Positions 1-47,097 of a stretch of 47,097 nucleotides of DNA are shown here, piece after piece. The notes beneath the pieces were generated by a model, which worked only from the letters and a program-made list of their open reading frames with translations, was not told where the DNA came from and made no database searches. The stretch is taken from the NCBI GenBank assembly GCA_937951485.1, contig CALEDJ010000017.1:1-47097 (forward strand), in the 5' to 3' direction. How positions within the stretch are numbered: position 1 is the stretch's first letter; every line of letters begins with the position of its first letter. The DNA is from an uncultured bacterium (GTDB lineage: Bacteria > Hydrogenedentota > Hydrogenedentia > Hydrogenedentales > CAILVY01). Made by a program: the position numbers and the translations under genes.

Positions 1-1
1 T

Positions 2-2656
2 CCGCTGGTCAATCAAATCCGGCCGCGCCTCAAAGCCTGGCGTCAGGCGGGCTATCCGGGCGTCACCAGTCTCACCAAGCGTTTGCTGGAACACTGGCAG
101 GACCCCGAGGCCTTCGACCGGCGGCGCTTCTTCTTCTGCCAACTGGAGGCGGTCGAAACGCTCATCTGGCTGACCGAAGCCGCCCCGGCCGAGCGCGTCG
201 GCCTCGAAATCCCCGGCGACGGCGGCGCCTATGTCCGTCAATGCTGCAAAATGGCCACCGGCAGCGGCAAGACGATTGTGATGGCCATGGTCATCGCCTG
301 GCAGGTGCTCAACAAGGTCGCCAACCCGCAGGATGCGCGCTTTGCCAAGAACGTGCTGGTCATCGCGCCGGGGCTGACGGTCAAGAAGCGGCTCGAGGTG
401 CTCTACCCGGCAGCGGAGGGCAATTACTACGAAGCCTTCGACATCGTCCCCTCGGCGCTGCTCGACAAACTGCGCCAGGGGCGCGTCCTGGTGCGCAACT
501 GGCACGCCCTGGCCTGGGAAAGCGTAGAGCAAATCAAAAAGCGCAAAAGCGTGGACAAGCGCGGCGTCAAAAGCGATGAGGCCTACACGCGCGAGGTGCT
601 GGGCGAGATGGCCAATGCGAGTAACATTCTGGTCATCAATGACGAAGCGCATCACGCGTGGCGCGTCAACCCCGAGGCAGTCGGCAAGTACCTGCGTCAG
701 CGCGACCTGAAAGACAGCGCCGAAGAAGCCACGGTCTGGATCGGCGGCCTCGACCGCCTGCACCGTTCACGCGGCCTGCTCAAATGCTACGACTTTTCCG
801 CCACGCCCTTCGCCCCTTCCGGCGGCAAGAGCGGCGAAGAGGCCCTCTTCGGCTGGATCGTCAGCGACTTTGGGTTGAACGACGCCATCGAATCGGGTCT
901 GGTCAAGACCCCGCGCGTAGTCATCCGCGACGATGCCGTGCCGGACGCCAAGACCTACCGCTCGCGTCTCTACCACATCTACAACGATCCCGAAGTGAAA
1001 GACGACCTGAACCGCCGCGCCGTGCCGGCCGAACCCCTGCCCGACCTGGTGCTGAACGCCTACTACCTGCTTGGCTTCGACTGGCGCGAGACGCTTAAGG
1101 CCTGGCAGGCGGCCGGGCTGGCCACCCCGCCGGTCATGATCACCGTCTGCAACCGCACCGAGACCGCAGCGCGCGTCAAATACGCCTTCGACTCAAAGCG
1201 CATCCAGATTGAGGAATTATGCGACGGGGCGCGCATCTTGCACATCGATTCCAAGGTGCTGGCCGAAGCCGAGGCTCTGGAAGAGCCAACTGTGCCGGTA
1301 GAGAGCGAAGAATCTGTGGAAGAAGAGCCGGACGAGGAAACGACGCCGACGCAGCGTAAACTGACCAAAGCCCAACAGGCCGAACACCTGCGCCAAATGG
1401 TGGATACGGTCGGCAAGGCAGGGCAGCCCGGCGAGCAGATTCAAAACGTCATTTCAGTTGGGATGCTCTCCGAAGGCTGGGACACCAAGACGGTGACGCA
1501 CATCATGGGGCTGCGCGCGTTTACCTCGCAGTTGTTATGCGAGCAGGTAGTAGGGCGCGGCCTGCGGCGCACCTCCTACGAGGTCAATCCCGCAACCGGC
1601 CTGTTCGAGCCGGAATACGTCAACATCTTTGGCGTGCCGTTCACTTTTCTCCCGCACGAAAGCACCGAAAGCGGCCCGCCCCCGCCGCCGGCCCCGAAGA
1701 CGCTGGTGCAGGTGGACCCGGCCAAAGCCGCCTATGAAATCCGCTGGCCGAACGTGGTGCGGATCGAACACGTCTTTCAGCCCGTGCTGACAGTAGATTG
1801 GCCGTCTCTGCCGCCGTTGGAACTGGACGCCGCCAAGACCGCCCAAATTGCCGAACTGGCGCCCATCCTGGAAGGCAAACCGGATGTGACCAAAGTGGGG
1901 CGCATCGAACTGGAACGCCTGGCGCAGCAATTCCGTACCCAGCGCATCATCTTTGAGACGGCGCGCGATGTCTTTGCCCAGATGAAAAGTGCCTGGCGGG
2001 ACAGCCGCGAGGTGCTGCTGGCCCAACTCATCCGCCTTGTGGAGCAGTTCATGCGCTCCGATCGCATCTCGATCACCCCGGCGCTATTTTCCCGGGACGA
2101 CCTGCGCCGCCGGCTCATCATCACCCTCAACATGAGCCGCGTCATTCAGCATGTTTGGGACGGCGTGCGCCAGGAAAACAGCGAGCGGCTCGAACCGGTC
2201 TTCGACCGCGACCACCCCATCCGCTCCACCGGCGAGATGCACGCCTGGTACACTGGAAAACCCTGCGCTCGCACGAGCAAGTCGCATATCAACGTTTGCG
2301 TCTATGACAGTGCATGGGAGGCGTCCGATGCCTTCGTGCTTGACAATGACGGTGCGGTGGCGGCCTGGGCCAAGAACGATCATCTGGGGTTTGAAGTGCG
2401 CTACATCTACCGCGGGGTAGTGCGGAAGTATCGCCCCGATTTCTTGGTGCGCCTCAGCAACGGCGATTACCTCGTGCTGGAGACCAAGGGCCAGTTTACG
2501 GAAGAGGACGGGGTGAAGCAGCGTTATCTGGAAGAATGGATACGATCTGTGAATACGCACGGCGGCTTTGGGTGTTGGCGCTGGTCAGTGGTGCAACACC
2601 CTGCCGCGATCAGAGATGTGCTCATGCAATTCGCGAACGCAAGGACGGGTGTCTAA
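2..2656 (+). CDS. Helicase-nuclease restriction protein (BPTD_3080-like), 5' truncated
   Basis: The reading frame is open from base 2, so the gene starts outside the window; the TTG at 83 is only an internal codon. The visible 884 residues form a superfamily 2 helicase fused to a nuclease. The order is an aromatic Q-motif-like segment (FFFCQLEAVE), Walker A GSGKT (260-274), DEAH (641-652), an SAT motif near 797-805, and helicase motif VI QVVGRGLRR (1544-1570). A PD-(D/E)XK-type nuclease core follows, with PD at 2435-2440 and ETK at 2480-2488. An acidic linker lies near residues 420-450. This architecture matches type III Res subunits and the NCBI BPTD_3080 restriction endonuclease family, which cleave invading DNA with an ATP-driven motor. 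A methyltransferase partner would be expected upstream, outside the window. All visible catalytic motifs are intact. The family name is from memory of the sequence style; the domain call is firmer. Confidence 0.85.
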   Translation, partial: PLVNQIRPRLKAWRQAGYPGVTSLTKRLLEHWQDPEAFDRRRFFFCQLEAVETLIWLTEAAPAERVGLEIPGDGGAYVRQCCKMATGSGKTIVMAMVIAWQVLNKVANPQDARFAKNVLVIAPGLTVKKRLEVLYPAAEGNYYEAFDIVPSALLDKLRQGRVLVRNWHALAWESVEQIKKRKSVDKRGVKSDEAYTREVLGEMANASNILVINDEAHHAWRVNPEAVGKYLRQRDLKDSAEEATVWIGGLDRLHRSRGLLKCYDFSATPFAPSGGKSGEEALFGWIVSDFGLNDAIESGLVKTPRVVIRDDAVPDAKTYRSRLYHIYNDPEVKDDLNRRAVPAEPLPDLVLNAYYLLGFDWRETLKAWQAAGLATPPVMITVCNRTETAARVKYAFDSKRIQIEELCDGARILHIDSKVLAEAEALEEPTVPVESEESVEEEPDEETTPTQRKLTKAQQAEHLRQMVDTVGKAGQPGEQIQNVISVGMLSEGWDTKTVTHIMGLRAFTSQLLCEQVVGRGLRRTSYEVNPATGLFEPEYVNIFGVPFTFLPHESTESGPPPPPAPKTLVQVDPAKAAYEIRWPNVVRIEHVFQPVLTVDWPSLPPLELDAAKTAQIAELAPILEGKPDVTKVGRIELERLAQQFRTQRIIFETARDVFAQMKSAWRDSREVLLAQLIRLVEQFMRSDRISITPALFSRDDLRRRLIITLNMSRVIQHVWDGVRQENSERLEPVFDRDHPIRSTGEMHAWYTGKPCARTSKSHINVCVYDSAWEASDAFVLDNDGAVAAWAKNDHLGFEVRYIYRGVVRKYRPDFLVRLSNGDYLVLETKGQFTEEDGVKQRYLEEWIRSVNTHGGFGCWRWSVVQHPAAIRDVLMQFANARTGV

Positions 2657-2979
2657 CAGGTGGCGCAGCGAACAACGCCGCGCACAGCCGCTGATGTCAA
2701 GACGTTCATTAAAAGAACTTGCGTGATAAATTCTATCTTACGGCGAATTGATCATACGTGGGCGTGAAGGCGTGGTTCGCCATATTGCACGGCATAATAC
2801 ATTGTGTCATAGTAGGAAAGCGCTGACGTATGGTGCGCGGAGCGATTGGGTAAGAGGCATTTGCGAAAGGGACGATTTTTGCGTTTAAGAGCAGGAAATA
2901 TCTGGGATTTCTGATGGAATTGGGGTTTGAAACGCCCATTTCGCAAATGCCGCGGTAAGAGTCTGGGGAACCATTGCAT
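2657..2979. other. Intergenic region, AT-richer than its flanks
   Basis: About 320 bases separate the restriction gene from the membrane protein. No convincing gene is present; the antisense frames here have no coding character. The notable content is a perfect 13-bp inverted repeat (listed separately). The marked drop in GC compared with both flanking genes is typical of an insertion boundary or a regulatory region. No credible rho-independent terminator was seen after the restriction gene. Confidence 0.6.
2856..2951. repeat. Perfect 13-bp inverted repeat with 70-bp spacer
   Basis: GGCATTTGCGAAA at 2856-2868 is exactly complementary to TTTCGCAAATGCC at 2939-2951. The right arm ends 28 bases before the ATG of the downstream membrane protein. 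It may be a regulator-binding pair, a folded leader or the ends of a tiny mobile remnant; the sequence does not decide between them. Confidence 0.6.
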
Positions 2980-5646
2980 ATGGGGCAATATCCGTTTCCG
3001 TTACCTGATGAAAATGCGCGGCTGGAGAAAGCGACGGGGAAGCGTTTGGGGCGATTGTGGTGGCTGGACCTGACGCTGGGGGCGGTGATCTTTTTCCTGG
3101 CCCAGGCGATTGGCGTCACCTATTTGATCACGTACAGTCCGCGTTTCGATTTCTACCAGCAGTATCATGGCCCGGCGGTGATGATTGGACTCGGCCACGG
3201 CTTTGTCAATCCGATACTCAATCGCGCGCCGGCCATCAGGGATTTTCTTGAGGGCAAAGACCTTGAACTGGACTTGGACCGGCTGCCGCCGGTGATTTTC
3301 ACGGAACCGCTGACGGCGTTTCAGGAGAATCATCGCTATGCGATGTATCTCATTGGGGCCTGGTGGCGGGTCCTTGGGGTGTCATGGTACGCGCTGGCAA
3401 CGCTGCAGGGCGTCCTTTTCGGGTTTGCCGCCATCGCGGCTTATGGCATATTCCGGCTGGGCATGGGGCGTGCGTTTGCTTTCGCAGCGGCGCTGCTCAT
3501 TCTGTGTTCGCCGGGCTTTCTGCACATGCTTTCCCAGGTCCGCGATTTCAACAAGGCGCCGTTTATCCTGGGCGCGCTGGCAATCACAGGATGGATTGTG
3601 AAAAACGGTCATACGCCGTTGCGGACGCTGCCTGCAGCAGCGGGTTTGGGCGTTTTGCTGGGGATTGGTCTTGGGTTCCGGCAGGATTTGCTGGTATGCG
3701 TCCCCGCCTGCGCCATTCTGATTTTTTTCTTTATGCCCGGCGGTCTTCGCCGCACCTGGTGGTTGCGCCCTGCCGCCGTGGCCCTGATGATCGCGTGTTT
3801 CGCGGGACCGGCCTATCCAATTTTCAAGGCGATGAACAAAGAGGCGGCGGATAGTTTTCATCACATCAACCAGGGACTGGTGGACGTGTTCCACCGGAAC
3901 ATGGGTCTCGGCGACGCGCCGTACAGCCTGGGCTATATGTACCGCGATGAATATACACATAATATCGTGTCCAGTTTCGCCATGTATGAGAAAGGATACA
4001 CGACACAACTGCGCGCCTATGTCAGCCCGGAGTATGACGCGATGAGCCGCGCCTATTTAGTGGAAATCTATCTCCGGCATTTCCCGGCGGATTTCCTTAC
4101 GAGGTGGCTGGCCGCGCCCGCGCGGATTCTGGACTATGGCGGCTTTGCGTTGGACTCCTTTGCGCCGGTTGACCCGGGCAATGCATTCTTGCGGCGCAGC
4201 ATTGCTTTTCGCTGGCAGGTTTTCGGTCGCCTCGCGGGATATGGGGCCTGGCTGGCGGTGGCGGCCATACTCCTGATTAGCATGCGAAACGTGCGCCTGG
4301 CGCTGGCCGCGACCTCTGCGGGCCTGTTCTTCGCCGGGATGACCTCGCTGCAATTCGCCCTGCGCCATTATTTTCACATGGAGCCGTTGTTCTGGTGGGT
4401 GCTGGGTTTCTTCGTCCATCAGGCGGTCGCCGCCATCCTGTGGTTGTTGCGCCCGGCCCATGCGGCGCAAGCGCTGGCGCTTGTCGTGTCGCCACGCGCA
4501 TGGTGGGGCGCCTTCGCCAAACGATTCGCGGCATTTGCCGCCATCGCGCTTATCGGCGGCGCGCTCCCCTACGCCGGATGCGGCATCTACCAATACATAC
4601 AAACCGGGAAAATCTATCGCGCTTACGCGGAGACGCCGCTGACGCCGCTAGAGGTGGAAATGCAGGAGCGCAACTATGCCCGATTCATTCCCAAGGGATT
4701 TCTTGATGCGGAGCGGCTGACCCCGACGGAGGCCGCCGTGCAGGTGCAGACCGGCATGCTCGTGTTGGAACTTGAACCCGCCGATCATCCCATCCCCATC
4801 TTCTTTGAATACAGCGCATCGAGGTCGGAAAACGATTTTTCGTATTACTACTTTCTTCCGTCCAGGCATAAGATGGGCGAAGCAGCGGTGAGGCTTTTCT
4901 TTCCCGTTTACAACGCGCCGCCGGACTATTTTCTCAAAGAACGCCGTTTCATTGGATTCCAGGTGCCGAAACCTTACGCGGGCCGGGTCAAAAACGTGTA
5001 TAAAGCCGCTGATTTTCACACGCTGCCCGCCATGCTGATGCTGACATTGCCGCAGGAATGGCGCGATGCGGGGCGTTTTCTGCGCCGTCGGCCCGATTTT
5101 GTTCCAGCCATGGCGCGATCCTGGCTCGCTTTTCGACGAAATCTGCTGCCCAACGGGGGCTTTGAACAATGGCCGGAAAACGCCCCCGCCCCGGAAGGCG
5201 CATCGCCCCCGTTACAACACAGCACCATTACAAGGGAGACGGCATTGGTTTCAGGCGGGGCTGTCGCCGTGCGCCAGCAATGGCTGGAGATAGACGCCTT
5301 CGCCGATCCGGGCGAGTCCTTCCGGGTGCAGGTGGATAATATCCAGGGCGGGTGCGAATACGACGTTTTTGTCCGCGCACGCAACCTGTCCAACGCCACC
5401 TTTTACATCGCCGCGATTCAGACCATCCACCCGCCCGGAGAAGAACCCCAACAACTCGTGCTGAATACGCAAGTCTGCCGCATTACCCCGGGCAAAGGCT
5501 TCCGCGAGTTCCACGGCAACTTTCTCGCCGCGCGCACCCTCCACCCCACCTTCGTCAGGCTCGCCGTCTCTGCTTCCCCAGAAGTCCAACCCGGCGACAC
5601 CGTGATTTGGGATGACTGGCGCGTCGCTCTCTGGGGCATACGCTGA
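2980..5646 (+). CDS. Polytopic membrane protein with C-terminal beta-sandwich domain (possible GT-C glycosyltransferase)
   Basis: This 888-residue protein has an N-terminal hydrophobic segment near residues 30-55. Further membrane helices run to about residue 500, some interrupted by large extracytoplasmic loops, and another helix lies near 520-540. From there on it is soluble. Near residue 725 the motif NLLPNGGFEQWP opens a domain of the type found in carbohydrate-binding beta-sandwich modules. The many-helix plus periplasmic-domain plan resembles GT-C glycosyltransferases (PMT/ArnT-like), but I did not find a decisive catalytic motif, although acidic residues lie in the first large loop. 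Start choice: the ATG at 2980 follows GGGGA at 2965-2969; a TTG two codons earlier (2974) is the alternative. It stands alone, with no partner in the same transcript. Function is not established. Confidence 0.7.
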   Translation: MGQYPFPLPDENARLEKATGKRLGRLWWLDLTLGAVIFFLAQAIGVTYLITYSPRFDFYQQYHGPAVMIGLGHGFVNPILNRAPAIRDFLEGKDLELDLDRLPPVIFTEPLTAFQENHRYAMYLIGAWWRVLGVSWYALATLQGVLFGFAAIAAYGIFRLGMGRAFAFAAALLILCSPGFLHMLSQVRDFNKAPFILGALAITGWIVKNGHTPLRTLPAAAGLGVLLGIGLGFRQDLLVCVPACAILIFFFMPGGLRRTWWLRPAAVALMIACFAGPAYPIFKAMNKEAADSFHHINQGLVDVFHRNMGLGDAPYSLGYMYRDEYTHNIVSSFAMYEKGYTTQLRAYVSPEYDAMSRAYLVEIYLRHFPADFLTRWLAAPARILDYGGFALDSFAPVDPGNAFLRRSIAFRWQVFGRLAGYGAWLAVAAILLISMRNVRLALAATSAGLFFAGMTSLQFALRHYFHMEPLFWWVLGFFVHQAVAAILWLLRPAHAAQALALVVSPRAWWGAFAKRFAAFAAIALIGGALPYAGCGIYQYIQTGKIYRAYAETPLTPLEVEMQERNYARFIPKGFLDAERLTPTEAAVQVQTGMLVLELEPADHPIPIFFEYSASRSENDFSYYYFLPSRHKMGEAAVRLFFPVYNAPPDYFLKERRFIGFQVPKPYAGRVKNVYKAADFHTLPAMLMLTLPQEWRDAGRFLRRRPDFVPAMARSWLAFRRNLLPNGGFEQWPENAPAPEGASPPLQHSTITRETALVSGGAVAVRQQWLEIDAFADPGESFRVQVDNIQGGCEYDVFVRARNLSNATFYIAAIQTIHPPGEEPQQLVLNTQVCRITPGKGFREFHGNFLAARTLHPTFVRLAVSASPEVQPGDTVIWDDWRVALWGIR

Positions 5647-5715
5647 TCCACCCAACAGCCCTACGTGACACATATCTCCCCATGCCGGACGCGCCTCGTC
5701 ACGCCGCGCATGCGT

Positions 5716-5774
5716 AGATTCGCTTCGCAGCACCACTCCTGCACAGATTCGCCTCGTGGCACACCGCTCCTGCG
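5716..5774. repeat. Two degenerate tandem copies of a ~29-bp unit
   Basis: Both copies begin AGATTCGC (5716 and 5745) and end around CTCCTGC, differing mainly in the middle. The second copy runs into the left arm of the adjacent foldback, so the two structures may have one origin. Confidence 0.55.
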
Positions 5775-5887
5775 GTGTCACGCAGCGCTGCGGCGCTCCC
5801 GCGCCGCGTTTCGTCCCCGTGTTGTTCCGCGGGCGCTGGCGCGGAGCGCCGGAACTGCGCGCAGCGCGCTGCACCACAGGAGCGGTG
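5762..5887. repeat. Long imperfect GC-rich inverted repeat (REP/foldback-like)
   Basis: The left arm (5762-5805) begins CACCGCTCC and ends GGCGCTCCCGCGCC. The right arm (5838-5887) begins GGCGCGGAGCGCC and ends GGAGCGGTG. The arms pair over most of their length with small bulges around a loop of about 32 bases. There is no run of T after it, so a rho-independent terminator is unlikely; a REP-like extragenic palindrome fits better. Confidence 0.55.
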
Positions 5888-5988
5888 CAATGAGGCTCAA
5901 ACGAGGCTCAAGAAAGGCGTTTTGTTGTCTGTTTGACCGCGATGTCGCATCTGTCCTCTGTATCCTTTTCCTTGTAGTCCTCGCCGCT

Positions 5989-6018
5989 TTGTCGCCTCTC
6001 GCACGCCTGCGATATACT
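5989..6018 (+). promoter_or_regulatory. Putative sigma70-type promoter for the beta-helix gene
   Basis: TTGTCG at 5989-5994 and TATACT at 6013-6018 are separated by 18 bases. Transcription would start near 6025, leaving a leader of about 90 bases before the ATG at 6114. Judged only by match to the consensus. Confidence 0.35.
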
Positions 6019-6113
6019 GCACCGGAGGTTTTCAAGTCGTCTCCGCCACAAAGCGTCGCGCGGCGATGCCGGGCGGATGGGGAAACGATCAACGCCTGAG
6101 AAGGAGTCAAGTC

Positions 6114-8228
6114 ATGATCATCCGGAAATGTTTGTTGATGCGGCGCGCCGTGGTGGGACTCCTGTCGTTGGCGCTATGCGGCGTTGCGGCGCGGGCCGAC
6201 GTGTATGTGTCGCCCGACGGTTCGGACGGCAATCCGGGCACAAAGCGAAAACCATTCGCTACGCTGGAACGCGCGCGGGACGCTGTCCGCGAAATGAAAC
6301 GGGCCGGTGCACTGCCCAAGGGCGGCCTGACGGTCTGGCTGCGGGGCGGCGACTATTGCCGCGCGCAAACCCTGCAATTGACTGCCGAGGATTCGGGCGC
6401 GCCGGGCGCGCCCATCGTGTGGCGGGCTTACCGCAACGAACGGGCGCGATTGCTGGGCGGGCGCGTCATCACGGGATTCCGTCCGGTTACGGATGCCGCC
6501 GTGCTGGCGCGGTTTGATGAAAGCGTCCGCGACAAGGTGCTCGAAGCGGACCTGCGCGCCCTCGGCATCGAGGACTACGGCTCGCTGCAATCGCGCGGAT
6601 TCGGCAGGCCCACCGCACCCGCACATGGCGAACTCTTCTTCGGCGGACGCCCGATGACACTGGCGCGCTGGCCCAATGAAGGCGAGTGGGAACTGATTGC
6701 GGGGTTCCCGGAAGGCGCGGGCACAGATGACGATCACGGCGGCAATATCGGCGCATTGACAGAAGGCTTTTTCTACGCGGGCGACCGGCCCGGCCGCTGG
6801 CAGGCCCCCAGCGGCCTGTGGGTGCATGGCTATTGGGCCTACGACTGGGCGAACAGTTATGAGCAGGTTGCAGAACTGGACCGAGACCGCCGCTTTATCC
6901 GCACGGCAGCGCCTCACGGGCATTACGGATTCCGCAAAGGACAGCGCTTCCATTTTGTGAATGTGCTGGAAGAACTCGACGCGCCCGGGGAGTGGTTCCT
7001 CGATCCGCGTACCGGCATGATCTATTTTCTGCCGCCTGAAAACGCCGATGGCGACGAAGCCCTGTTCTCCATACTAGAAGAACCGATCGTGACCTTCACC
7101 GATGCCCAATACGTCACACTGCGCGGTATCGTATTGGAGGCAACACGGGGCAATGCGCTTGTAATCAACGGCGGCGCGGGCAACCGCATCGTCGGCTGTC
7201 TGATCCGCAACATCGGCAACTGGGCGGTGGCCATCAACGGCGGGACGGACAACGGCGTCATGAGTTGCGATGTGCTCGATACCGGCGACGGCGGGGTATC
7301 CATGAGCGGCGGCGACCGGCAGACGCTCGCGCCCGGCGGGCATTTTGTGGAGAACTGCCGCTTTGTGCGGCTGGGCCGGTGGTCGAAGTGCTATGTGCCC
7401 GCAGTGCTGATGAGCGGCGTCGGCCTGCGCGCATCGCACAACCTCATCTACGATCACCCCCACTGCGCCATCCTCTACGGCGGCAACGACCACCTCATCG
7501 AGTTCAACGACATCCACCACATCGCGCTCGAAACGGGCGATGTCGGCGCGATTTACACCGGCCGCGACTATACCTTTCGCGGCAACCGCATCCGTCACAA
7601 CTATATCCACGAGACTGGCGGGGTCGGGATGGGTTCGATGGGCGTTTACATGGACGATTGCGTGAGCGGAACCGAGGTCTTCGGCAACGTGTTCTACAAG
7701 GTGCACTGGGCGATGTTCATCGGCGGCGGCCGCGACCACCTCGTCGAGAACAACCTCTTTGTGGACTGCGATCCCGCCGTCCGCGCCGATGGGCGCGGCC
7801 TCGACACCTCGCCCGTCTGGCGCAACATGGTGGACAAGACCATGCGCGAACGCCTTGCCGACGTGCCGATCGACCTATACCGCCGGCGCTACCCGGAGAT
7901 GAAGACGCTCGACGCCTGGTACGGCCCGCCTGACGGCGACCCCATCGTCGGCGAGGCTTTCACCGGCGTGCCGCCGGAAGGCAACCGCATCGCGCGCAAC
8001 GTCTGCGTCGGAGACTGGCTCGAAATCGGCTGGCACGCGCAGCGCGAACTTTTCGATGTCCGCGACAACTTCGTGACCAAAGACATGAAGCACATCGGCG
8101 GCCCCGAAACCGACTTCCGGATTCCCAAGAACTCCCCCGCATGGGAAAAGGGCTTCAAGCCGATTCCTTTCGGCAAGATCGGCGTCTATCCAGACAAAGA
8201 CAGGAAACGAATGGAAAAAATGCGTTGA
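6114..8228 (+). CDS. Secreted right-handed parallel beta-helix protein
   Basis: This 704-residue protein starts at the ATG at 6114, which follows AAGGAG by 7 bases; an in-frame ATG at 6066 has no such site. A Sec signal peptide covers residues 1-28, with a hydrophobic core and a likely cut after AARA. The mature protein opens DVYVSPDGSDGNPG, the usual beginning of pectate-lyase-like beta-helix proteins (DUF1565-type entry). The middle (about residues 330-530) has the repeating short turns of a parallel beta-helix, with many Asn and Gly residues and phrases such as NRIVGCLIRN, HNLIYDH and NNLFVDC. Family members bind or cleave polysaccharides outside the cytoplasm; substrate and activity cannot be read here. 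It has no co-directional neighbour close enough to form an operon. Confidence 0.8.
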   Translation: MIIRKCLLMRRAVVGLLSLALCGVAARADVYVSPDGSDGNPGTKRKPFATLERARDAVREMKRAGALPKGGLTVWLRGGDYCRAQTLQLTAEDSGAPGAPIVWRAYRNERARLLGGRVITGFRPVTDAAVLARFDESVRDKVLEADLRALGIEDYGSLQSRGFGRPTAPAHGELFFGGRPMTLARWPNEGEWELIAGFPEGAGTDDDHGGNIGALTEGFFYAGDRPGRWQAPSGLWVHGYWAYDWANSYEQVAELDRDRRFIRTAAPHGHYGFRKGQRFHFVNVLEELDAPGEWFLDPRTGMIYFLPPENADGDEALFSILEEPIVTFTDAQYVTLRGIVLEATRGNALVINGGAGNRIVGCLIRNIGNWAVAINGGTDNGVMSCDVLDTGDGGVSMSGGDRQTLAPGGHFVENCRFVRLGRWSKCYVPAVLMSGVGLRASHNLIYDHPHCAILYGGNDHLIEFNDIHHIALETGDVGAIYTGRDYTFRGNRIRHNYIHETGGVGMGSMGVYMDDCVSGTEVFGNVFYKVHWAMFIGGGRDHLVENNLFVDCDPAVRADGRGLDTSPVWRNMVDKTMRERLADVPIDLYRRRYPEMKTLDAWYGPPDGDPIVGEAFTGVPPEGNRIARNVCVGDWLEIGWHAQRELFDVRDNFVTKDMKHIGGPETDFRIPKNSPAWEKGFKPIPFGKIGVYPDKDRKRMEKMR

Positions 8229-8574
8229 GAAAATTGGGCTTGAGGCGGAGCACTTCAAGGATGTAAGTATTACAGGAAGGATTTTGAATTCATCCATTGA
8301 ATTCGGAGCATGCGCCCATGAGCCGATACAATGTTTCTCGCGAATCAGATTCTCAGGTGTGCCGACTCAGATATGGAACCAAAACATGGTCAATTCAAGA
8401 CGGCTTAAACAGGGATAGTGACCCTTTATTTTCGTCATTGCCCGCTTTCTTCCCGTCCCTCCTTTTCTTGCGGCATCCCATCGAATGGCCGACAGGAAAA
8501 TAAATGGTTGCTGTCCCTGTTTAAAGAATCCTGGAGATATTGAACCTGGAAAGCGGCGAAGAGGACTTGCCCAC
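8229..8574. other. Convergent intergenic region with a MITE-like insertion
   Basis: Between the convergent beta-helix gene and tyrS lie about 346 bases. The first 175 or so hold no gene or obvious terminator. The rest is occupied by the 120-bp palindromic element listed next. No coding frame here has a Shine-Dalgarno sequence or recognisable product. Confidence 0.6.
8405..8524. mobile_element. 120-bp MITE/REP-like element with 29-bp terminal inverted repeats
   Basis: The left end (8405-8433) begins TTAAACAGGGATAGTGACC, and the reverse complement of the right end (8496-8524) begins TTAAACAGGGACAGCAACC. The two arms agree at 25 of 29 positions. Ends of this style, an ACAGGGACAGT-like core followed by TTTATTTTC, are known near REP-associated tyrosine transposases (IS200-like, RAYT) in many genomes. 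There is no transposase inside, so it is non-autonomous. Confidence 0.7.
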
Positions 8575-9846
8575 TCAGACAAACCGCAGGAGGTGATAAT
8601 TCTTCTTGCCGGTGCGGATGACGGCAATGTGTTCGGTGATCAGCGCCTGTTCGGTCAGTCTGGCGTCTTCGGCGTCCACGCGCTCGTTGTTGAGATAGAG
8701 GCCGCCGCTTTTCACCATGCGCCGGGCTTCACCTTTGCTGCTGAATACGCCCGCGCCAACAAGCACATCCAGCAATGCGCGGCCTTCGGCGAGTACGGCG
8801 CGCGGCAGTTCGGTACCGGGCGCTTCGCTGAAAACCTCATTCAGCGTCGCTTCGTCCAGCCCCTGCAACGCGCCGCCGAATACGGCCTGCGACGCTTTCA
8901 CGGCGCCCGCGAGCGCGTCCTCGCCATGCACCAGCCGGGTGACTTCTTCGGCCAGGCGCCGCTGCGCGGCGCGTTTTTCCGGTTCGGATTGGATGCACGC
9001 CTCCAGCGCTTCGATTTCTTTCTGGCTGAGGAAGGTGAAAAAACGCAGGAAACGCGGCACATCAGCGTCGGCCTGGTTGATCCAGAACTGGTAGAAACGG
9101 TATGGCGAGGTGCGTTCCGGATCGAGCCAGACGTTTCCGGCCTCCGACTTGCCGAATTTCGACCCGTCGGCCTTGGTCACCAGCGGGAAGGTCATGCCGA
9201 AGGTGTCCGTGCCCAGTAGGCGGCGGGTGAGATCCATCCCCGCGACAATATTGCCCCACTGGTCGCTGCCGCCCACCTGCAAGCGGCATTCATATTCCCG
9301 GCACAGGTGCAGATAGTCGTAGGCCTGCAGCAGGCTGTAACTGAATTCGGTGTAAGAGATGCCGTGCTCCCGGTCTTCGATCCGTTTGCGCACCGACTCC
9401 CGGTTCAACATCGCATTCACCGAGAAATGCTTGCCGATGTCGCGCAGGAAATCCAGCAGCGGCAATTCGGCCAGCCAGTCCGCGTTGTTCAGCATGATGG
9501 CGGGATTTGGACCGTCAAAACGCAGGAAATATTCGAGTTGCCGTCGGATGCCCTCGACATAGGCCGCCACCTGCTCCTTCGTCATCAGCGATCGCTCGTC
9601 CGTCTTGCCGCTGGGGTCGCCGATCAGCCCCGTGCCGCCGCCCACCAGCGCAATCACGCGGTGCCCCGCGCGCTGGAAATGCGCGAGCCCCATGATCGGC
9701 AGCAGGCTGCCGATGTGCAGGCTGTCGGCGGTGGGGTCGAAACCGCAATAAAGCGTCATCGGCCCCTTTTCCAGCGCATCGGCCAATTCCGGATGCGTCA
9801 CCTGGTGAACAAATCCGCGCCATTGCAGCATGTCAAATAATCGCAT
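8575..9846 (-). CDS. tyrS: Tyrosyl-tRNA synthetase
   Basis: The enzyme attaches tyrosine to tRNA-Tyr in the cytoplasm using ATP. The 423-residue protein shows every class Ic landmark: HIGS at residues 44-47 (HIGH motif), the tyrosine-binding region with YTEFSYSLLQAYD and GGSDQWGN, KFGKS at 230-234 (KMSKS motif), and a C-terminal S4 RNA-binding domain near 355-415 with GEARRMVKSGGLYLN. Length is normal for the bacterial TyrRS family. The start is the ATG at 9846, preceded by GGAG (complement of 9854-9857). The frame is open 57 codons further upstream, but that stretch is unlike the family. It is monocistronic. No T-box leader was recognised. Confidence 0.97.
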   Translation of the reverse strand: MRLFDMLQWRGFVHQVTHPELADALEKGPMTLYCGFDPTADSLHIGSLLPIMGLAHFQRAGHRVIALVGGGTGLIGDPSGKTDERSLMTKEQVAAYVEGIRRQLEYFLRFDGPNPAIMLNNADWLAELPLLDFLRDIGKHFSVNAMLNRESVRKRIEDREHGISYTEFSYSLLQAYDYLHLCREYECRLQVGGSDQWGNIVAGMDLTRRLLGTDTFGMTFPLVTKADGSKFGKSEAGNVWLDPERTSPYRFYQFWINQADADVPRFLRFFTFLSQKEIEALEACIQSEPEKRAAQRRLAEEVTRLVHGEDALAGAVKASQAVFGGALQGLDEATLNEVFSEAPGTELPRAVLAEGRALLDVLVGAGVFSSKGEARRMVKSGGLYLNNERVDAEDARLTEQALITEHIAVIRTGKKNYHLLRFV

Positions 9847-9971
9847 GGGAAGACTCCAATCGGGGATAATACAGTCATGAAACGGCGGTCTGGGCGTTGC
9901 CACGGTTTTTGCCGCCGGATTGGTCAGGAAAAACAGATAACCGCGTACAGCGGGACGCGTCAATACGCGCC

Positions 9972-9992
9972 GCGGGCGACGGGTTCGCCCGC
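9972..9992. repeat. Perfect 8-bp stem hairpin upstream of tyrS
   Basis: GCGGGCGA (9972-9979) pairs exactly with TCGCCCGC (9985-9992) around the loop CGGGT. It lies about 125 bases upstream of the tyrS start. A similar GGGCGACGGG string recurs near 10477-10486, suggesting a small dispersed repeat rather than an attenuator. Confidence 0.45.
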
Positions 9993-10114
9993 AGGACACT
10001 CCCGCCGTCTGTTCCACCGCGTTCGCCTGCCGCGTACTCTAACAAAGTCTCCAGCAGTCCTTCAAGGCTTCCTTACGAAGTCCGCTACCCTTGATCAGTG
10101 CGTTGAGGTAATAG

Positions 10115-10455
10115 GGTTTACATCAGTGTTGTCCAAAATAGATTGTTAAGGGAATGAAGGGTTATGCCCAGAACCCCTTGAGAATCCTGTGGAATCAAGA
10201 TGATGTGGCGGGCTTGTTCCATGAGGAAACCACTCCTTGGGGATTCCTGAGATATCATTGACCCCTTTACCGAGGTATTCCGTGTTATTTCCCCTCACCC
10301 CACCCCTCTCCCAGGGGGAAAGGGTGTATATGGCGAAACCTGAGGCATGCTGTTGCTCTCTCCCTCCGGGAGAGGAGTGGGGTGAGGGGAAAGGTTACTA
10401 TGATAAAAGCCTTTTCTCGGAGATCTGAATGTTTTGGACAGCAGTGGGTTTACAT
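10115..10455. mobile_element. Non-autonomous insertion with terminal inverted repeats and 9-bp target duplication
   Basis: The sequence GGTTTACAT occurs at 10115-10123 and again at 10447-10455. Between them is a 323-bp segment (10124-10446) whose ends are inverted repeats. The left end CAGTGTTGTCCAAAATA and the reverse complement of the right end (10430-10446) agree at 14 of 17 positions. Direct repeats of 9 bp directly abutting terminal inverted repeats are the signature of DDE-transposase insertion. There is no transposase frame inside, so it is a MITE or an internally deleted insertion sequence. The family is not identified. An additional palindrome (10288-10392) is nested within it. Confidence 0.7.
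10288..10392. repeat. CCCCTCACCCC palindromic dispersed repeat nested in the insertion
   Basis: The 25-bp arm at 10288-10312 (core CCCCTCACCCCACCCC) is complementary to 10368-10392 (core GGGGTGAGGGG) with a single mismatch. The loop is about 55 bases. This CCCCTCACCCC...CTCTCCC motif is a widespread extragenic palindrome in unrelated GC-rich bacteria. It would form a very stable hairpin if transcribed. Confidence 0.7.
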
Positions 10456-10622
10456 GTTGTTCCGGTTATCCCCGCCGGGCGACGGGTATAGGAAAATCCG
10501 TGATGCGGTCTGTCGAATTCCATGTAATGCTTGAGTTTGGGGGCGACGCGTGACGATTTCGCGCGGCGGGGTATGGCATCCCGAAATGCCGGGACACTGG
10601 GAAGGGGCGTCCATGATTGTTT

Positions 10623-11108
10623 TCATATGCCGATAACAGAATACACGATGTCTTTGATGACGCCGTCAATCTCCAGTTTTTCGAGGATGGGATCAAGTTC
10701 CCTGGGTGAACCTGCGAGGAAATAGGTCCAGCCCGTCGGCAAGGTATTGACAAGTTCACAGGTAATAAAACTCTGATCGCCTGCAACATCGCGCGGCGCA
10801 AGGCGACGCGTCGCCGTGACAATGGCCGATTTCCGGAGATTCTGCGACTCGTAGGGGTGCTCCTCCAGTTTCGTCACTTTGCTCAGGCGGCGGACCTTGC
10901 GCACCATGATGTCCTTTTCACGTTCCGTGCATTGGAACGTCATGACGATGCTTCCATCCACGCCCGCGTGCTTTTCAAGGCCATGTCCGACCACCGTGTT
11001 GATATTGATGCCCTCATTGCTGAACGCCGAAGCGATGCTTGTCAGCGCCCCGGCGCGGTCCACTACATGCGCACGAAACACCCACCGGCGCATTTCCGCG
11101 TTATTCAT
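10623..11108 (-). CDS. Protein with two ACT domains
   Basis: This 161-residue protein consists almost entirely of two ACT-type regulatory folds. The first (about residues 7-80) contains AHVVDRAGALTSIASAFSNEGI, a ligand-binding turn of the kind seen in IlvH/IlvN and other amino-acid-sensing proteins. The second, shorter repeat follows from about residue 85. No enzyme domain is attached, so it probably regulates something by binding a small ligand. The start chosen is the ATG at 11108, seven bases after GGAGG; the GTG and ATG further upstream (11123, 11114) overlap that site. It lies 68 bases downstream of the acyltransferase-kinase gene on the same strand and is probably cotranscribed. It could serve that pathway or branched-chain metabolism; neither is shown. 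Confidence 0.7.
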   Translation of the reverse strand: MNNAEMRRWVFRAHVVDRAGALTSIASAFSNEGININTVVGHGLEKHAGVDGSIVMTFQCTEREKDIMVRKVRRLSKVTKLEEHPYESQNLRKSAIVTATRRLAPRDVAGDQSFITCELVNTLPTGWTYFLAGSPRELDPILEKLEIDGVIKDIVYSVIGI

Positions 11109-11176
11109 TGTCATGCCTCCCACCCCCTGTCAATACAAATAGAAAAGACTTTTTCACAATCGCATATTCCCGACTG

Positions 11177-13294
11177 CTATTCATTCGTGTAGCGGTGCGG
11201 CGTGGCCTCTCGGTTCAGAATGCGGATGACCTCCGATGCCAGGGCTTCCATCTCGATGGATTCCTCGAAAACCAGCACAGGCGCCAGGCGGTTGAGGCGA
11301 CGTCGCAACTCACTGCGCACGTAGTCGCTGCGCGCCATGCCGCCGGTCAGCACGATGGCGTCCGCTTCGCATTCGACGGCGGCGAACATGGCGCCGATTT
11401 CCTTGGAAATCTGGTAGATCATTGCATTCATGATGAGGCGCGCATGGTCGTCGCCATCACGTATCCTTTGTTCGATTTCAGGCAGCCGATGTTCGCCCAG
11501 ATAAGATTGCAACCCGCCCTGCCGGGTGAGTTCCCGGACGAGTTCCTCTTTGGTGAATCGGCCGGAATAGCAGAGGTCAATCAGGGGGCCGGTCGGCAGT
11601 TGGCCCGTGCGCCGGGGGGTGAACGGTCCGCCGCCGAGCAACGCGATGCTGCTGTCGGTCATGCGTCCGTTGCGCATTGCTGCAACTGTGATGCCGCCGC
11701 CCAGGTGGGCCACGACGAGCGTGATGTCTTCAATCGGGCGCCCGATAGTCTGGGCGGCCCTGCGCGCAGTGGCGCGCACGCTCAAGGCATGCGAGATGCT
11801 TTGGCGGACAATCCCCTTGTAGCCGGAGATTTCCGCTTCCGGCGCGAACTCGTCAACAACGACCGGGTCCACAGTGTATGCGGGCGCTTTGAGTTCGCGC
11901 GCCAGCGCGGCCGCCACGGGGATACCCAGATTGCTGGCATGCTCCCTTTCCGGAGATTCCAGGAGCGCCGCGACCAGCGCCTCATCAATCACGATATTGC
12001 CTTCAATGTTCTCCGCAATAACGTATGCTCCGCTCTGGATTTTGCCGTGCAGGCGCGGGAGGAATCCGCCGCGTGCGGCGATGGCGTCAATGCTTCCGCA
12101 ATCGGCATGGCGGAGTTCCTCCAGTACGCGCTGGAAGAGTCCTTGCGCTTGCGCGCGGCGTTCTGCGGCGTTCGCCGCAGGGGGCGCGGCATATTCCCTC
12201 TCCCGGCTGTAAACACACCGGTCATTCTCAAAAACGGCAATCTTTGTGGAGGTTGAACCCGGATTCACCACAAGAACGCGATGGCGTTTGGCGGTTGTCG
12301 GTGTCGGAACGAATGCCGTACGCGGTTTTTCGGTAAAGCGTTGTGCATAAATGGCGCCCAGCGCGAGCGAGTTCAGGCGTGTCTCGAGAGCATCCGATCG
12401 CGACAATAGAACATACGGCTTCGGGAATCCCATGGTGATATTGGCCATCGAGGCGTCGCCATATTTGATCAAGGCGCTGATCATTTTGTAAACCGCATTG
12501 GCTGCGTCAATGTTGGGGCAGACCAGAATATCCGCCCGGCCACCCACGGCGTGCGCGCCCGGCGTGTCCGGCAGCCCCTTGACCGCCACCGCGCCGGGGT
12601 CCGTGGCGAGATCCAACTGCAGCGGGCCGTATATGTCCGCATCCGGCCAGCCGCGGCGGGCAAAGGCTGCGCCGATCTGTGTCGAAGGCAGTGTTGGCAG
12701 TTCCTTTTCGTTGGCGGCAAGCAATGCCACGCGGGGACGGTCAATCCGCATCACGGCGCGGGCCACATCCACAGCATTGCGAATCAATCCCGCTATCCTG
12801 CCAAAATTGCAGACGGTGGTAACGCCGGCGTCCGTGACGATCATGGGGCGGCCTTGCGCAATGGGCGCTGCGTCAAAAATGGAGACCAGGCTCACGGTGG
12901 TCCGCACGGCCAGGGGCAGCATATGGCGGTGCAAGACATGGGTTGGGACGCTCCCTTTGAGAACCATTTCCGCAACGCCGCTATTGATCTGCGCGACCGT
13001 CGCCGCCGCCGACTCCTCCTCGTTTTCCGCGCCTATGATGTCCTTGGAAGGAACCTCGATGCCGACCTCCGCCACGGCGGCGGCAATACGTTCCTTGCGG
13101 CCGATCAGGATGATACGATCAATGATCCCGTGATCGCGCGCCGCTTCAACCAGAAGCAGGTCTTCGACGCGCTCGCCGCCCGCCACGACCGCCGTCAAAG
13201 GACGGAGCGCGCCGGCGATACCGACAAGGTCGGCGACTTTCTCCAGTCTTCCGTCGCCTTCTGAGGGGAATCCATCGGCGTTTGCGGATGTCAT
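11177..13294 (-). CDS. Fused phosphate acyltransferase-butyrate kinase (Ptb-Buk)
   Basis: This 705-residue protein joins two enzymes usually made separately. Residues about 10-330 match phosphate acetyl/butyryltransferases (GSVPTHVLHRHML, ADILVCPNIDAAN, KYGDASMANITMG). Residues about 338-705 match the butyrate kinase branch of the acetate-kinase superfamily, with phosphate-binding NPGSTSTK at 344-351, VAHLGGG and VLTGGMA. Together they would interconvert acyl-CoA and the carboxylic acid through an acyl phosphate, forming ATP in the cytoplasm; butyrate, branched-chain acids or acetate are possible substrates. The start is the ATG at 13294 with GGAAGG seven bases upstream; an ATG ten codons earlier is the alternative. 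It follows a sodium:solute symporter, which could import the acid, and precedes the ACT protein. Both halves look catalytically intact. Confidence 0.88.
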   Translation of the reverse strand: MTSANADGFPSEGDGRLEKVADLVGIAGALRPLTAVVAGGERVEDLLLVEAARDHGIIDRIILIGRKERIAAAVAEVGIEVPSKDIIGAENEEESAAATVAQINSGVAEMVLKGSVPTHVLHRHMLPLAVRTTVSLVSIFDAAPIAQGRPMIVTDAGVTTVCNFGRIAGLIRNAVDVARAVMRIDRPRVALLAANEKELPTLPSTQIGAAFARRGWPDADIYGPLQLDLATDPGAVAVKGLPDTPGAHAVGGRADILVCPNIDAANAVYKMISALIKYGDASMANITMGFPKPYVLLSRSDALETRLNSLALGAIYAQRFTEKPRTAFVPTPTTAKRHRVLVVNPGSTSTKIAVFENDRCVYSREREYAAPPAANAAERRAQAQGLFQRVLEELRHADCGSIDAIAARGGFLPRLHGKIQSGAYVIAENIEGNIVIDEALVAALLESPEREHASNLGIPVAAALARELKAPAYTVDPVVVDEFAPEAEISGYKGIVRQSISHALSVRATARRAAQTIGRPIEDITLVVAHLGGGITVAAMRNGRMTDSSIALLGGGPFTPRRTGQLPTGPLIDLCYSGRFTKEELVRELTRQGGLQSYLGEHRLPEIEQRIRDGDDHARLIMNAMIYQISKEIGAMFAAVECEADAIVLTGGMARSDYVRSELRRRLNRLAPVLVFEESIEMEALASEVIRILNREATPHRYTNE

Positions 13295-13421
13295 GCCATG
13301 TCCTTCCGAATCTCCCGGCAGCATACCGGCTCGCCGTTACCCATCTTCGCAATCCCAGACACAGAATAGCATAATTGTTTTGAACGAATAAGGGGCACTG
13401 TTGAAAAGATGCGCCCCGATA

Positions 13422-14945
13422 TCAGCACATCGTGCCTGTTTTAACAGCGGCTCCTGTCAGCAGGCGCGTCATGAGCAGCCCCACCAGCACAATGGCCATG
13501 GTGCCGCATACGATGGTGAGATAGTTGTGCAAGGGGTTCTTGAGGAAATCGGGAAAGAAGCCCCATGTAATGATCGGCGACAAGGTCATCCATGCAATTA
13601 CCAGAATGCCCGCGAGCACGGCCACGACCGCTGCAGGGTTGTTTGCCCGGCGGGAAATCATGCCCAGAAGGAACAGGCCCAACATGCCCCCGGCAAAAAT
13701 GCCCTGTAGTTTCCACCATGCGTCAAGAATCTGCTCCGCGCGGATCAAGGCCAGCGCGATAAGGGTTCCCAGGACGCCCCAGATCAGGGTGCTCACATAC
13801 AACGCCGTCATCATGCCCTTCTCCGTGGCGTCGGGGCGCAGGTAGCGCTTGTACACATCGGTCATCAGGATGGTGGCCGAAGAGTTGAGGCTGGTGGAAA
13901 TGGTGCTCATGGCCGCGGCAAAGATGGCGGCAATCAGGAGACCCGTCACCCCGGGGGGCAACTGGCTGACAATGAAATAGGGAAACACCCGGTCCCCCCC
14001 ACCCTCGGCGAGAAGTTCCGGCGGAAGTTGGTCGGCATGGACGGTATAGAAGGCAAAGAGCGCGGTTCCGATGAAGAAAAACACAGCGGAGACGGGGATG
14101 TAGAGCAGCGCACCGAGCCAAAGGCTCTTGCGCGCCTCGGCGTCGGACTTGGACGCGACATAACGCTGCACATAATTCTGGTCTATCCCGAAGTTGTTGA
14201 GGTTGATGAACACCCCGTAAATCAACACCACCCAGAAGGTGCGTTCGGTCAGCATGGGACCGAAACTTCCGAGGCTGAATTTGTCGTGTTCTCTGGCAAT
14301 GGCGAACAATTGTCCCATGCCTTCCGGCATGCGGAAAAGCATCAATGCCGCGCACAACAATGCGCCCCCCATCAGGACAACACTCTGGACAGCGTCTGCC
14401 CAGATAACCGCCACGATACCGCCAATAAGGCTGTAGAAAATGACGGAAACGCCGGTGATGATGATGATGAGGCGGATATCCCATCCCAGCAGCGCCTGCA
14501 TGGGCAGGGCCATGAGAAACATCACCGCCCCCATGCGCACCGCCTGCATCAGCAGATAGGCAATGCCCGTATAGAGCCGCGCCCATGGGCCGAATCGTTT
14601 CTCAAGATGATGATAGGCGGATACTTCATGACGCTCCCGATAATAGGGGATGAAATACCTGACAGCGATCAAAGCCGCGATAGGGAGGGAAAGACTGAAG
14701 ACGAAGGCATTCCAGTTGCCGGTATAGGCGCTGCCGGGAAGCGCCAGGAAACTGATGCTGCTCAGGTATGTTGCCAAAATGGACAAGCCCACCACGATTC
14801 CGGACAACGAGCGACCGGCCGCAGTATAGCCTTCGGTGTTACGGCTTTTTCCCTTTGCAAAGAAATAACCGCCGATCCCAAGCGACAGGATAAAATATAC
14901 GACCAGAACAGTCAGGTCCAGCCAAGTAAAATGTGTTTGAGACAC
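13422..14945 (-). CDS. Sodium:solute symporter (SSS family)
   Basis: This 507-residue integral membrane protein has about 13 hydrophobic helices. The SSS (SLC5-like) signature begins directly after helix 1, with YFFAKGKSRNTEGY and a GRSLSG segment, followed by LSILATYLSSISFLALPGSAY, and IDQNYVQRYVASKS in the middle. Such proteins use the sodium gradient to take up sugars, carboxylates, amino acids or vitamins; the substrate cannot be assigned. The start is taken as the GTG at 14945 because AAGGAGG lies five bases upstream; an ATG at 14987 would add 14 residues unlike the family. The kinase-acyltransferase gene follows after a 127-base gap, so an acid or its precursor is a reasonable guess at the substrate. 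Confidence 0.85.
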   Translation of the reverse strand: MSQTHFTWLDLTVLVVYFILSLGIGGYFFAKGKSRNTEGYTAAGRSLSGIVVGLSILATYLSSISFLALPGSAYTGNWNAFVFSLSLPIAALIAVRYFIPYYRERHEVSAYHHLEKRFGPWARLYTGIAYLLMQAVRMGAVMFLMALPMQALLGWDIRLIIIITGVSVIFYSLIGGIVAVIWADAVQSVVLMGGALLCAALMLFRMPEGMGQLFAIAREHDKFSLGSFGPMLTERTFWVVLIYGVFINLNNFGIDQNYVQRYVASKSDAEARKSLWLGALLYIPVSAVFFFIGTALFAFYTVHADQLPPELLAEGGGDRVFPYFIVSQLPPGVTGLLIAAIFAAAMSTISTSLNSSATILMTDVYKRYLRPDATEKGMMTALYVSTLIWGVLGTLIALALIRAEQILDAWWKLQGIFAGGMLGLFLLGMISRRANNPAAVVAVLAGILVIAWMTLSPIITWGFFPDFLKNPLHNYLTIVCGTMAIVLVGLLMTRLLTGAAVKTGTMC

Positions 14946-15026
14946 GGGACCCTCCTTCCGTATGCGTCGCAACAGAATGCTCCGCAAAACGCCGAGAAGT
15001 TCATTGACGGGGACGCCATGATCTCC

Positions 15027-15045
15027 ATGATGCTTGCAGCATCAT
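15027..15045. promoter_or_regulatory. Perfect palindrome upstream of the symporter gene
   Basis: ATGATGCT (15027-15034) and AGCATCAT (15038-15045) are exact inverse complements around TGC. The palindrome sits 82 bases upstream of the symporter start in a 265-base gene-free stretch that also precedes the tRNA gene. It has the size of an operator half-site pair. Confidence 0.35.
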
Positions 15046-15144
15046 ATGAAAACGTAATCATCCCCTTCAAAAGTGCACTCCCGACGACACCCACAGTGCC
15101 CTCCTGACAGGCAAATTCCGTGTCCGCTGCAATCAGTGCCGCGG

Positions 15145-15173
15145 TGAAAACGACGAAGGAAAAAGGGTACAAT
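15145..15173 (+). promoter_or_regulatory. Possible promoter of tRNA-Ser
   Basis: TACAAT at 15168-15173 is a good -10 box, with a poor -35 (TGAAAA, 15145-15150) at 17 bases. Transcription would begin near 15181, about 30 bases before the tRNA. Confidence 0.35.
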
Positions 15174-15210
15174 AGAAAAGCGACGTTGATTTGCGGTGTC
15201 GCACGCCCGC

Positions 15211-15294
15211 GGAGGGTTAGGATAATTGGTAATCCACCGGTCTTGAAAACCGGCGCCTTCGGGCTTGAGGGTTCGAGTCCCTCACCCTCCGCCA
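15211..15294 (+). tRNA. tRNA-Ser (anticodon UGA)
   Basis: The acceptor stem GGAGGGT pairs perfectly with ACCCTCC (15284-15290), followed by discriminator G and an encoded CCA at 15292-15294. The anticodon stem CCGGT/ACCGG holds the loop CTTGAAA with anticodon TGA at 15244-15246. A long variable arm with its own GCC/GGC stem marks it as a class II tRNA, and the T arm is GAGGG-TTCGAGT-CCCTC. It reads UCA and, by wobble, other UCN serine codons. Confidence 0.96.
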
Positions 15295-15409
15295 ATTCAA
15301 AACACTGGGGCCGCGCTTAACATTATGGGTTACATTCTGCATCCCCCGTCCCGGACGCGCATGTGCCCGTACACACGATGGTACGTTGTAATCGGGGTGA
15401 AGGCGAATC

Positions 15410-15439
15410 TGGTCAAACGGCTGCGACGGTCGCGATAAT
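15410..15439 (+). promoter_or_regulatory. Possible promoter of the phosphoesterase pair
   Basis: TGGTCA (15410-15415) and GATAAT (15434-15439) are separated by 18 bases. This gives a predicted start near 15446, about 27 bases before the TTG start codon. Confidence 0.3.
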
Positions 15440-15472
15440 ACCGGCACGCGCAGCATTATCGGAATATCAAGT

Positions 15473-17326
15473 TTGAACTCATGGCCATGCGATAGAAGGC
15501 AGTTCCTGAAACTTGGCGGATTGGGGGTCTTGACGGCTTCGACGATTCATGCCGCGGAGACTGCGGCGCGGCAGGATGGCGGCAGCCGTTTCCCGCAGTT
15601 CAGGGATGCGGGCGAAAGATTCCGCTTCGCGATATGCGCCGACCCGCAAGTGGGACATCTGGATAATGAATCACCCGTGGCGGCGCGCGCCCGCGATACG
15701 CAAATCCAGGCGGTACGCGAGTTGAACGCGATGTCGCCACAGCCCCTTTTTGTGGTTTTTCCGGGCGACTTGACGAATGTATTCGACGAAAAGTCGGTGG
15801 CCTGTTTTGAGCACTGCATCCGGGACCTGGAACCACAGGCCGTGCTGGTCCATGGCAACCATGACACGCGCCCACCGTACGAACCGTTCCGCGATTTGAT
15901 GGAACGCACCTGCGGTTTTCGTGATGTCTTTTATTCATTCGATGCGGGCCGCTGGCATTTTGTCGTGATTCCCTGCAACCTCAACGGGCAGAACAAAGAG
16001 GCCCGGGAAACAGAAGCGTTGATGCTCGACTGGCTGGAGCAGGATTTGTCGCGCTGCGCCGACCGGCCCACCATCATCCTTGAACATCTCCACGCCATGC
16101 CCCAAGGTCTGACCCAACTGGAGTGGTACACCTTTCCGCTGGATTTGCGGCTGCGCCTGATGGCCCTTTTCACAGGGCACGGCAACGTGAAATGGCATTT
16201 CAACGGCCATGTGCATAACGGGCTTAAAGCGTCCGTAAAAACCTCTTGGGAATACAAAGGCATCCGTTTTGTTAACGCGCCGACCATCATCCAGTCGCGT
16301 AATTTTGGCGAGGAATATCCCGAATTCCAGTCCGGTCTGGAGAGTGGCGGCTATTACCTTGTCGTGGATGTGGACGGCGATACGGTCCGGCTGACCGCTC
16401 GGCTCGCCGGGACAGAAAAGGAATATGTTTATCCCGATCGTTTCCGCGAATTTCACGACGCCATCGAGCCGAGATGGTTGCGACGGGCGGCGACCTTTCC
16501 CGGTATCCCGGCGCTTGTCAACGGCCGCTTTGAGGACGGATTGCGCGGATGGGACATCACGTTTCGCTATGTGGCCGATGTTGATCCCGGATACGTGTGG
16601 GAAACGAAGGCTTTTGCGGGAAAACCCGGGGCATATCTGTTTGTGAAGGCCAAAGATCCGTTGTTCTGGGCGAATGATGAGATGCTGGAAATCTATCAGA
16701 CGGTGCAGACGCCGACCGATGGTCTGCCGGTACTCCGGGCATGTTATCACCTGACGTCCCCGCCAACCAGCGGCGGTGGCTACATCCGCCTGGCGGCGTT
16801 GCGGGACGATGAGTTCCTGTGGATGATGATGTTCAAATGGGGCGAGGGGGAACGCTTCGCCGACAATCTGGTTCGTGCCTTCGCAAACATGATGCACGGC
16901 CGCCCCATGAGTTGGTCCTATCTGCAGGACCTTGGGCGGGAAAAGAAGGGACTCTATTGGAATCTTCCCAGCACGCCCGGCCAATGGCATGAACTGTGTG
17001 TGGATATTGGGACCATATACGACGCCGCGCTGGGGGACTTCGGTGCGTATGCGCGATTGGGCGTTGACAAGTTTTTTGTGGCCGCCGGCGTCTGGGTCAA
17101 CAAAGATGAGGGCGCGTCAAGCGGCGCTTTCTTCTCGGACATGGCACTGGCATCGGAGGCCGCGCCCCCCCCCTCAGAAATCAACGATACCCCTCTTGTT
17201 TGTGATGATTCGGTTTTCAAAACGGAATTCGCACAGGAGTTGATGGACAGGGTCGCAAGAGAACAACGAACGCGCCGGACATTGCGACGTTCCAATGAAA
17301 ACGGGACACGTTCCGATGAAACATAG
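15473..17326 (+). CDS. Tat-exported calcineurin-like metallophosphoesterase with beta-sandwich tail
   Basis: This 617-residue protein begins with a twin-arginine signal (DRRQFLKLGG, residues 7-16) and a short hydrophobic stretch, so it is exported folded. The phosphoesterase domain has ICADPQVG near 54-61 (first metal motif, with Q where His is usual), GD at 98-99, GNHD at 128-131 and GHVH at 245-248, giving a dinuclear metal site. From about residue 345 a second domain opens PALVNGRFEDGLRGWD, resembling carbohydrate-binding sandwich folds. The substrate is unknown; relatives hydrolyse phosphomonoesters or nucleotides outside the cell. The TTG start at 15473 is inferred because the Tat motif must be included and no ATG lies before it. 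The last 11 bases overlap the next gene, a second phosphoesterase. Confidence 0.82.
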   Translation: MNSWPCDRRQFLKLGGLGVLTASTIHAAETAARQDGGSRFPQFRDAGERFRFAICADPQVGHLDNESPVAARARDTQIQAVRELNAMSPQPLFVVFPGDLTNVFDEKSVACFEHCIRDLEPQAVLVHGNHDTRPPYEPFRDLMERTCGFRDVFYSFDAGRWHFVVIPCNLNGQNKEARETEALMLDWLEQDLSRCADRPTIILEHLHAMPQGLTQLEWYTFPLDLRLRLMALFTGHGNVKWHFNGHVHNGLKASVKTSWEYKGIRFVNAPTIIQSRNFGEEYPEFQSGLESGGYYLVVDVDGDTVRLTARLAGTEKEYVYPDRFREFHDAIEPRWLRRAATFPGIPALVNGRFEDGLRGWDITFRYVADVDPGYVWETKAFAGKPGAYLFVKAKDPLFWANDEMLEIYQTVQTPTDGLPVLRACYHLTSPPTSGGGYIRLAALRDDEFLWMMMFKWGEGERFADNLVRAFANMMHGRPMSWSYLQDLGREKKGLYWNLPSTPGQWHELCVDIGTIYDAALGDFGAYARLGVDKFFVAAGVWVNKDEGASSGAFFSDMALASEAAPPPSEINDTPLVCDDSVFKTEFAQELMDRVAREQRTRRTLRRSNENGTRSDET

Positions 17327-19469
17327 AATCAGCCGTCGTGACTTCCTCCGGCGGACCGGCGCGGCGGGCATTGCCGTCGCGACGGCCTCCGGGATGCAAC
17401 GCGCCGTCGCGGAAAATACATCATCCGGTAAAGACCTGCTGAAGGGTTTCATCGTGTCCGATGCGCATTTCGGCTGGCAAAATGAAACGCAACCGAAAAC
17501 CGACACCATTCGGGAGATGATGGGCCGGATTCTGGGACGTTTTCCCGACCTGGATGTATTCATTGACACCGGCGATGCGCACCACAACGGCGCGCCGGAC
17601 ACGGCGCGCGGAGAATGGACCGATACCATCCTGTCGGGCTGTGGGGCCGTGCCGTTCTATTATGTGGCAGGCAACCACGAGATCATGGGATGGGGCGGCG
17701 GCGAAGATGTGGAAATGCGGTGCAACCGGCTCGGCAGCGTCTCGTGCCGACCCTATTACAGTTTCGACATCAAGGGCATTCATTTCGTCTCCCTCCCGGA
17801 ACTGATGATGGTCTGCTATGTCTCCAGTGAAGCCCTGGAATGGATGGCGCTTGACCTCGCCGTCAACCGCGACAAGACCACGATCGTGCTCAGCCACAAT
17901 TCGATTGCGGGCACTACAGAACCCCACGATGATCTCGGATATCGCCGCCTGGCCAACAGCGCGCAGGTGTTCGATTTCCTCAACCAGTATCCCAATATCG
18001 TTGCATGGATGCACGGTCATAACCACACATGGGAAGTGGTGCAAAAAGGTGGGAAATTCTATGTCTCGAACGGGCGTATCGGCGGTTTTGACCCGCCGTA
18101 TGCCGGATATTTCGGGCGCGGCCATCTTGGCGGCATCTATCTCGAGATTGCCCGCGACCGGGTGACGGTACGCGGTTTCAGCGCATCGCAGGACTGCTTT
18201 TTCGATGAAATTGACAACTACGAACACCTCACGCAGGGCATAGCAACAAGCACCTCGCTGGACGTCACAGCGCCCGCATGCGTCAGTTACGGATTCGGCG
18301 GCATGCGGGACGGCCAGCGCCTGCCTGTTTTCAATCACCATGCGGGACAGGATATGGCGCAGGAGTTGTTCCTTGCGGGCGCCGATGGCCCGGTTTTCAA
18401 TGAGAACCCGGACTTCCGCATCTACAGCCGGCGCACCTTGCGCCAGGAACCCGCAAGACTGCTCCCCGGCTGCGCCATAGAGCCGGGGGACCGCAGGGGC
18501 GAAAACGAGCAGCCGGTGTGGACATGGGCGGACCCCGGCATTCGGTTGTATCCGCACCAGCGGAAAAACTTCACGCGGGTGTGTCTTCCCCGCCCCGCAG
18601 AAGGCCGCTTCGGCTACTACCGCTGCGCCCCCGGAAAGAAATACCGGCTGCGTGTGGACCTGGAAAGCGATACGGCCGGGCCGCGCATGCGTGCAGAATG
18701 CCTGGTTTATGATGCTGCCGGAGAATTGTTGTTGACACTGAAGGGTGATGAGCACACCCTGAGCGCGGGAAGTCAATCGTTCGAGGCAATCTTTGCCATA
18801 CCGGATTTGGCGGAAAATCAAAGCATTTACACCAATCCCTCCCTCGATGACAACATTCAGGCAAACTTCCACATCGTTTTCCGCGAACTGGGCGGCGGCG
18901 TGTTGTTGCGCCGGGCGGAGATAAGCCTCGCCGAGGCGTCCGCAAAGACAATCACCCTTTCGCTTGCAATAGATGATAAGCGTTACACCAGCGAGGAAAG
19001 AGCGGATCTCGCACGGCCTGTGCGCCATACGCTGACGGGCCGCGCCCGTGCGCGGTCAGTGGTTGAGGCCGGGGCTGAGGGCGAGCGGCGTCTGACCTGG
19101 TTGATCCGACAGCACAACATCGCCTGGCAGGTGCGCAATGCCCCCGTGACGGATTTGGGCGATTCACTGGAAATCGGTCCCCTCCGTAATACGTTCTCCC
19201 CCCACGAGGAAATAGTCATCGCCCCCATGAAACGCACTTCGGACCCGTTTGTTCATCGCCTGCGCCATATCAACCGCGCCCGGATTCGGCCTTTTCAGCC
19301 GGCCACGGCCGTTTTGAACATAGATGTGGTCGAACTCCTCGGCGAAGGCGAGATAGAAGTCTTGACTGCGGCCCCCCCCAAATCTATCCAGGGTGCGGAA
19401 GACTACGATTACGCCGATGGAAGACTAATCATCCGTATCGGAAGCCCCGGAAGCATTGTCATTGTGTGA
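17316..19469 (+). CDS. Second Tat-exported metallophosphoesterase
   Basis: This 717-residue protein has a classical Tat motif SRRDFLR (residues 6-12) followed by an alanine-rich hydrophobic core. Metal-site motifs are complete: SDAHFG (D49, H51), GD at 86-87, GNHE at 119-122, LSHN at 192-195 and GHNH at 234-237. The remaining 450 residues look beta-rich, with no recognised family. The start chosen is the ATG at 17316, which puts the Tat motif close to the N terminus; an ATG seven codons earlier (17295) is possible. The gene overlaps the previous phosphoesterase, so the two are surely cotranscribed. The paired exported enzymes differ in metal-site details and in their C-terminal domains, which argues against simple duplication. 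It converges with cyoE, leaving only 27 bases and no visible terminator. Confidence 0.82.
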   Translation: MKHRISRRDFLRRTGAAGIAVATASGMQRAVAENTSSGKDLLKGFIVSDAHFGWQNETQPKTDTIREMMGRILGRFPDLDVFIDTGDAHHNGAPDTARGEWTDTILSGCGAVPFYYVAGNHEIMGWGGGEDVEMRCNRLGSVSCRPYYSFDIKGIHFVSLPELMMVCYVSSEALEWMALDLAVNRDKTTIVLSHNSIAGTTEPHDDLGYRRLANSAQVFDFLNQYPNIVAWMHGHNHTWEVVQKGGKFYVSNGRIGGFDPPYAGYFGRGHLGGIYLEIARDRVTVRGFSASQDCFFDEIDNYEHLTQGIATSTSLDVTAPACVSYGFGGMRDGQRLPVFNHHAGQDMAQELFLAGADGPVFNENPDFRIYSRRTLRQEPARLLPGCAIEPGDRRGENEQPVWTWADPGIRLYPHQRKNFTRVCLPRPAEGRFGYYRCAPGKKYRLRVDLESDTAGPRMRAECLVYDAAGELLLTLKGDEHTLSAGSQSFEAIFAIPDLAENQSIYTNPSLDDNIQANFHIVFRELGGGVLLRRAEISLAEASAKTITLSLAIDDKRYTSEERADLARPVRHTLTGRARARSVVEAGAEGERRLTWLIRQHNIAWQVRNAPVTDLGDSLEIGPLRNTFSPHEEIVIAPMKRTSDPFVHRLRHINRARIRPFQPATAVLNIDVVELLGEGEIEVLTAAPPKSIQGAEDYDYADGRLIIRIGSPGSIVIV

Positions 19470-19496
19470 GTCTGGGCGGGCGGATTTCTGCACCTG

Positions 19497-20513
19497 TCAT
19501 CGGAATGTCCAGGCCAGCGCGCTCAGAATGAGACAGATCATCACCACCATCATATAGACGTTGATTTGGAGGAAGACCCTCAGAAAGAGGGCCTTTTGAG
19601 GGTCGGCAAGAGACTGGGATGTCGCGTCCACGTTATCGGAAGGCAGGCCAACACCCAAACCGCGCGCCTCGCGGCGCGCATGGTCCACAAGGGCCAGTCC
19701 GCGCAGCGCGAGCCATACCGCCGCTGCGGCCAGCAGCAGATTCCAGGGCAATTGAACAACACCGGGGGCAATCCCCGGAATCGCCAATCCGGCGACGGCG
19801 GTTGCGACGAGCCACATGTAGGTGATGCGGCATATCTGGGGCCGGGAGAATGTCCGCGTGAGGAGGGGGAAACCCGCCGCATCGTAGTCTTCGCTGTGCA
19901 TCAATGCCAGCAACCAGAAATGGGGAATCTGCCAGATGAAGAAGAACAAAGCGACGGCGAGGATAACGGGGTCGGCGGGATGACCGCCGGCGGCAGTCCA
20001 GCCGATAAGAGGGGGAATCGCGCCGATAACCGCGCCGGGCACCACGGCAAACGCGGTTATCCGCTTCAGGCAGGTGTAGATGAGGCTATACCAACCCAGC
20101 GCCAGCAGACCCAGACCGAACACGGCGATTTCGTTGTGCGCTGCGGACGCGAGTCCGTAGAGTCCCAACAGCACCATAGTCCCGGCAATGAAGAACGCCC
20201 CGGCAGGGCTGATGCGCCCGGAAGGGATGGGCCGACGACGGGTGCGCTTCATGAGGGCGTCAAAGCGCGCCTCCTGGCATTGGTTCAGCGCGGATGCGCC
20301 TGACGCCAGCAGAAAAACCCCCAGTACAGGGGCCAGCGCACCCGCGTTAATGCGCCCCGCGTGCATTACATAGCCGGTCAATGCGCTGATACAGACGACA
20401 AAGGTAATCCGGAACTTGCCCAGTTCCCATGCGATCCGCAAGAGTTCCATCCGGCGCCGCCAGTCCGCGCGGGAAGTGCGCCCTGCATCAAGGGTTTGGG
20501 TGTGATGCGTCAT
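19497..20513 (-). CDS. cyoE: Protoheme IX farnesyltransferase (heme O synthase)
   Basis: This 338-residue integral membrane enzyme of the UbiA family transfers a farnesyl group to heme B, giving heme O, the precursor of heme A. The prenyl-diphosphate site is seen at residues 77-95 (NQCQEARFDALMKRTRRRP), with a second acidic motif around EDYDAAGFPLL. Hydrophobic segments account for eight to nine helices. The ATG at 20513 overlaps the coxB stop by four bases (ATGA) and has GGAGG seven bases upstream, so translation is probably coupled. It is the last gene of the respiratory operon. The ctaA-type heme A synthase needed for the next step is not present in the window. Confidence 0.93.
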   Translation of the reverse strand: MTHHTQTLDAGRTSRADWRRRMELLRIAWELGKFRITFVVCISALTGYVMHAGRINAGALAPVLGVFLLASGASALNQCQEARFDALMKRTRRRPIPSGRISPAGAFFIAGTMVLLGLYGLASAAHNEIAVFGLGLLALGWYSLIYTCLKRITAFAVVPGAVIGAIPPLIGWTAAGGHPADPVILAVALFFFIWQIPHFWLLALMHSEDYDAAGFPLLTRTFSRPQICRITYMWLVATAVAGLAIPGIAPGVVQLPWNLLLAAAAVWLALRGLALVDHARREARGLGVGLPSDNVDATSQSLADPQKALFLRVFLQINVYMMVVMICLILSALAWTFR

Positions 20514-21592
20514 GGGTCAGCCTCCGCTTCGCGCAGCAGGGCCTCCATGGCGGCTTCAATGGAAATGCGATCACCGGGACCCTGTATCTTGTCGAGTTCA
20601 TATGCCGCGACCAGCGCGTTGTAGTCTTCTTCCGTATCGGCAGGCGGCGGTGTTGCATGGAAACTGCGCACATAATGCGCCAGCGCCACCCTTTCCCACG
20701 GCGTGAAATCGGGATAAGCGCGCATCTGCGTGCCGGCAATACCCTCCATCAGCGTGCGGTAGATGTCGGTCACCTTTGGGCTGTGTTTCCAATCCTGCGC
20801 CGTGACGAAGGAGCGCGCCAGGCCCGGCAGACCGGAGCCGTCCCCGTTGACGCCGTGGCATGAGGCGCAATAGGTCGCATAGATCGTCTTTGCATCAATA
20901 TTCAGGTCTTCCGGGCCGAAGGCCGGATGCCGGGGGTCTGTCACCGCCTGATACTCCAGGGGCTTGAACCTTTTCATAATCATACTGCGCAGCCAGTGCC
21001 GGTATTCGTCTTCTGAAACGACCCGCAGTCTGGTAATCATCTTTGCGTGGTCCTTGCCGCAGAACTCGGCGCAGAAGATATTGAAGACCCCCGTGCGTTC
21101 CGACGCGAACCAGAGATACGTGTCCCGTCCCGGAATCACATCCTCCTTGACCCGGAAATCGGGGATATAAAAACTGTGCAGCACATCGTCCGGCGGCGCG
21201 GTCAACGACACTTTCACCGGCATATTGACCGGCACCACCATCTCCGCCGCGCTGACTTTTTCCTCCGGGTAGTAGAACGACCAGGACCACTGCCGCCCTG
21301 TGACGCGCACTTCCATGGCATCTTCGGGGACGGCGCGCATCATGCCGAAGCCCCGGTAGCCGACGAAGAAGAACCAGATGACGATGATGGTGGGAATGAC
21401 TATCCAGGTGATTTCCAGCAGGAGATGGCCCTCCACCTGGGAAGTGCGCGTAACCCGGTCCCGCCGGTATTTCAGGACAAAGAAGATCATCGTCGCCGTG
21501 ATGCCCAACAGCAACAGCACCCCGGCGCCTCCAACCAGGAAGAAGGCCCGGTCCACTTCGCGCGAGATTTCGGATGGCGATGCAATCGGCAT
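20510..21592 (-). CDS. coxB: Cytochrome c oxidase subunit II with fused cytochrome c domain (caa3 type)
   Basis: This 360-residue subunit carries two N-terminal transmembrane helices (about 16-40 and 58-78) and a cupredoxin domain. The CuA ligands are H139, C174, E176, C178, H182 and M185 (CAEFCGKDHAKM). A C-terminal mono-heme cytochrome c domain follows, with CASCH at 242-246 and M290 as likely sixth ligand. The fusion defines a caa3 oxidase, which accepts electrons through its own heme c, here most likely from ACIII. There is no clear cleavable signal peptide. It lies unusually late in the operon, after subunits I, III and IV. Its stop overlaps the cyoE start. Confidence 0.95.
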   Translation of the reverse strand: MPIASPSEISREVDRAFFLVGGAGVLLLLGITATMIFFVLKYRRDRVTRTSQVEGHLLLEITWIVIPTIIVIWFFFVGYRGFGMMRAVPEDAMEVRVTGRQWSWSFYYPEEKVSAAEMVVPVNMPVKVSLTAPPDDVLHSFYIPDFRVKEDVIPGRDTYLWFASERTGVFNIFCAEFCGKDHAKMITRLRVVSEDEYRHWLRSMIMKRFKPLEYQAVTDPRHPAFGPEDLNIDAKTIYATYCASCHGVNGDGSGLPGLARSFVTAQDWKHSPKVTDIYRTLMEGIAGTQMRAYPDFTPWERVALAHYVRSFHATPPPADTEEDYNALVAAYELDKIQGPGDRISIEAAMEALLREAEADP

Positions 21593-21598
21593 GGTTGG

Positions 21599-21886
21599 TC
21601 AACGGCTCCAGTAATCCACAAAGGTCAATCCGATGAACACGGCATAGGTAATCCCCACGGCGAGAAACATGTACAGAAACAGGGGGCGTTCATGCCGAAC
21701 ATGCATGAAATAGAACAGCACCAGCGACCCTTTCACCGCCGCGATCAAGAGTGCCGCCAGGACCGTTACATGCTTGAGGTCCAGCAATGCGATGCCGAAG
21801 GTCAGCGCTGTCAGCGCCATCAAAGCGCCCCATGTGGCCACATAGACGCCGTAGGGGTCGGCGTGGCCGGAAGTATTTGAATCCAT
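21599..21886 (-). CDS. coxD: Cytochrome c oxidase subunit IV, prokaryotic type
   Basis: This 95-residue protein has three hydrophobic helices and the family signature around KGSLVLFYFMHVRHE, matching the small subunit IV of caa3 and related oxidases. It has no cofactors and presumably stabilises subunits I and III in the membrane. The start is taken at the ATG at 21886, with AAAGGA eight bases upstream; an in-frame ATG at 21907 would overlap the coxC stop. Seven bases separate its stop codon from the coxB start. Confidence 0.85.
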   Translation of the reverse strand: MDSNTSGHADPYGVYVATWGALMALTALTFGIALLDLKHVTVLAALLIAAVKGSLVLFYFMHVRHERPLFLYMFLAVGITYAVFIGLTFVDYWSR

Positions 21887-21899
21887 CCTGGCTGTCCTT

Positions 21900-22547
21900 T
21901 CATCCAATCAAGTAGAACAATGGAAAGAGGAATATCCAGATAATATCCACGAGATGCCAATAAAGCCCCGTGTTTTCGAGGTAAATATGTCGGTCCGGGC
22001 GGATGCGCCGGCGGAGAATCAACGCCGCCGCCGAGACGATGATCGCCATGCCGATGATCACGTGCAGCGCATGCAGGCCGGTCATGGCGAAATACAGGCC
22101 ATAAAACACCTGTTCGCCGACGGGACGATCCAGCATCGTTTCGGATTGCGGATAGATGCCGTGGCTGAACTTGTAACCCCATTCACGCGCCTTGACGACC
22201 AGAAAGACCGCGCCGAAAAGCAGCGTCGCCGCCAGCGCGCCGATCGCGCGGCGCGTCTGGCCGCGCGCCATCGCCGCCACGGCGAAGGCCATGGTCAGGC
22301 TGCTGGTGAGCAGCACGGCCGTGTTCAAAAGACCAAGGTATCGGTCCAGTTCGCGGGATCCTCCCATGAATTCAATGCGATATTGGCGCAGATACACCGC
22401 AAACGCGATGAACATGGCGCCGAAAAGCAGCACTTCGGTGAACAGAAAGAGCCACATGCCGATCTTCGCGCCGAGCGGATCATAATGGTCCACATGGTCC
22501 GCCGCGTGGACCGGTTCCGCCGTCATGGTCGCCTGCGATTCCGTCAT
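21900..22547 (-). CDS. coxC: Cytochrome c oxidase subunit III
   Basis: This 215-residue protein has five membrane helices, as in bacterial short-form subunit III. Typical segments are GAKIGMWLFLFTEVLLFG near residue 26, FYGLYFAMTGLHALHVIIG in the middle and YWHLVDIIWIFLFPLFYL at the end. It binds no metal and supports proton delivery and stability of subunit I. The ATG at 22547 overlaps the coxA stop by four bases (ATGA). Its own stop lies 14 bases before the chosen coxD start. Confidence 0.95.
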   Translation of the reverse strand: MTESQATMTAEPVHAADHVDHYDPLGAKIGMWLFLFTEVLLFGAMFIAFAVYLRQYRIEFMGGSRELDRYLGLLNTAVLLTSSLTMAFAVAAMARGQTRRAIGALAATLLFGAVFLVVKAREWGYKFSHGIYPQSETMLDRPVGEQVFYGLYFAMTGLHALHVIIGMAIIVSAAALILRRRIRPDRHIYLENTGLYWHLVDIIWIFLFPLFYLIG

Positions 22548-24163
22548 TGCGCGACATCCTCCGGGTATTCATACGGCCCGCGGCTGAGGTCCGGCGCGCC
22601 GGTGAAATTGAGGACCGGCGGCGGCGTGGGCGTGCGCCATTCCAAGGTCGCGCCGCCCCACGGATCCTCAGGGGCGCGCTCCCCGCGGAACAGGGAATGC
22701 ACGAGGTTGTAAAATGCCAGCAACAGTGCAGCGACCATCACCCAGGACCCGATGGTCGAGAGTTGGTGAAAGACCGTATATTCCGGCAGGTAATCCGCGT
22801 AACGGCGCGGCATGCCGAAGGCCCCCGCGATGAAGAGCGGCATATAAGTCATGTTGAACCCGATGAAAAAGAGCCAGACGGCCTGTTTCGCTGGTCGCAC
22901 GCGGTACATCCGACCGAACATCTTCGGCCACCAATAGTGCAGCGCGGCAATAAAGATCACCGCCGTGCCGCCGAACATGGTGTAATGGAAATGCGCCACC
23001 ACGAATGAGGTGTCGTGCAGGTGCACGTCGAGCGACAGTGACGCGACAATCATCCCCGTCAGTCCTCCGATGCTGAAAAGCACGATGAACATGAGCGCCC
23101 AGATCATCGGCGGGTCAAGCCGGATGGCCCCCTTGTACATCGTGGCAATCCAGTTGAACACCTTCACCGCGCTCGGCACCGCCACGAGGAAGGTCAGAAA
23201 TGAAAACACAATCCGCGCGATGTCTGACATGCCGGATGTAAACATGTGGTGCGCCCACACCAGGGAGCCAATCGCCGCAATGGCCACGGAGGAGTATGCG
23301 ATGAACTTGTAGCCGAAGATGTGTTTGCGCGAAAACGTGGGGATTATTTCCGACACCACGCCCATCGCCGGCAGGATCATGATGTACACCGCCGGATGCG
23401 AGTAAATCCAGAAGAGATGCTCGTAGAGGAGCGGATCGCCGCCGCGCGCGGGGTCGAAAATCGGGATGCCAAAGAAGCGTTCGAGCAACACCATGACCAG
23501 CGTGATGCCGACCACCGGCGTCGCGATAATCTGCACCCAGCCTGTCGCGTAGAGGCTCCAGACAAACAGTGGCATCTGAAACCAGCCCATCGCCTTGTCG
23601 CGCAGCCGGTGCACGGTCGTTACGAAGTTCAGTCCCGTAAGAATCGAAGACCAGCCGAGGATGAATGCCGCCAGAATGGGCCAGAACACGTTCTGTCCCG
23701 TCTTTACGCTGTATGGCACATAGAAGGTCCAGCCGGTGTCCGGTCCTCCGCCCGACAGAATGGAAACCACCGCAAGGGCGGCCCCCGCCATGTAGCAATA
23801 CCATGACAGGAGGTTCAGGCGGGGGAAGGCCACGTCGTGTGCGCCGATGAGAATGGGCAGGAAGAAATTGCCGAAGACCGCCGGAATCCCGGGGATGATA
23901 AACAGGAAGATCATGACCACGCCGTGCAGCGTGAGCAGGCGGTTGTAGATGTCGTGGCTGAGGAACTGCATGCCGGGAAACAGCAGTTCCAGTCGGAACG
24001 TCACCGCCAGCGACATGGCGAAGAAAAAGAAAAAGGACATGCCGCCCAAATAGAGCAGCGCAATGCGCTTGTGGTCCGTCGTCGTTACCCAGGAGAGAAT
24101 CCCCGGCTTGGCTTCCAGGTAATTGGGCAGCGGCGCGGACAGGGTGGTGCTGATACCGGCCAT
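22544..24163 (-). CDS. coxA: Cytochrome c oxidase subunit I, A2-type
   Basis: This 539-residue catalytic subunit reduces oxygen to water and pumps protons. Heme and copper ligands are visible: H80 for the low-spin heme, H256 with Y260 (the His-Tyr crosslink pair), H305 and H306 for CuB, and H391 and H393 in HFHY for the two hemes. In helix VI the sequence is YSHPAV (254-259), lacking the glutamate of A1 enzymes. This YSHP motif defines the A2 subfamily described for Rhodothermus and Thermus caa3 oxidases. The start codon overlaps the sco stop by one base (TAATG), with AGGAG seven bases upstream. About twelve transmembrane helices are apparent. Confidence 0.96.
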   Translation of the reverse strand: MAGISTTLSAPLPNYLEAKPGILSWVTTTDHKRIALLYLGGMSFFFFFAMSLAVTFRLELLFPGMQFLSHDIYNRLLTLHGVVMIFLFIIPGIPAVFGNFFLPILIGAHDVAFPRLNLLSWYCYMAGAALAVVSILSGGGPDTGWTFYVPYSVKTGQNVFWPILAAFILGWSSILTGLNFVTTVHRLRDKAMGWFQMPLFVWSLYATGWVQIIATPVVGITLVMVLLERFFGIPIFDPARGGDPLLYEHLFWIYSHPAVYIMILPAMGVVSEIIPTFSRKHIFGYKFIAYSSVAIAAIGSLVWAHHMFTSGMSDIARIVFSFLTFLVAVPSAVKVFNWIATMYKGAIRLDPPMIWALMFIVLFSIGGLTGMIVASLSLDVHLHDTSFVVAHFHYTMFGGTAVIFIAALHYWWPKMFGRMYRVRPAKQAVWLFFIGFNMTYMPLFIAGAFGMPRRYADYLPEYTVFHQLSTIGSWVMVAALLLAFYNLVHSLFRGERAPEDPWGGATLEWRTPTPPPVLNFTGAPDLSRGPYEYPEDVAQ

Positions 24164-24999
24164 TACAGGTCTCCTACGGCACTACCGCCAGGCGGAAGGG
24201 CGGATGCCCCGCCACCCGCGTCGGTCATGCCGGTGTGTTTTCGAACGAGGAGCCAGAATCCGAAGCCGATGACGAATAGCACGGTCAACCCGAGAATGAT
24301 GCGGTTGATCTGGAGTACATAGGAACGGCTTTCGGGGTTGTAGGTGTAACAGAGTTTTTGCAGCGCCTGGATAATTGCGCGGGGACGGCCCTCGCGGGCG
24401 TCGAGGACCGCCATCTTGAAATCGGCCGGATTGACGCTCAGGCCGTTCAGATAGCGCACGATCTTGCCCGTCGGCGAGAGAAACACGACCGATGCCGTGT
24501 GTACGTAATCCACGCCGTTGGCGTCCCGTGTGTAGTGAAACCCGACACTTTCCGTGAGCAGGCGGATATTCTCCGCATCTCCGGTTAGAAAACGCCAACC
24601 GTCTTCCGGAATGGTCTTGCTCTTCAGGGTGGCGATCATGTTGGTTTTTTTATTCTGTGCAAGTTCCGGGGTTTCCTCCGGTTCAAAACTTACGGTTATC
24701 ACGCGGTAGTCCACGCCGGGCGTCAGGTCGCTCTTGTCAATGACCGACGCCGCCTCCTGCAAGACCGGCGTGCAGATGCCCGGACACCGGTAATAGACCA
24801 ATGTCAGGAAAATCGGCCGGTCGAAAATATCTTTCAATGCTATGGGCTGTCCTGCCTCATCGGTGAAATGCAGCCGGTCCAGAGGAATCGTTTCGCCCAA
24901 GCGTTCCTCGACGCCGACCCGGTCGCTTTCCGCGCATGCGCCTGCGGCGCACAGCGCAATCAGCGCCGCCGGGAATATGGGTATTCGTGTCATTTTCAT
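24163..24999 (-). CDS. SCO1/SenC-type copper chaperone
   Basis: This 278-residue protein has an N-terminal signal peptide (to about residue 23), a thioredoxin-like domain with the copper site CPGIC (C72, C76) and H167 (YVHTAS), and a C-terminal membrane anchor near residues 233-252. SCO proteins deliver copper to, or reduce, the CuA centre of oxidase subunit II. Its place directly before coxA fits that role. The ATG at 24999 follows AAAGGAA; another ATG lies two codons on. The C-terminal anchor after the domain is the arrangement often seen in oxidase operons that also carry ACIII. Confidence 0.92.
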   Translation of the reverse strand: MKMTRIPIFPAALIALCAAGACAESDRVGVEERLGETIPLDRLHFTDEAGQPIALKDIFDRPIFLTLVYYRCPGICTPVLQEAASVIDKSDLTPGVDYRVITVSFEPEETPELAQNKKTNMIATLKSKTIPEDGWRFLTGDAENIRLLTESVGFHYTRDANGVDYVHTASVVFLSPTGKIVRYLNGLSVNPADFKMAVLDAREGRPRAIIQALQKLCYTYNPESRSYVLQINRIILGLTVLFVIGFGFWLLVRKHTGMTDAGGGASALPPGGSAVGDL

Positions 25000-25011
25000 T
25001 GCATCGTTCCT

Positions 25012-26220
25012 TTACAACCGGAATCGCATGGATTCCTCGAGCAAGGGGTCGCCCACTGCCAGGCAGGGACGCCGCGCCAGAAAACGCGACAGCGAAAGCA
25101 GCAACGCGCCCGCCAGCGCCAGCGGCGGCCCCAGTTCCTGCCAGCCGATCACCGGTCCCGCCGCATGCCGCTCCGGCATGATCAACCAGAAAAGATCGAG
25201 CCACTGTCCCGCGAGCACAATTACCGACACCACCACCAGGGTTCTTGCGTGCCTCTTTGCGCGGCGCGGCAAGAGCAGGAAGAAGGGAATCACGAAACGG
25301 GCCAGGGCCAGCGCCACGCTGACACCCAGCCACCCGCCTTGAAGCCGATCGTGTATGTAAAAGGTCTCCTCCGGCATGTTGGCGTACCAGATCAGCATGT
25401 ACTGGCTGAACGCGATATAGGCCCAGAAGGCGCTGAATCCGAAAAGCAGCGCGCCCAGGTTGTAGAGATGGTCCGTGGTGACGCAGCCTTCCGGCAGCCG
25501 TCCACTGTTGCGCAGGGCAATGACGGCCAGCGTCAGCGCCGCCAGACCGCTCAACGCCATTCCGGAGAACACATATACGCCGAAGATTGTGCTGAACCAG
25601 TGCGGATTCAGGCTCATCAGCCAGTCAATCGCGGCGAAGGACACCGTCACGGCAAACGCCATCATAAACGGCGCGCCCATGCGGCGCATGCGCAACACCG
25701 CGCCCACGGCGTCGTCGCCGGCGTCCTGCCGAAACGACTGCCGCAGGAAATGCCGCGTGAAACCCGCCCAAACCGCGAGATACAGCGCGGCGCGCGCCAG
25801 GAAGAATGGACTGTTCAGATACGGGCGCTTGCCCGCCAGAATGGGGTCCTCCGCCACATGCGCCGCATCCGCCCACGGGAAAAGGGAGAAGTGCCCGTGC
25901 AGCAGGAGCATCAACACAACGGGAATGAACAGGGCGGCAAGCATGCCCGTCGCCGGCGCGGCGAGCATTTCCATGACGCGGCGAATCACTACCGACCAGC
26001 GGGCGTGTGTCAGGTGGTGCAGTCCAAGAAAGAACAGCGACCCAAGCGTGACGCTCCACAGAAACGCATAGCCCCAGAGATAGGCCGAAGCGAAGCGTTC
26101 CCGGCTCTCCGCGCCCAGCAGCGCCGGCACGCTCAGATGCAAGCCCGCTATCAGCAGGATGAGGGCGATGCGGCGAAGGCGCATACTGGTCTGCGGCGAT
26201 ATCGAGTCAATCGGCGTCAT
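25012..26220 (-). CDS. actF: Alternative complex III subunit ActF
   Basis: This 402-residue membrane protein has about ten helices. It belongs to the ActF family (quinol:cytochrome c oxidoreductase quinone-binding subunit 2), distantly related to NrfD/PsrC and to ActC. Segments such as WSVTLGSLFFLGLHHLTHA, FAAIDWLMSLNPHWFSTIFG and FSQYMLIWYANMPEE are typical. It forms one of the two large membrane modules of the complex. The ATG overlaps the actE stop by four bases, and twelve bases separate its stop from the sco start. Confidence 0.9.
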   Translation of the reverse strand: MTPIDSISPQTSMRLRRIALILLIAGLHLSVPALLGAESRERFASAYLWGYAFLWSVTLGSLFFLGLHHLTHARWSVVIRRVMEMLAAPATGMLAALFIPVVLMLLLHGHFSLFPWADAAHVAEDPILAGKRPYLNSPFFLARAALYLAVWAGFTRHFLRQSFRQDAGDDAVGAVLRMRRMGAPFMMAFAVTVSFAAIDWLMSLNPHWFSTIFGVYVFSGMALSGLAALTLAVIALRNSGRLPEGCVTTDHLYNLGALLFGFSAFWAYIAFSQYMLIWYANMPEETFYIHDRLQGGWLGVSVALALARFVIPFFLLLPRRAKRHARTLVVVSVIVLAGQWLDLFWLIMPERHAAGPVIGWQELGPPLALAGALLLSLSRFLARRPCLAVGDPLLEESMRFRL

Positions 26221-26867
26221 CGTTGCAGGTCCTCCGGCGTGGGGTTGGCCGCGCGCTGGAGCACACGCAGGTAATGTGCCGCCATCCAGCGGTCCTCAGG
26301 GGGAATCAATTCACGATAGGACGGCATCTTGCCCATGCCCTTGGTTACGATGTGGAAAATCGTTCCATCGGCGTAGCCGCGCGCCTGGTCGGTGTGCAGG
26401 GAGGGAGGCGCGGGGAAGCGGTTCGGCCCGGTAACGGGACCGTCGCCGTAGCCTTCCTTGCCGTGGCATGCCGCGCAGAATATCTCATAAACCCGCTGCC
26501 CGCGCATCAGTGTTTCCCGTGTGATCGGCATCGGGTTGTGCAGCGCCGCACCCGCCGCCACGGCGTCCTCGATGGTATTTCCAAGATGATCCATTGCATA
26601 TGCCGCATACTCCCGCGGGATCGTCCCCGGCACAGGCGGACGCTCCACAATCCGCGCCTCGCCGAAAACCCGGCCATATGTGCCCTGCGCCTTGCCCTTG
26701 GGCTGCGCCGCCATCCCGTTGAAGAATTCGATCATCGGTATGGACAGCAGAAGCAACGGCATAAGAAACGCCGATGCCACCATCCCCAGCAGGGTCGCCT
26801 TGTACATAGTCGGCGACCAGCGTGGATAGCAGTTCTGGATAATGGCGATAACCTGCGGCGGAATCAT
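26217..26867 (-). CDS. actE: Alternative complex III mono-heme cytochrome c subunit ActE
   Basis: This 216-residue protein has an N-terminal membrane anchor (about 26-50) and an external cytochrome c domain with heme motif CAACH at 131-135 and M181 as the likely sixth ligand. In ACIII this subunit is thought to hand electrons on to the cytochrome c domain of the caa3 oxidase. Start and stop overlap both neighbours by four bases (ATGA), indicating coupled translation. Confidence 0.92.
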   Translation of the reverse strand: MIPPQVIAIIQNCYPRWSPTMYKATLLGMVASAFLMPLLLLSIPMIEFFNGMAAQPKGKAQGTYGRVFGEARIVERPPVPGTIPREYAAYAMDHLGNTIEDAVAAGAALHNPMPITRETLMRGQRVYEIFCAACHGKEGYGDGPVTGPNRFPAPPSLHTDQARGYADGTIFHIVTKGMGKMPSYRELIPPEDRWMAAHYLRVLQRAANPTPEDLQR

Positions 26868-27425
26868 AGGAACGCGTCATCCTCTTCTTCGTACTCGATG
26901 AGCGGGCGGATATCCCGGCAGCCGGTTTGCGCCAGCAGCGCCCGCGCCGCATCCTCCGAATAGTTGGGGTCCGACGCCTCCAGGACAATCGCGAAGCGAT
27001 CGCAGGTGACTTCCGGCATGATGCCGGAATCGTGCAGCGGCGAATGCCACCGTCCCAACCTGCCAAGCGCAAACACCAACCCCATCACCGTCAACCCCGC
27101 GAACAACACGAACAATTCAAAATAGATGGGCACAAAAGCCTGCCAACTGAACAACGGCTTGCCGCCGATGTGGATGGGGTAATGCCATGCGCTCAGCCAG
27201 CCCGTCAGCCCGATGGCCGTACCCAGCCCGGCGAATCCCGCCAGCAGGCCGATACCTCCCACTGGCGACTCGGGAATACCCATCGCGGTATCAAGACCAT
27301 GCACCGGATAAGGCGTATGACAGTCCCAGCGGGTGTATCCGGCGCGGCGCACCTCCACGGCCGCCCGCACCAGCGCCGAGGGATCGTCGTACAGCCCCGC
27401 GACGCCCACTTGTTTGTGCCGCAAC

Positions 27426-27433
<8 letters not shown>
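26864..27433 (-). CDS. actD: Alternative complex III subunit ActD (DUF3341)
   Basis: This 189-residue protein begins with a soluble ferredoxin-like part containing YDDPSALVRAA. It has two membrane helices near residues 58-80 and 95-125 and ends in a soluble acidic tail. This is the DUF3341/ActD plan, a structural subunit without cofactors that bridges the membrane modules. The chosen ATG at 27433 has GGAGG five bases upstream; the start at 27445 would contain that ribosome site. It overlaps the actC stop by eight bases. Confidence 0.9.
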
Positions 27434-28801
<1,368 letters not shown>

Positions 28802-28805
<4 letters not shown>

Positions 28806-31800
28806 GCGGACTGACCCTCGTTATTTGGATGGACGAAATGGACGGAATGGACGGAGTTGACAGGCGCTGCCACATTGATGGGGTCAGGTCTGACAGGGGC
28901 CTGCGCATAGACCATATCCACTTTGTCCTTGCTGTCCTTGGCGTGGGCGCTTTCCGCTGCGTCCCCCACTCCCGGATGCGGATTGCGTATCCGCGCCAGA
29001 TAATTCACATTAGGCTTCACATTCAGTTCTTCAAGCACCCGGAATCTCCGTCCCGACCGCTTCAGTTTCGCCACAAGACTCTCCGGGTCGTTGGCATCGC
29101 CAAAAACGATGGCCTGCGCGGGGCACGCTTCCTGGCAGGCGGTGCGCACCGCGCCGTCTTTCACATTCTCGCCCCGGTTGCGGGCGGCGAATTTCGCCGC
29201 ATTGATGCGTTGCACGCAAAAAGTGCATTTTTCCATCACGCCGACGTCGCGCACAGTGACCTGCGGATTGTGAGCCAGTTCCTGGACAGGATCGCGTAGC
29301 ATCTTGTCCTGGTAGGCGCGGAAATTGAAGCGGCGCACCTTGTAGGGGCAGTTGTTGGAACAGTACCGCGTGCCCACGCAGCGGTTGTACGCCATTTCGT
29401 TCAGTCCTTCCGGGCTGTGGGTGGTGGCGTTGACGGGACAGACATTCTCGCAGGGCGCATTGTCGCAATGCTGGCAGAGCATGGGCTGATGGTGGGCTGC
29501 GGGATTCTCCGGGTCGCCCGTCAGGTAGCGGTCCACGCGAATCCAGTGCATATCGCGCCCCCTGTCGCATTCCTCGCGCCCCACGACGGCGATGTTGTTC
29601 TCCGCCTGACAGGCAATCATGCAGGCGTTGCAGCCGGTACACGCATTGAGGTTAATGGCCATTTCCCATTTGTGGCCTTTGGAATAGTCAAACGGCGCGT
29701 ACAGGTCCGCTTCGCGCGGCAGGTGGCGCTTGTGCTCGACAAATGCCGGATCGGCCTGGAATTCCGCCAGCGTACCGTCAATGACGATGGGACGCCCATG
29801 AAGCGCGAATGCCTGTTGTGTGCGCACCAACCGACGTCGTCCGGAATCCTTGGACACCTCGACCCGCAAGAGCGTTCGCGGTGCATGGGGATTGTCACGT
29901 CCAAGCAGGGGCGCGACATTCACCCCGCCCGCCGCCAACACCACCTCGCCCCCCGCACTGCGTCCATGACCCAGTGTCAGCACCGCCACCTGGTCCATAG
30001 TGCCCGGCACGATTAACGCAGGGACTCTCAACTCGGTGCCATTCGCGGCGATGCGCAGCATGTCACCCTCGCGTACGCCCAGCGCCGCCGCCGTTTTCGG
30101 GCTGATCGCCGCCGCGTTGTCCCACACCATTTTGCTGATGGGGTCCGGCAGTTCCTGGAGCCAGGCGTTGTTGGCGAAGCGCCCGTCATGGACGGCGTAA
30201 TGCGGGAGGATAACCGCCTCAAACGACCCGGCAACCGTTTCCTGTTGTTCGAGCGCCTCAGCGGCGGTGGCATCGAAATCCGGCAGCGCCGTGTGCGTGT
30301 CGGTGCGCAGCACGCCGGTGCGCAGACATGTCTCCCAGGAAACATCGGCGAATGTCTGCGCAACCTGATGCTTGAGGTAATCGTGCCAGTCGCCGAAGTG
30401 GCGGATGGTATCGTCGGGGTCGGCGAGAATCTGGGTCCATCTCAGGAGCGATTCCGCTTCCTGGCGCGTATCGAAAAGCGGGGCAATCATTGGCTGGCAC
30501 CAGGACCGCAGCCCCGCGCGCGGCGCGGCATCGTTCCAGGATTCCAGCCCATGATTCGACGGCAGCGCCCAGGAGCACGCCGCCAGCGTTTCCGTGCGAT
30601 ATACGTCGTGCCCAACTGAGAGCGCGGCCTTTGACAACAGCGCCTCGAAACCGCCGCCCGGCCAGTCGTACACAGGATTGACCCCCAGCAGAATCAGCGC
30701 GTCCACGCCCTGCGACAGCACTGCCGCCACTTCCGACGGGGCACTGACCGGAAGGGTCGCGGGTTGCGGATTCCATTCGAGTGTGTTGCCCGGCGCATCC
30801 AGATCGTGATTCAGGAACGCAGCCGCAGCATGGACATTTTCCGGAAGATGTCCGCCCGCCACCACCAAGGCGCCGCCCCGATGCCGGCGCAGATCATCCA
30901 CAATCGCATCCGCCACCCGCTCATCGAGACCATGTTCTTCGGCGAGACGGCGCAACCGCATTGCATCGCCGCGCAGCGCGGCGCGCAGCGCCCGAAGAAA
31001 TGCCGCCATCGCCGAGGGACGCAACCGCAGACGGTGGTCCGCGTTGGAACCGGTCAGCGTCATGGCCGATTCCACCGCATAGAGGCGGCACATCGCGGTT
31101 GCCGCGGGGTCCGCATCGTTGACAGCACGGGCTTGTACAAACTGGCGGGTATGCTCCAATGATGGACCGTCCACGCCGAGGAAATCCGCGTCCACGCTGA
31201 CAATGATCTCGGCGGCGTCAAAACGCGGCAGCCATTCGCCTTCTACGCCGTAGATTTTGCGCCACGCGGCGCGGCGCGGCGCGTCGTGGGCGCTTTCGTG
31301 CACAAAATGCCGGGCGCGTGGAAAGCGCCGGAGAAATTCTTCGAGCATGGCGCGTTCGGAAGGCCCCAGCGTGGACCGCGTCATCACCACCACCGAAGCC
31401 GCGCTTTTCAGCACTTCGACAATCGCGGCGTCGGCTTTCGCCCAGGAAGCCGTTTCTTCACCCCGCATGGGAGACTGGAGTCGATCGGGATCGTAGAGCG
31501 ACAGAATCCATGCCTGGACCTGCGCATTGCTGACCCCGCCATTGATGGGATGGTCCGGATTGCCGTCAATCTTGATGGGCCTGCCGTCAACCGTCTTAAT
31601 GTTCAGTCCATACGGGAACGGCCCCTCGGTAAATGTGGACGCATAATGCAGAGCCTTCCCCGGCTGCTGGTACTCCGGGCCTTCGGCCCGGCTGACAATG
31701 ACGCGCCGGGGTTTGCGCTCGCAGCCCGTCGCGCCGATCGCCAGCGCCGCCGACGCCTTCGAGATGCGCCCCAACAACTCGCGACGGCTGATGCCGCCGT

Positions 31801-31918
31801 CCGGCGCGGCGGCGTCCTCCGGCGACGTCAGGTTCTCCACGTGGGTGGACAAGGCAGACGTTTGGAGCCGCCGCATATATTCCAGGCTGTGGTAGCGTCT
31901 CTTTTCCTGTTCGCTCAT
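28802..31918 (-). CDS. actB: Alternative complex III iron-sulfur/molybdopterin-fold subunit ActB
   Basis: This 1038-residue protein fuses a catalytically silent molybdopterin-oxidoreductase fold (about 70-680) to an iron-sulfur domain (about 745-960). A Tat motif, ISRRELLG, lies at about residues 43-50 after an unusually long N-terminal extension and is followed by a hydrophobic stretch ending ATGC. Cysteine groups CTGCNACMIAC, CQHCDNAPCENVCP, CVGTRYCSNNCP and CTFC...CQEACP can hold four clusters, as in Rhodothermus ActB (three 4Fe-4S, one 3Fe-4S). The C-terminal 70 residues are low in complexity and include three VH repeats encoded by a tandem 9-bp repeat. The gene lies twelve bases downstream of actA. 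Confidence 0.94.
28829..28855. repeat. Three tandem 9-bp repeats inside the actB 3' end
   Basis: ATGGACGAA, ATGGACGGA and ATGGACGGA follow each other on the plus strand, encoding on the minus strand the VH repeats near the ActB C terminus. The rest of this tail is also repeat-like, as in AKDSKDK. Confidence 0.75.
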
Positions 31919-31930
31919 ATGCGTCTCAAC

Positions 31931-32527
31931 TCATCTGTGACAGGTTGTACAGTGAATGGGCGCGCGCATCGCGTCCCCGCGCACCGCCGCCGCACTGTCT
32001 GGCGGCGGGGTCTGCATGTGACAGTTCAGGCACCAACTCATCTTCATGCCCCATTCGCGCCGCACCCGGTCCATCTTCTCCACGGGACCGTGACACTCCT
32101 GACAGGAGATGCCTGCGGAGATATGGCGGCTGTGATCAAAATAGGCGAAATCGGCCAGATCGCTGACTTTGTTCCACAGCAACGGCCGACGGGACTCCCA
32201 ATGGTCTAAAAGCGTGACGATGCCGGGTTTCAGTTCCCCCCGGCTGTCCACCGGCTGCACCTCTTCGTGGCAGTTCATGCATGTGGACAAGGGCGGTACG
32301 GTCGCCTGGGCGCCCGTCTCCGCCCCGGTGTGACAATACATACAGTCAATTTTGAGGGTTCCGGCGTGGACGGCATGGCTGAACGGGATGGGCTGTTCGG
32401 GGGCATATCCTGCTTCGCGGTTCGACGGCCAGAGCACATACGGCCCGAAAGAGGCCGCCACCGCGCCGGAAAAGAGAAAGACTCCGACGGCGACGTACAC
32501 CCTTCGATCAAACTTCCTCGTGAACAT
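31931..32527 (-). CDS. actA: Alternative complex III pentaheme cytochrome c subunit ActA
   Basis: This 198-residue protein has an N-terminal membrane anchor (about 10-30) followed by five CxxCH heme sites at residues 62-66, 83-87, 142-146, 166-170 and 193-197. The last site lies two residues from the C terminus. This matches the pentaheme ActA of ACIII, which receives electrons from the iron-sulfur domain of ActB. It is the first gene of the twelve-gene respiratory operon. Only a weak Shine-Dalgarno sequence is visible before the ATG at 32527. Confidence 0.94.
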   Translation of the reverse strand: MFTRKFDRRVYVAVGVFLFSGAVAASFGPYVLWPSNREAGYAPEQPIPFSHAVHAGTLKIDCMYCHTGAETGAQATVPPLSTCMNCHEEVQPVDSRGELKPGIVTLLDHWESRRPLLWNKVSDLADFAYFDHSRHISAGISCQECHGPVEKMDRVRREWGMKMSWCLNCHMQTPPPDSAAAVRGDAMRAPIHCTTCHR

Positions 32528-32845
32528 TTCCGCGTCCAGATTTCATATGCGCTGCATCCCGTCATGGCATCATTGCGTGGACAGGGCTGACACCAGCAAC
32601 AACTGGGATATCCACCCCGCCGCCCGTGCCCATCGGCCCGATGAAGGCGCTCATCGGTTGCTAACAATCCTCTGTGGACGGCTTATTCCATCGTAAGTCC
32701 GCCGGGTGGCTCCTTTCCCGGTTCCGATGTTGCCTTCACACAGTGGCTTGCAGGGGAATGCTTTGAAAGGTTAATGTGTTGAGATAGTCAGGATGGAGGC
32801 CGAGGGCGCCGTCCGCACTGACCCGGAACGGGGAGGACGGGAATA
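32528..32845. promoter_or_regulatory. Divergent control region between the ACIII-caa3 and succinate dehydrogenase operons
   Basis: The 318 bases between actA (minus) and sdhC (plus) must hold the promoters of both respiratory operons. No perfect -10/-35 pair was found for either. The region carries a cluster of CATCGG/CCGATG hexamers (listed separately). The sdhC end has a strong ribosome site, GGGAGGA (32831-32837). Confidence 0.6.
32631..32729. promoter_or_regulatory. Candidate operator cluster: four CATCGG/CCGATG hexamers
   Basis: CATCGG occurs at 32631-32636 and 32652-32657, and its inverse CCGATG at 32638-32643 and 32724-32729. The first two form a palindrome with one central base. The second and third form a 7-bp stem, CCGATGA/TCATCGG (32638-32657). 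Four copies within 100 bases is far more than expected by chance for a hexamer. Confidence 0.45.
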
Positions 32846-33559
32846 ATGAGCGATGAATTCTCTCTAAGAAACCGTTTGTCATCCACGGTGGTGAAAGAAC
32901 TCACCGTGGGCCTCACAGGACTTATGCTGGTCCTGTTTGTCGGGGCGCATCTGGCCGGGAACATTCTTATATACGCCGGGCCGGCATCGTACAACGCGTA
33001 TGCCGCCAAACTGCAGGCGATGGGACCGCTGTTATGGTTCATGCGACTGGGTCTGCTGGCGGCGTTCGTGACACATATCGGCATGGCGATTAACCTGGAC
33101 ATCGTCAACCGGCAGGCCCGCGCGAATCGCTACGCGGTCAACACCTACCTGGGGCGAAAAACCGTGGCCACGCGCACCATGCTGGCCTCCGGCATCATCA
33201 TATTCCTCTTTGTCCTCGTTCATCTCTATGATTTTGCGCTGAGCGACAAAACAGGTCCTGCTTCCATAGTTCCCGGCGCAAACAACAACCAGAGCCTCGG
33301 CCTTTTCGGACTGGTATGGAATTCCTTCCGCGATCCCGTACGAGTGCTTTTCTATGTCACCGCCTCCTGCGCCGTGGGGTTCCACCTCAGCCATGCCGTG
33401 GCGAGCGTGTGGGTGACGGTGGGTGTCCTCCGAGATGAAGACACGCCGGTGGCCGACCTGGTGGCACGCCTTCTTGGGTTGGCTGTGGCCGTGGGCTTCA
33501 GTTCCATTCCAATTTATGTCTTTGTGCAAATCCACTTCTTCGGAGGAGGGCCGACCTGA
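32846..33559 (+). CDS. sdhC: Succinate dehydrogenase cytochrome b558 subunit
   Basis: This 237-residue membrane subunit has five helices and histidines H35, H77, H126, H180 and H183 placed as in the diheme b558 family found in Bacteroidetes and Epsilonproteobacteria-type complexes. A single large anchor replaces the SdhC plus SdhD pair, and no sdhD is present. It anchors the complex and exchanges electrons with the quinone pool. The start has GGGAGGA eight bases upstream. Its stop overlaps the sdhA ATG by one base (TGATG). Confidence 0.92.
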
Positions 33560-35466
33560 TGCTCGATGCCAAAATCCCCAGCGGACCCATCGCCGAAAAA
33601 TGGTCTCGTCATAAATTTGAGATCAAACTGGTCAACCCCGCAAACCGCCGCAAATTGTCGGTGATTGTCGTGGGCACCGGCCTTGCCGGCGCTTCCGCCG
33701 CCGCCTCGCTCTCCGAATTGGGCTACCGAGTCAAATCCTTCTGCATCCAGGACAGCCCCCGTCGCGCCCACAGCATCGCCGCGCAGGGCGGCATCAACGC
33801 CGCCAAGAACTACCAGAACGACGGCGACAGCGTGTACCGGCTTTTCTACGACACCATTAAAGGCGGCGATTTCCGCGCCCGCGAGGCCAACGTCTATCGG
33901 CTTGCCGAGGTGAGCGAAAACATCATTGACCAGTGCGTGGCGCAGGGTGTGCCTTTTGCGCGGGAATACAGCGGCTATCTGTCGAACCGCTCCTTTGGCG
34001 GAGCGCAGGTATCACGCACTTTCTACGCGCGGGGCCAGACCGGCCAGCAACTGTTGCTGGGCGCCTACGGCGCGCTCATGAAAGAGGTCGCGCGCGGCAA
34101 CATCGAAATGTTCCCCCGTCGCGAAATGCTTGACCTGGTCGTGGTCAACAACCGCGCCGCAGGCATCATCTGCCGCAACCTCATCACCGGCGAGATTGAG
34201 CGCCACGCCGCGGATGCCGTGGTGCTCGCCACCGGCGGCTATGGCAATGTGTTTTACCTTTCCACCAACGCCAAACTCAGCAACGCGACCGCCATCTGGC
34301 GCGCCCACAGGCGCGGCGCATTCTTCGCCAACCCCTGCTTCACCCAGATTCATCCCACATGCATCCCCGTCAGCGGGCATTATCAATCCAAATTGACGCT
34401 GATGAGCGAAAGCCTGCGCAACGACGGCCGTATCTGGGTGTCGCGCAAGAAGGGCGACACGCGCCCGCCGCACGAAATCCCGGAAGAAGAACGGTGGTAC
34501 TACCTGGAAGAGCGCTACCCCAGTTTCGGCAACCTGGTGCCGCGCGACGTCGCCTCACGCGCGGCCAAGCAGGTCTGCGATGCCGGGCACGGGGTAAAGG
34601 GCGGTCATGCGGTGTATCTTGACTTTCGTGACGCCATCAGACGTCACGGACGCGAGACCATCGAGGAGAAGTACGGCAACCTTTTCGAGATGTATGAGCG
34701 CATCACGGGCGAAGACCCTTACCAGACGCCCATGCGTATCTATCCCGCCGTCCACTACACCATGGGCGGCCTGTGGGTGGACTACAACCTTATGAGCACG
34801 ATTCCGGGTTTGTATGTGATCGGCGAGGCCAACTTCTCTGATCACGGCGCAAATCGCCTCGGCGCAAGCGCGCTCATGCAGGGGCTTGCGGACGGCTATT
34901 TCATCCTGCCGGTGACCATCGGCGATTTCTTCGCCGGGTCCGGCCCGGCCGGCATCGCGGCGGATGATGCCGCGTTTGACGATGTCGAACGCGAAGTCCG
35001 CGACCGCATTACGCGGCTGGTCGAATGCCATGGAAGGCGGACGGTGGATGAGTTCCATCGCGAACTTGGCCTGCTGCTCTGGGACCACTGCGGCATGGCG
35101 CGGAACCGGCAGGGGTTGGAAAAGGCGTTGCGCCGCATTCCTGAAATTCGGGAAGAGTATTGGAAAAACGTCAACGTGGTGGGTTCGCCGGGAACCTTCA
35201 ATCAGGTGCTGGAACGCGCGGGGCGCGTCGCGGATTACCTTGAATTCGCCGAATTGATGTGCCTGGACGCCCTCCACCGCGAGGAATCCTGCGGCGGCCA
35301 TTTTCGCGAAGAGCACCAGACCGAAGACGGGGAGGCCAAACGGGATGATGATCGCTTCTGCTACGTCGCAGCATGGGAATTCACCGATGTCGGCGCGGCG
35401 CCCACGCTGCACAAGGAAGCGCTGGAGTTCCATGAAATCACCCCGGCGCAACGGAGTTACAAGTGA
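33559..35466 (+). CDS. sdhA: Succinate dehydrogenase flavoprotein subunit
   Basis: This 635-residue FAD protein oxidises succinate to fumarate. The dinucleotide-binding motif GTGLAG is at residues 39-44 and the covalent-FAD histidine is H71 in [10 protein letters not shown]. The substrate-site segment [12 protein letters not shown] and the capping-domain HYTMGG are present. The 30-residue extension before the FAD motif and the overall length match the subtype paired with b558 anchors. The stop overlaps the sdhB ATG by one base. Confidence 0.96.
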
Positions 35467-36227
35467 TGTCGGAAAAAACCATGAACCTCACGCTCAAGGT
35501 CTGGCGGCAGGAAGGCCCGCACGTCAAAGGGCGCTTTGAAACCTACGCCGCCGAAAACATCTCGCCGGACATGTCGTTCCTCGAAATGCTCGATGTGGTC
35601 AACACGCGGCTGGAGCAGGCGGGCGAGGAACCCATCGCTTTCGACAGCGATTGCCGGGAGGGCATCTGCGGCACCTGCGGCGCAGTGGTCAACGGGCGCG
35701 CCCACGGCCCCCTCAGCGCCACCACCCTCTGCCAGGTGCACATGCGCCACTTCAACGACGGCGACACCATCGTCATCGAGCCTTTCCGCGCCGAGGCCTT
35801 CCCGATTGTCAAGGATTTGGTCGTGGATCGGTCCGCCCTCGACCGCATCATCAGTGCCGGCGGTTACATCTCCGTGCGCACCGGCGAGGCCCCCGAGGCC
35901 CACGCCGTTCCCGTATCCAAACGCGCAGCGGAAGAGGCCATGGACGCAGCGGCGTGCATCGGCTGCGGCGCATGCGTGGCCGCATGCCCCAACGCTTCCG
36001 CAAGCCTCTTCACCGCCGCGAAAATCATCCAACTCGCCAAACTCCCCCAGGGCAACATAGAACGAAGACGACGCGCCATCGCCATGATTCAGCAAATGGA
36101 CAAGGAAGGTTTCGGCAGTTGCTCCAAACATTACCAGTGCGAAGCGGCATGCCCCAAAGGTATCAAGGTGTCCTTTATCACCGCCATGAAAAGCGAATAT
36201 TTCAAGGCGCTGGTGTCGAAAGATTGA
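35466..36227 (+). CDS. sdhB: Succinate dehydrogenase iron-sulfur subunit
   Basis: This 253-residue protein passes electrons from FAD to the membrane subunit. The 2Fe-2S ligands are C63, C68, C71 and C89. The 4Fe-4S site is C164, C167, C170, C174 ([11 protein letters not shown]), and C219, C225 and C229 complete the 3Fe-4S site. The ATG at 35466 overlaps the sdhA stop, repeating the TGATG arrangement at the previous junction; the GTG one codon earlier is a possible alternative. It is the last gene of the sdhCAB operon. Confidence 0.95.
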
Positions 36228-36230
36228 ATT

Positions 36231-36280
36231 GCGATCAATGTCAGTACGGGCAGGCGGCGGAAGAGCGGAATCTTGATCGC
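36231..36280. repeat. 8-bp inverted repeat between sdhB and the M42 peptidase gene
   Basis: GCGATCAA (36231-36238) and TTGATCGC (36273-36280) are exact inverse complements with a 34-base loop, immediately after the sdhB stop in a convergent junction. No T-run follows, so termination here, if any, is not of the classic kind. Confidence 0.4.
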
Positions 36281-36309
36281 CTTGTCTGTCCCGTATTCAT
36301 CAACGACAA

Positions 36310-37368
36310 TCACGGAATGAAAGAGGCGTCTTTGGGCAGGGAGCAAATCCACTCGGCAATGAGCGTGCAGGCTTTTTCCACGTCGGCAAGTGAGATGAGT
36401 TCCACAGGGGTGTGCATGTAGCGGGTGGGAATGCCGACGAGGCCGGTGGCGACGCCGCCGCGACTGAGTTGCATGGCGTTGGCGTCGGTGCCGGTGCCGC
36501 GCGGCGCGGCCACATGCTGCACAGGGATGCGGCGCTTCTTGGCAGCGGCCAGCAGGCCGCGATGCACGATGGGGTTGATGTTCGGTCCGCGATCAATGAG
36601 CGGCCCGCCGCCGATCCTGGCCTGGCCGTATCGCTCACCCTCGCCTTTGGGATGGTCGGTCGCGAAGCCGACATCTACGGCGATGCCTGCGTGCGGATGC
36701 ACGCCGTAACTGCTGGTCGTGGCGCCGCGCAGTCCGATTTCCTCCTGCACGGTCGTCACGCAATACACCGCGACATTGATGTTCCGCCCTTGGATGAGGC
36801 GCATGGCCTCCAAGCAAACAAAAGCGCCGATCCGGTCGTCAAAGGCGCGTGCAACCACCTTGTTGTCGCGCAGTTCCATGAACCCCGCGTCAATCGTGAT
36901 GCTGTCGCCGATGGCGACCACCTTCTCTGCATCCTTTTTATCCTTCGCGCCGATGTCCACCCACATCTCGTGCAATTCCAGCGCCTTGTTGCGGTCCTTT
37001 TCCGGCGTGAGATGAATGGCCTTGCGGCCGATAACGCCGGACACCGGCCCCTTCGCGCCGTGCACCACCACACGTTGTCCACCCAGAATGGCCGTATCCA
37101 CGCCGCCGATCGGCACGACGCCGAGGAAGCCCTTGTCGTCAATTGTGTTCACCATCAGGCCGATTTCGTCCACATGCCCCGCCAGCATGACCCGGGTCGC
37201 CGCGCCCTTATTGCGCACATGAAACTGGTTGCCGTGGACATCCTTGTAAATTTCGTCCACAAACGGCTTCGCATAGTCCCGGCAAATCTTCTGGATTTCC
37301 CCTTCGGAACCCGACGGACTCGGCGTATGAATCATCTGCTTTAAAAACTCAAGCGATTCTTTGCGCAT
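36310..37368 (-). CDS. M42-family metalloaminopeptidase
   Basis: This 352-residue cytoplasmic peptidase of the M42 (glutamyl aminopeptidase/endoglucanase M) family normally assembles into a tetrahedral dodecamer that degrades short peptides. Metal ligands are visible in AGHVDEIGLMV (His), ARAFDDRIG (bridging Asp), TVQEEIGLRGA (catalytic and ligand Glu), DVGFATD (Asp) and RYMHTPVE (His). The start ATG at 37368 follows AGGAG. It is transcribed alone and unrelated in function to its neighbours as far as the sequence shows. Substrate preference, acidic or hydrophobic N termini, cannot be read. Confidence 0.93.
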   Translation of the reverse strand: MRKESLEFLKQMIHTPSPSGSEGEIQKICRDYAKPFVDEIYKDVHGNQFHVRNKGAATRVMLAGHVDEIGLMVNTIDDKGFLGVVPIGGVDTAILGGQRVVVHGAKGPVSGVIGRKAIHLTPEKDRNKALELHEMWVDIGAKDKKDAEKVVAIGDSITIDAGFMELRDNKVVARAFDDRIGAFVCLEAMRLIQGRNINVAVYCVTTVQEEIGLRGATTSSYGVHPHAGIAVDVGFATDHPKGEGERYGQARIGGGPLIDRGPNINPIVHRGLLAAAKKRRIPVQHVAAPRGTGTDANAMQLSRGGVATGLVGIPTRYMHTPVELISLADVEKACTLIAEWICSLPKDASFIP

Positions 37369-37442
37369 GGCGACGTACTCCTGGTGGATTGAATGGTTTT
37401 GACGTATGATAGTGTATGGCTGCGTCCTGTTGCCATTTCATC

Positions 37443-37461
37443 CCGGCCATTATGCGGCCGG
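37443..37461. repeat. GC-rich hairpin downstream of the first radical SAM gene
   Basis: CCGGCC (37443-37448) pairs with GGCCGG (37456-37461) around a 7-base loop. It lies 62 bases after the minus-strand radical SAM stop. No T-tract follows, so it is at most a weak terminator. Confidence 0.3.
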
Positions 37462-37522
37462 AAGCGATTACACGAAATCAACATCCTGAGAGGTCGGCAC
37501 TGGAATGCGGGCACTGCGTTGT

Positions 37523-38743
37523 TCAGCGCTTCATATTAAACCGCACCCACTCTTTGAACCGGCGATAGGTGCCGGAAGGGCCCTGCTCCAGGAGTGTTTT
37601 TCCGACACGGTGGACAATTCCCATCCATCGCTTGAGCGCGGGTTCCGTGTCGCGGCGCAGATATTCGGTCAGAACGATGCGCATTTCCTCCTTGTCCGCA
37701 AACAGATTCGATGGACATCGGACACAGTACGCAGGCGGTTTGCCGTCAAACATCCCTTCCCGAACACGACTCATATAGGCACCATTCCAAACCTGGCTGA
37801 ACGGCATGTCTTTGATGGACAGCGCCTGAGAATCATAGAAAGCGCAGCAGGGACCCAGTGCGCCGTCCGGCATGATGGCTGCGCTCAGCCAGGGTTCATA
37901 GCACATCGCCCCGGACAGTCCCAAGCGTTGTGCAGGGCGCACGTTGCGCTGCATGTTGGTGCTCTCTTCAATAAGTTCAATTCCCAGAAACCGCGAGTAG
38001 TTCGTTTCAATCCCAAGTTCTCCGGCCCTTTGAATCCCTTTGTGCACCATCTCCGGAAAGGCGGCCTTTTGCTCCGGGCTCAGCGCCAGCCGCGCCGTTT
38101 CATCGTCTTCGACTATCAGGCCCGACAAAAACACCACTACATCAGGGCTGATGGATGCCGCAAGTTCGACGAATTGGTCCAACTTGTCATAGACAAGGTT
38201 CGTAATTGTAGCGTTGAGATACAAACCGGGTGTCGTCTGTCCCCGCCTCTGCTTGTGTGACGCAAATCGTTGCATGTTGGCAATGGCTTTGTCGAAGCCG
38301 CCCCCCCGAATCTGATCGTTGATTGCCGCATTGGGGCCGTCTATGCTGAATATGATTCGGACAACGCTCCGCTCCATAATCGTTTCCGTCATCTCGGGGG
38401 AAAACAACGTGCCGTTGGTGTGAATCCAACTGGTCATGCCATACGCCGTCATCTTATCAATCATTCGAAGCATCAGTGAGCGACGTACAAGCGGCTCGCC
38501 GCCGCCCAGAAAAATCCAGTGACGCGTACCCATTTCCGCCGCTTCATCCACCAGCCGGAGCCAACGGGCGTCGGGCAGTTCGGAAGCATACGTACGGTCC
38601 CACTCGGCCCATTGCCGCCAGCAATGGCGACAATTCAGGTTGCATCGGTTTGTCAAAAATGCGCTGATGCGCTCAGGTCCCGGCGGCGTTGGACAGGCAC
38701 CGGACCAGAGGCGCATGCGGCGAAGCGCATCTACAGGTTCCAT
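37523..38743 (-). CDS. Radical SAM/SPASM protein (first of three paralogs)
   Basis: This 406-residue protein has the SAM-cluster motif CNLNCRHC (C34, C38, C41), GGGEP for SAM binding and HTNGT. It has C-terminal cysteines in the pattern C-EPW...PCC...CxxC that should hold auxiliary clusters (SPASM or twitch type). Such enzymes modify peptides, sugars or enzyme residues by radical chemistry in the cytoplasm. The ATG at 38743 is chosen because the resulting N terminus (MEPVDALRRMRLWSG) aligns with the paralogs (MQPVMAHRLVRWQNG); a TTG 19 codons upstream has no ribosome site. The C terminus ends in a basic tail (GTYRRFKEWVRFNMKR). It is divergent from the tandem paralogs. No precursor peptide was found nearby. 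Confidence 0.85.
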   Translation of the reverse strand: MEPVDALRRMRLWSGACPTPPGPERISAFLTNRCNLNCRHCWRQWAEWDRTYASELPDARWLRLVDEAAEMGTRHWIFLGGGEPLVRRSLMLRMIDKMTAYGMTSWIHTNGTLFSPEMTETIMERSVVRIIFSIDGPNAAINDQIRGGGFDKAIANMQRFASHKQRRGQTTPGLYLNATITNLVYDKLDQFVELAASISPDVVVFLSGLIVEDDETARLALSPEQKAAFPEMVHKGIQRAGELGIETNYSRFLGIELIEESTNMQRNVRPAQRLGLSGAMCYEPWLSAAIMPDGALGPCCAFYDSQALSIKDMPFSQVWNGAYMSRVREGMFDGKPPAYCVRCPSNLFADKEEMRIVLTEYLRRDTEPALKRWMGIVHRVGKTLLEQGPSGTYRRFKEWVRFNMKR

Positions 38744-38863
38744 TAGCGGCAGTGTCCTCAGGAAGGGATGTTTGAAATCAGTGGATCGGATTGCTTGCAA
38801 AGATTAGATCGTTGCTTGAAACAGTCTGCCATACCAACTGCGTGACAAGCAATCCCTTTCAAC

Positions 38864-38891
38864 ACGAAAAGCGATTTTTACTGCTTTTCGT
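38864..38891. promoter_or_regulatory. 9-bp stem palindrome between the divergent radical SAM genes
   Basis: ACGAAAAGC (38864-38872) pairs perfectly with GCTTTTCGT (38883-38891) around GATTTTTACT. It lies in the 236-base divergent region upstream of a TATAAT box, in a position suited to an operator. Confidence 0.4.
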
Positions 38892-38903
38892 TCATTTCCG
38901 CGC

Positions 38904-38932
38904 TTTTTTTCCATCGGCGCGGCCGCTATAAT
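38904..38932 (+). promoter_or_regulatory. Putative promoter of the tandem radical SAM genes
   Basis: A perfect TATAAT lies at 38927-38932. The expected -35 position (38904-38909) is a T-run, not TTGACA. The predicted transcript would start about 40 bases before the ATG at 38980. Confidence 0.45.
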
Positions 38933-38979
38933 TCCTGGGTGTTGGCAGAGATTCAAGTGCAATCACGGGAGACTGATTC

Positions 38980-40209
38980 ATGCAGCCGGTAATGGCCCAT
39001 CGCCTTGTTCGCTGGCAAAATGGGGCATCTCCGCCACCTTGGGAATTGATGATTTGCCCAACGCATCGGTGCAATCTGAAATGCGGTATTTGCGCGCGCA
39101 GTTGGGAGGAACACTCCCATCCCCTGCTGTTCGATGAAGTGCCTGATGAACGCTGGCTGCCACTGGTGGACGAAGCGGCGGCCTTGGGGGTGCGATATTT
39201 CAGTATTGGCGGGGGCGGAGAACCGACCCTGCGCCGTGAACTGGTCATAAAGATATGCGCCAGGGCCAAAAGCCTCGGCATGGAAGGACACCTGCAGACC
39301 AATGGCACCTTGTTGCGCGAAGAAGATATAAATACGCTCGTCGCCTTGGGGTGGGACCACGTGACCATCAGTCTTGACGGGCCGACGCCGTCCATCAACG
39401 ACGCCATCCGATACAAGGGAGCCTTCAGTGAATCCGTAAAACGCATAGAGATGCTGCGCGCGGCGAAAAAGCGGCAGAAGGCTTCGCGACCTGACATTCA
39501 GGTTCACATGGTCCTCACGGCGCTGAATTGCGAGCATCTGTCGGCAATGGTGGCGTTTTGTCTTGAACTTGGGGTTGAGGCGCTTTTCGTCTCGCCCCTG
39601 ATCGAATATAGCCCCGACATGAAAGCGTTTGTTTTGAGTCCTCAACAACGCGGCGAACTGCCCGGTTATGTTGAAAAGGCAATTGCACGGGCCGATGCGG
39701 CCGGACTCCCACACAATCTCGAAAACCTCTTGCCAACGCCCAATGCAGACACAGACACCTTCACCGGCGATACGTCCCTTTCCTCCCAGTGGCCCGCCGG
39801 CCATATCGCCGGGGTGCGGTGTCTGGAACCCTGGCGGGGCTTGGTTGTCTCTTCAGGCGGCCATGCGCTTCCATGTTGTCACTTCTGGGAGGAAAAGGCG
39901 GACAGCATTCGGAGCAACAGCCTGTCCGATGTCTGGTTGGGACCATACATGAGTGAATTCCGGCAGAAAATGCGCAATGGGCCCCTGCCGGAGCCTTGCC
40001 GGACATGCGGTTTTCCGGACAGCCTGACGCACCGCAAACTGAGGGAACGCGTGCGAGAGGCGGCCCTGTCGAGCGGCAATGTACCGGGGCCATGGCGCGG
40101 TTTCGTCGCAAAGGCCTGGAATAGTGTCCGCACGCATGGACTTGCCGGCAGTGTTCAGCGCTATCGGCAGTGGCGCGCCATCCGCCGCGCCCTGCGCAAC
40201 GAACCGTAG
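38980..40209 (+). CDS. Radical SAM/SPASM protein (second paralog)
   Basis: This 409-residue protein has the radical SAM motif CNLKCGIC (C31, C35, C38), GGGGEP, QTNGT and a SISLDGP-like barrel strand (TISLDGPTP). C-terminal cluster cysteines lie in CLEPW, PCCHFWEE and PCRTCGFPD. It ends with a conserved basic segment, KAWNSVRTHGLAGS followed by WRAIRRAL, shared with the next protein. The ATG at 38980 has GGGAG eight bases upstream. It is the first gene of a plus-strand run of radical SAM and glycosyltransferase genes, so a modified glycan or lipid-linked product is a reasonable idea, but the substrate is unknown. Confidence 0.86.
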   Translation: MQPVMAHRLVRWQNGASPPPWELMICPTHRCNLKCGICARSWEEHSHPLLFDEVPDERWLPLVDEAAALGVRYFSIGGGGEPTLRRELVIKICARAKSLGMEGHLQTNGTLLREEDINTLVALGWDHVTISLDGPTPSINDAIRYKGAFSESVKRIEMLRAAKKRQKASRPDIQVHMVLTALNCEHLSAMVAFCLELGVEALFVSPLIEYSPDMKAFVLSPQQRGELPGYVEKAIARADAAGLPHNLENLLPTPNADTDTFTGDTSLSSQWPAGHIAGVRCLEPWRGLVVSSGGHALPCCHFWEEKADSIRSNSLSDVWLGPYMSEFRQKMRNGPLPEPCRTCGFPDSLTHRKLRERVREAALSSGNVPGPWRGFVAKAWNSVRTHGLAGSVQRYRQWRAIRRALRNEP

Positions 40210-40299
40210 AAAAATGATAAGGACTTCACGTCAGACACGCAGCATGTCGCACCCATGCTCGGACCGCTCCACGTGATCTTGCTTTGAGGAGATAGAATT

Positions 40300-41520
40300 G
40301 TGTTGCCTGTCATCACTTCGCGCCTGTTGCGTTGGCAGGACGGCCAAACGGCCGGTCCCTGGCGCTTGAAGGTTTTCCCAACCTACCGGTGCAACCTGGA
40401 TTGCGGCATTTGCGTCCGCAACTGGCATCGGACGCATCCGATCCTTCTTGACGAACTGCCGGATGAGCGCTGGCTGCGTCTTGTGGATGAAGCGGCGGCA
40501 ATGGGGGTGCGTGCCTTGATCATCGGGGGAGGCGGGGAGCCGATGCTGCGCAGCCGACTGGTGCGCAAGATGTGCGTCAAGGCCAAAGAATACGGCATTT
40601 CAGGAAGCCTCCAAACCAACGGAACGAACCTGAGCGGGGAAACCATCGAGACATTTATCACAACAGGTTGGGACTATGTAACAATCAGCATTGACGCGCC
40701 CGGCGCAGACATCAATGACGCCATCCGCAACAAGGGGGTTTTCGCACGAACGGACGAGGCGTTGCGCGCCCTGCATGAAATGAAGCAGCGGCACGGGAGC
40801 GTACTTCCCAATGTGGCCATCCACATGACGATTACATCCCTGAACTACAACTGTATTGAGGACATGGTGGATTTTTGTACCGCCCGCGGCGTGAATATGC
40901 TGTCCGCCAGCCCATTGCTGGAAGTCGGCATGGAAGATTCGGGGTATGTCCTGAATGCGGAACAGCGCGCCGCCTTGCCGGGCCAGTTGAAAAAGGCCAT
41001 TGAAAAGGCCGACGCCCGCGGCCTGCCACACACTTTGAACAGCCTGCTGATGATCGAGAATGCACACTGCGCGAATCCAACGGACACCCAAGGCTCCAGT
41101 TTTCCGAAAGGTCATCTTGCCGGCGCGTTATGCCTGGAGCCTTGGACTGCATTGACCATTACTTCCAGCGGTCATGCCGGGCCATGTTGTTTTTTCTGGG
41201 AAGAACACGCCGACAGCATCCGGGATAAGACCCTGCAGGAAGTCTGGACGGGTCCTTATCTCTCGCAATTCAGACAGCACATGCGCGACGGCCGGCCCCA
41301 TCCCATTTGCCTGAACTGCTACTACCCGGACACACAGGAACACAGGGAATTGATGGATTGCCTGCGGCAGACTGCGGCGGTGCGCCCGAGAATTTTCCCG
41401 GATTGGCGCGCCCTGCCCGGAAAAGCCTGGAATAGCGTCCGCCGTTATGGATTGCACGGCAGTTGGCGGCGCTTTCGCGAGTGGCGCGCCATCCGGCGCG
41501 CCTTGAAGGACGATGCCTGA
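40300..41520 (+). CDS. Radical SAM/SPASM protein (third paralog, tandem duplicate of the second)
   Basis: This 406-residue protein keeps every motif of its neighbour in the same places: CNLDCGIC (C31, C35, C38), GGGGEP, QTNGT, CLEPW, PCCFFWEEHADSIR, CLNCYYPD and the tail KAWNSVRRYGLHGS plus WRAIRRAL. The two clearly arose by duplication but have diverged well beyond recent copying. The start is the GTG at 40300 with GAGGAG eight bases upstream. Ninety bases separate it from the previous gene. The shared tail is basic and aromatic, suitable for contact with membrane, nucleic acid or a partner enzyme. Confidence 0.86.
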   Translation: MLPVITSRLLRWQDGQTAGPWRLKVFPTYRCNLDCGICVRNWHRTHPILLDELPDERWLRLVDEAAAMGVRALIIGGGGEPMLRSRLVRKMCVKAKEYGISGSLQTNGTNLSGETIETFITTGWDYVTISIDAPGADINDAIRNKGVFARTDEALRALHEMKQRHGSVLPNVAIHMTITSLNYNCIEDMVDFCTARGVNMLSASPLLEVGMEDSGYVLNAEQRAALPGQLKKAIEKADARGLPHTLNSLLMIENAHCANPTDTQGSSFPKGHLAGALCLEPWTALTITSSGHAGPCCFFWEEHADSIRDKTLQEVWTGPYLSQFRQHMRDGRPHPICLNCYYPDTQEHRELMDCLRQTAAVRPRIFPDWRALPGKAWNSVRRYGLHGSWRRFREWRAIRRALKDDA

Positions 41521-41562
41521 CCGGCGGTCTCCCCGCGGATGCGGGAGAAGCCGCATGTCCCC

Positions 41563-41568
41563 TATAAT
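41563..41568 (+). promoter_or_regulatory. TATAAT box before the fusion glycosyltransferase gene
   Basis: CTATAATGCC here echoes CTATAATTCC before the second radical SAM gene. No -35 was recognised. A short GC hairpin (CCGC/GCGG, about 41534-41545) lies just upstream. It would allow separate transcription of the glycosyltransferase genes. Confidence 0.35.
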
Positions 41569-41607
41569 GCCCGATAACCGCAGCACAAGGCGTATGCGCA
41601 GGGACGA

Positions 41608-43980
41608 ATGAAGGAAGGACGTACCATCAGTTTTTCCGCCGACCATGAGGCCCCGTTGCAGGGAGTAACCGCGCAGGGCGCAACATCGCAAGATGCCGTG
41701 ACGCCGGCATCTTTTGGGATGCGCCCACGGCGGGGGCTTGTCCTTTCGCATAACCGCCGCCGGCATTATTTCCGCGAGAAGGACATGCATCGCTGGCTGG
41801 CTTATGCTGTCCGTGTTCTGGATTGCCTGAAAGTGGATGTGTTGGCGTGGGGACGTGTTCCAAAAAGTCTGGTTTCCACGATCTGGTATGCGCGCGAATT
41901 TGCCGTGCCGGTTTCGCTGCGCACCGACGCCGGCGCGCCGCCGGATGACCTGGAATACCTGGCCGCGGAAGGTCTGGCCGATGTGTTCCTCTGTCCTTGC
42001 TCCCTTGCGGACGATTCCTGGCGTTCATGGCTCGAGGCATGTCGCCGACTGGGGTTGCCGATTCGTTTGCAACTGGTGATGCCACGCTTGGATACACGGA
42101 CCGCCGAACAGTATGCCGAGATTTGGGCAGCATCAGGGGTCCGATCGATCAATCTGGTGCTTGAGGACCCATTTCAGCCATCCCGGCCATGCAGGGACGC
42201 CGGGGAAGGGCGGGCATTGGCCGATTCGTGCAGCGCACTGGCCGAGGCATTGATGAAGCATACTGTTGAGGCGAACCTCGTTGGATTTCCGCCGGAATTG
42301 CTGAATCCGGCCGCGCGGCCCTGCGCCATGAGTCCCGATGCTTTCTATTGCGACTACCAACAGTACGATTTGACGGCTCATCGTTTTGCGATTCGGCTGT
42401 ACGACCGGCGACCTGAGATTGTCCGGGCCGCATTGCTGATTGCAATGAAACGGCATATGGTTGCACCGGATGTCACCGATCGATGGCTTACGGAGGCGCT
42501 TTTTGTGCGGGCCAGACCGTTGTACCGTGCGGCGCTGTATTGCACGAAACGCCGGCGCGCCCGGCGCGGCACGCGGTTATCGCGCGCAACACATGACCCG
42601 CAGGGCGCATTTCTTGAAAAACCCCGCATGACTCCCGGTTTCTCGGACGAAGACCGCCGGCGCGCCGCACGCCTCCTGGGCGGGTATGCGCCGCCTGTGA
42701 TTGACACTGGCCCCGGCGAACCCATCCTGCGACCGCGTTACGTTGACCCGCTGGACGAAGATCGCATGCGGCAAAGCGCGCTTTGGCTTGATCTGGCGCG
42801 TGAGGCCCGCGAATGGCAGCAGCGCAAACCGCCGGACCGGGTTTGCGACATGAACGAGTGGGGTTCCGAACAGGCCTTCATGGTGCCTGAGTATGGCGCT
42901 ACTGCCTGGTTGACCTTCTTCGCCGGGGAACGTCTGTCCACCACGATTGACCATCTCCGTCCCCCGTTCATGGTTTCCGTGACCGTAGGCGGCGGCATGG
43001 TGGAGGCGGTTGGATTCCATCTCAGTCCGTCGTTCGCGCTGATGTGTCCTTTAATAGAGGCGCGGCACACCGTAACCCTCTACGTGCGCGGCGACGGGCG
43101 CTATGTCTTGCTTCGAGATGATGTTCCCGTGGAGCCGGTCCGGCTCCCCGGAAAATATCCCGCGCCGCTTCGCGCGCCGTCTTTCGTGAAACTGCGCGTG
43201 GCCGCCTGGGACATCGAAGAGCGGATTTCGTTCTCGCCCTTGCGCCTTTGGAAAGAAGCGCCTTCGGAACGTGAGTCCGGCCCGTCACCAAAATATTCGG
43301 TGGTGGTGTTCTGCACGCGCTTCGCGCGCCGGCTTGCCGCAGCGCTGCAATGCATTGCGCACCAGCAGGATTTCGACACCGCGCAATTGGAGGTGGTTGT
43401 GGGGTATGTGCCGGGGCTTGACGCCACGGAGGACGTGTTGGAATCGCTGCGCCTGGCGCATCCAGACCTCCGTATCATCCACGCGCCGTTTCCCCGGCAG
43501 AATATCCGGTCCAAGGGGTATGTATTGAACCAGTGCATGGGCATGGCGCGGGGCGCATGGATACTGCTGCTGGACGCGGACACGCTTCTGCCGCCCCATA
43601 TGTTCACTGTGCTGGACCGGGTGGAAGCCGGACAATCGTTCATTTTCCCCGAAGGCCGCGCCATGCTGGACCCGCAGACCACGGCGAGGGTCCTGTTGGG
43701 CGAAATCAAGCCCTGGCTGTCATGGAGGGCGTTGCTTCAGTCCGCACGGGAAGTGCGCCGGGACGAAGCGCTGGGCGCGCCCATCGGCTACTGCCAATGC
43801 TTTCGTCGCCAATGCCTTGAGAAAGTACGGTACCCGGAATACGAACATTTTCAGGGCGCAGACTACGAGTTTGCCACGGCCCTGCAAAAGCATTTCGGCA
43901 AAGAATATCGGCTCGACTTCCCTGTACTGCATCTGGACCATGAAGGCAGCCAATGGTTCGGAACGGAAAGGCATTTTTGA
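41608..43980 (+). CDS. Fusion of a cysteine-less radical-SAM-like domain and a family 2 glycosyltransferase
   Basis: This 790-residue protein has three parts. Residues about 40-300 read like a radical SAM barrel (VSLRTDAGAP, GLADVFLCP, LRLQLVMPRLD-like strands). Where CxxxCxxC should stand there is LSHNRRRHYF, so no SAM cluster can form. Residues about 412-560 form a beta-rich domain of unknown family. From about 560 the protein is a GT-A glycosyltransferase of family 2 type, with YSVVVFCTRFARR, RSKGYVLNQCMG and the metal-binding DAD at 656-658 (LLLDADTLLPP), ending near a GADYEF acceptor-side motif. It should transfer a sugar from a nucleotide donor in the cytoplasm. The radical-SAM reading of the N-terminal domain is inferred from strand pattern only. 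The ATG at 41608 has a modest ribosome site; an internal ATG at 41719 is possible. Confidence 0.72.
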   Translation: MKEGRTISFSADHEAPLQGVTAQGATSQDAVTPASFGMRPRRGLVLSHNRRRHYFREKDMHRWLAYAVRVLDCLKVDVLAWGRVPKSLVSTIWYAREFAVPVSLRTDAGAPPDDLEYLAAEGLADVFLCPCSLADDSWRSWLEACRRLGLPIRLQLVMPRLDTRTAEQYAEIWAASGVRSINLVLEDPFQPSRPCRDAGEGRALADSCSALAEALMKHTVEANLVGFPPELLNPAARPCAMSPDAFYCDYQQYDLTAHRFAIRLYDRRPEIVRAALLIAMKRHMVAPDVTDRWLTEALFVRARPLYRAALYCTKRRRARRGTRLSRATHDPQGAFLEKPRMTPGFSDEDRRRAARLLGGYAPPVIDTGPGEPILRPRYVDPLDEDRMRQSALWLDLAREAREWQQRKPPDRVCDMNEWGSEQAFMVPEYGATAWLTFFAGERLSTTIDHLRPPFMVSVTVGGGMVEAVGFHLSPSFALMCPLIEARHTVTLYVRGDGRYVLLRDDVPVEPVRLPGKYPAPLRAPSFVKLRVAAWDIEERISFSPLRLWKEAPSERESGPSPKYSVVVFCTRFARRLAAALQCIAHQQDFDTAQLEVVVGYVPGLDATEDVLESLRLAHPDLRIIHAPFPRQNIRSKGYVLNQCMGMARGAWILLLDADTLLPPHMFTVLDRVEAGQSFIFPEGRAMLDPQTTARVLLGEIKPWLSWRALLQSAREVRRDEALGAPIGYCQCFRRQCLEKVRYPEYEHFQGADYEFATALQKHFGKEYRLDFPVLHLDHEGSQWFGTERHF

Positions 43981-44019
43981 CCGCTGTATCTCCAAGCAAG
44001 CAAGGATTGATTCGTCATT

Positions 44020-45252
44020 ATGCGCCTGGCTTTTGTTGACCTGGTCTTCTCGTGGCCGCCTCTTGGCGGCGCGCCCCTGGACTTGTACTACACCATTTCG
44101 GGGCTGCAGGAACTGGGCCATGAGGTCCATTTGTTCTATGGCGCGGAAGTCGAAAACTGGCGACTGGAACCCGTCCGCGAAGACCGGCTTCCATTTCCGG
44201 CCACGCGCCTGCCCTTTACCGCCGCCGAAACAACACCGGAAATCATGAGCGGGCGCTTTCGCGCGGCGGTGGATGCATGGAAACCGGATGTGGTGTTTCA
44301 ATGCTTCGGCTTTTTTATGAAGCCCTATGTTTCACTCGCCTTGTCCCATTATCCCCAGGTGGCCCGCTATTACGCCTATGAGCCGTTCTGTCCGCGCGAT
44401 TACCGGCTCTTCTGGAAAGACAGGACATGCCCCAAGAATTATCTCTCCACCCCGAACGTATGTCGCCGATGCACCGCAAACGCTCTGAGAAGGAATTTTC
44501 TCATGGGGTTGGTCACCGGCTATGCGCTCGAATACGAACGGACCCGGGCCTGGTCGCCCGAATACCACGCCGTCATGCTCGCATCACTGCGATCCTACAA
44601 GGCGATCATCGTCTACAATCACTTCACGAAGCGATTGCTGGAGGGGATCACGGATCGCGTGCACGTCATCGGCGGCGGGGTCCACTTCGAGGACTTTGAT
44701 TATGCGCCGTTACCCGAAAAAGGTCGGAGCGAACGCACCGTCATTTTCATGTCGGGCCGGGCCGATGATCCCACCAAAGGCCTGAAAACCCTCCTGGATG
44801 CCGGAAAACTGTTGTGGCGGGAGCGGCAGGATTTCGAGATTTGGGCCACCCTCCCCGACGACCCCTACCATTACCCCTGGTTCAAGGCGCTCGGCTGGCA
44901 TGACTTCAAACAAATCATGAAGTTCTATCAGACCTCGGATATCTGCGTTACGCCCTCCACGTGGGAAGAACCGTTCGGATTGGTGGCCGTGGAGGCCATG
45001 GCGACGGGGCGCCCGTGTGTCGTGTCGGATGTGGGCGGATTGCAGGAAATCGTCATTCCGGGAGAAACCGGCTACCTCTTCAAGCGACGCAACGCAAAGG
45101 ATTTGGCGAAATACCTGCGCATCCTGTTGGATGACCCCGCCCTGCGTCGCCGCATGGGCGACGCAGGCCGCAAGCGCGTCGAGGAGGTTTACGACTGGAA
45201 GCAGGTCATCCGGCATCATTACCCGCCCCTGCTCGAAAAGGTGCTCCAATGA
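44020..45252 (+). CDS. Glycosyltransferase family 4 protein with cysteine cluster
   Basis: This 410-residue GT-B enzyme has the acceptor half from residue 1 (LGGAPLDLYY glycine loop). The donor half starts near 245, with the EPFGLVAVEAM motif (E317 and E325 as the EX7E pair) and GGLQEIV. Four cysteines at 124, 137, 148 and 151 (the last pair in CRRC) could bind zinc; they lie in a loop insert of the acceptor domain and are not part of the usual GT4 core. It likely adds a sugar to a lipid or protein acceptor at the cytoplasmic face. The stop overlaps the next start by four bases (ATGA). Confidence 0.87.
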   Translation: MRLAFVDLVFSWPPLGGAPLDLYYTISGLQELGHEVHLFYGAEVENWRLEPVREDRLPFPATRLPFTAAETTPEIMSGRFRAAVDAWKPDVVFQCFGFFMKPYVSLALSHYPQVARYYAYEPFCPRDYRLFWKDRTCPKNYLSTPNVCRRCTANALRRNFLMGLVTGYALEYERTRAWSPEYHAVMLASLRSYKAIIVYNHFTKRLLEGITDRVHVIGGGVHFEDFDYAPLPEKGRSERTVIFMSGRADDPTKGLKTLLDAGKLLWRERQDFEIWATLPDDPYHYPWFKALGWHDFKQIMKFYQTSDICVTPSTWEEPFGLVAVEAMATGRPCVVSDVGGLQEIVIPGETGYLFKRRNAKDLAKYLRILLDDPALRRRMGDAGRKRVEEVYDWKQVIRHHYPPLLEKVLQ

Positions 45253-45743
45253 GCGACACAGAACGCATCGGCATATTGTTCAACGAAACCCGGGACGCCG
45301 CGTTGCTGCTCAAGGCCGCGCGCCGTCGCCACCCCGACGCCCGTCTCGTGGCGATACTTTCGCCGCGCGCAGCCGTTCGGTTTCCGGCGCGCGATCTCGT
45401 GGACGAAATCGTGGAGGTGGAATTGTCGCCACTGCGGTTGTTAATCAGAGGCGCTTTCTTTCAAATGGTCGAGGTTCTGCGCAAACAGCGATTCGATCTG
45501 CTTGTATTGCGTTTCCCCACCTTGAAACTAAGACTTCTGGCCGCACTGGTTGCGCCGATGCGATGCGAAATCTGGCTCGCCGGCGGCGTCATCGTTCCGA
45601 CGCCGACCACACCCGGCGCCGCGGTGCGCGGGTATTTCCAGCGGCGATTTACGGGCGTGAAAATGATGGCCCGAATATGGTGCAATGTCTGGTGCTCGCG
45701 CATCCCGCGGAGGCAGGGCCGCGCCGGCGGCGATGCGTCCTGA
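45249..45743 (+). CDS. Small uncharacterised protein, translationally coupled to the GT4 gene
   Basis: This 164-residue protein has a Rossmann-like start (IGILFNETRDAALLLKAA) and a central segment FDLLVLRFPTLKLRLLAALV. It resembles the N-terminal half of a GT-B glycosyltransferase without the donor-binding half. The end (RIWCNVWCSRIPRRQG) is basic. It may be an accessory or membrane-associating partner of the upstream glycosyltransferase; the ATGA overlap supports joint synthesis. The family is not recognised. Confidence 0.6.
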   Translation: MSDTERIGILFNETRDAALLLKAARRRHPDARLVAILSPRAAVRFPARDLVDEIVEVELSPLRLLIRGAFFQMVEVLRKQRFDLLVLRFPTLKLRLLAALVAPMRCEIWLAGGVIVPTPTTPGAAVRGYFQRRFTGVKMMARIWCNVWCSRIPRRQGRAGGDAS

Positions 45744-45798
45744 TGCGCCCCGGAATGCTGCGGGCAGGACCCGATGCGTATGCAGGAAAGGAAAGATC

Positions 45799-46170
45799 AT
45801 GGTGGCTTTCACCACTGCGCTTGCAGCATCCCTCGGCTTGCACGCCGCCGAAGCCAATTGCGGCGTTTTTTCCACCGAAGCGTTGCGCTGCGTTATCGCT
45901 GACAACACGGCAATCGGAATCCATCGCGCAGGCTGCAACGGCGCATTCGAACTGACCACCCCCGACAGCACACGGAACGCCTTCGTCCCCTATTGCGGCG
46001 GACTGAATCTCGAACATTACTTCGATGCCGCGCGGGTTTCCGAAAACCGCGTTGTCTTCTTCGAACCGCGCCTCGCGCCAATGACGTTTCGGAGAATTGA
46101 CGACCTCACCGCAGAACTCCACCAACCCCCACCCCCATGCACCGAGCGACTTGCTATCCTGTGCCCATGA
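45799..46170 (+). pseudogene. Secreted protein fragment, probably 3' truncated
   Basis: This 123-residue product starts at the ATG at 45799 with AAAGGAAAG upstream. It has a short signal peptide (MVAFTTALAASLGLHA). The mature part (GAFELTTPDSTRNAFVPYC, GGLNLEHYFDA, APMTFRRIDDLTAELHQPP) reads like the opening of a much larger secreted beta-sandwich protein. It then breaks off into a proline run and unrelated residues before the stop. I infer loss of the remainder by frameshift or deletion. The stop overlaps the next gene's ATG (ATGA), so it may still be translated. If not a pseudogene, it is a short secreted protein of unknown function. Confidence 0.5.
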
Positions 46171-46778
46171 AGTGCCGACTGACCAATCCAATCCCGCTGC
46201 CGATCGAACAAATGGCCCCGCCACCGGAACTCTTCACCCATCCCAGCACCTTGCACGGCCAGGCCCATACCGCCCGCGTCATCATCCACACCCTCATTCT
46301 CCTCGAAGTTACCGGCCTTCAGGAACTCGCCGCCCCCGCGTGGGCCGCCGCATACATCCACGACATCGGCCGCAGACACGACGGCCGCTGCGCCGACCAC
46401 GGCTCCTATGCGCTGGAAAAAGTGGCTACGCTCCCCGAGGTGAAAGACCTGATCGCACGCGGCGGCGTCGAGCAGCGCCACTGGGACCCCATCGTCACCA
46501 TGGTCGAAAACCACTGCCGCCCGGAATTGCCACCTGACCACCCCCACTGGCGCCACACCGCCATCCTCAAAGACGCCGACGGACTCGACCGCGTCCGCAT
46601 CCACGACCTCAATCCCGAATTCCTCCGCTTCCCCCAATCGCGCGCCCTCATCCCCTTCGCCGAAACCCTCTATTGCCGCACCAACACCACCCTTCCCCCC
46701 GGCCCCGGCTACTTCGCCCGCCTCTGGCCCATCGCACAAAAACTCCTTATCGAGCAGCATTTGAGGCGACCGACCTGA
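46167..46778 (+). CDS. HD-domain phosphohydrolase
   Basis: This 203-residue protein has an HD-superfamily metal site: the first His in STLHGQAHTAR, the HD pair in AAYIHDIGRRHDG, a further His in CADHGSYAL, and the final Asp in KDADGLDRVR. Such proteins hydrolyse phosphate esters of nucleotides or signalling molecules; the substrate cannot be predicted. The start chosen is the ATG at 46167, which overlaps the upstream stop; an ATG ten codons earlier (46137) is possible. No clear ribosome site precedes either. Confidence 0.72.
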   Translation: MKCRLTNPIPLPIEQMAPPPELFTHPSTLHGQAHTARVIIHTLILLEVTGLQELAAPAWAAAYIHDIGRRHDGRCADHGSYALEKVATLPEVKDLIARGGVEQRHWDPIVTMVENHCRPELPPDHPHWRHTAILKDADGLDRVRIHDLNPEFLRFPQSRALIPFAETLYCRTNTTLPPGPGYFARLWPIAQKLLIEQHLRRPT

Positions 46779-47097
46779 AGCATCATTCTGCGCCAAACTC
46801 TTGCGATGTCAATAGAGATGCCATGCGCGCGGGCGCTACGCGCTCCCCCCTTCAAAGGGGATTCATGCGGCACCCCAGATCGTAACACATGCGCACATCG
46901 TTCATTACCTGAAATATCCCAAAAAATCCCCCTTTGAAGGGGGTGGCGCGTAGCGCGGGAATGGGGCGAAAAGGGGTCTCGCACCAAATCTTGCACGCCC
47001 GGCATAACATGAAACGGCACGATATGGGTGTTTGTGGTCATTTGCGAATGGAGCAGCCCGGCACTGCGCCATCACAGGAAACATGCGAAAATCCCAG
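46779..47097. other. Right-end intergenic region
   Basis: The last 319 bases contain no supported gene. The main feature is the palindromic repeat at 46834-46955. A GGGGCGAAAAGGGG string lies just after it, and the remainder is unremarkable. Confidence 0.55.
46834..46955. repeat. 122-bp element with long inverted repeats (TTCAAAGGGG type)
   Basis: The left arm 46834-46863 starts CGCTACGCGC and ends TTCAAAGGGGATT. The right arm 46925-46955 is its inverse, starting AATCCCCCTTTGAA and ending GCGCGTAGCG, with one extra base and one or two mismatches. The CCCCCTTTGAAGGGGG core is a common dispersed palindrome in many bacteria. There is no coding content. Confidence 0.65.

Follow-up and report, generated by a model that had tools for sequence, protein, structure and literature searches.

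The radical SAM genes described here stand within a glycosyltransferase cassette that points to an undescribed chemical editing of cell-surface sugars. The cassette occupies positions 37523 to 45743 of the window, by which we mean the whole 47,097-nucleotide stretch of Hydrogenedentota DNA that was analyzed. Its link to glycan synthesis is well supported by gene context, and we consider it quite likely that the cassette is a branch of glycan assembly. In the fuller reading, to which we give about an even chance, it would be a duplicated and probably mobile offshoot of a surface-glycan pathway with ABC export, with Twitch-type radical SAM enzymes that oxidize or epimerize a sugar of the glycan.

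Organization of the cassette

Six open reading frames, called by a simple codon model, were found where the sequence-only reading had placed them. S1 (37523..38800) lies on the minus strand and encodes 425 amino acids from a TTG codon; since its homologues begin MEP..., translation more probably starts from the ATG at 38743, which would give 406 amino acids. On the plus strand, S2 (38980..40209; 409 amino acids) and S3 (40300..41520; 406 amino acids) follow in tandem. Downstream of them lie GT2F (41608..43980), a 790-amino-acid glycosyltransferase fusion; a gene assigned by Pfam to the GT4 glycosyltransferases (44020..45252; 410 amino acids); and F2 (45249..45743; 164 amino acids), a small conserved gene. 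From S2 onward the genes are co-directional, with gaps of 90, 87, and 39 bp followed by a 4-bp overlap, and this arrangement suggests an S2-S3-GT2F-GT4-F2 operon. S1 is divergent, and the 179-bp intergenic region that separates it from S2 (38801..38979) may be a shared control region.

Pfam searches detected Radical_SAM (E values of 8e-20 to 2e-22) and SPASM (1e-6 to 2e-10) in S1, S2, and S3, GT2 in GT2F, and GT4 in the gene that follows; F2 had no Pfam match. The SAM-cluster motif CxxxCxxC is intact in S1 (38621-38644, minus strand), S2 (39070-39093, plus strand), and S3 (40390-40413, plus strand), and all three proteins share an N-terminal motif (R...W...GPW), both as read originally from the sequence. 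S2 is 51% identical to S3 and 33% identical to S1, and the genome encodes no further protein that approaches S1-S3 as closely as these do one another. The nearest named relative, with 73% identity to S2, is a 4.5-kb contig of Candidatus Hydrogenedentota bacterium SpSt-1162. The cassette is not flanked by nucleotide-sugar genes and has no exporter genes of its own.

F2 is conserved, with 18 copies in 18 loci, and we thus regard it as a real gene. It was originally described as a small GT-B-like protein; its status as a gene holds, and the GT-B likeness is weak. F2 weakly matches heptosyltransferase II (E = 0.003) and weakly resembles the N-terminal half only of a GT-B transferase, and its relatives have weak Glyco_transf_4 matches.

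S1, S2, and S3 as Twitch enzymes with one predicted auxiliary cluster

All three radical SAM proteins contain the pattern C-x17-C-C-x39-C-x2-C, encoded at 37715-37903 in S1 (minus strand), 39820-40008 in S2, and 41131-41319 in S3 (both plus strand). When 33 proteins were aligned, the sole invariant cysteines beyond the SAM motif corresponded to residues C281, C299, C340, and C343 in S2; C300 is almost invariant. Of 31 family members, 30 retain all cysteines of the SAM and auxiliary clusters, and the remaining one is truncated. The C-terminal half of S1 holds only five cysteines, which are too few for a second cluster. The SPASM domain is defined by a seven-cysteine motif, CX9-15GX4C-CX2CX5CX3C-C (PMC6231123). 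PF13186 matches S1-S3, yet only four cluster cysteines fall within the match, and the seven cysteines of two-cluster SPASM enzymes are not present. Since they have four auxiliary-cluster cysteines rather than seven, invariant and aligned to those of BtrN, S1, S2, and S3 are by their sequences Twitch enzymes with one predicted auxiliary cluster, not full SPASM proteins. Of the SPASM trio proposed at the outset, the auxiliary cysteines thus stand and the class does not.

No characterized family matched S1-S3 above its curated cutoff, and no NCBIfam model came near its cutoff; the best match, the tungsten-cofactor maturase TIGR04317, reached 91 to 109 bits against a cutoff of 380 and was rejected. 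Assignment as anaerobic sulfatase-maturating enzymes was also rejected, since a complete SPASM domain that holds two auxiliary clusters is required of these.

The AlphaFold model of S2 (mean pLDDT, 87.9) consists of one N-terminal helix, the barrel, the Twitch part, and, at the C terminus, a long basic helix with a net charge of +7 to +8 over 40 residues. It contains no RRE or other peptide-recognition domain and no additional N-terminal domain. Searched in isolation, the auxiliary region of S2 had a single match in the PDB, BtrN (4M7T), in which each of the four cluster cysteines has an aligned counterpart. BtrN, itself a Twitch enzyme, oxidizes 2-deoxy-scyllo-inosamine, a sugar-like ring, and its four-cysteine cluster has been proposed as the electron acceptor (PMC9012708). 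Over the whole protein, SuiB, BlsE, SkfB, and DesII were tied as the nearest folds (Z = 24 to 25), so that peptide enzymes and sugar or nucleoside enzymes are not separable by fold. In the structural comparison suggested by the sequence-only reading, the isolated domain led to BtrN only, and the whole fold did not discriminate.

The closeness of the overall fold to SuiB and SkfB, together with the many named SPASM and Twitch families that are peptide maturases, would fit enzymes that mature a RiPP which the transferases later glycosylate. We scanned 348 small open reading frames in the gaps of 14 loci and found no peptide conserved across genera, which bears out the original observation that there is no precursor peptide. 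The cross-genome matches that did arise came from near-identical genomes, antisense shadows of F2, gene tails, and a 20-amino-acid frame confined to one genus. The intra-operon gaps span just 39 to 90 bp, the neighbors are an exporter and transferases, and no PqqD-like neighbor was seen near the cassette; for S1-S3 we thus found neither the adjacent precursor nor the RRE or PqqD-like part that mark radical SAM RiPP maturases. We therefore consider maturation of a RiPP very unlikely. Whether the substrate of the Twitch enzymes is a saccharide is, in our estimate, an evenly balanced question.

A glycosyltransferase carrying a predicted dead radical SAM domain

GT2F comprises three parts, all on the plus strand: an N-terminal part (41713..42756), a middle beta-strand domain of about residues 405-552 (42820..43263), recognized from the secondary structure of the model and from Foldseek alignments to GlfT2, and a GT-A catalytic domain (43279..43977) with an invariant DxD (D656, D658) and HxDH. 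The N-terminal part is related to rSAM7, the radical SAM protein of the core locus described below, with hhalign probabilities of 98.9% and 99.1% (E = 3e-17 and 1e-18). A 19-residue deletion in this alignment falls exactly on the CxxxCxxC loop, and the motif is absent from all 27 GT2F proteins compared. Given the homology, the deleted SAM-cluster loop, and the missing motif, GT2F is, as judged from these alignments, a transferase carrying a dead copy of the rSAM7 radical SAM domain. The auxiliary-type CxxC...CD motif of rSAM7 is retained in most core GT2F proteins and lost in the aligned members of the window clade and in its sister, G010. Homology of the domain to S1-S3 in place of rSAM7 was rejected as weak (7.9% probability). 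The GT2 domain of the originally proposed fusion is thereby confirmed, and its partner is redefined as a degenerate radical SAM barrel plus a beta domain.

A fold search with whole GT2F reported only the glycosyltransferase domain. Foldseek alignments between GT2F and GlfT2 span about 430 columns, including the beta domain, with a low TM-score. A glycosyltransferase with a pseudo-radical SAM domain was described in none of the libraries searched. The present role of the dead domain is probably to bind or position the acceptor, and it may recognize the same sugar as S2 and S3.

The core locus of the phylum and its exporter

GT2F is present in 63 of 68 Hydrogenedentota genomes, including all 38 of good quality, whereas a sample of about 318 genomes from outside the phylum yielded it only once. 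Its usual setting is a core locus with the order Wzm-Wzt-rSAM7-GT2F-GT4-GT4-F2; the single outside genome has GT2, Wzm, Wzt, rSAM7, and GT2F in that order, with a GC content of 38% at the locus. The window's own genome carries the core locus on another contig (C38), and two further GT4 genes with F2 on a third (C43). The core permease is an ABC2_membrane protein whose single NCBIfam match, galactan Wzm, is below the cutoff. The best NCBIfam matches of the ATPase, models of teichoic acid export and of Wzt, are likewise below cutoff (201 bits against 538 for the teichoic acid exporter). An exporter together with glycosyltransferases, as expected of a Wzm/Wzt-exported pathway, is thus found in the core locus of this genome (L048) and in the usual setting of GT2F in the phylum. 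The gene order argues for joint action of rSAM7, GT2F, and the exporter. Wzm/Wzt exporters have a known role in surface glycan export, and on the strength of this role the core product would be a surface glycan.

The ATPase extends about 450 residues past its ABC domain. In some O-antigen systems, terminal methylation serves as a stop-and-export signal, and the extension could by analogy read a terminal mark added by the Twitch enzymes; Twitch proteins fused to a methyltransferase in G041 and G051 would fit this. Near the fusion in G051, however, the ABC genes are those of another transporter type, and we regard a terminal mark as improbable.

Recurrence of the cassette

The sequence-only reading proposed co-occurrence of the three radical SAM paralogs with the two transferases as a test. 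The order S2-S3-GT2F-GT4-F2 is found in G000, G038, G053, G057, and G027, split over two contigs in G057 and with three Twitch genes in G053, and G056 has a similar Twitch-Twitch-GT2F-GT4-F2 arrangement. In G045, GT2F-GT4-F2 share a contig, and genes for S1, S2, and S3 lie on different ones; G051, a member of the window's order, has S1, S2, and S3 on a contig that ends inside S3. In the GT2F tree, the window copy forms a clade with those of G027, G045, G038, and G053 (support, 100/100), with G010 as sister. The genomes of this clade all hold S2- and S3-type genes, and G010 holds related ones. In G027 and G045 the cassette genes directly adjoin Wzt of the core locus, so that the two loci are linked.

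Co-occurrence of S2 and S3 with GT2F and GT4 thus holds in nearly every genome whose contigs permit the test. As a set, the trio is looser: S1-type genes often stand alone, in many genomes beside housekeeping genes, whereas the S2-S3 pair is not scattered in this way. S1 is therefore tied less firmly to the cassette, and the scattering without transferases that the sequence-only reading named as a refutation is seen in part.

S1-type and other single Twitch genes are spread through the phylum. At an E value of 1e-70, 28 of its 68 genomes have a member of the Twitch family, and the outside sample of about 318 has none. In 13 of the 25 genomes with a clear member, representing at least six lineages, a Twitch gene lies beside an exporter, GT2F, or GT4 gene; in G001, for example, 128 bp separate it from Wzm, and in G015, G025, and G008 it stands between Wzt and GT2F. 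In the other 12, no Twitch gene was seen beside glycan genes, and some of the contigs end too early, the genomes being mostly fragmented metagenome assemblies in which contig ends hide neighbors. A replacement of rSAM7 by Twitch genes throughout the phylum was considered and rejected: Twitch genes occur in 8 of 20 genomes without rSAM7 and in 17 of 48 with it.

Lone Twitch copies adjoin genes for a class I tRNA synthetase, an Na/H exchanger, and an aldo/keto reductase. These copies, and a best curated-family match to a tungsten-cofactor maturase, would be expected if the enzymes acted in trans on some general substrate, whether cofactor, lipid carrier, or protein (as a maturase would, for example), and their glycan neighborhood were partly incidental. 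The TIGR04317 score is nevertheless far below its cutoff, and the 13 genomes in which a Twitch gene adjoins GT2F, Wzm/Wzt, or GT4 far exceed the chance level, which we estimate from flank and genome sizes at near 1% per gene for 10-kb flanks. We thus conclude from gene positions that the link between Twitch and glycan genes is real but not obligatory, and consider action in trans unlikely.

Signs of mobility

The third-position GC content is 0.64 to 0.73 in the cassette genes versus 0.77 to 0.79 in the flanking sdh, M42, and HD genes; some far-upstream genes of the window are also low. The cassette genes are nearest to family f10, not to the window's own family, and no close sdhA was found in the f10 genomes searched. 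The related copies in G010 adjoin an IS200-like gene and that in G045 an integrase, and G045 copies have in-frame stops. The low third-position GC, the f10 affinity, and the IS200-like and integrase genes near related copies suggest that the cassette was horizontally gained. The GC difference, the two mobile-element genes, and the in-frame stops would also suit nonfunctional or decaying copies of S1-S3 on a mobile element. With the cysteines intact in all family members except the truncated one, and with the window's frames open and free of stops, we find such decay hardly credible.

Proposed pathway and comparison with known systems

In the core pathway that we propose, GT2F and the GT4 enzymes would build a glycan, rSAM7 would modify it, and the Wzm-like permease and Wzt-like ATPase would export it. 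In the window's branch, S2 and S3, with S1 nearby, would replace rSAM7 directly upstream of GT2F. A 5'-deoxyadenosyl radical formed from SAM by S2 or S3 would abstract hydrogen from a hydroxyl-bearing carbon of the sugar. For oxidation, an electron would then pass to the single auxiliary cluster, as in BtrN; for epimerization, the sugar carbon would take a hydrogen back. The sugar would be modified before export, and S2 and S3 could serve two sugars or act jointly as a pair. Gene content, conservation, domain relations, and cluster ligands are observed; we infer the sugar substrate, the reaction type, location at the membrane, and the use of the core ABC pair for export, since gene order speaks for association and not for a reaction. 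A more specific version, which we offer tentatively and think somewhat less probable than its converse, is that the Twitch enzymes, as a pair, alter the sugars within a lipid-linked polysaccharide by oxidation or on-chain epimerization and that the recruited dead domain of GT2F recognizes the glycan. Of the substrates first suggested (a glycan, a lipid-linked sugar, or a peptide), the link to glycan machinery is strengthened, including that to Wzm/Wzt, and a peptide finds no support.

Sugar-acting radical SAM enzymes are known mainly from antibiotic pathways, and a conserved link with a polysaccharide exporter, if true, would extend radical chemistry to cell-surface glycans. Among open-access papers searched for radical SAM enzymes with polysaccharide or O-antigen export, or for Hydrogenedentota glycans, no title or abstract described such a system. 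Being nearly universal in Hydrogenedentota, GT2F marks the envelope of this uncultured phylum and may be a key to understanding it.

The core locus resembles systems for Wzm/Wzt export of O antigen or teichoic acid in that a permease and an ATPase of this kind precede rSAM7-GT2F-GT4. It differs from them in having radical SAM genes as fixed neighbors and a transferase that carries the predicted dead radical SAM domain. The GT-A domain of GT2F matches those of chondroitin polymerase and TarS (Z of about 20 to 22), and the alignment to GlfT2 covers both the GT-A and the beta domain; to our knowledge, none of these three has an N-terminal domain derived from a radical SAM enzyme. S1-S3 share with SkfB, SuiB, and CteB the radical SAM barrel, a SPASM/Twitch extension, and high fold similarity, whereas the cassette lacks an RRE domain and a precursor peptide. 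With BtrN they share, as predicted from sequence, a single auxiliary cluster with four cysteine ligands in the same order and at nearly equal spacing. Unlike BtrN, which belongs to an aminoglycoside (butirosin) cluster and whose whole-model Z score of 17.8 is below those of SuiB or BlsE (about 25), S1-S3 are about 150 residues longer, end in the basic C-terminal helix, and reside in clusters of the polysaccharide type.

Neighborhoods of the Twitch radical-SAM genes

Genes for MATE-family transporters were found near Twitch radical-SAM genes of the S1 type (S1, S2 and S3 being the three paralogs of the window cassette) in genomes from three families (L103:9211-10569, L104:1304, L056:11643-12725 and L095:14331), a proximity that may reflect an export link. 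Two further members of the S1-S3 family are fused to a methyltransferase domain (L089:1614-3719, minus strand; L088:1100-3169, plus strand), and both fusion genes adjoin another radical-SAM gene. Elsewhere, an additional radical-SAM gene adjoins the Twitch gene and encodes a second SPASM-like protein (L066:6136-7206, genome G015) or a B12-binding radical-SAM protein (L091:9930-11582, genome G002).

Other genes of the window and the GT2F locus in another phylum

Window positions 20510-31918 (minus strand) encode subunits I and II of cytochrome c oxidase together with a 1,038-aa iron-sulfur/molybdopterin-type protein, possibly alternative complex III; these genes suggest that the organism respires aerobically, although its genome contains several radical-SAM enzymes. 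One 715-aa chain (11177-13324, minus strand) combines a phosphate acetyltransferase-like domain with an acetate kinase-like one, an unusual fusion since the two enzymes act consecutively. Downstream of a ResIII helicase-like protein lies the gene for an 890-aa protein (2974-5646, plus strand) for which a Pfam search returned zero matches; a relative is encoded upstream of the gene for the export ATPase Wzt in G038 (L084:187-2523).

The order GT2-Wzm-Wzt-rSAM7-GT2F, comprising the Wzm permease, Wzt, the core-locus radical-SAM gene rSAM7 and the GT2 glycosyltransferase with a degenerate, rSAM7-related N-terminal domain (GT2F), also occurs in G100, an unrelated low-GC genome of another phylum (L127:225-6930), where this GT2F domain is shorter and more degenerate.

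Follow-up and report, generated by a model that had tools for sequence, protein, structure and literature searches.

A glycosyltransferase widespread in Hydrogenedentota is fused to a barrel of predicted radical SAM ancestry that lacks the SAM cluster motif

Introduction

What is a radical-SAM-like barrel without cluster cysteines doing on a glycosyltransferase? The question is raised by a gene on a contig of 47,097 nucleotides from an uncultured bacterium of the Hydrogenedentota; this whole stretch of DNA is called the window here. The original prediction had described an open reading frame lacking CxxxCxxC in which such a barrel is joined to a GT2 domain, and this fusion proved to be real, with homologues in dozens of genomes. 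We give roughly even odds (a probability of about 0.5) that the gene encodes a glycosyltransferase for surface glycans, its dead barrel serving to bind the acceptor or to dock a radical SAM enzyme that modifies the glycan.

Results

The fusion gene and its domains

A chance reading frame can be excluded, as genes 30-57% identical along its length occur in dozens of other genomes and, in the form of a paralogue (37% identity, contig C38), in the same genome. Pfam and NCBIfam scans of the whole 790-residue protein detected GT2 and nothing else, and the remaining layout given in Table 1 draws on alignments and on structure models.

Table 1. Coordinates of the fusion gene, its parts and its neighbours in the window
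Feature	Position	Strand	Evidence or remark
Third radical SAM/SPASM enzyme, opposite strand	37523..38800	-	PF04055 7.9e-20
Candidate partner: radical SAM/SPASM enzyme with an intact CNLKCGIC	38980..40209	+	PF04055 2.9e-21, PF13186 1.1e-09
Candidate partner: radical SAM/SPASM enzyme with an intact CNLDCGIC, ~88 bases upstream of the fusion	40300..41520	+	PF04055 1.9e-22, PF13186 2e-10
Fusion gene (pseudo-radical-SAM barrel, CBM66-like beta-sandwich, GT2)	41608..43980	+	790 aa; single open frame, ATG at 41608, stop at 43980
Radical-SAM-derived barrel with degenerate C-terminal tail (aa 36-365), predicted	41713..42702	+	hhalign to A2, AlphaFold, fold matches
LSHNRRRHYF (aa 46-55), where the CxxxCxxC loop is missing	41743..41772	+	joint alignment with A2
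Middle domain (aa 366-560), helix and beta-sandwich, CBM66-like fold	42703..43287	+	structure model, fold matches
GT2 domain (aa 561-741)	43288..43830	+	PF13641 E 9.7e-11, PF00535 2e-05
DAD metal/nucleotide-sugar motif (aa 656-658)	43573..43581	+	both Asp 67/67
GT4 glycosyltransferase, ~40 bases downstream of the fusion	44020..45252	+	PF00534 2e-30
164-aa ORF overlapping the GT4 stop by 4 bases	45249..45743	+	related loci have comparable ORFs in this position

The GT2 domain with an intact DAD, as originally predicted, was recovered by PF13641 above its cut-off. All 67 aligned family members keep both aspartates of the DxD motif, the GAD aspartate and, in HxDH, both histidines and the aspartate; in the window protein this last conserved motif reads HLDH and lies beyond the GT2 domain, towards the C terminus. 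A PDB search with this domain returned a PglI-like enzyme (E 1.1e-5).

Residues 366-560 form a separate beta-sandwich domain that had been overlooked in the original prediction. The model of this region (pLDDT 93) consists of a helix and a beta-sandwich whose best fold match is CBM66 (Z 10.7 over 122 residues, rmsd 2.6), with other beta-sandwiches within 1 Z; the best matches also include other carbohydrate-binding or lectin-like sandwiches. The middle domain of the window protein matched no Pfam family or PDB sequence, and its relatives gave weak one-off Pfam hits only. On the strength of the model, it is reasonable to suppose that this domain may bind sugar.

The fusion was observed in 64 of the 68 Hydrogenedentota genomes examined, among them all 38 with a completeness of 90% or more and a contamination of no more than 5%. 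Candidatus Hydrogenedentota accounts for all four of the closest named records, one fusion was found among 318 genomes outside the phylum, and a plasmid search found no relative. Tandem pairs of the gene were noticed in four loci (L034, L035, L036 and L056), and in a further locus (L085:1013-3546) the gene lies in two adjacent frames of 579 and 263 residues, which is either a real split or a frameshift.

Ancestry of the barrel and loss of the SAM cluster

A family profile of the barrel (A1) was built from 67 sequences. Besides the fusions, it finds essentially one further kind of protein per genome, a radical SAM subfamily of ~340-540 residues which we call A2. These proteins keep the SAM cluster motif (CNxRCxFC) together with CxxCx5C; A2 matches PF04055 at 5.4e-22, and a scanned member scored far below every NCBIfam cut-off. 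The barrel profile aligned with A2 in hhalign at 99.2% probability (E 1.8e-19) over 305 columns, and the alignment is colinear to its end, PxC and CxxCx5C included. When one pseudo-barrel profile was used throughout, scores of 3e-18 to 4e-23 were obtained for A2 proteins both from this genome and from three genomes that do not belong to the phylum.

The same profile gave the SPASM enzymes of the window scores of only 0.3-1 (hhalign 30%), and a copy of the adjacent genes was rejected as the origin of the barrel. The original prediction had taken it for a dead copy of these neighbours, and this part is not supported: the nearest kin found is A2, which is encoded elsewhere in the genome.

The predicted structure agrees with this relationship. 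Strands alternate with helices in the AlphaFold model of the barrel (mean pLDDT 87.9, ~97 over the barrel itself), and the model forms the partial (beta/alpha)6 barrel of the radical SAM superfamily. When fold matches were realigned by Z, PqqE (12.6), TigE (12.1) and BlsE (11.7) came first, followed by SuiB, HydE and SkfB, with some unrelated or designed TIM barrels within 1-2 Z units of the radical SAM folds. The raw Foldseek list, headed by TIM-barrel aldolases (DmpG-type) and OMP decarboxylase at an rmsd of ~9-10 A, was found to be misleading, as the aldolases drop below the radical SAM folds on realignment. Could the barrel then be a TIM barrel of other descent, with no more than a likeness to radical SAM? 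Pfam scans of the barrels of all 67 members returned no match and no radical SAM family, PDB sequence-profile searches with the barrel gave nothing credible, and other TIM barrels head the raw list; however, such a resemblance would have to account for a colinear 305-column match to A2 that takes in all four auxiliary cysteines of the PxC and CxxCx5C motifs, and we regard it as very improbable. Neither structure prediction nor the profile search with this region on its own brought out another fold or an unrelated TIM-barrel family as the best match. The original claim of a radical-SAM-type barrel thus holds, with the predicted fold aligning best with PqqE, TigE and BlsE and the profile matching A2, and shared radical SAM ancestry is secure, mainly on sequence with the fold in agreement.

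The CxxxCxxC motif is absent from the window barrel and from every one of the 67 aligned members. The loss of the SAM cluster is therefore old and universal in the family, and a sequencing error or recent decay of a single gene is ruled out. LSHNRRRHYF had been put at the CxxxCxxC position, and the location is right; the joint alignment with A2 shows that the loop there is mostly deleted, being ~19 residues shorter than in A2, rather than replaced. The GGE motif after strand 2 is also gone, where IDIQGGEPT of A2 aligns with VDVLAWGRV of the window protein. Since both the SAM-cluster loop and GGE are lost, SAM chemistry has presumably been lost as well.

Auxiliary cysteines and the relation to A2

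All four auxiliary cysteines (PFC and CxxCx5C), at positions matching those of A2, were found in 57 of the 67 members. In the other ten they are missing as a set, with a lone cysteine retained in two. A tree from which these columns had been left out requires at least three losses of the set: in the window's clade with L032, in L051, and in L037/L038. Ligands of a single Fe-S cluster would be expected to disappear jointly in this way. None of the four remains in the window copy, which, judged from its residues, would be able to hold neither a SAM nor an auxiliary cluster in the usual way. The second copy of the window genome (L026:5144-12343) lies in the order Wzm, Wzt, A2 and fusion, and was observed to carry all four. 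L033, on the next branch, has a window-type locus (two SPASM genes, fusion and GT4) yet retains the four cysteines, so the SPASM neighbourhood may predate their loss.

The pattern of the cysteines invites the reading that the barrel is an electron-relay or split-enzyme subunit, in which a barrel with only the auxiliary cluster exchanges electrons with A2, or completes it, in trans, and that the window's clade has secondarily lost this role. Besides the retention of A2-like cysteines in most members and their joint loss in several lineages, there is a precedent, as electron transfer between separate radical SAM proteins was shown in vitro for PapB and QueE (PMC10470005); a relay is therefore possible for the four-cysteine members. 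The window copy, without cluster ligands, is excluded from working this way, and fusions with all four cysteines persist in genomes where the A2 search found none, so that we consider a relay rather unlikely.

A2 was found in 48 of the 68 genomes as against 64 for the fusion, and most of the 20 genomes without a detected A2 keep the fusion. Docking to A2 therefore cannot be obligatory, and A2 as an obligatory partner was rejected. As many fusion-bearing genomes yielded no A2, the barrel probably has a role of its own. The A2-like genes of other genomes sit among glycosyltransferase genes. In one locus outside the phylum (L130:4905-6392), a GT2 domain is fused upstream of an A2-like domain with an intact CNINCEFC, the reverse of the domain order in the window and in an active-looking form; A2 and GT2 have thus been joined on more than one occasion.

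Selection and conserved residues

The dN/dS values in the window's clade are 0.14-0.22 for the barrel, 0.26-0.63 for the tail, 0.05-0.07 for the middle domain and 0.08-0.11 for GT2, and the copy in the window ranks with the most diverged ones. The barrel is still constrained after the loss of all clusters, more weakly than GT2, and the tail that once held the auxiliary cysteines is relaxed in this clade. Barrel and tail being the fastest-evolving parts of a protein that in this clade has lost all its clusters, the barrel might be thought a decaying relic, useless baggage on a working GT2. We hold this to be quite unlikely, as the barrel is kept in nearly all of the genomes, has a dN/dS of 0.11-0.25 and is predicted to fold with high confidence.

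Nearly invariant polar residues of the barrel include R42, D77, S103, R105, D125 and R153. Together with the aldolases at the top of the raw Foldseek list, they could suggest that the barrel is no pseudoenzyme and has become a new, non-radical catalyst, for example one that acts on a sugar in the manner of an aldolase or epimerase. R42, D77, D125 and R153 are, however, common to the barrel and the radical enzyme A2, so these four may be structural. Since the aldolase matches also have a large rmsd and fall below the radical SAM folds, and the barrel evolves faster than the other domains, a new catalyst seems unlikely.

Gene neighbourhood

The original prediction had noted three adjoining, active-looking SPASM enzymes, and intact cluster motifs were indeed observed in all three (CNLNCRHC, CNLKCGIC and CNLDCGIC). 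On the plus strand, gaps of ~90, ~87, ~39 and -4 bases separate the genes between 38980 and 45743, which appear to form a single operon. The GT4 family adjoins the fusion in many genomes and is nearby in 27 of 64 loci, and a Pfam scan of one homologue of the 164-residue ORF identified no family. Longest-ORF calling was swamped by shadow ORFs in the high-GC DNA and a composition score was used instead, and the neighbour counts are rough; with this rough gene calling, any of three radical SAM families lies within four called genes of the fusion in only 28 of 64 loci.

In 18 cases the gene immediately upstream of the fusion is A2, and Wzm (ABC-2 permease, PF01061) and Wzt (PF00005) often precede it. 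The order Wzm-Wzt-A2-fusion, preceded by a GT2 gene, was also seen outside Hydrogenedentota (L126:225-5909), where the N-terminal domain of the fusion is shortened, still more degenerate and missed by the barrel profile. In genus g8 (L082:6001-7080; also L076, L079 and L084), another radical SAM gene, which matches SPASM weakly, stands directly upstream in place of A2. Because of this context of Wzm/Wzt, A2, GT4 and other glycosyltransferase neighbours, the fusion probably belongs to surface-polysaccharide synthesis.

Discussion

Proposed function

The preferred reading is that of a surface-glycan glycosyltransferase with a dead barrel kept for binding. The product would be a cytoplasmic glycosyltransferase for a surface polysaccharide, in which the C-terminal GT2 would transfer the sugar and the middle beta-sandwich may hold the growing glycan. 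The N-terminal barrel would be a radical SAM pseudoenzyme of A2 kinship, kept as a binding module which recognises the acceptor glycan, or docks a radical SAM enzyme that modifies this glycan, or both, and modification and chain growth would thereby be coupled ahead of ABC export. We infer the binding or docking role; binding of the acceptor glycan, of a radical SAM partner or of both is the most economical role for the barrel. The two SPASM genes that run in the same direction as the fusion would supply the partners in the window's clade.

A more specific arrangement may be put forward tentatively, although we find it doubtful. An active A2 and the fused pseudoenzyme, of which no more than the auxiliary Fe-S site and the barrel's substrate side would have been kept, might form a two-component radical SAM system for surface glycans that physically couples the radical modification of a sugar to polymerisation by GT2; some lineages, that of the window included, would then have dropped all clusters and taken other radical SAM partners.

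Radical SAM pseudoenzymes seem to be little described, and in the library searched no relevant paper turned up on pseudo-radical-SAM proteins, on radical SAM in Hydrogenedentota or on radical SAM enzymes encoded in O-antigen loci. The present family is phylum-wide, with the SAM cluster gone in every member examined, the auxiliary ligands mostly kept and cluster-free variants occurring naturally. Through it, experiments can directly address the function of auxiliary clusters and ask whether a glycosyltransferase can be steered by a dead barrel of radical SAM type. In addition, an uncharacterised radical SAM subfamily (A2) in polysaccharide-export loci is brought to light.

Comparison with known systems

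The general kind is already known, as the haloarchaeal pseudo-SAM/SPASM protein TIGR04347 is an annotated radical SAM pseudo-family. The likeness was judged by the NCBIfam name alone; the window protein gave no match to this model, and a glycosyltransferase is absent from the model's name. PglI (GalNAc(5)-diNAcBac-PP-undecaprenol glucosyltransferase, PDB 9jma) resembles the N-terminal half of the GT2 catalytic domain, whereas its solved chain, of 306 residues, is too short to contain the pseudo-radical-SAM and sandwich domains as well. The middle domain resembles CBM66 of Bacillus subtilis in its beta-sandwich but has no sequence match to it, so that the likeness would be one of fold rather than of membership of the family.

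The SPASM/twitch enzymes PqqE, SuiB, BlsE and TigE share the partial barrel (Z 11-12.6) and have auxiliary cysteines, as do most relatives of the fusion. In contrast to them, the fusion has neither CxxxCxxC nor GGE, shows the ~19-residue deletion and has lectin-like and GT2 domains attached, and the window copy is without auxiliary cysteines too. A2 is the nearest relative of the barrel found, has PxC and CxxCx5C in common with the fusion family and is often encoded by the next gene upstream; it differs in having kept its SAM cluster and in being normally unfused, the distant GT2-A2-like fusion of L130 being the one exception.
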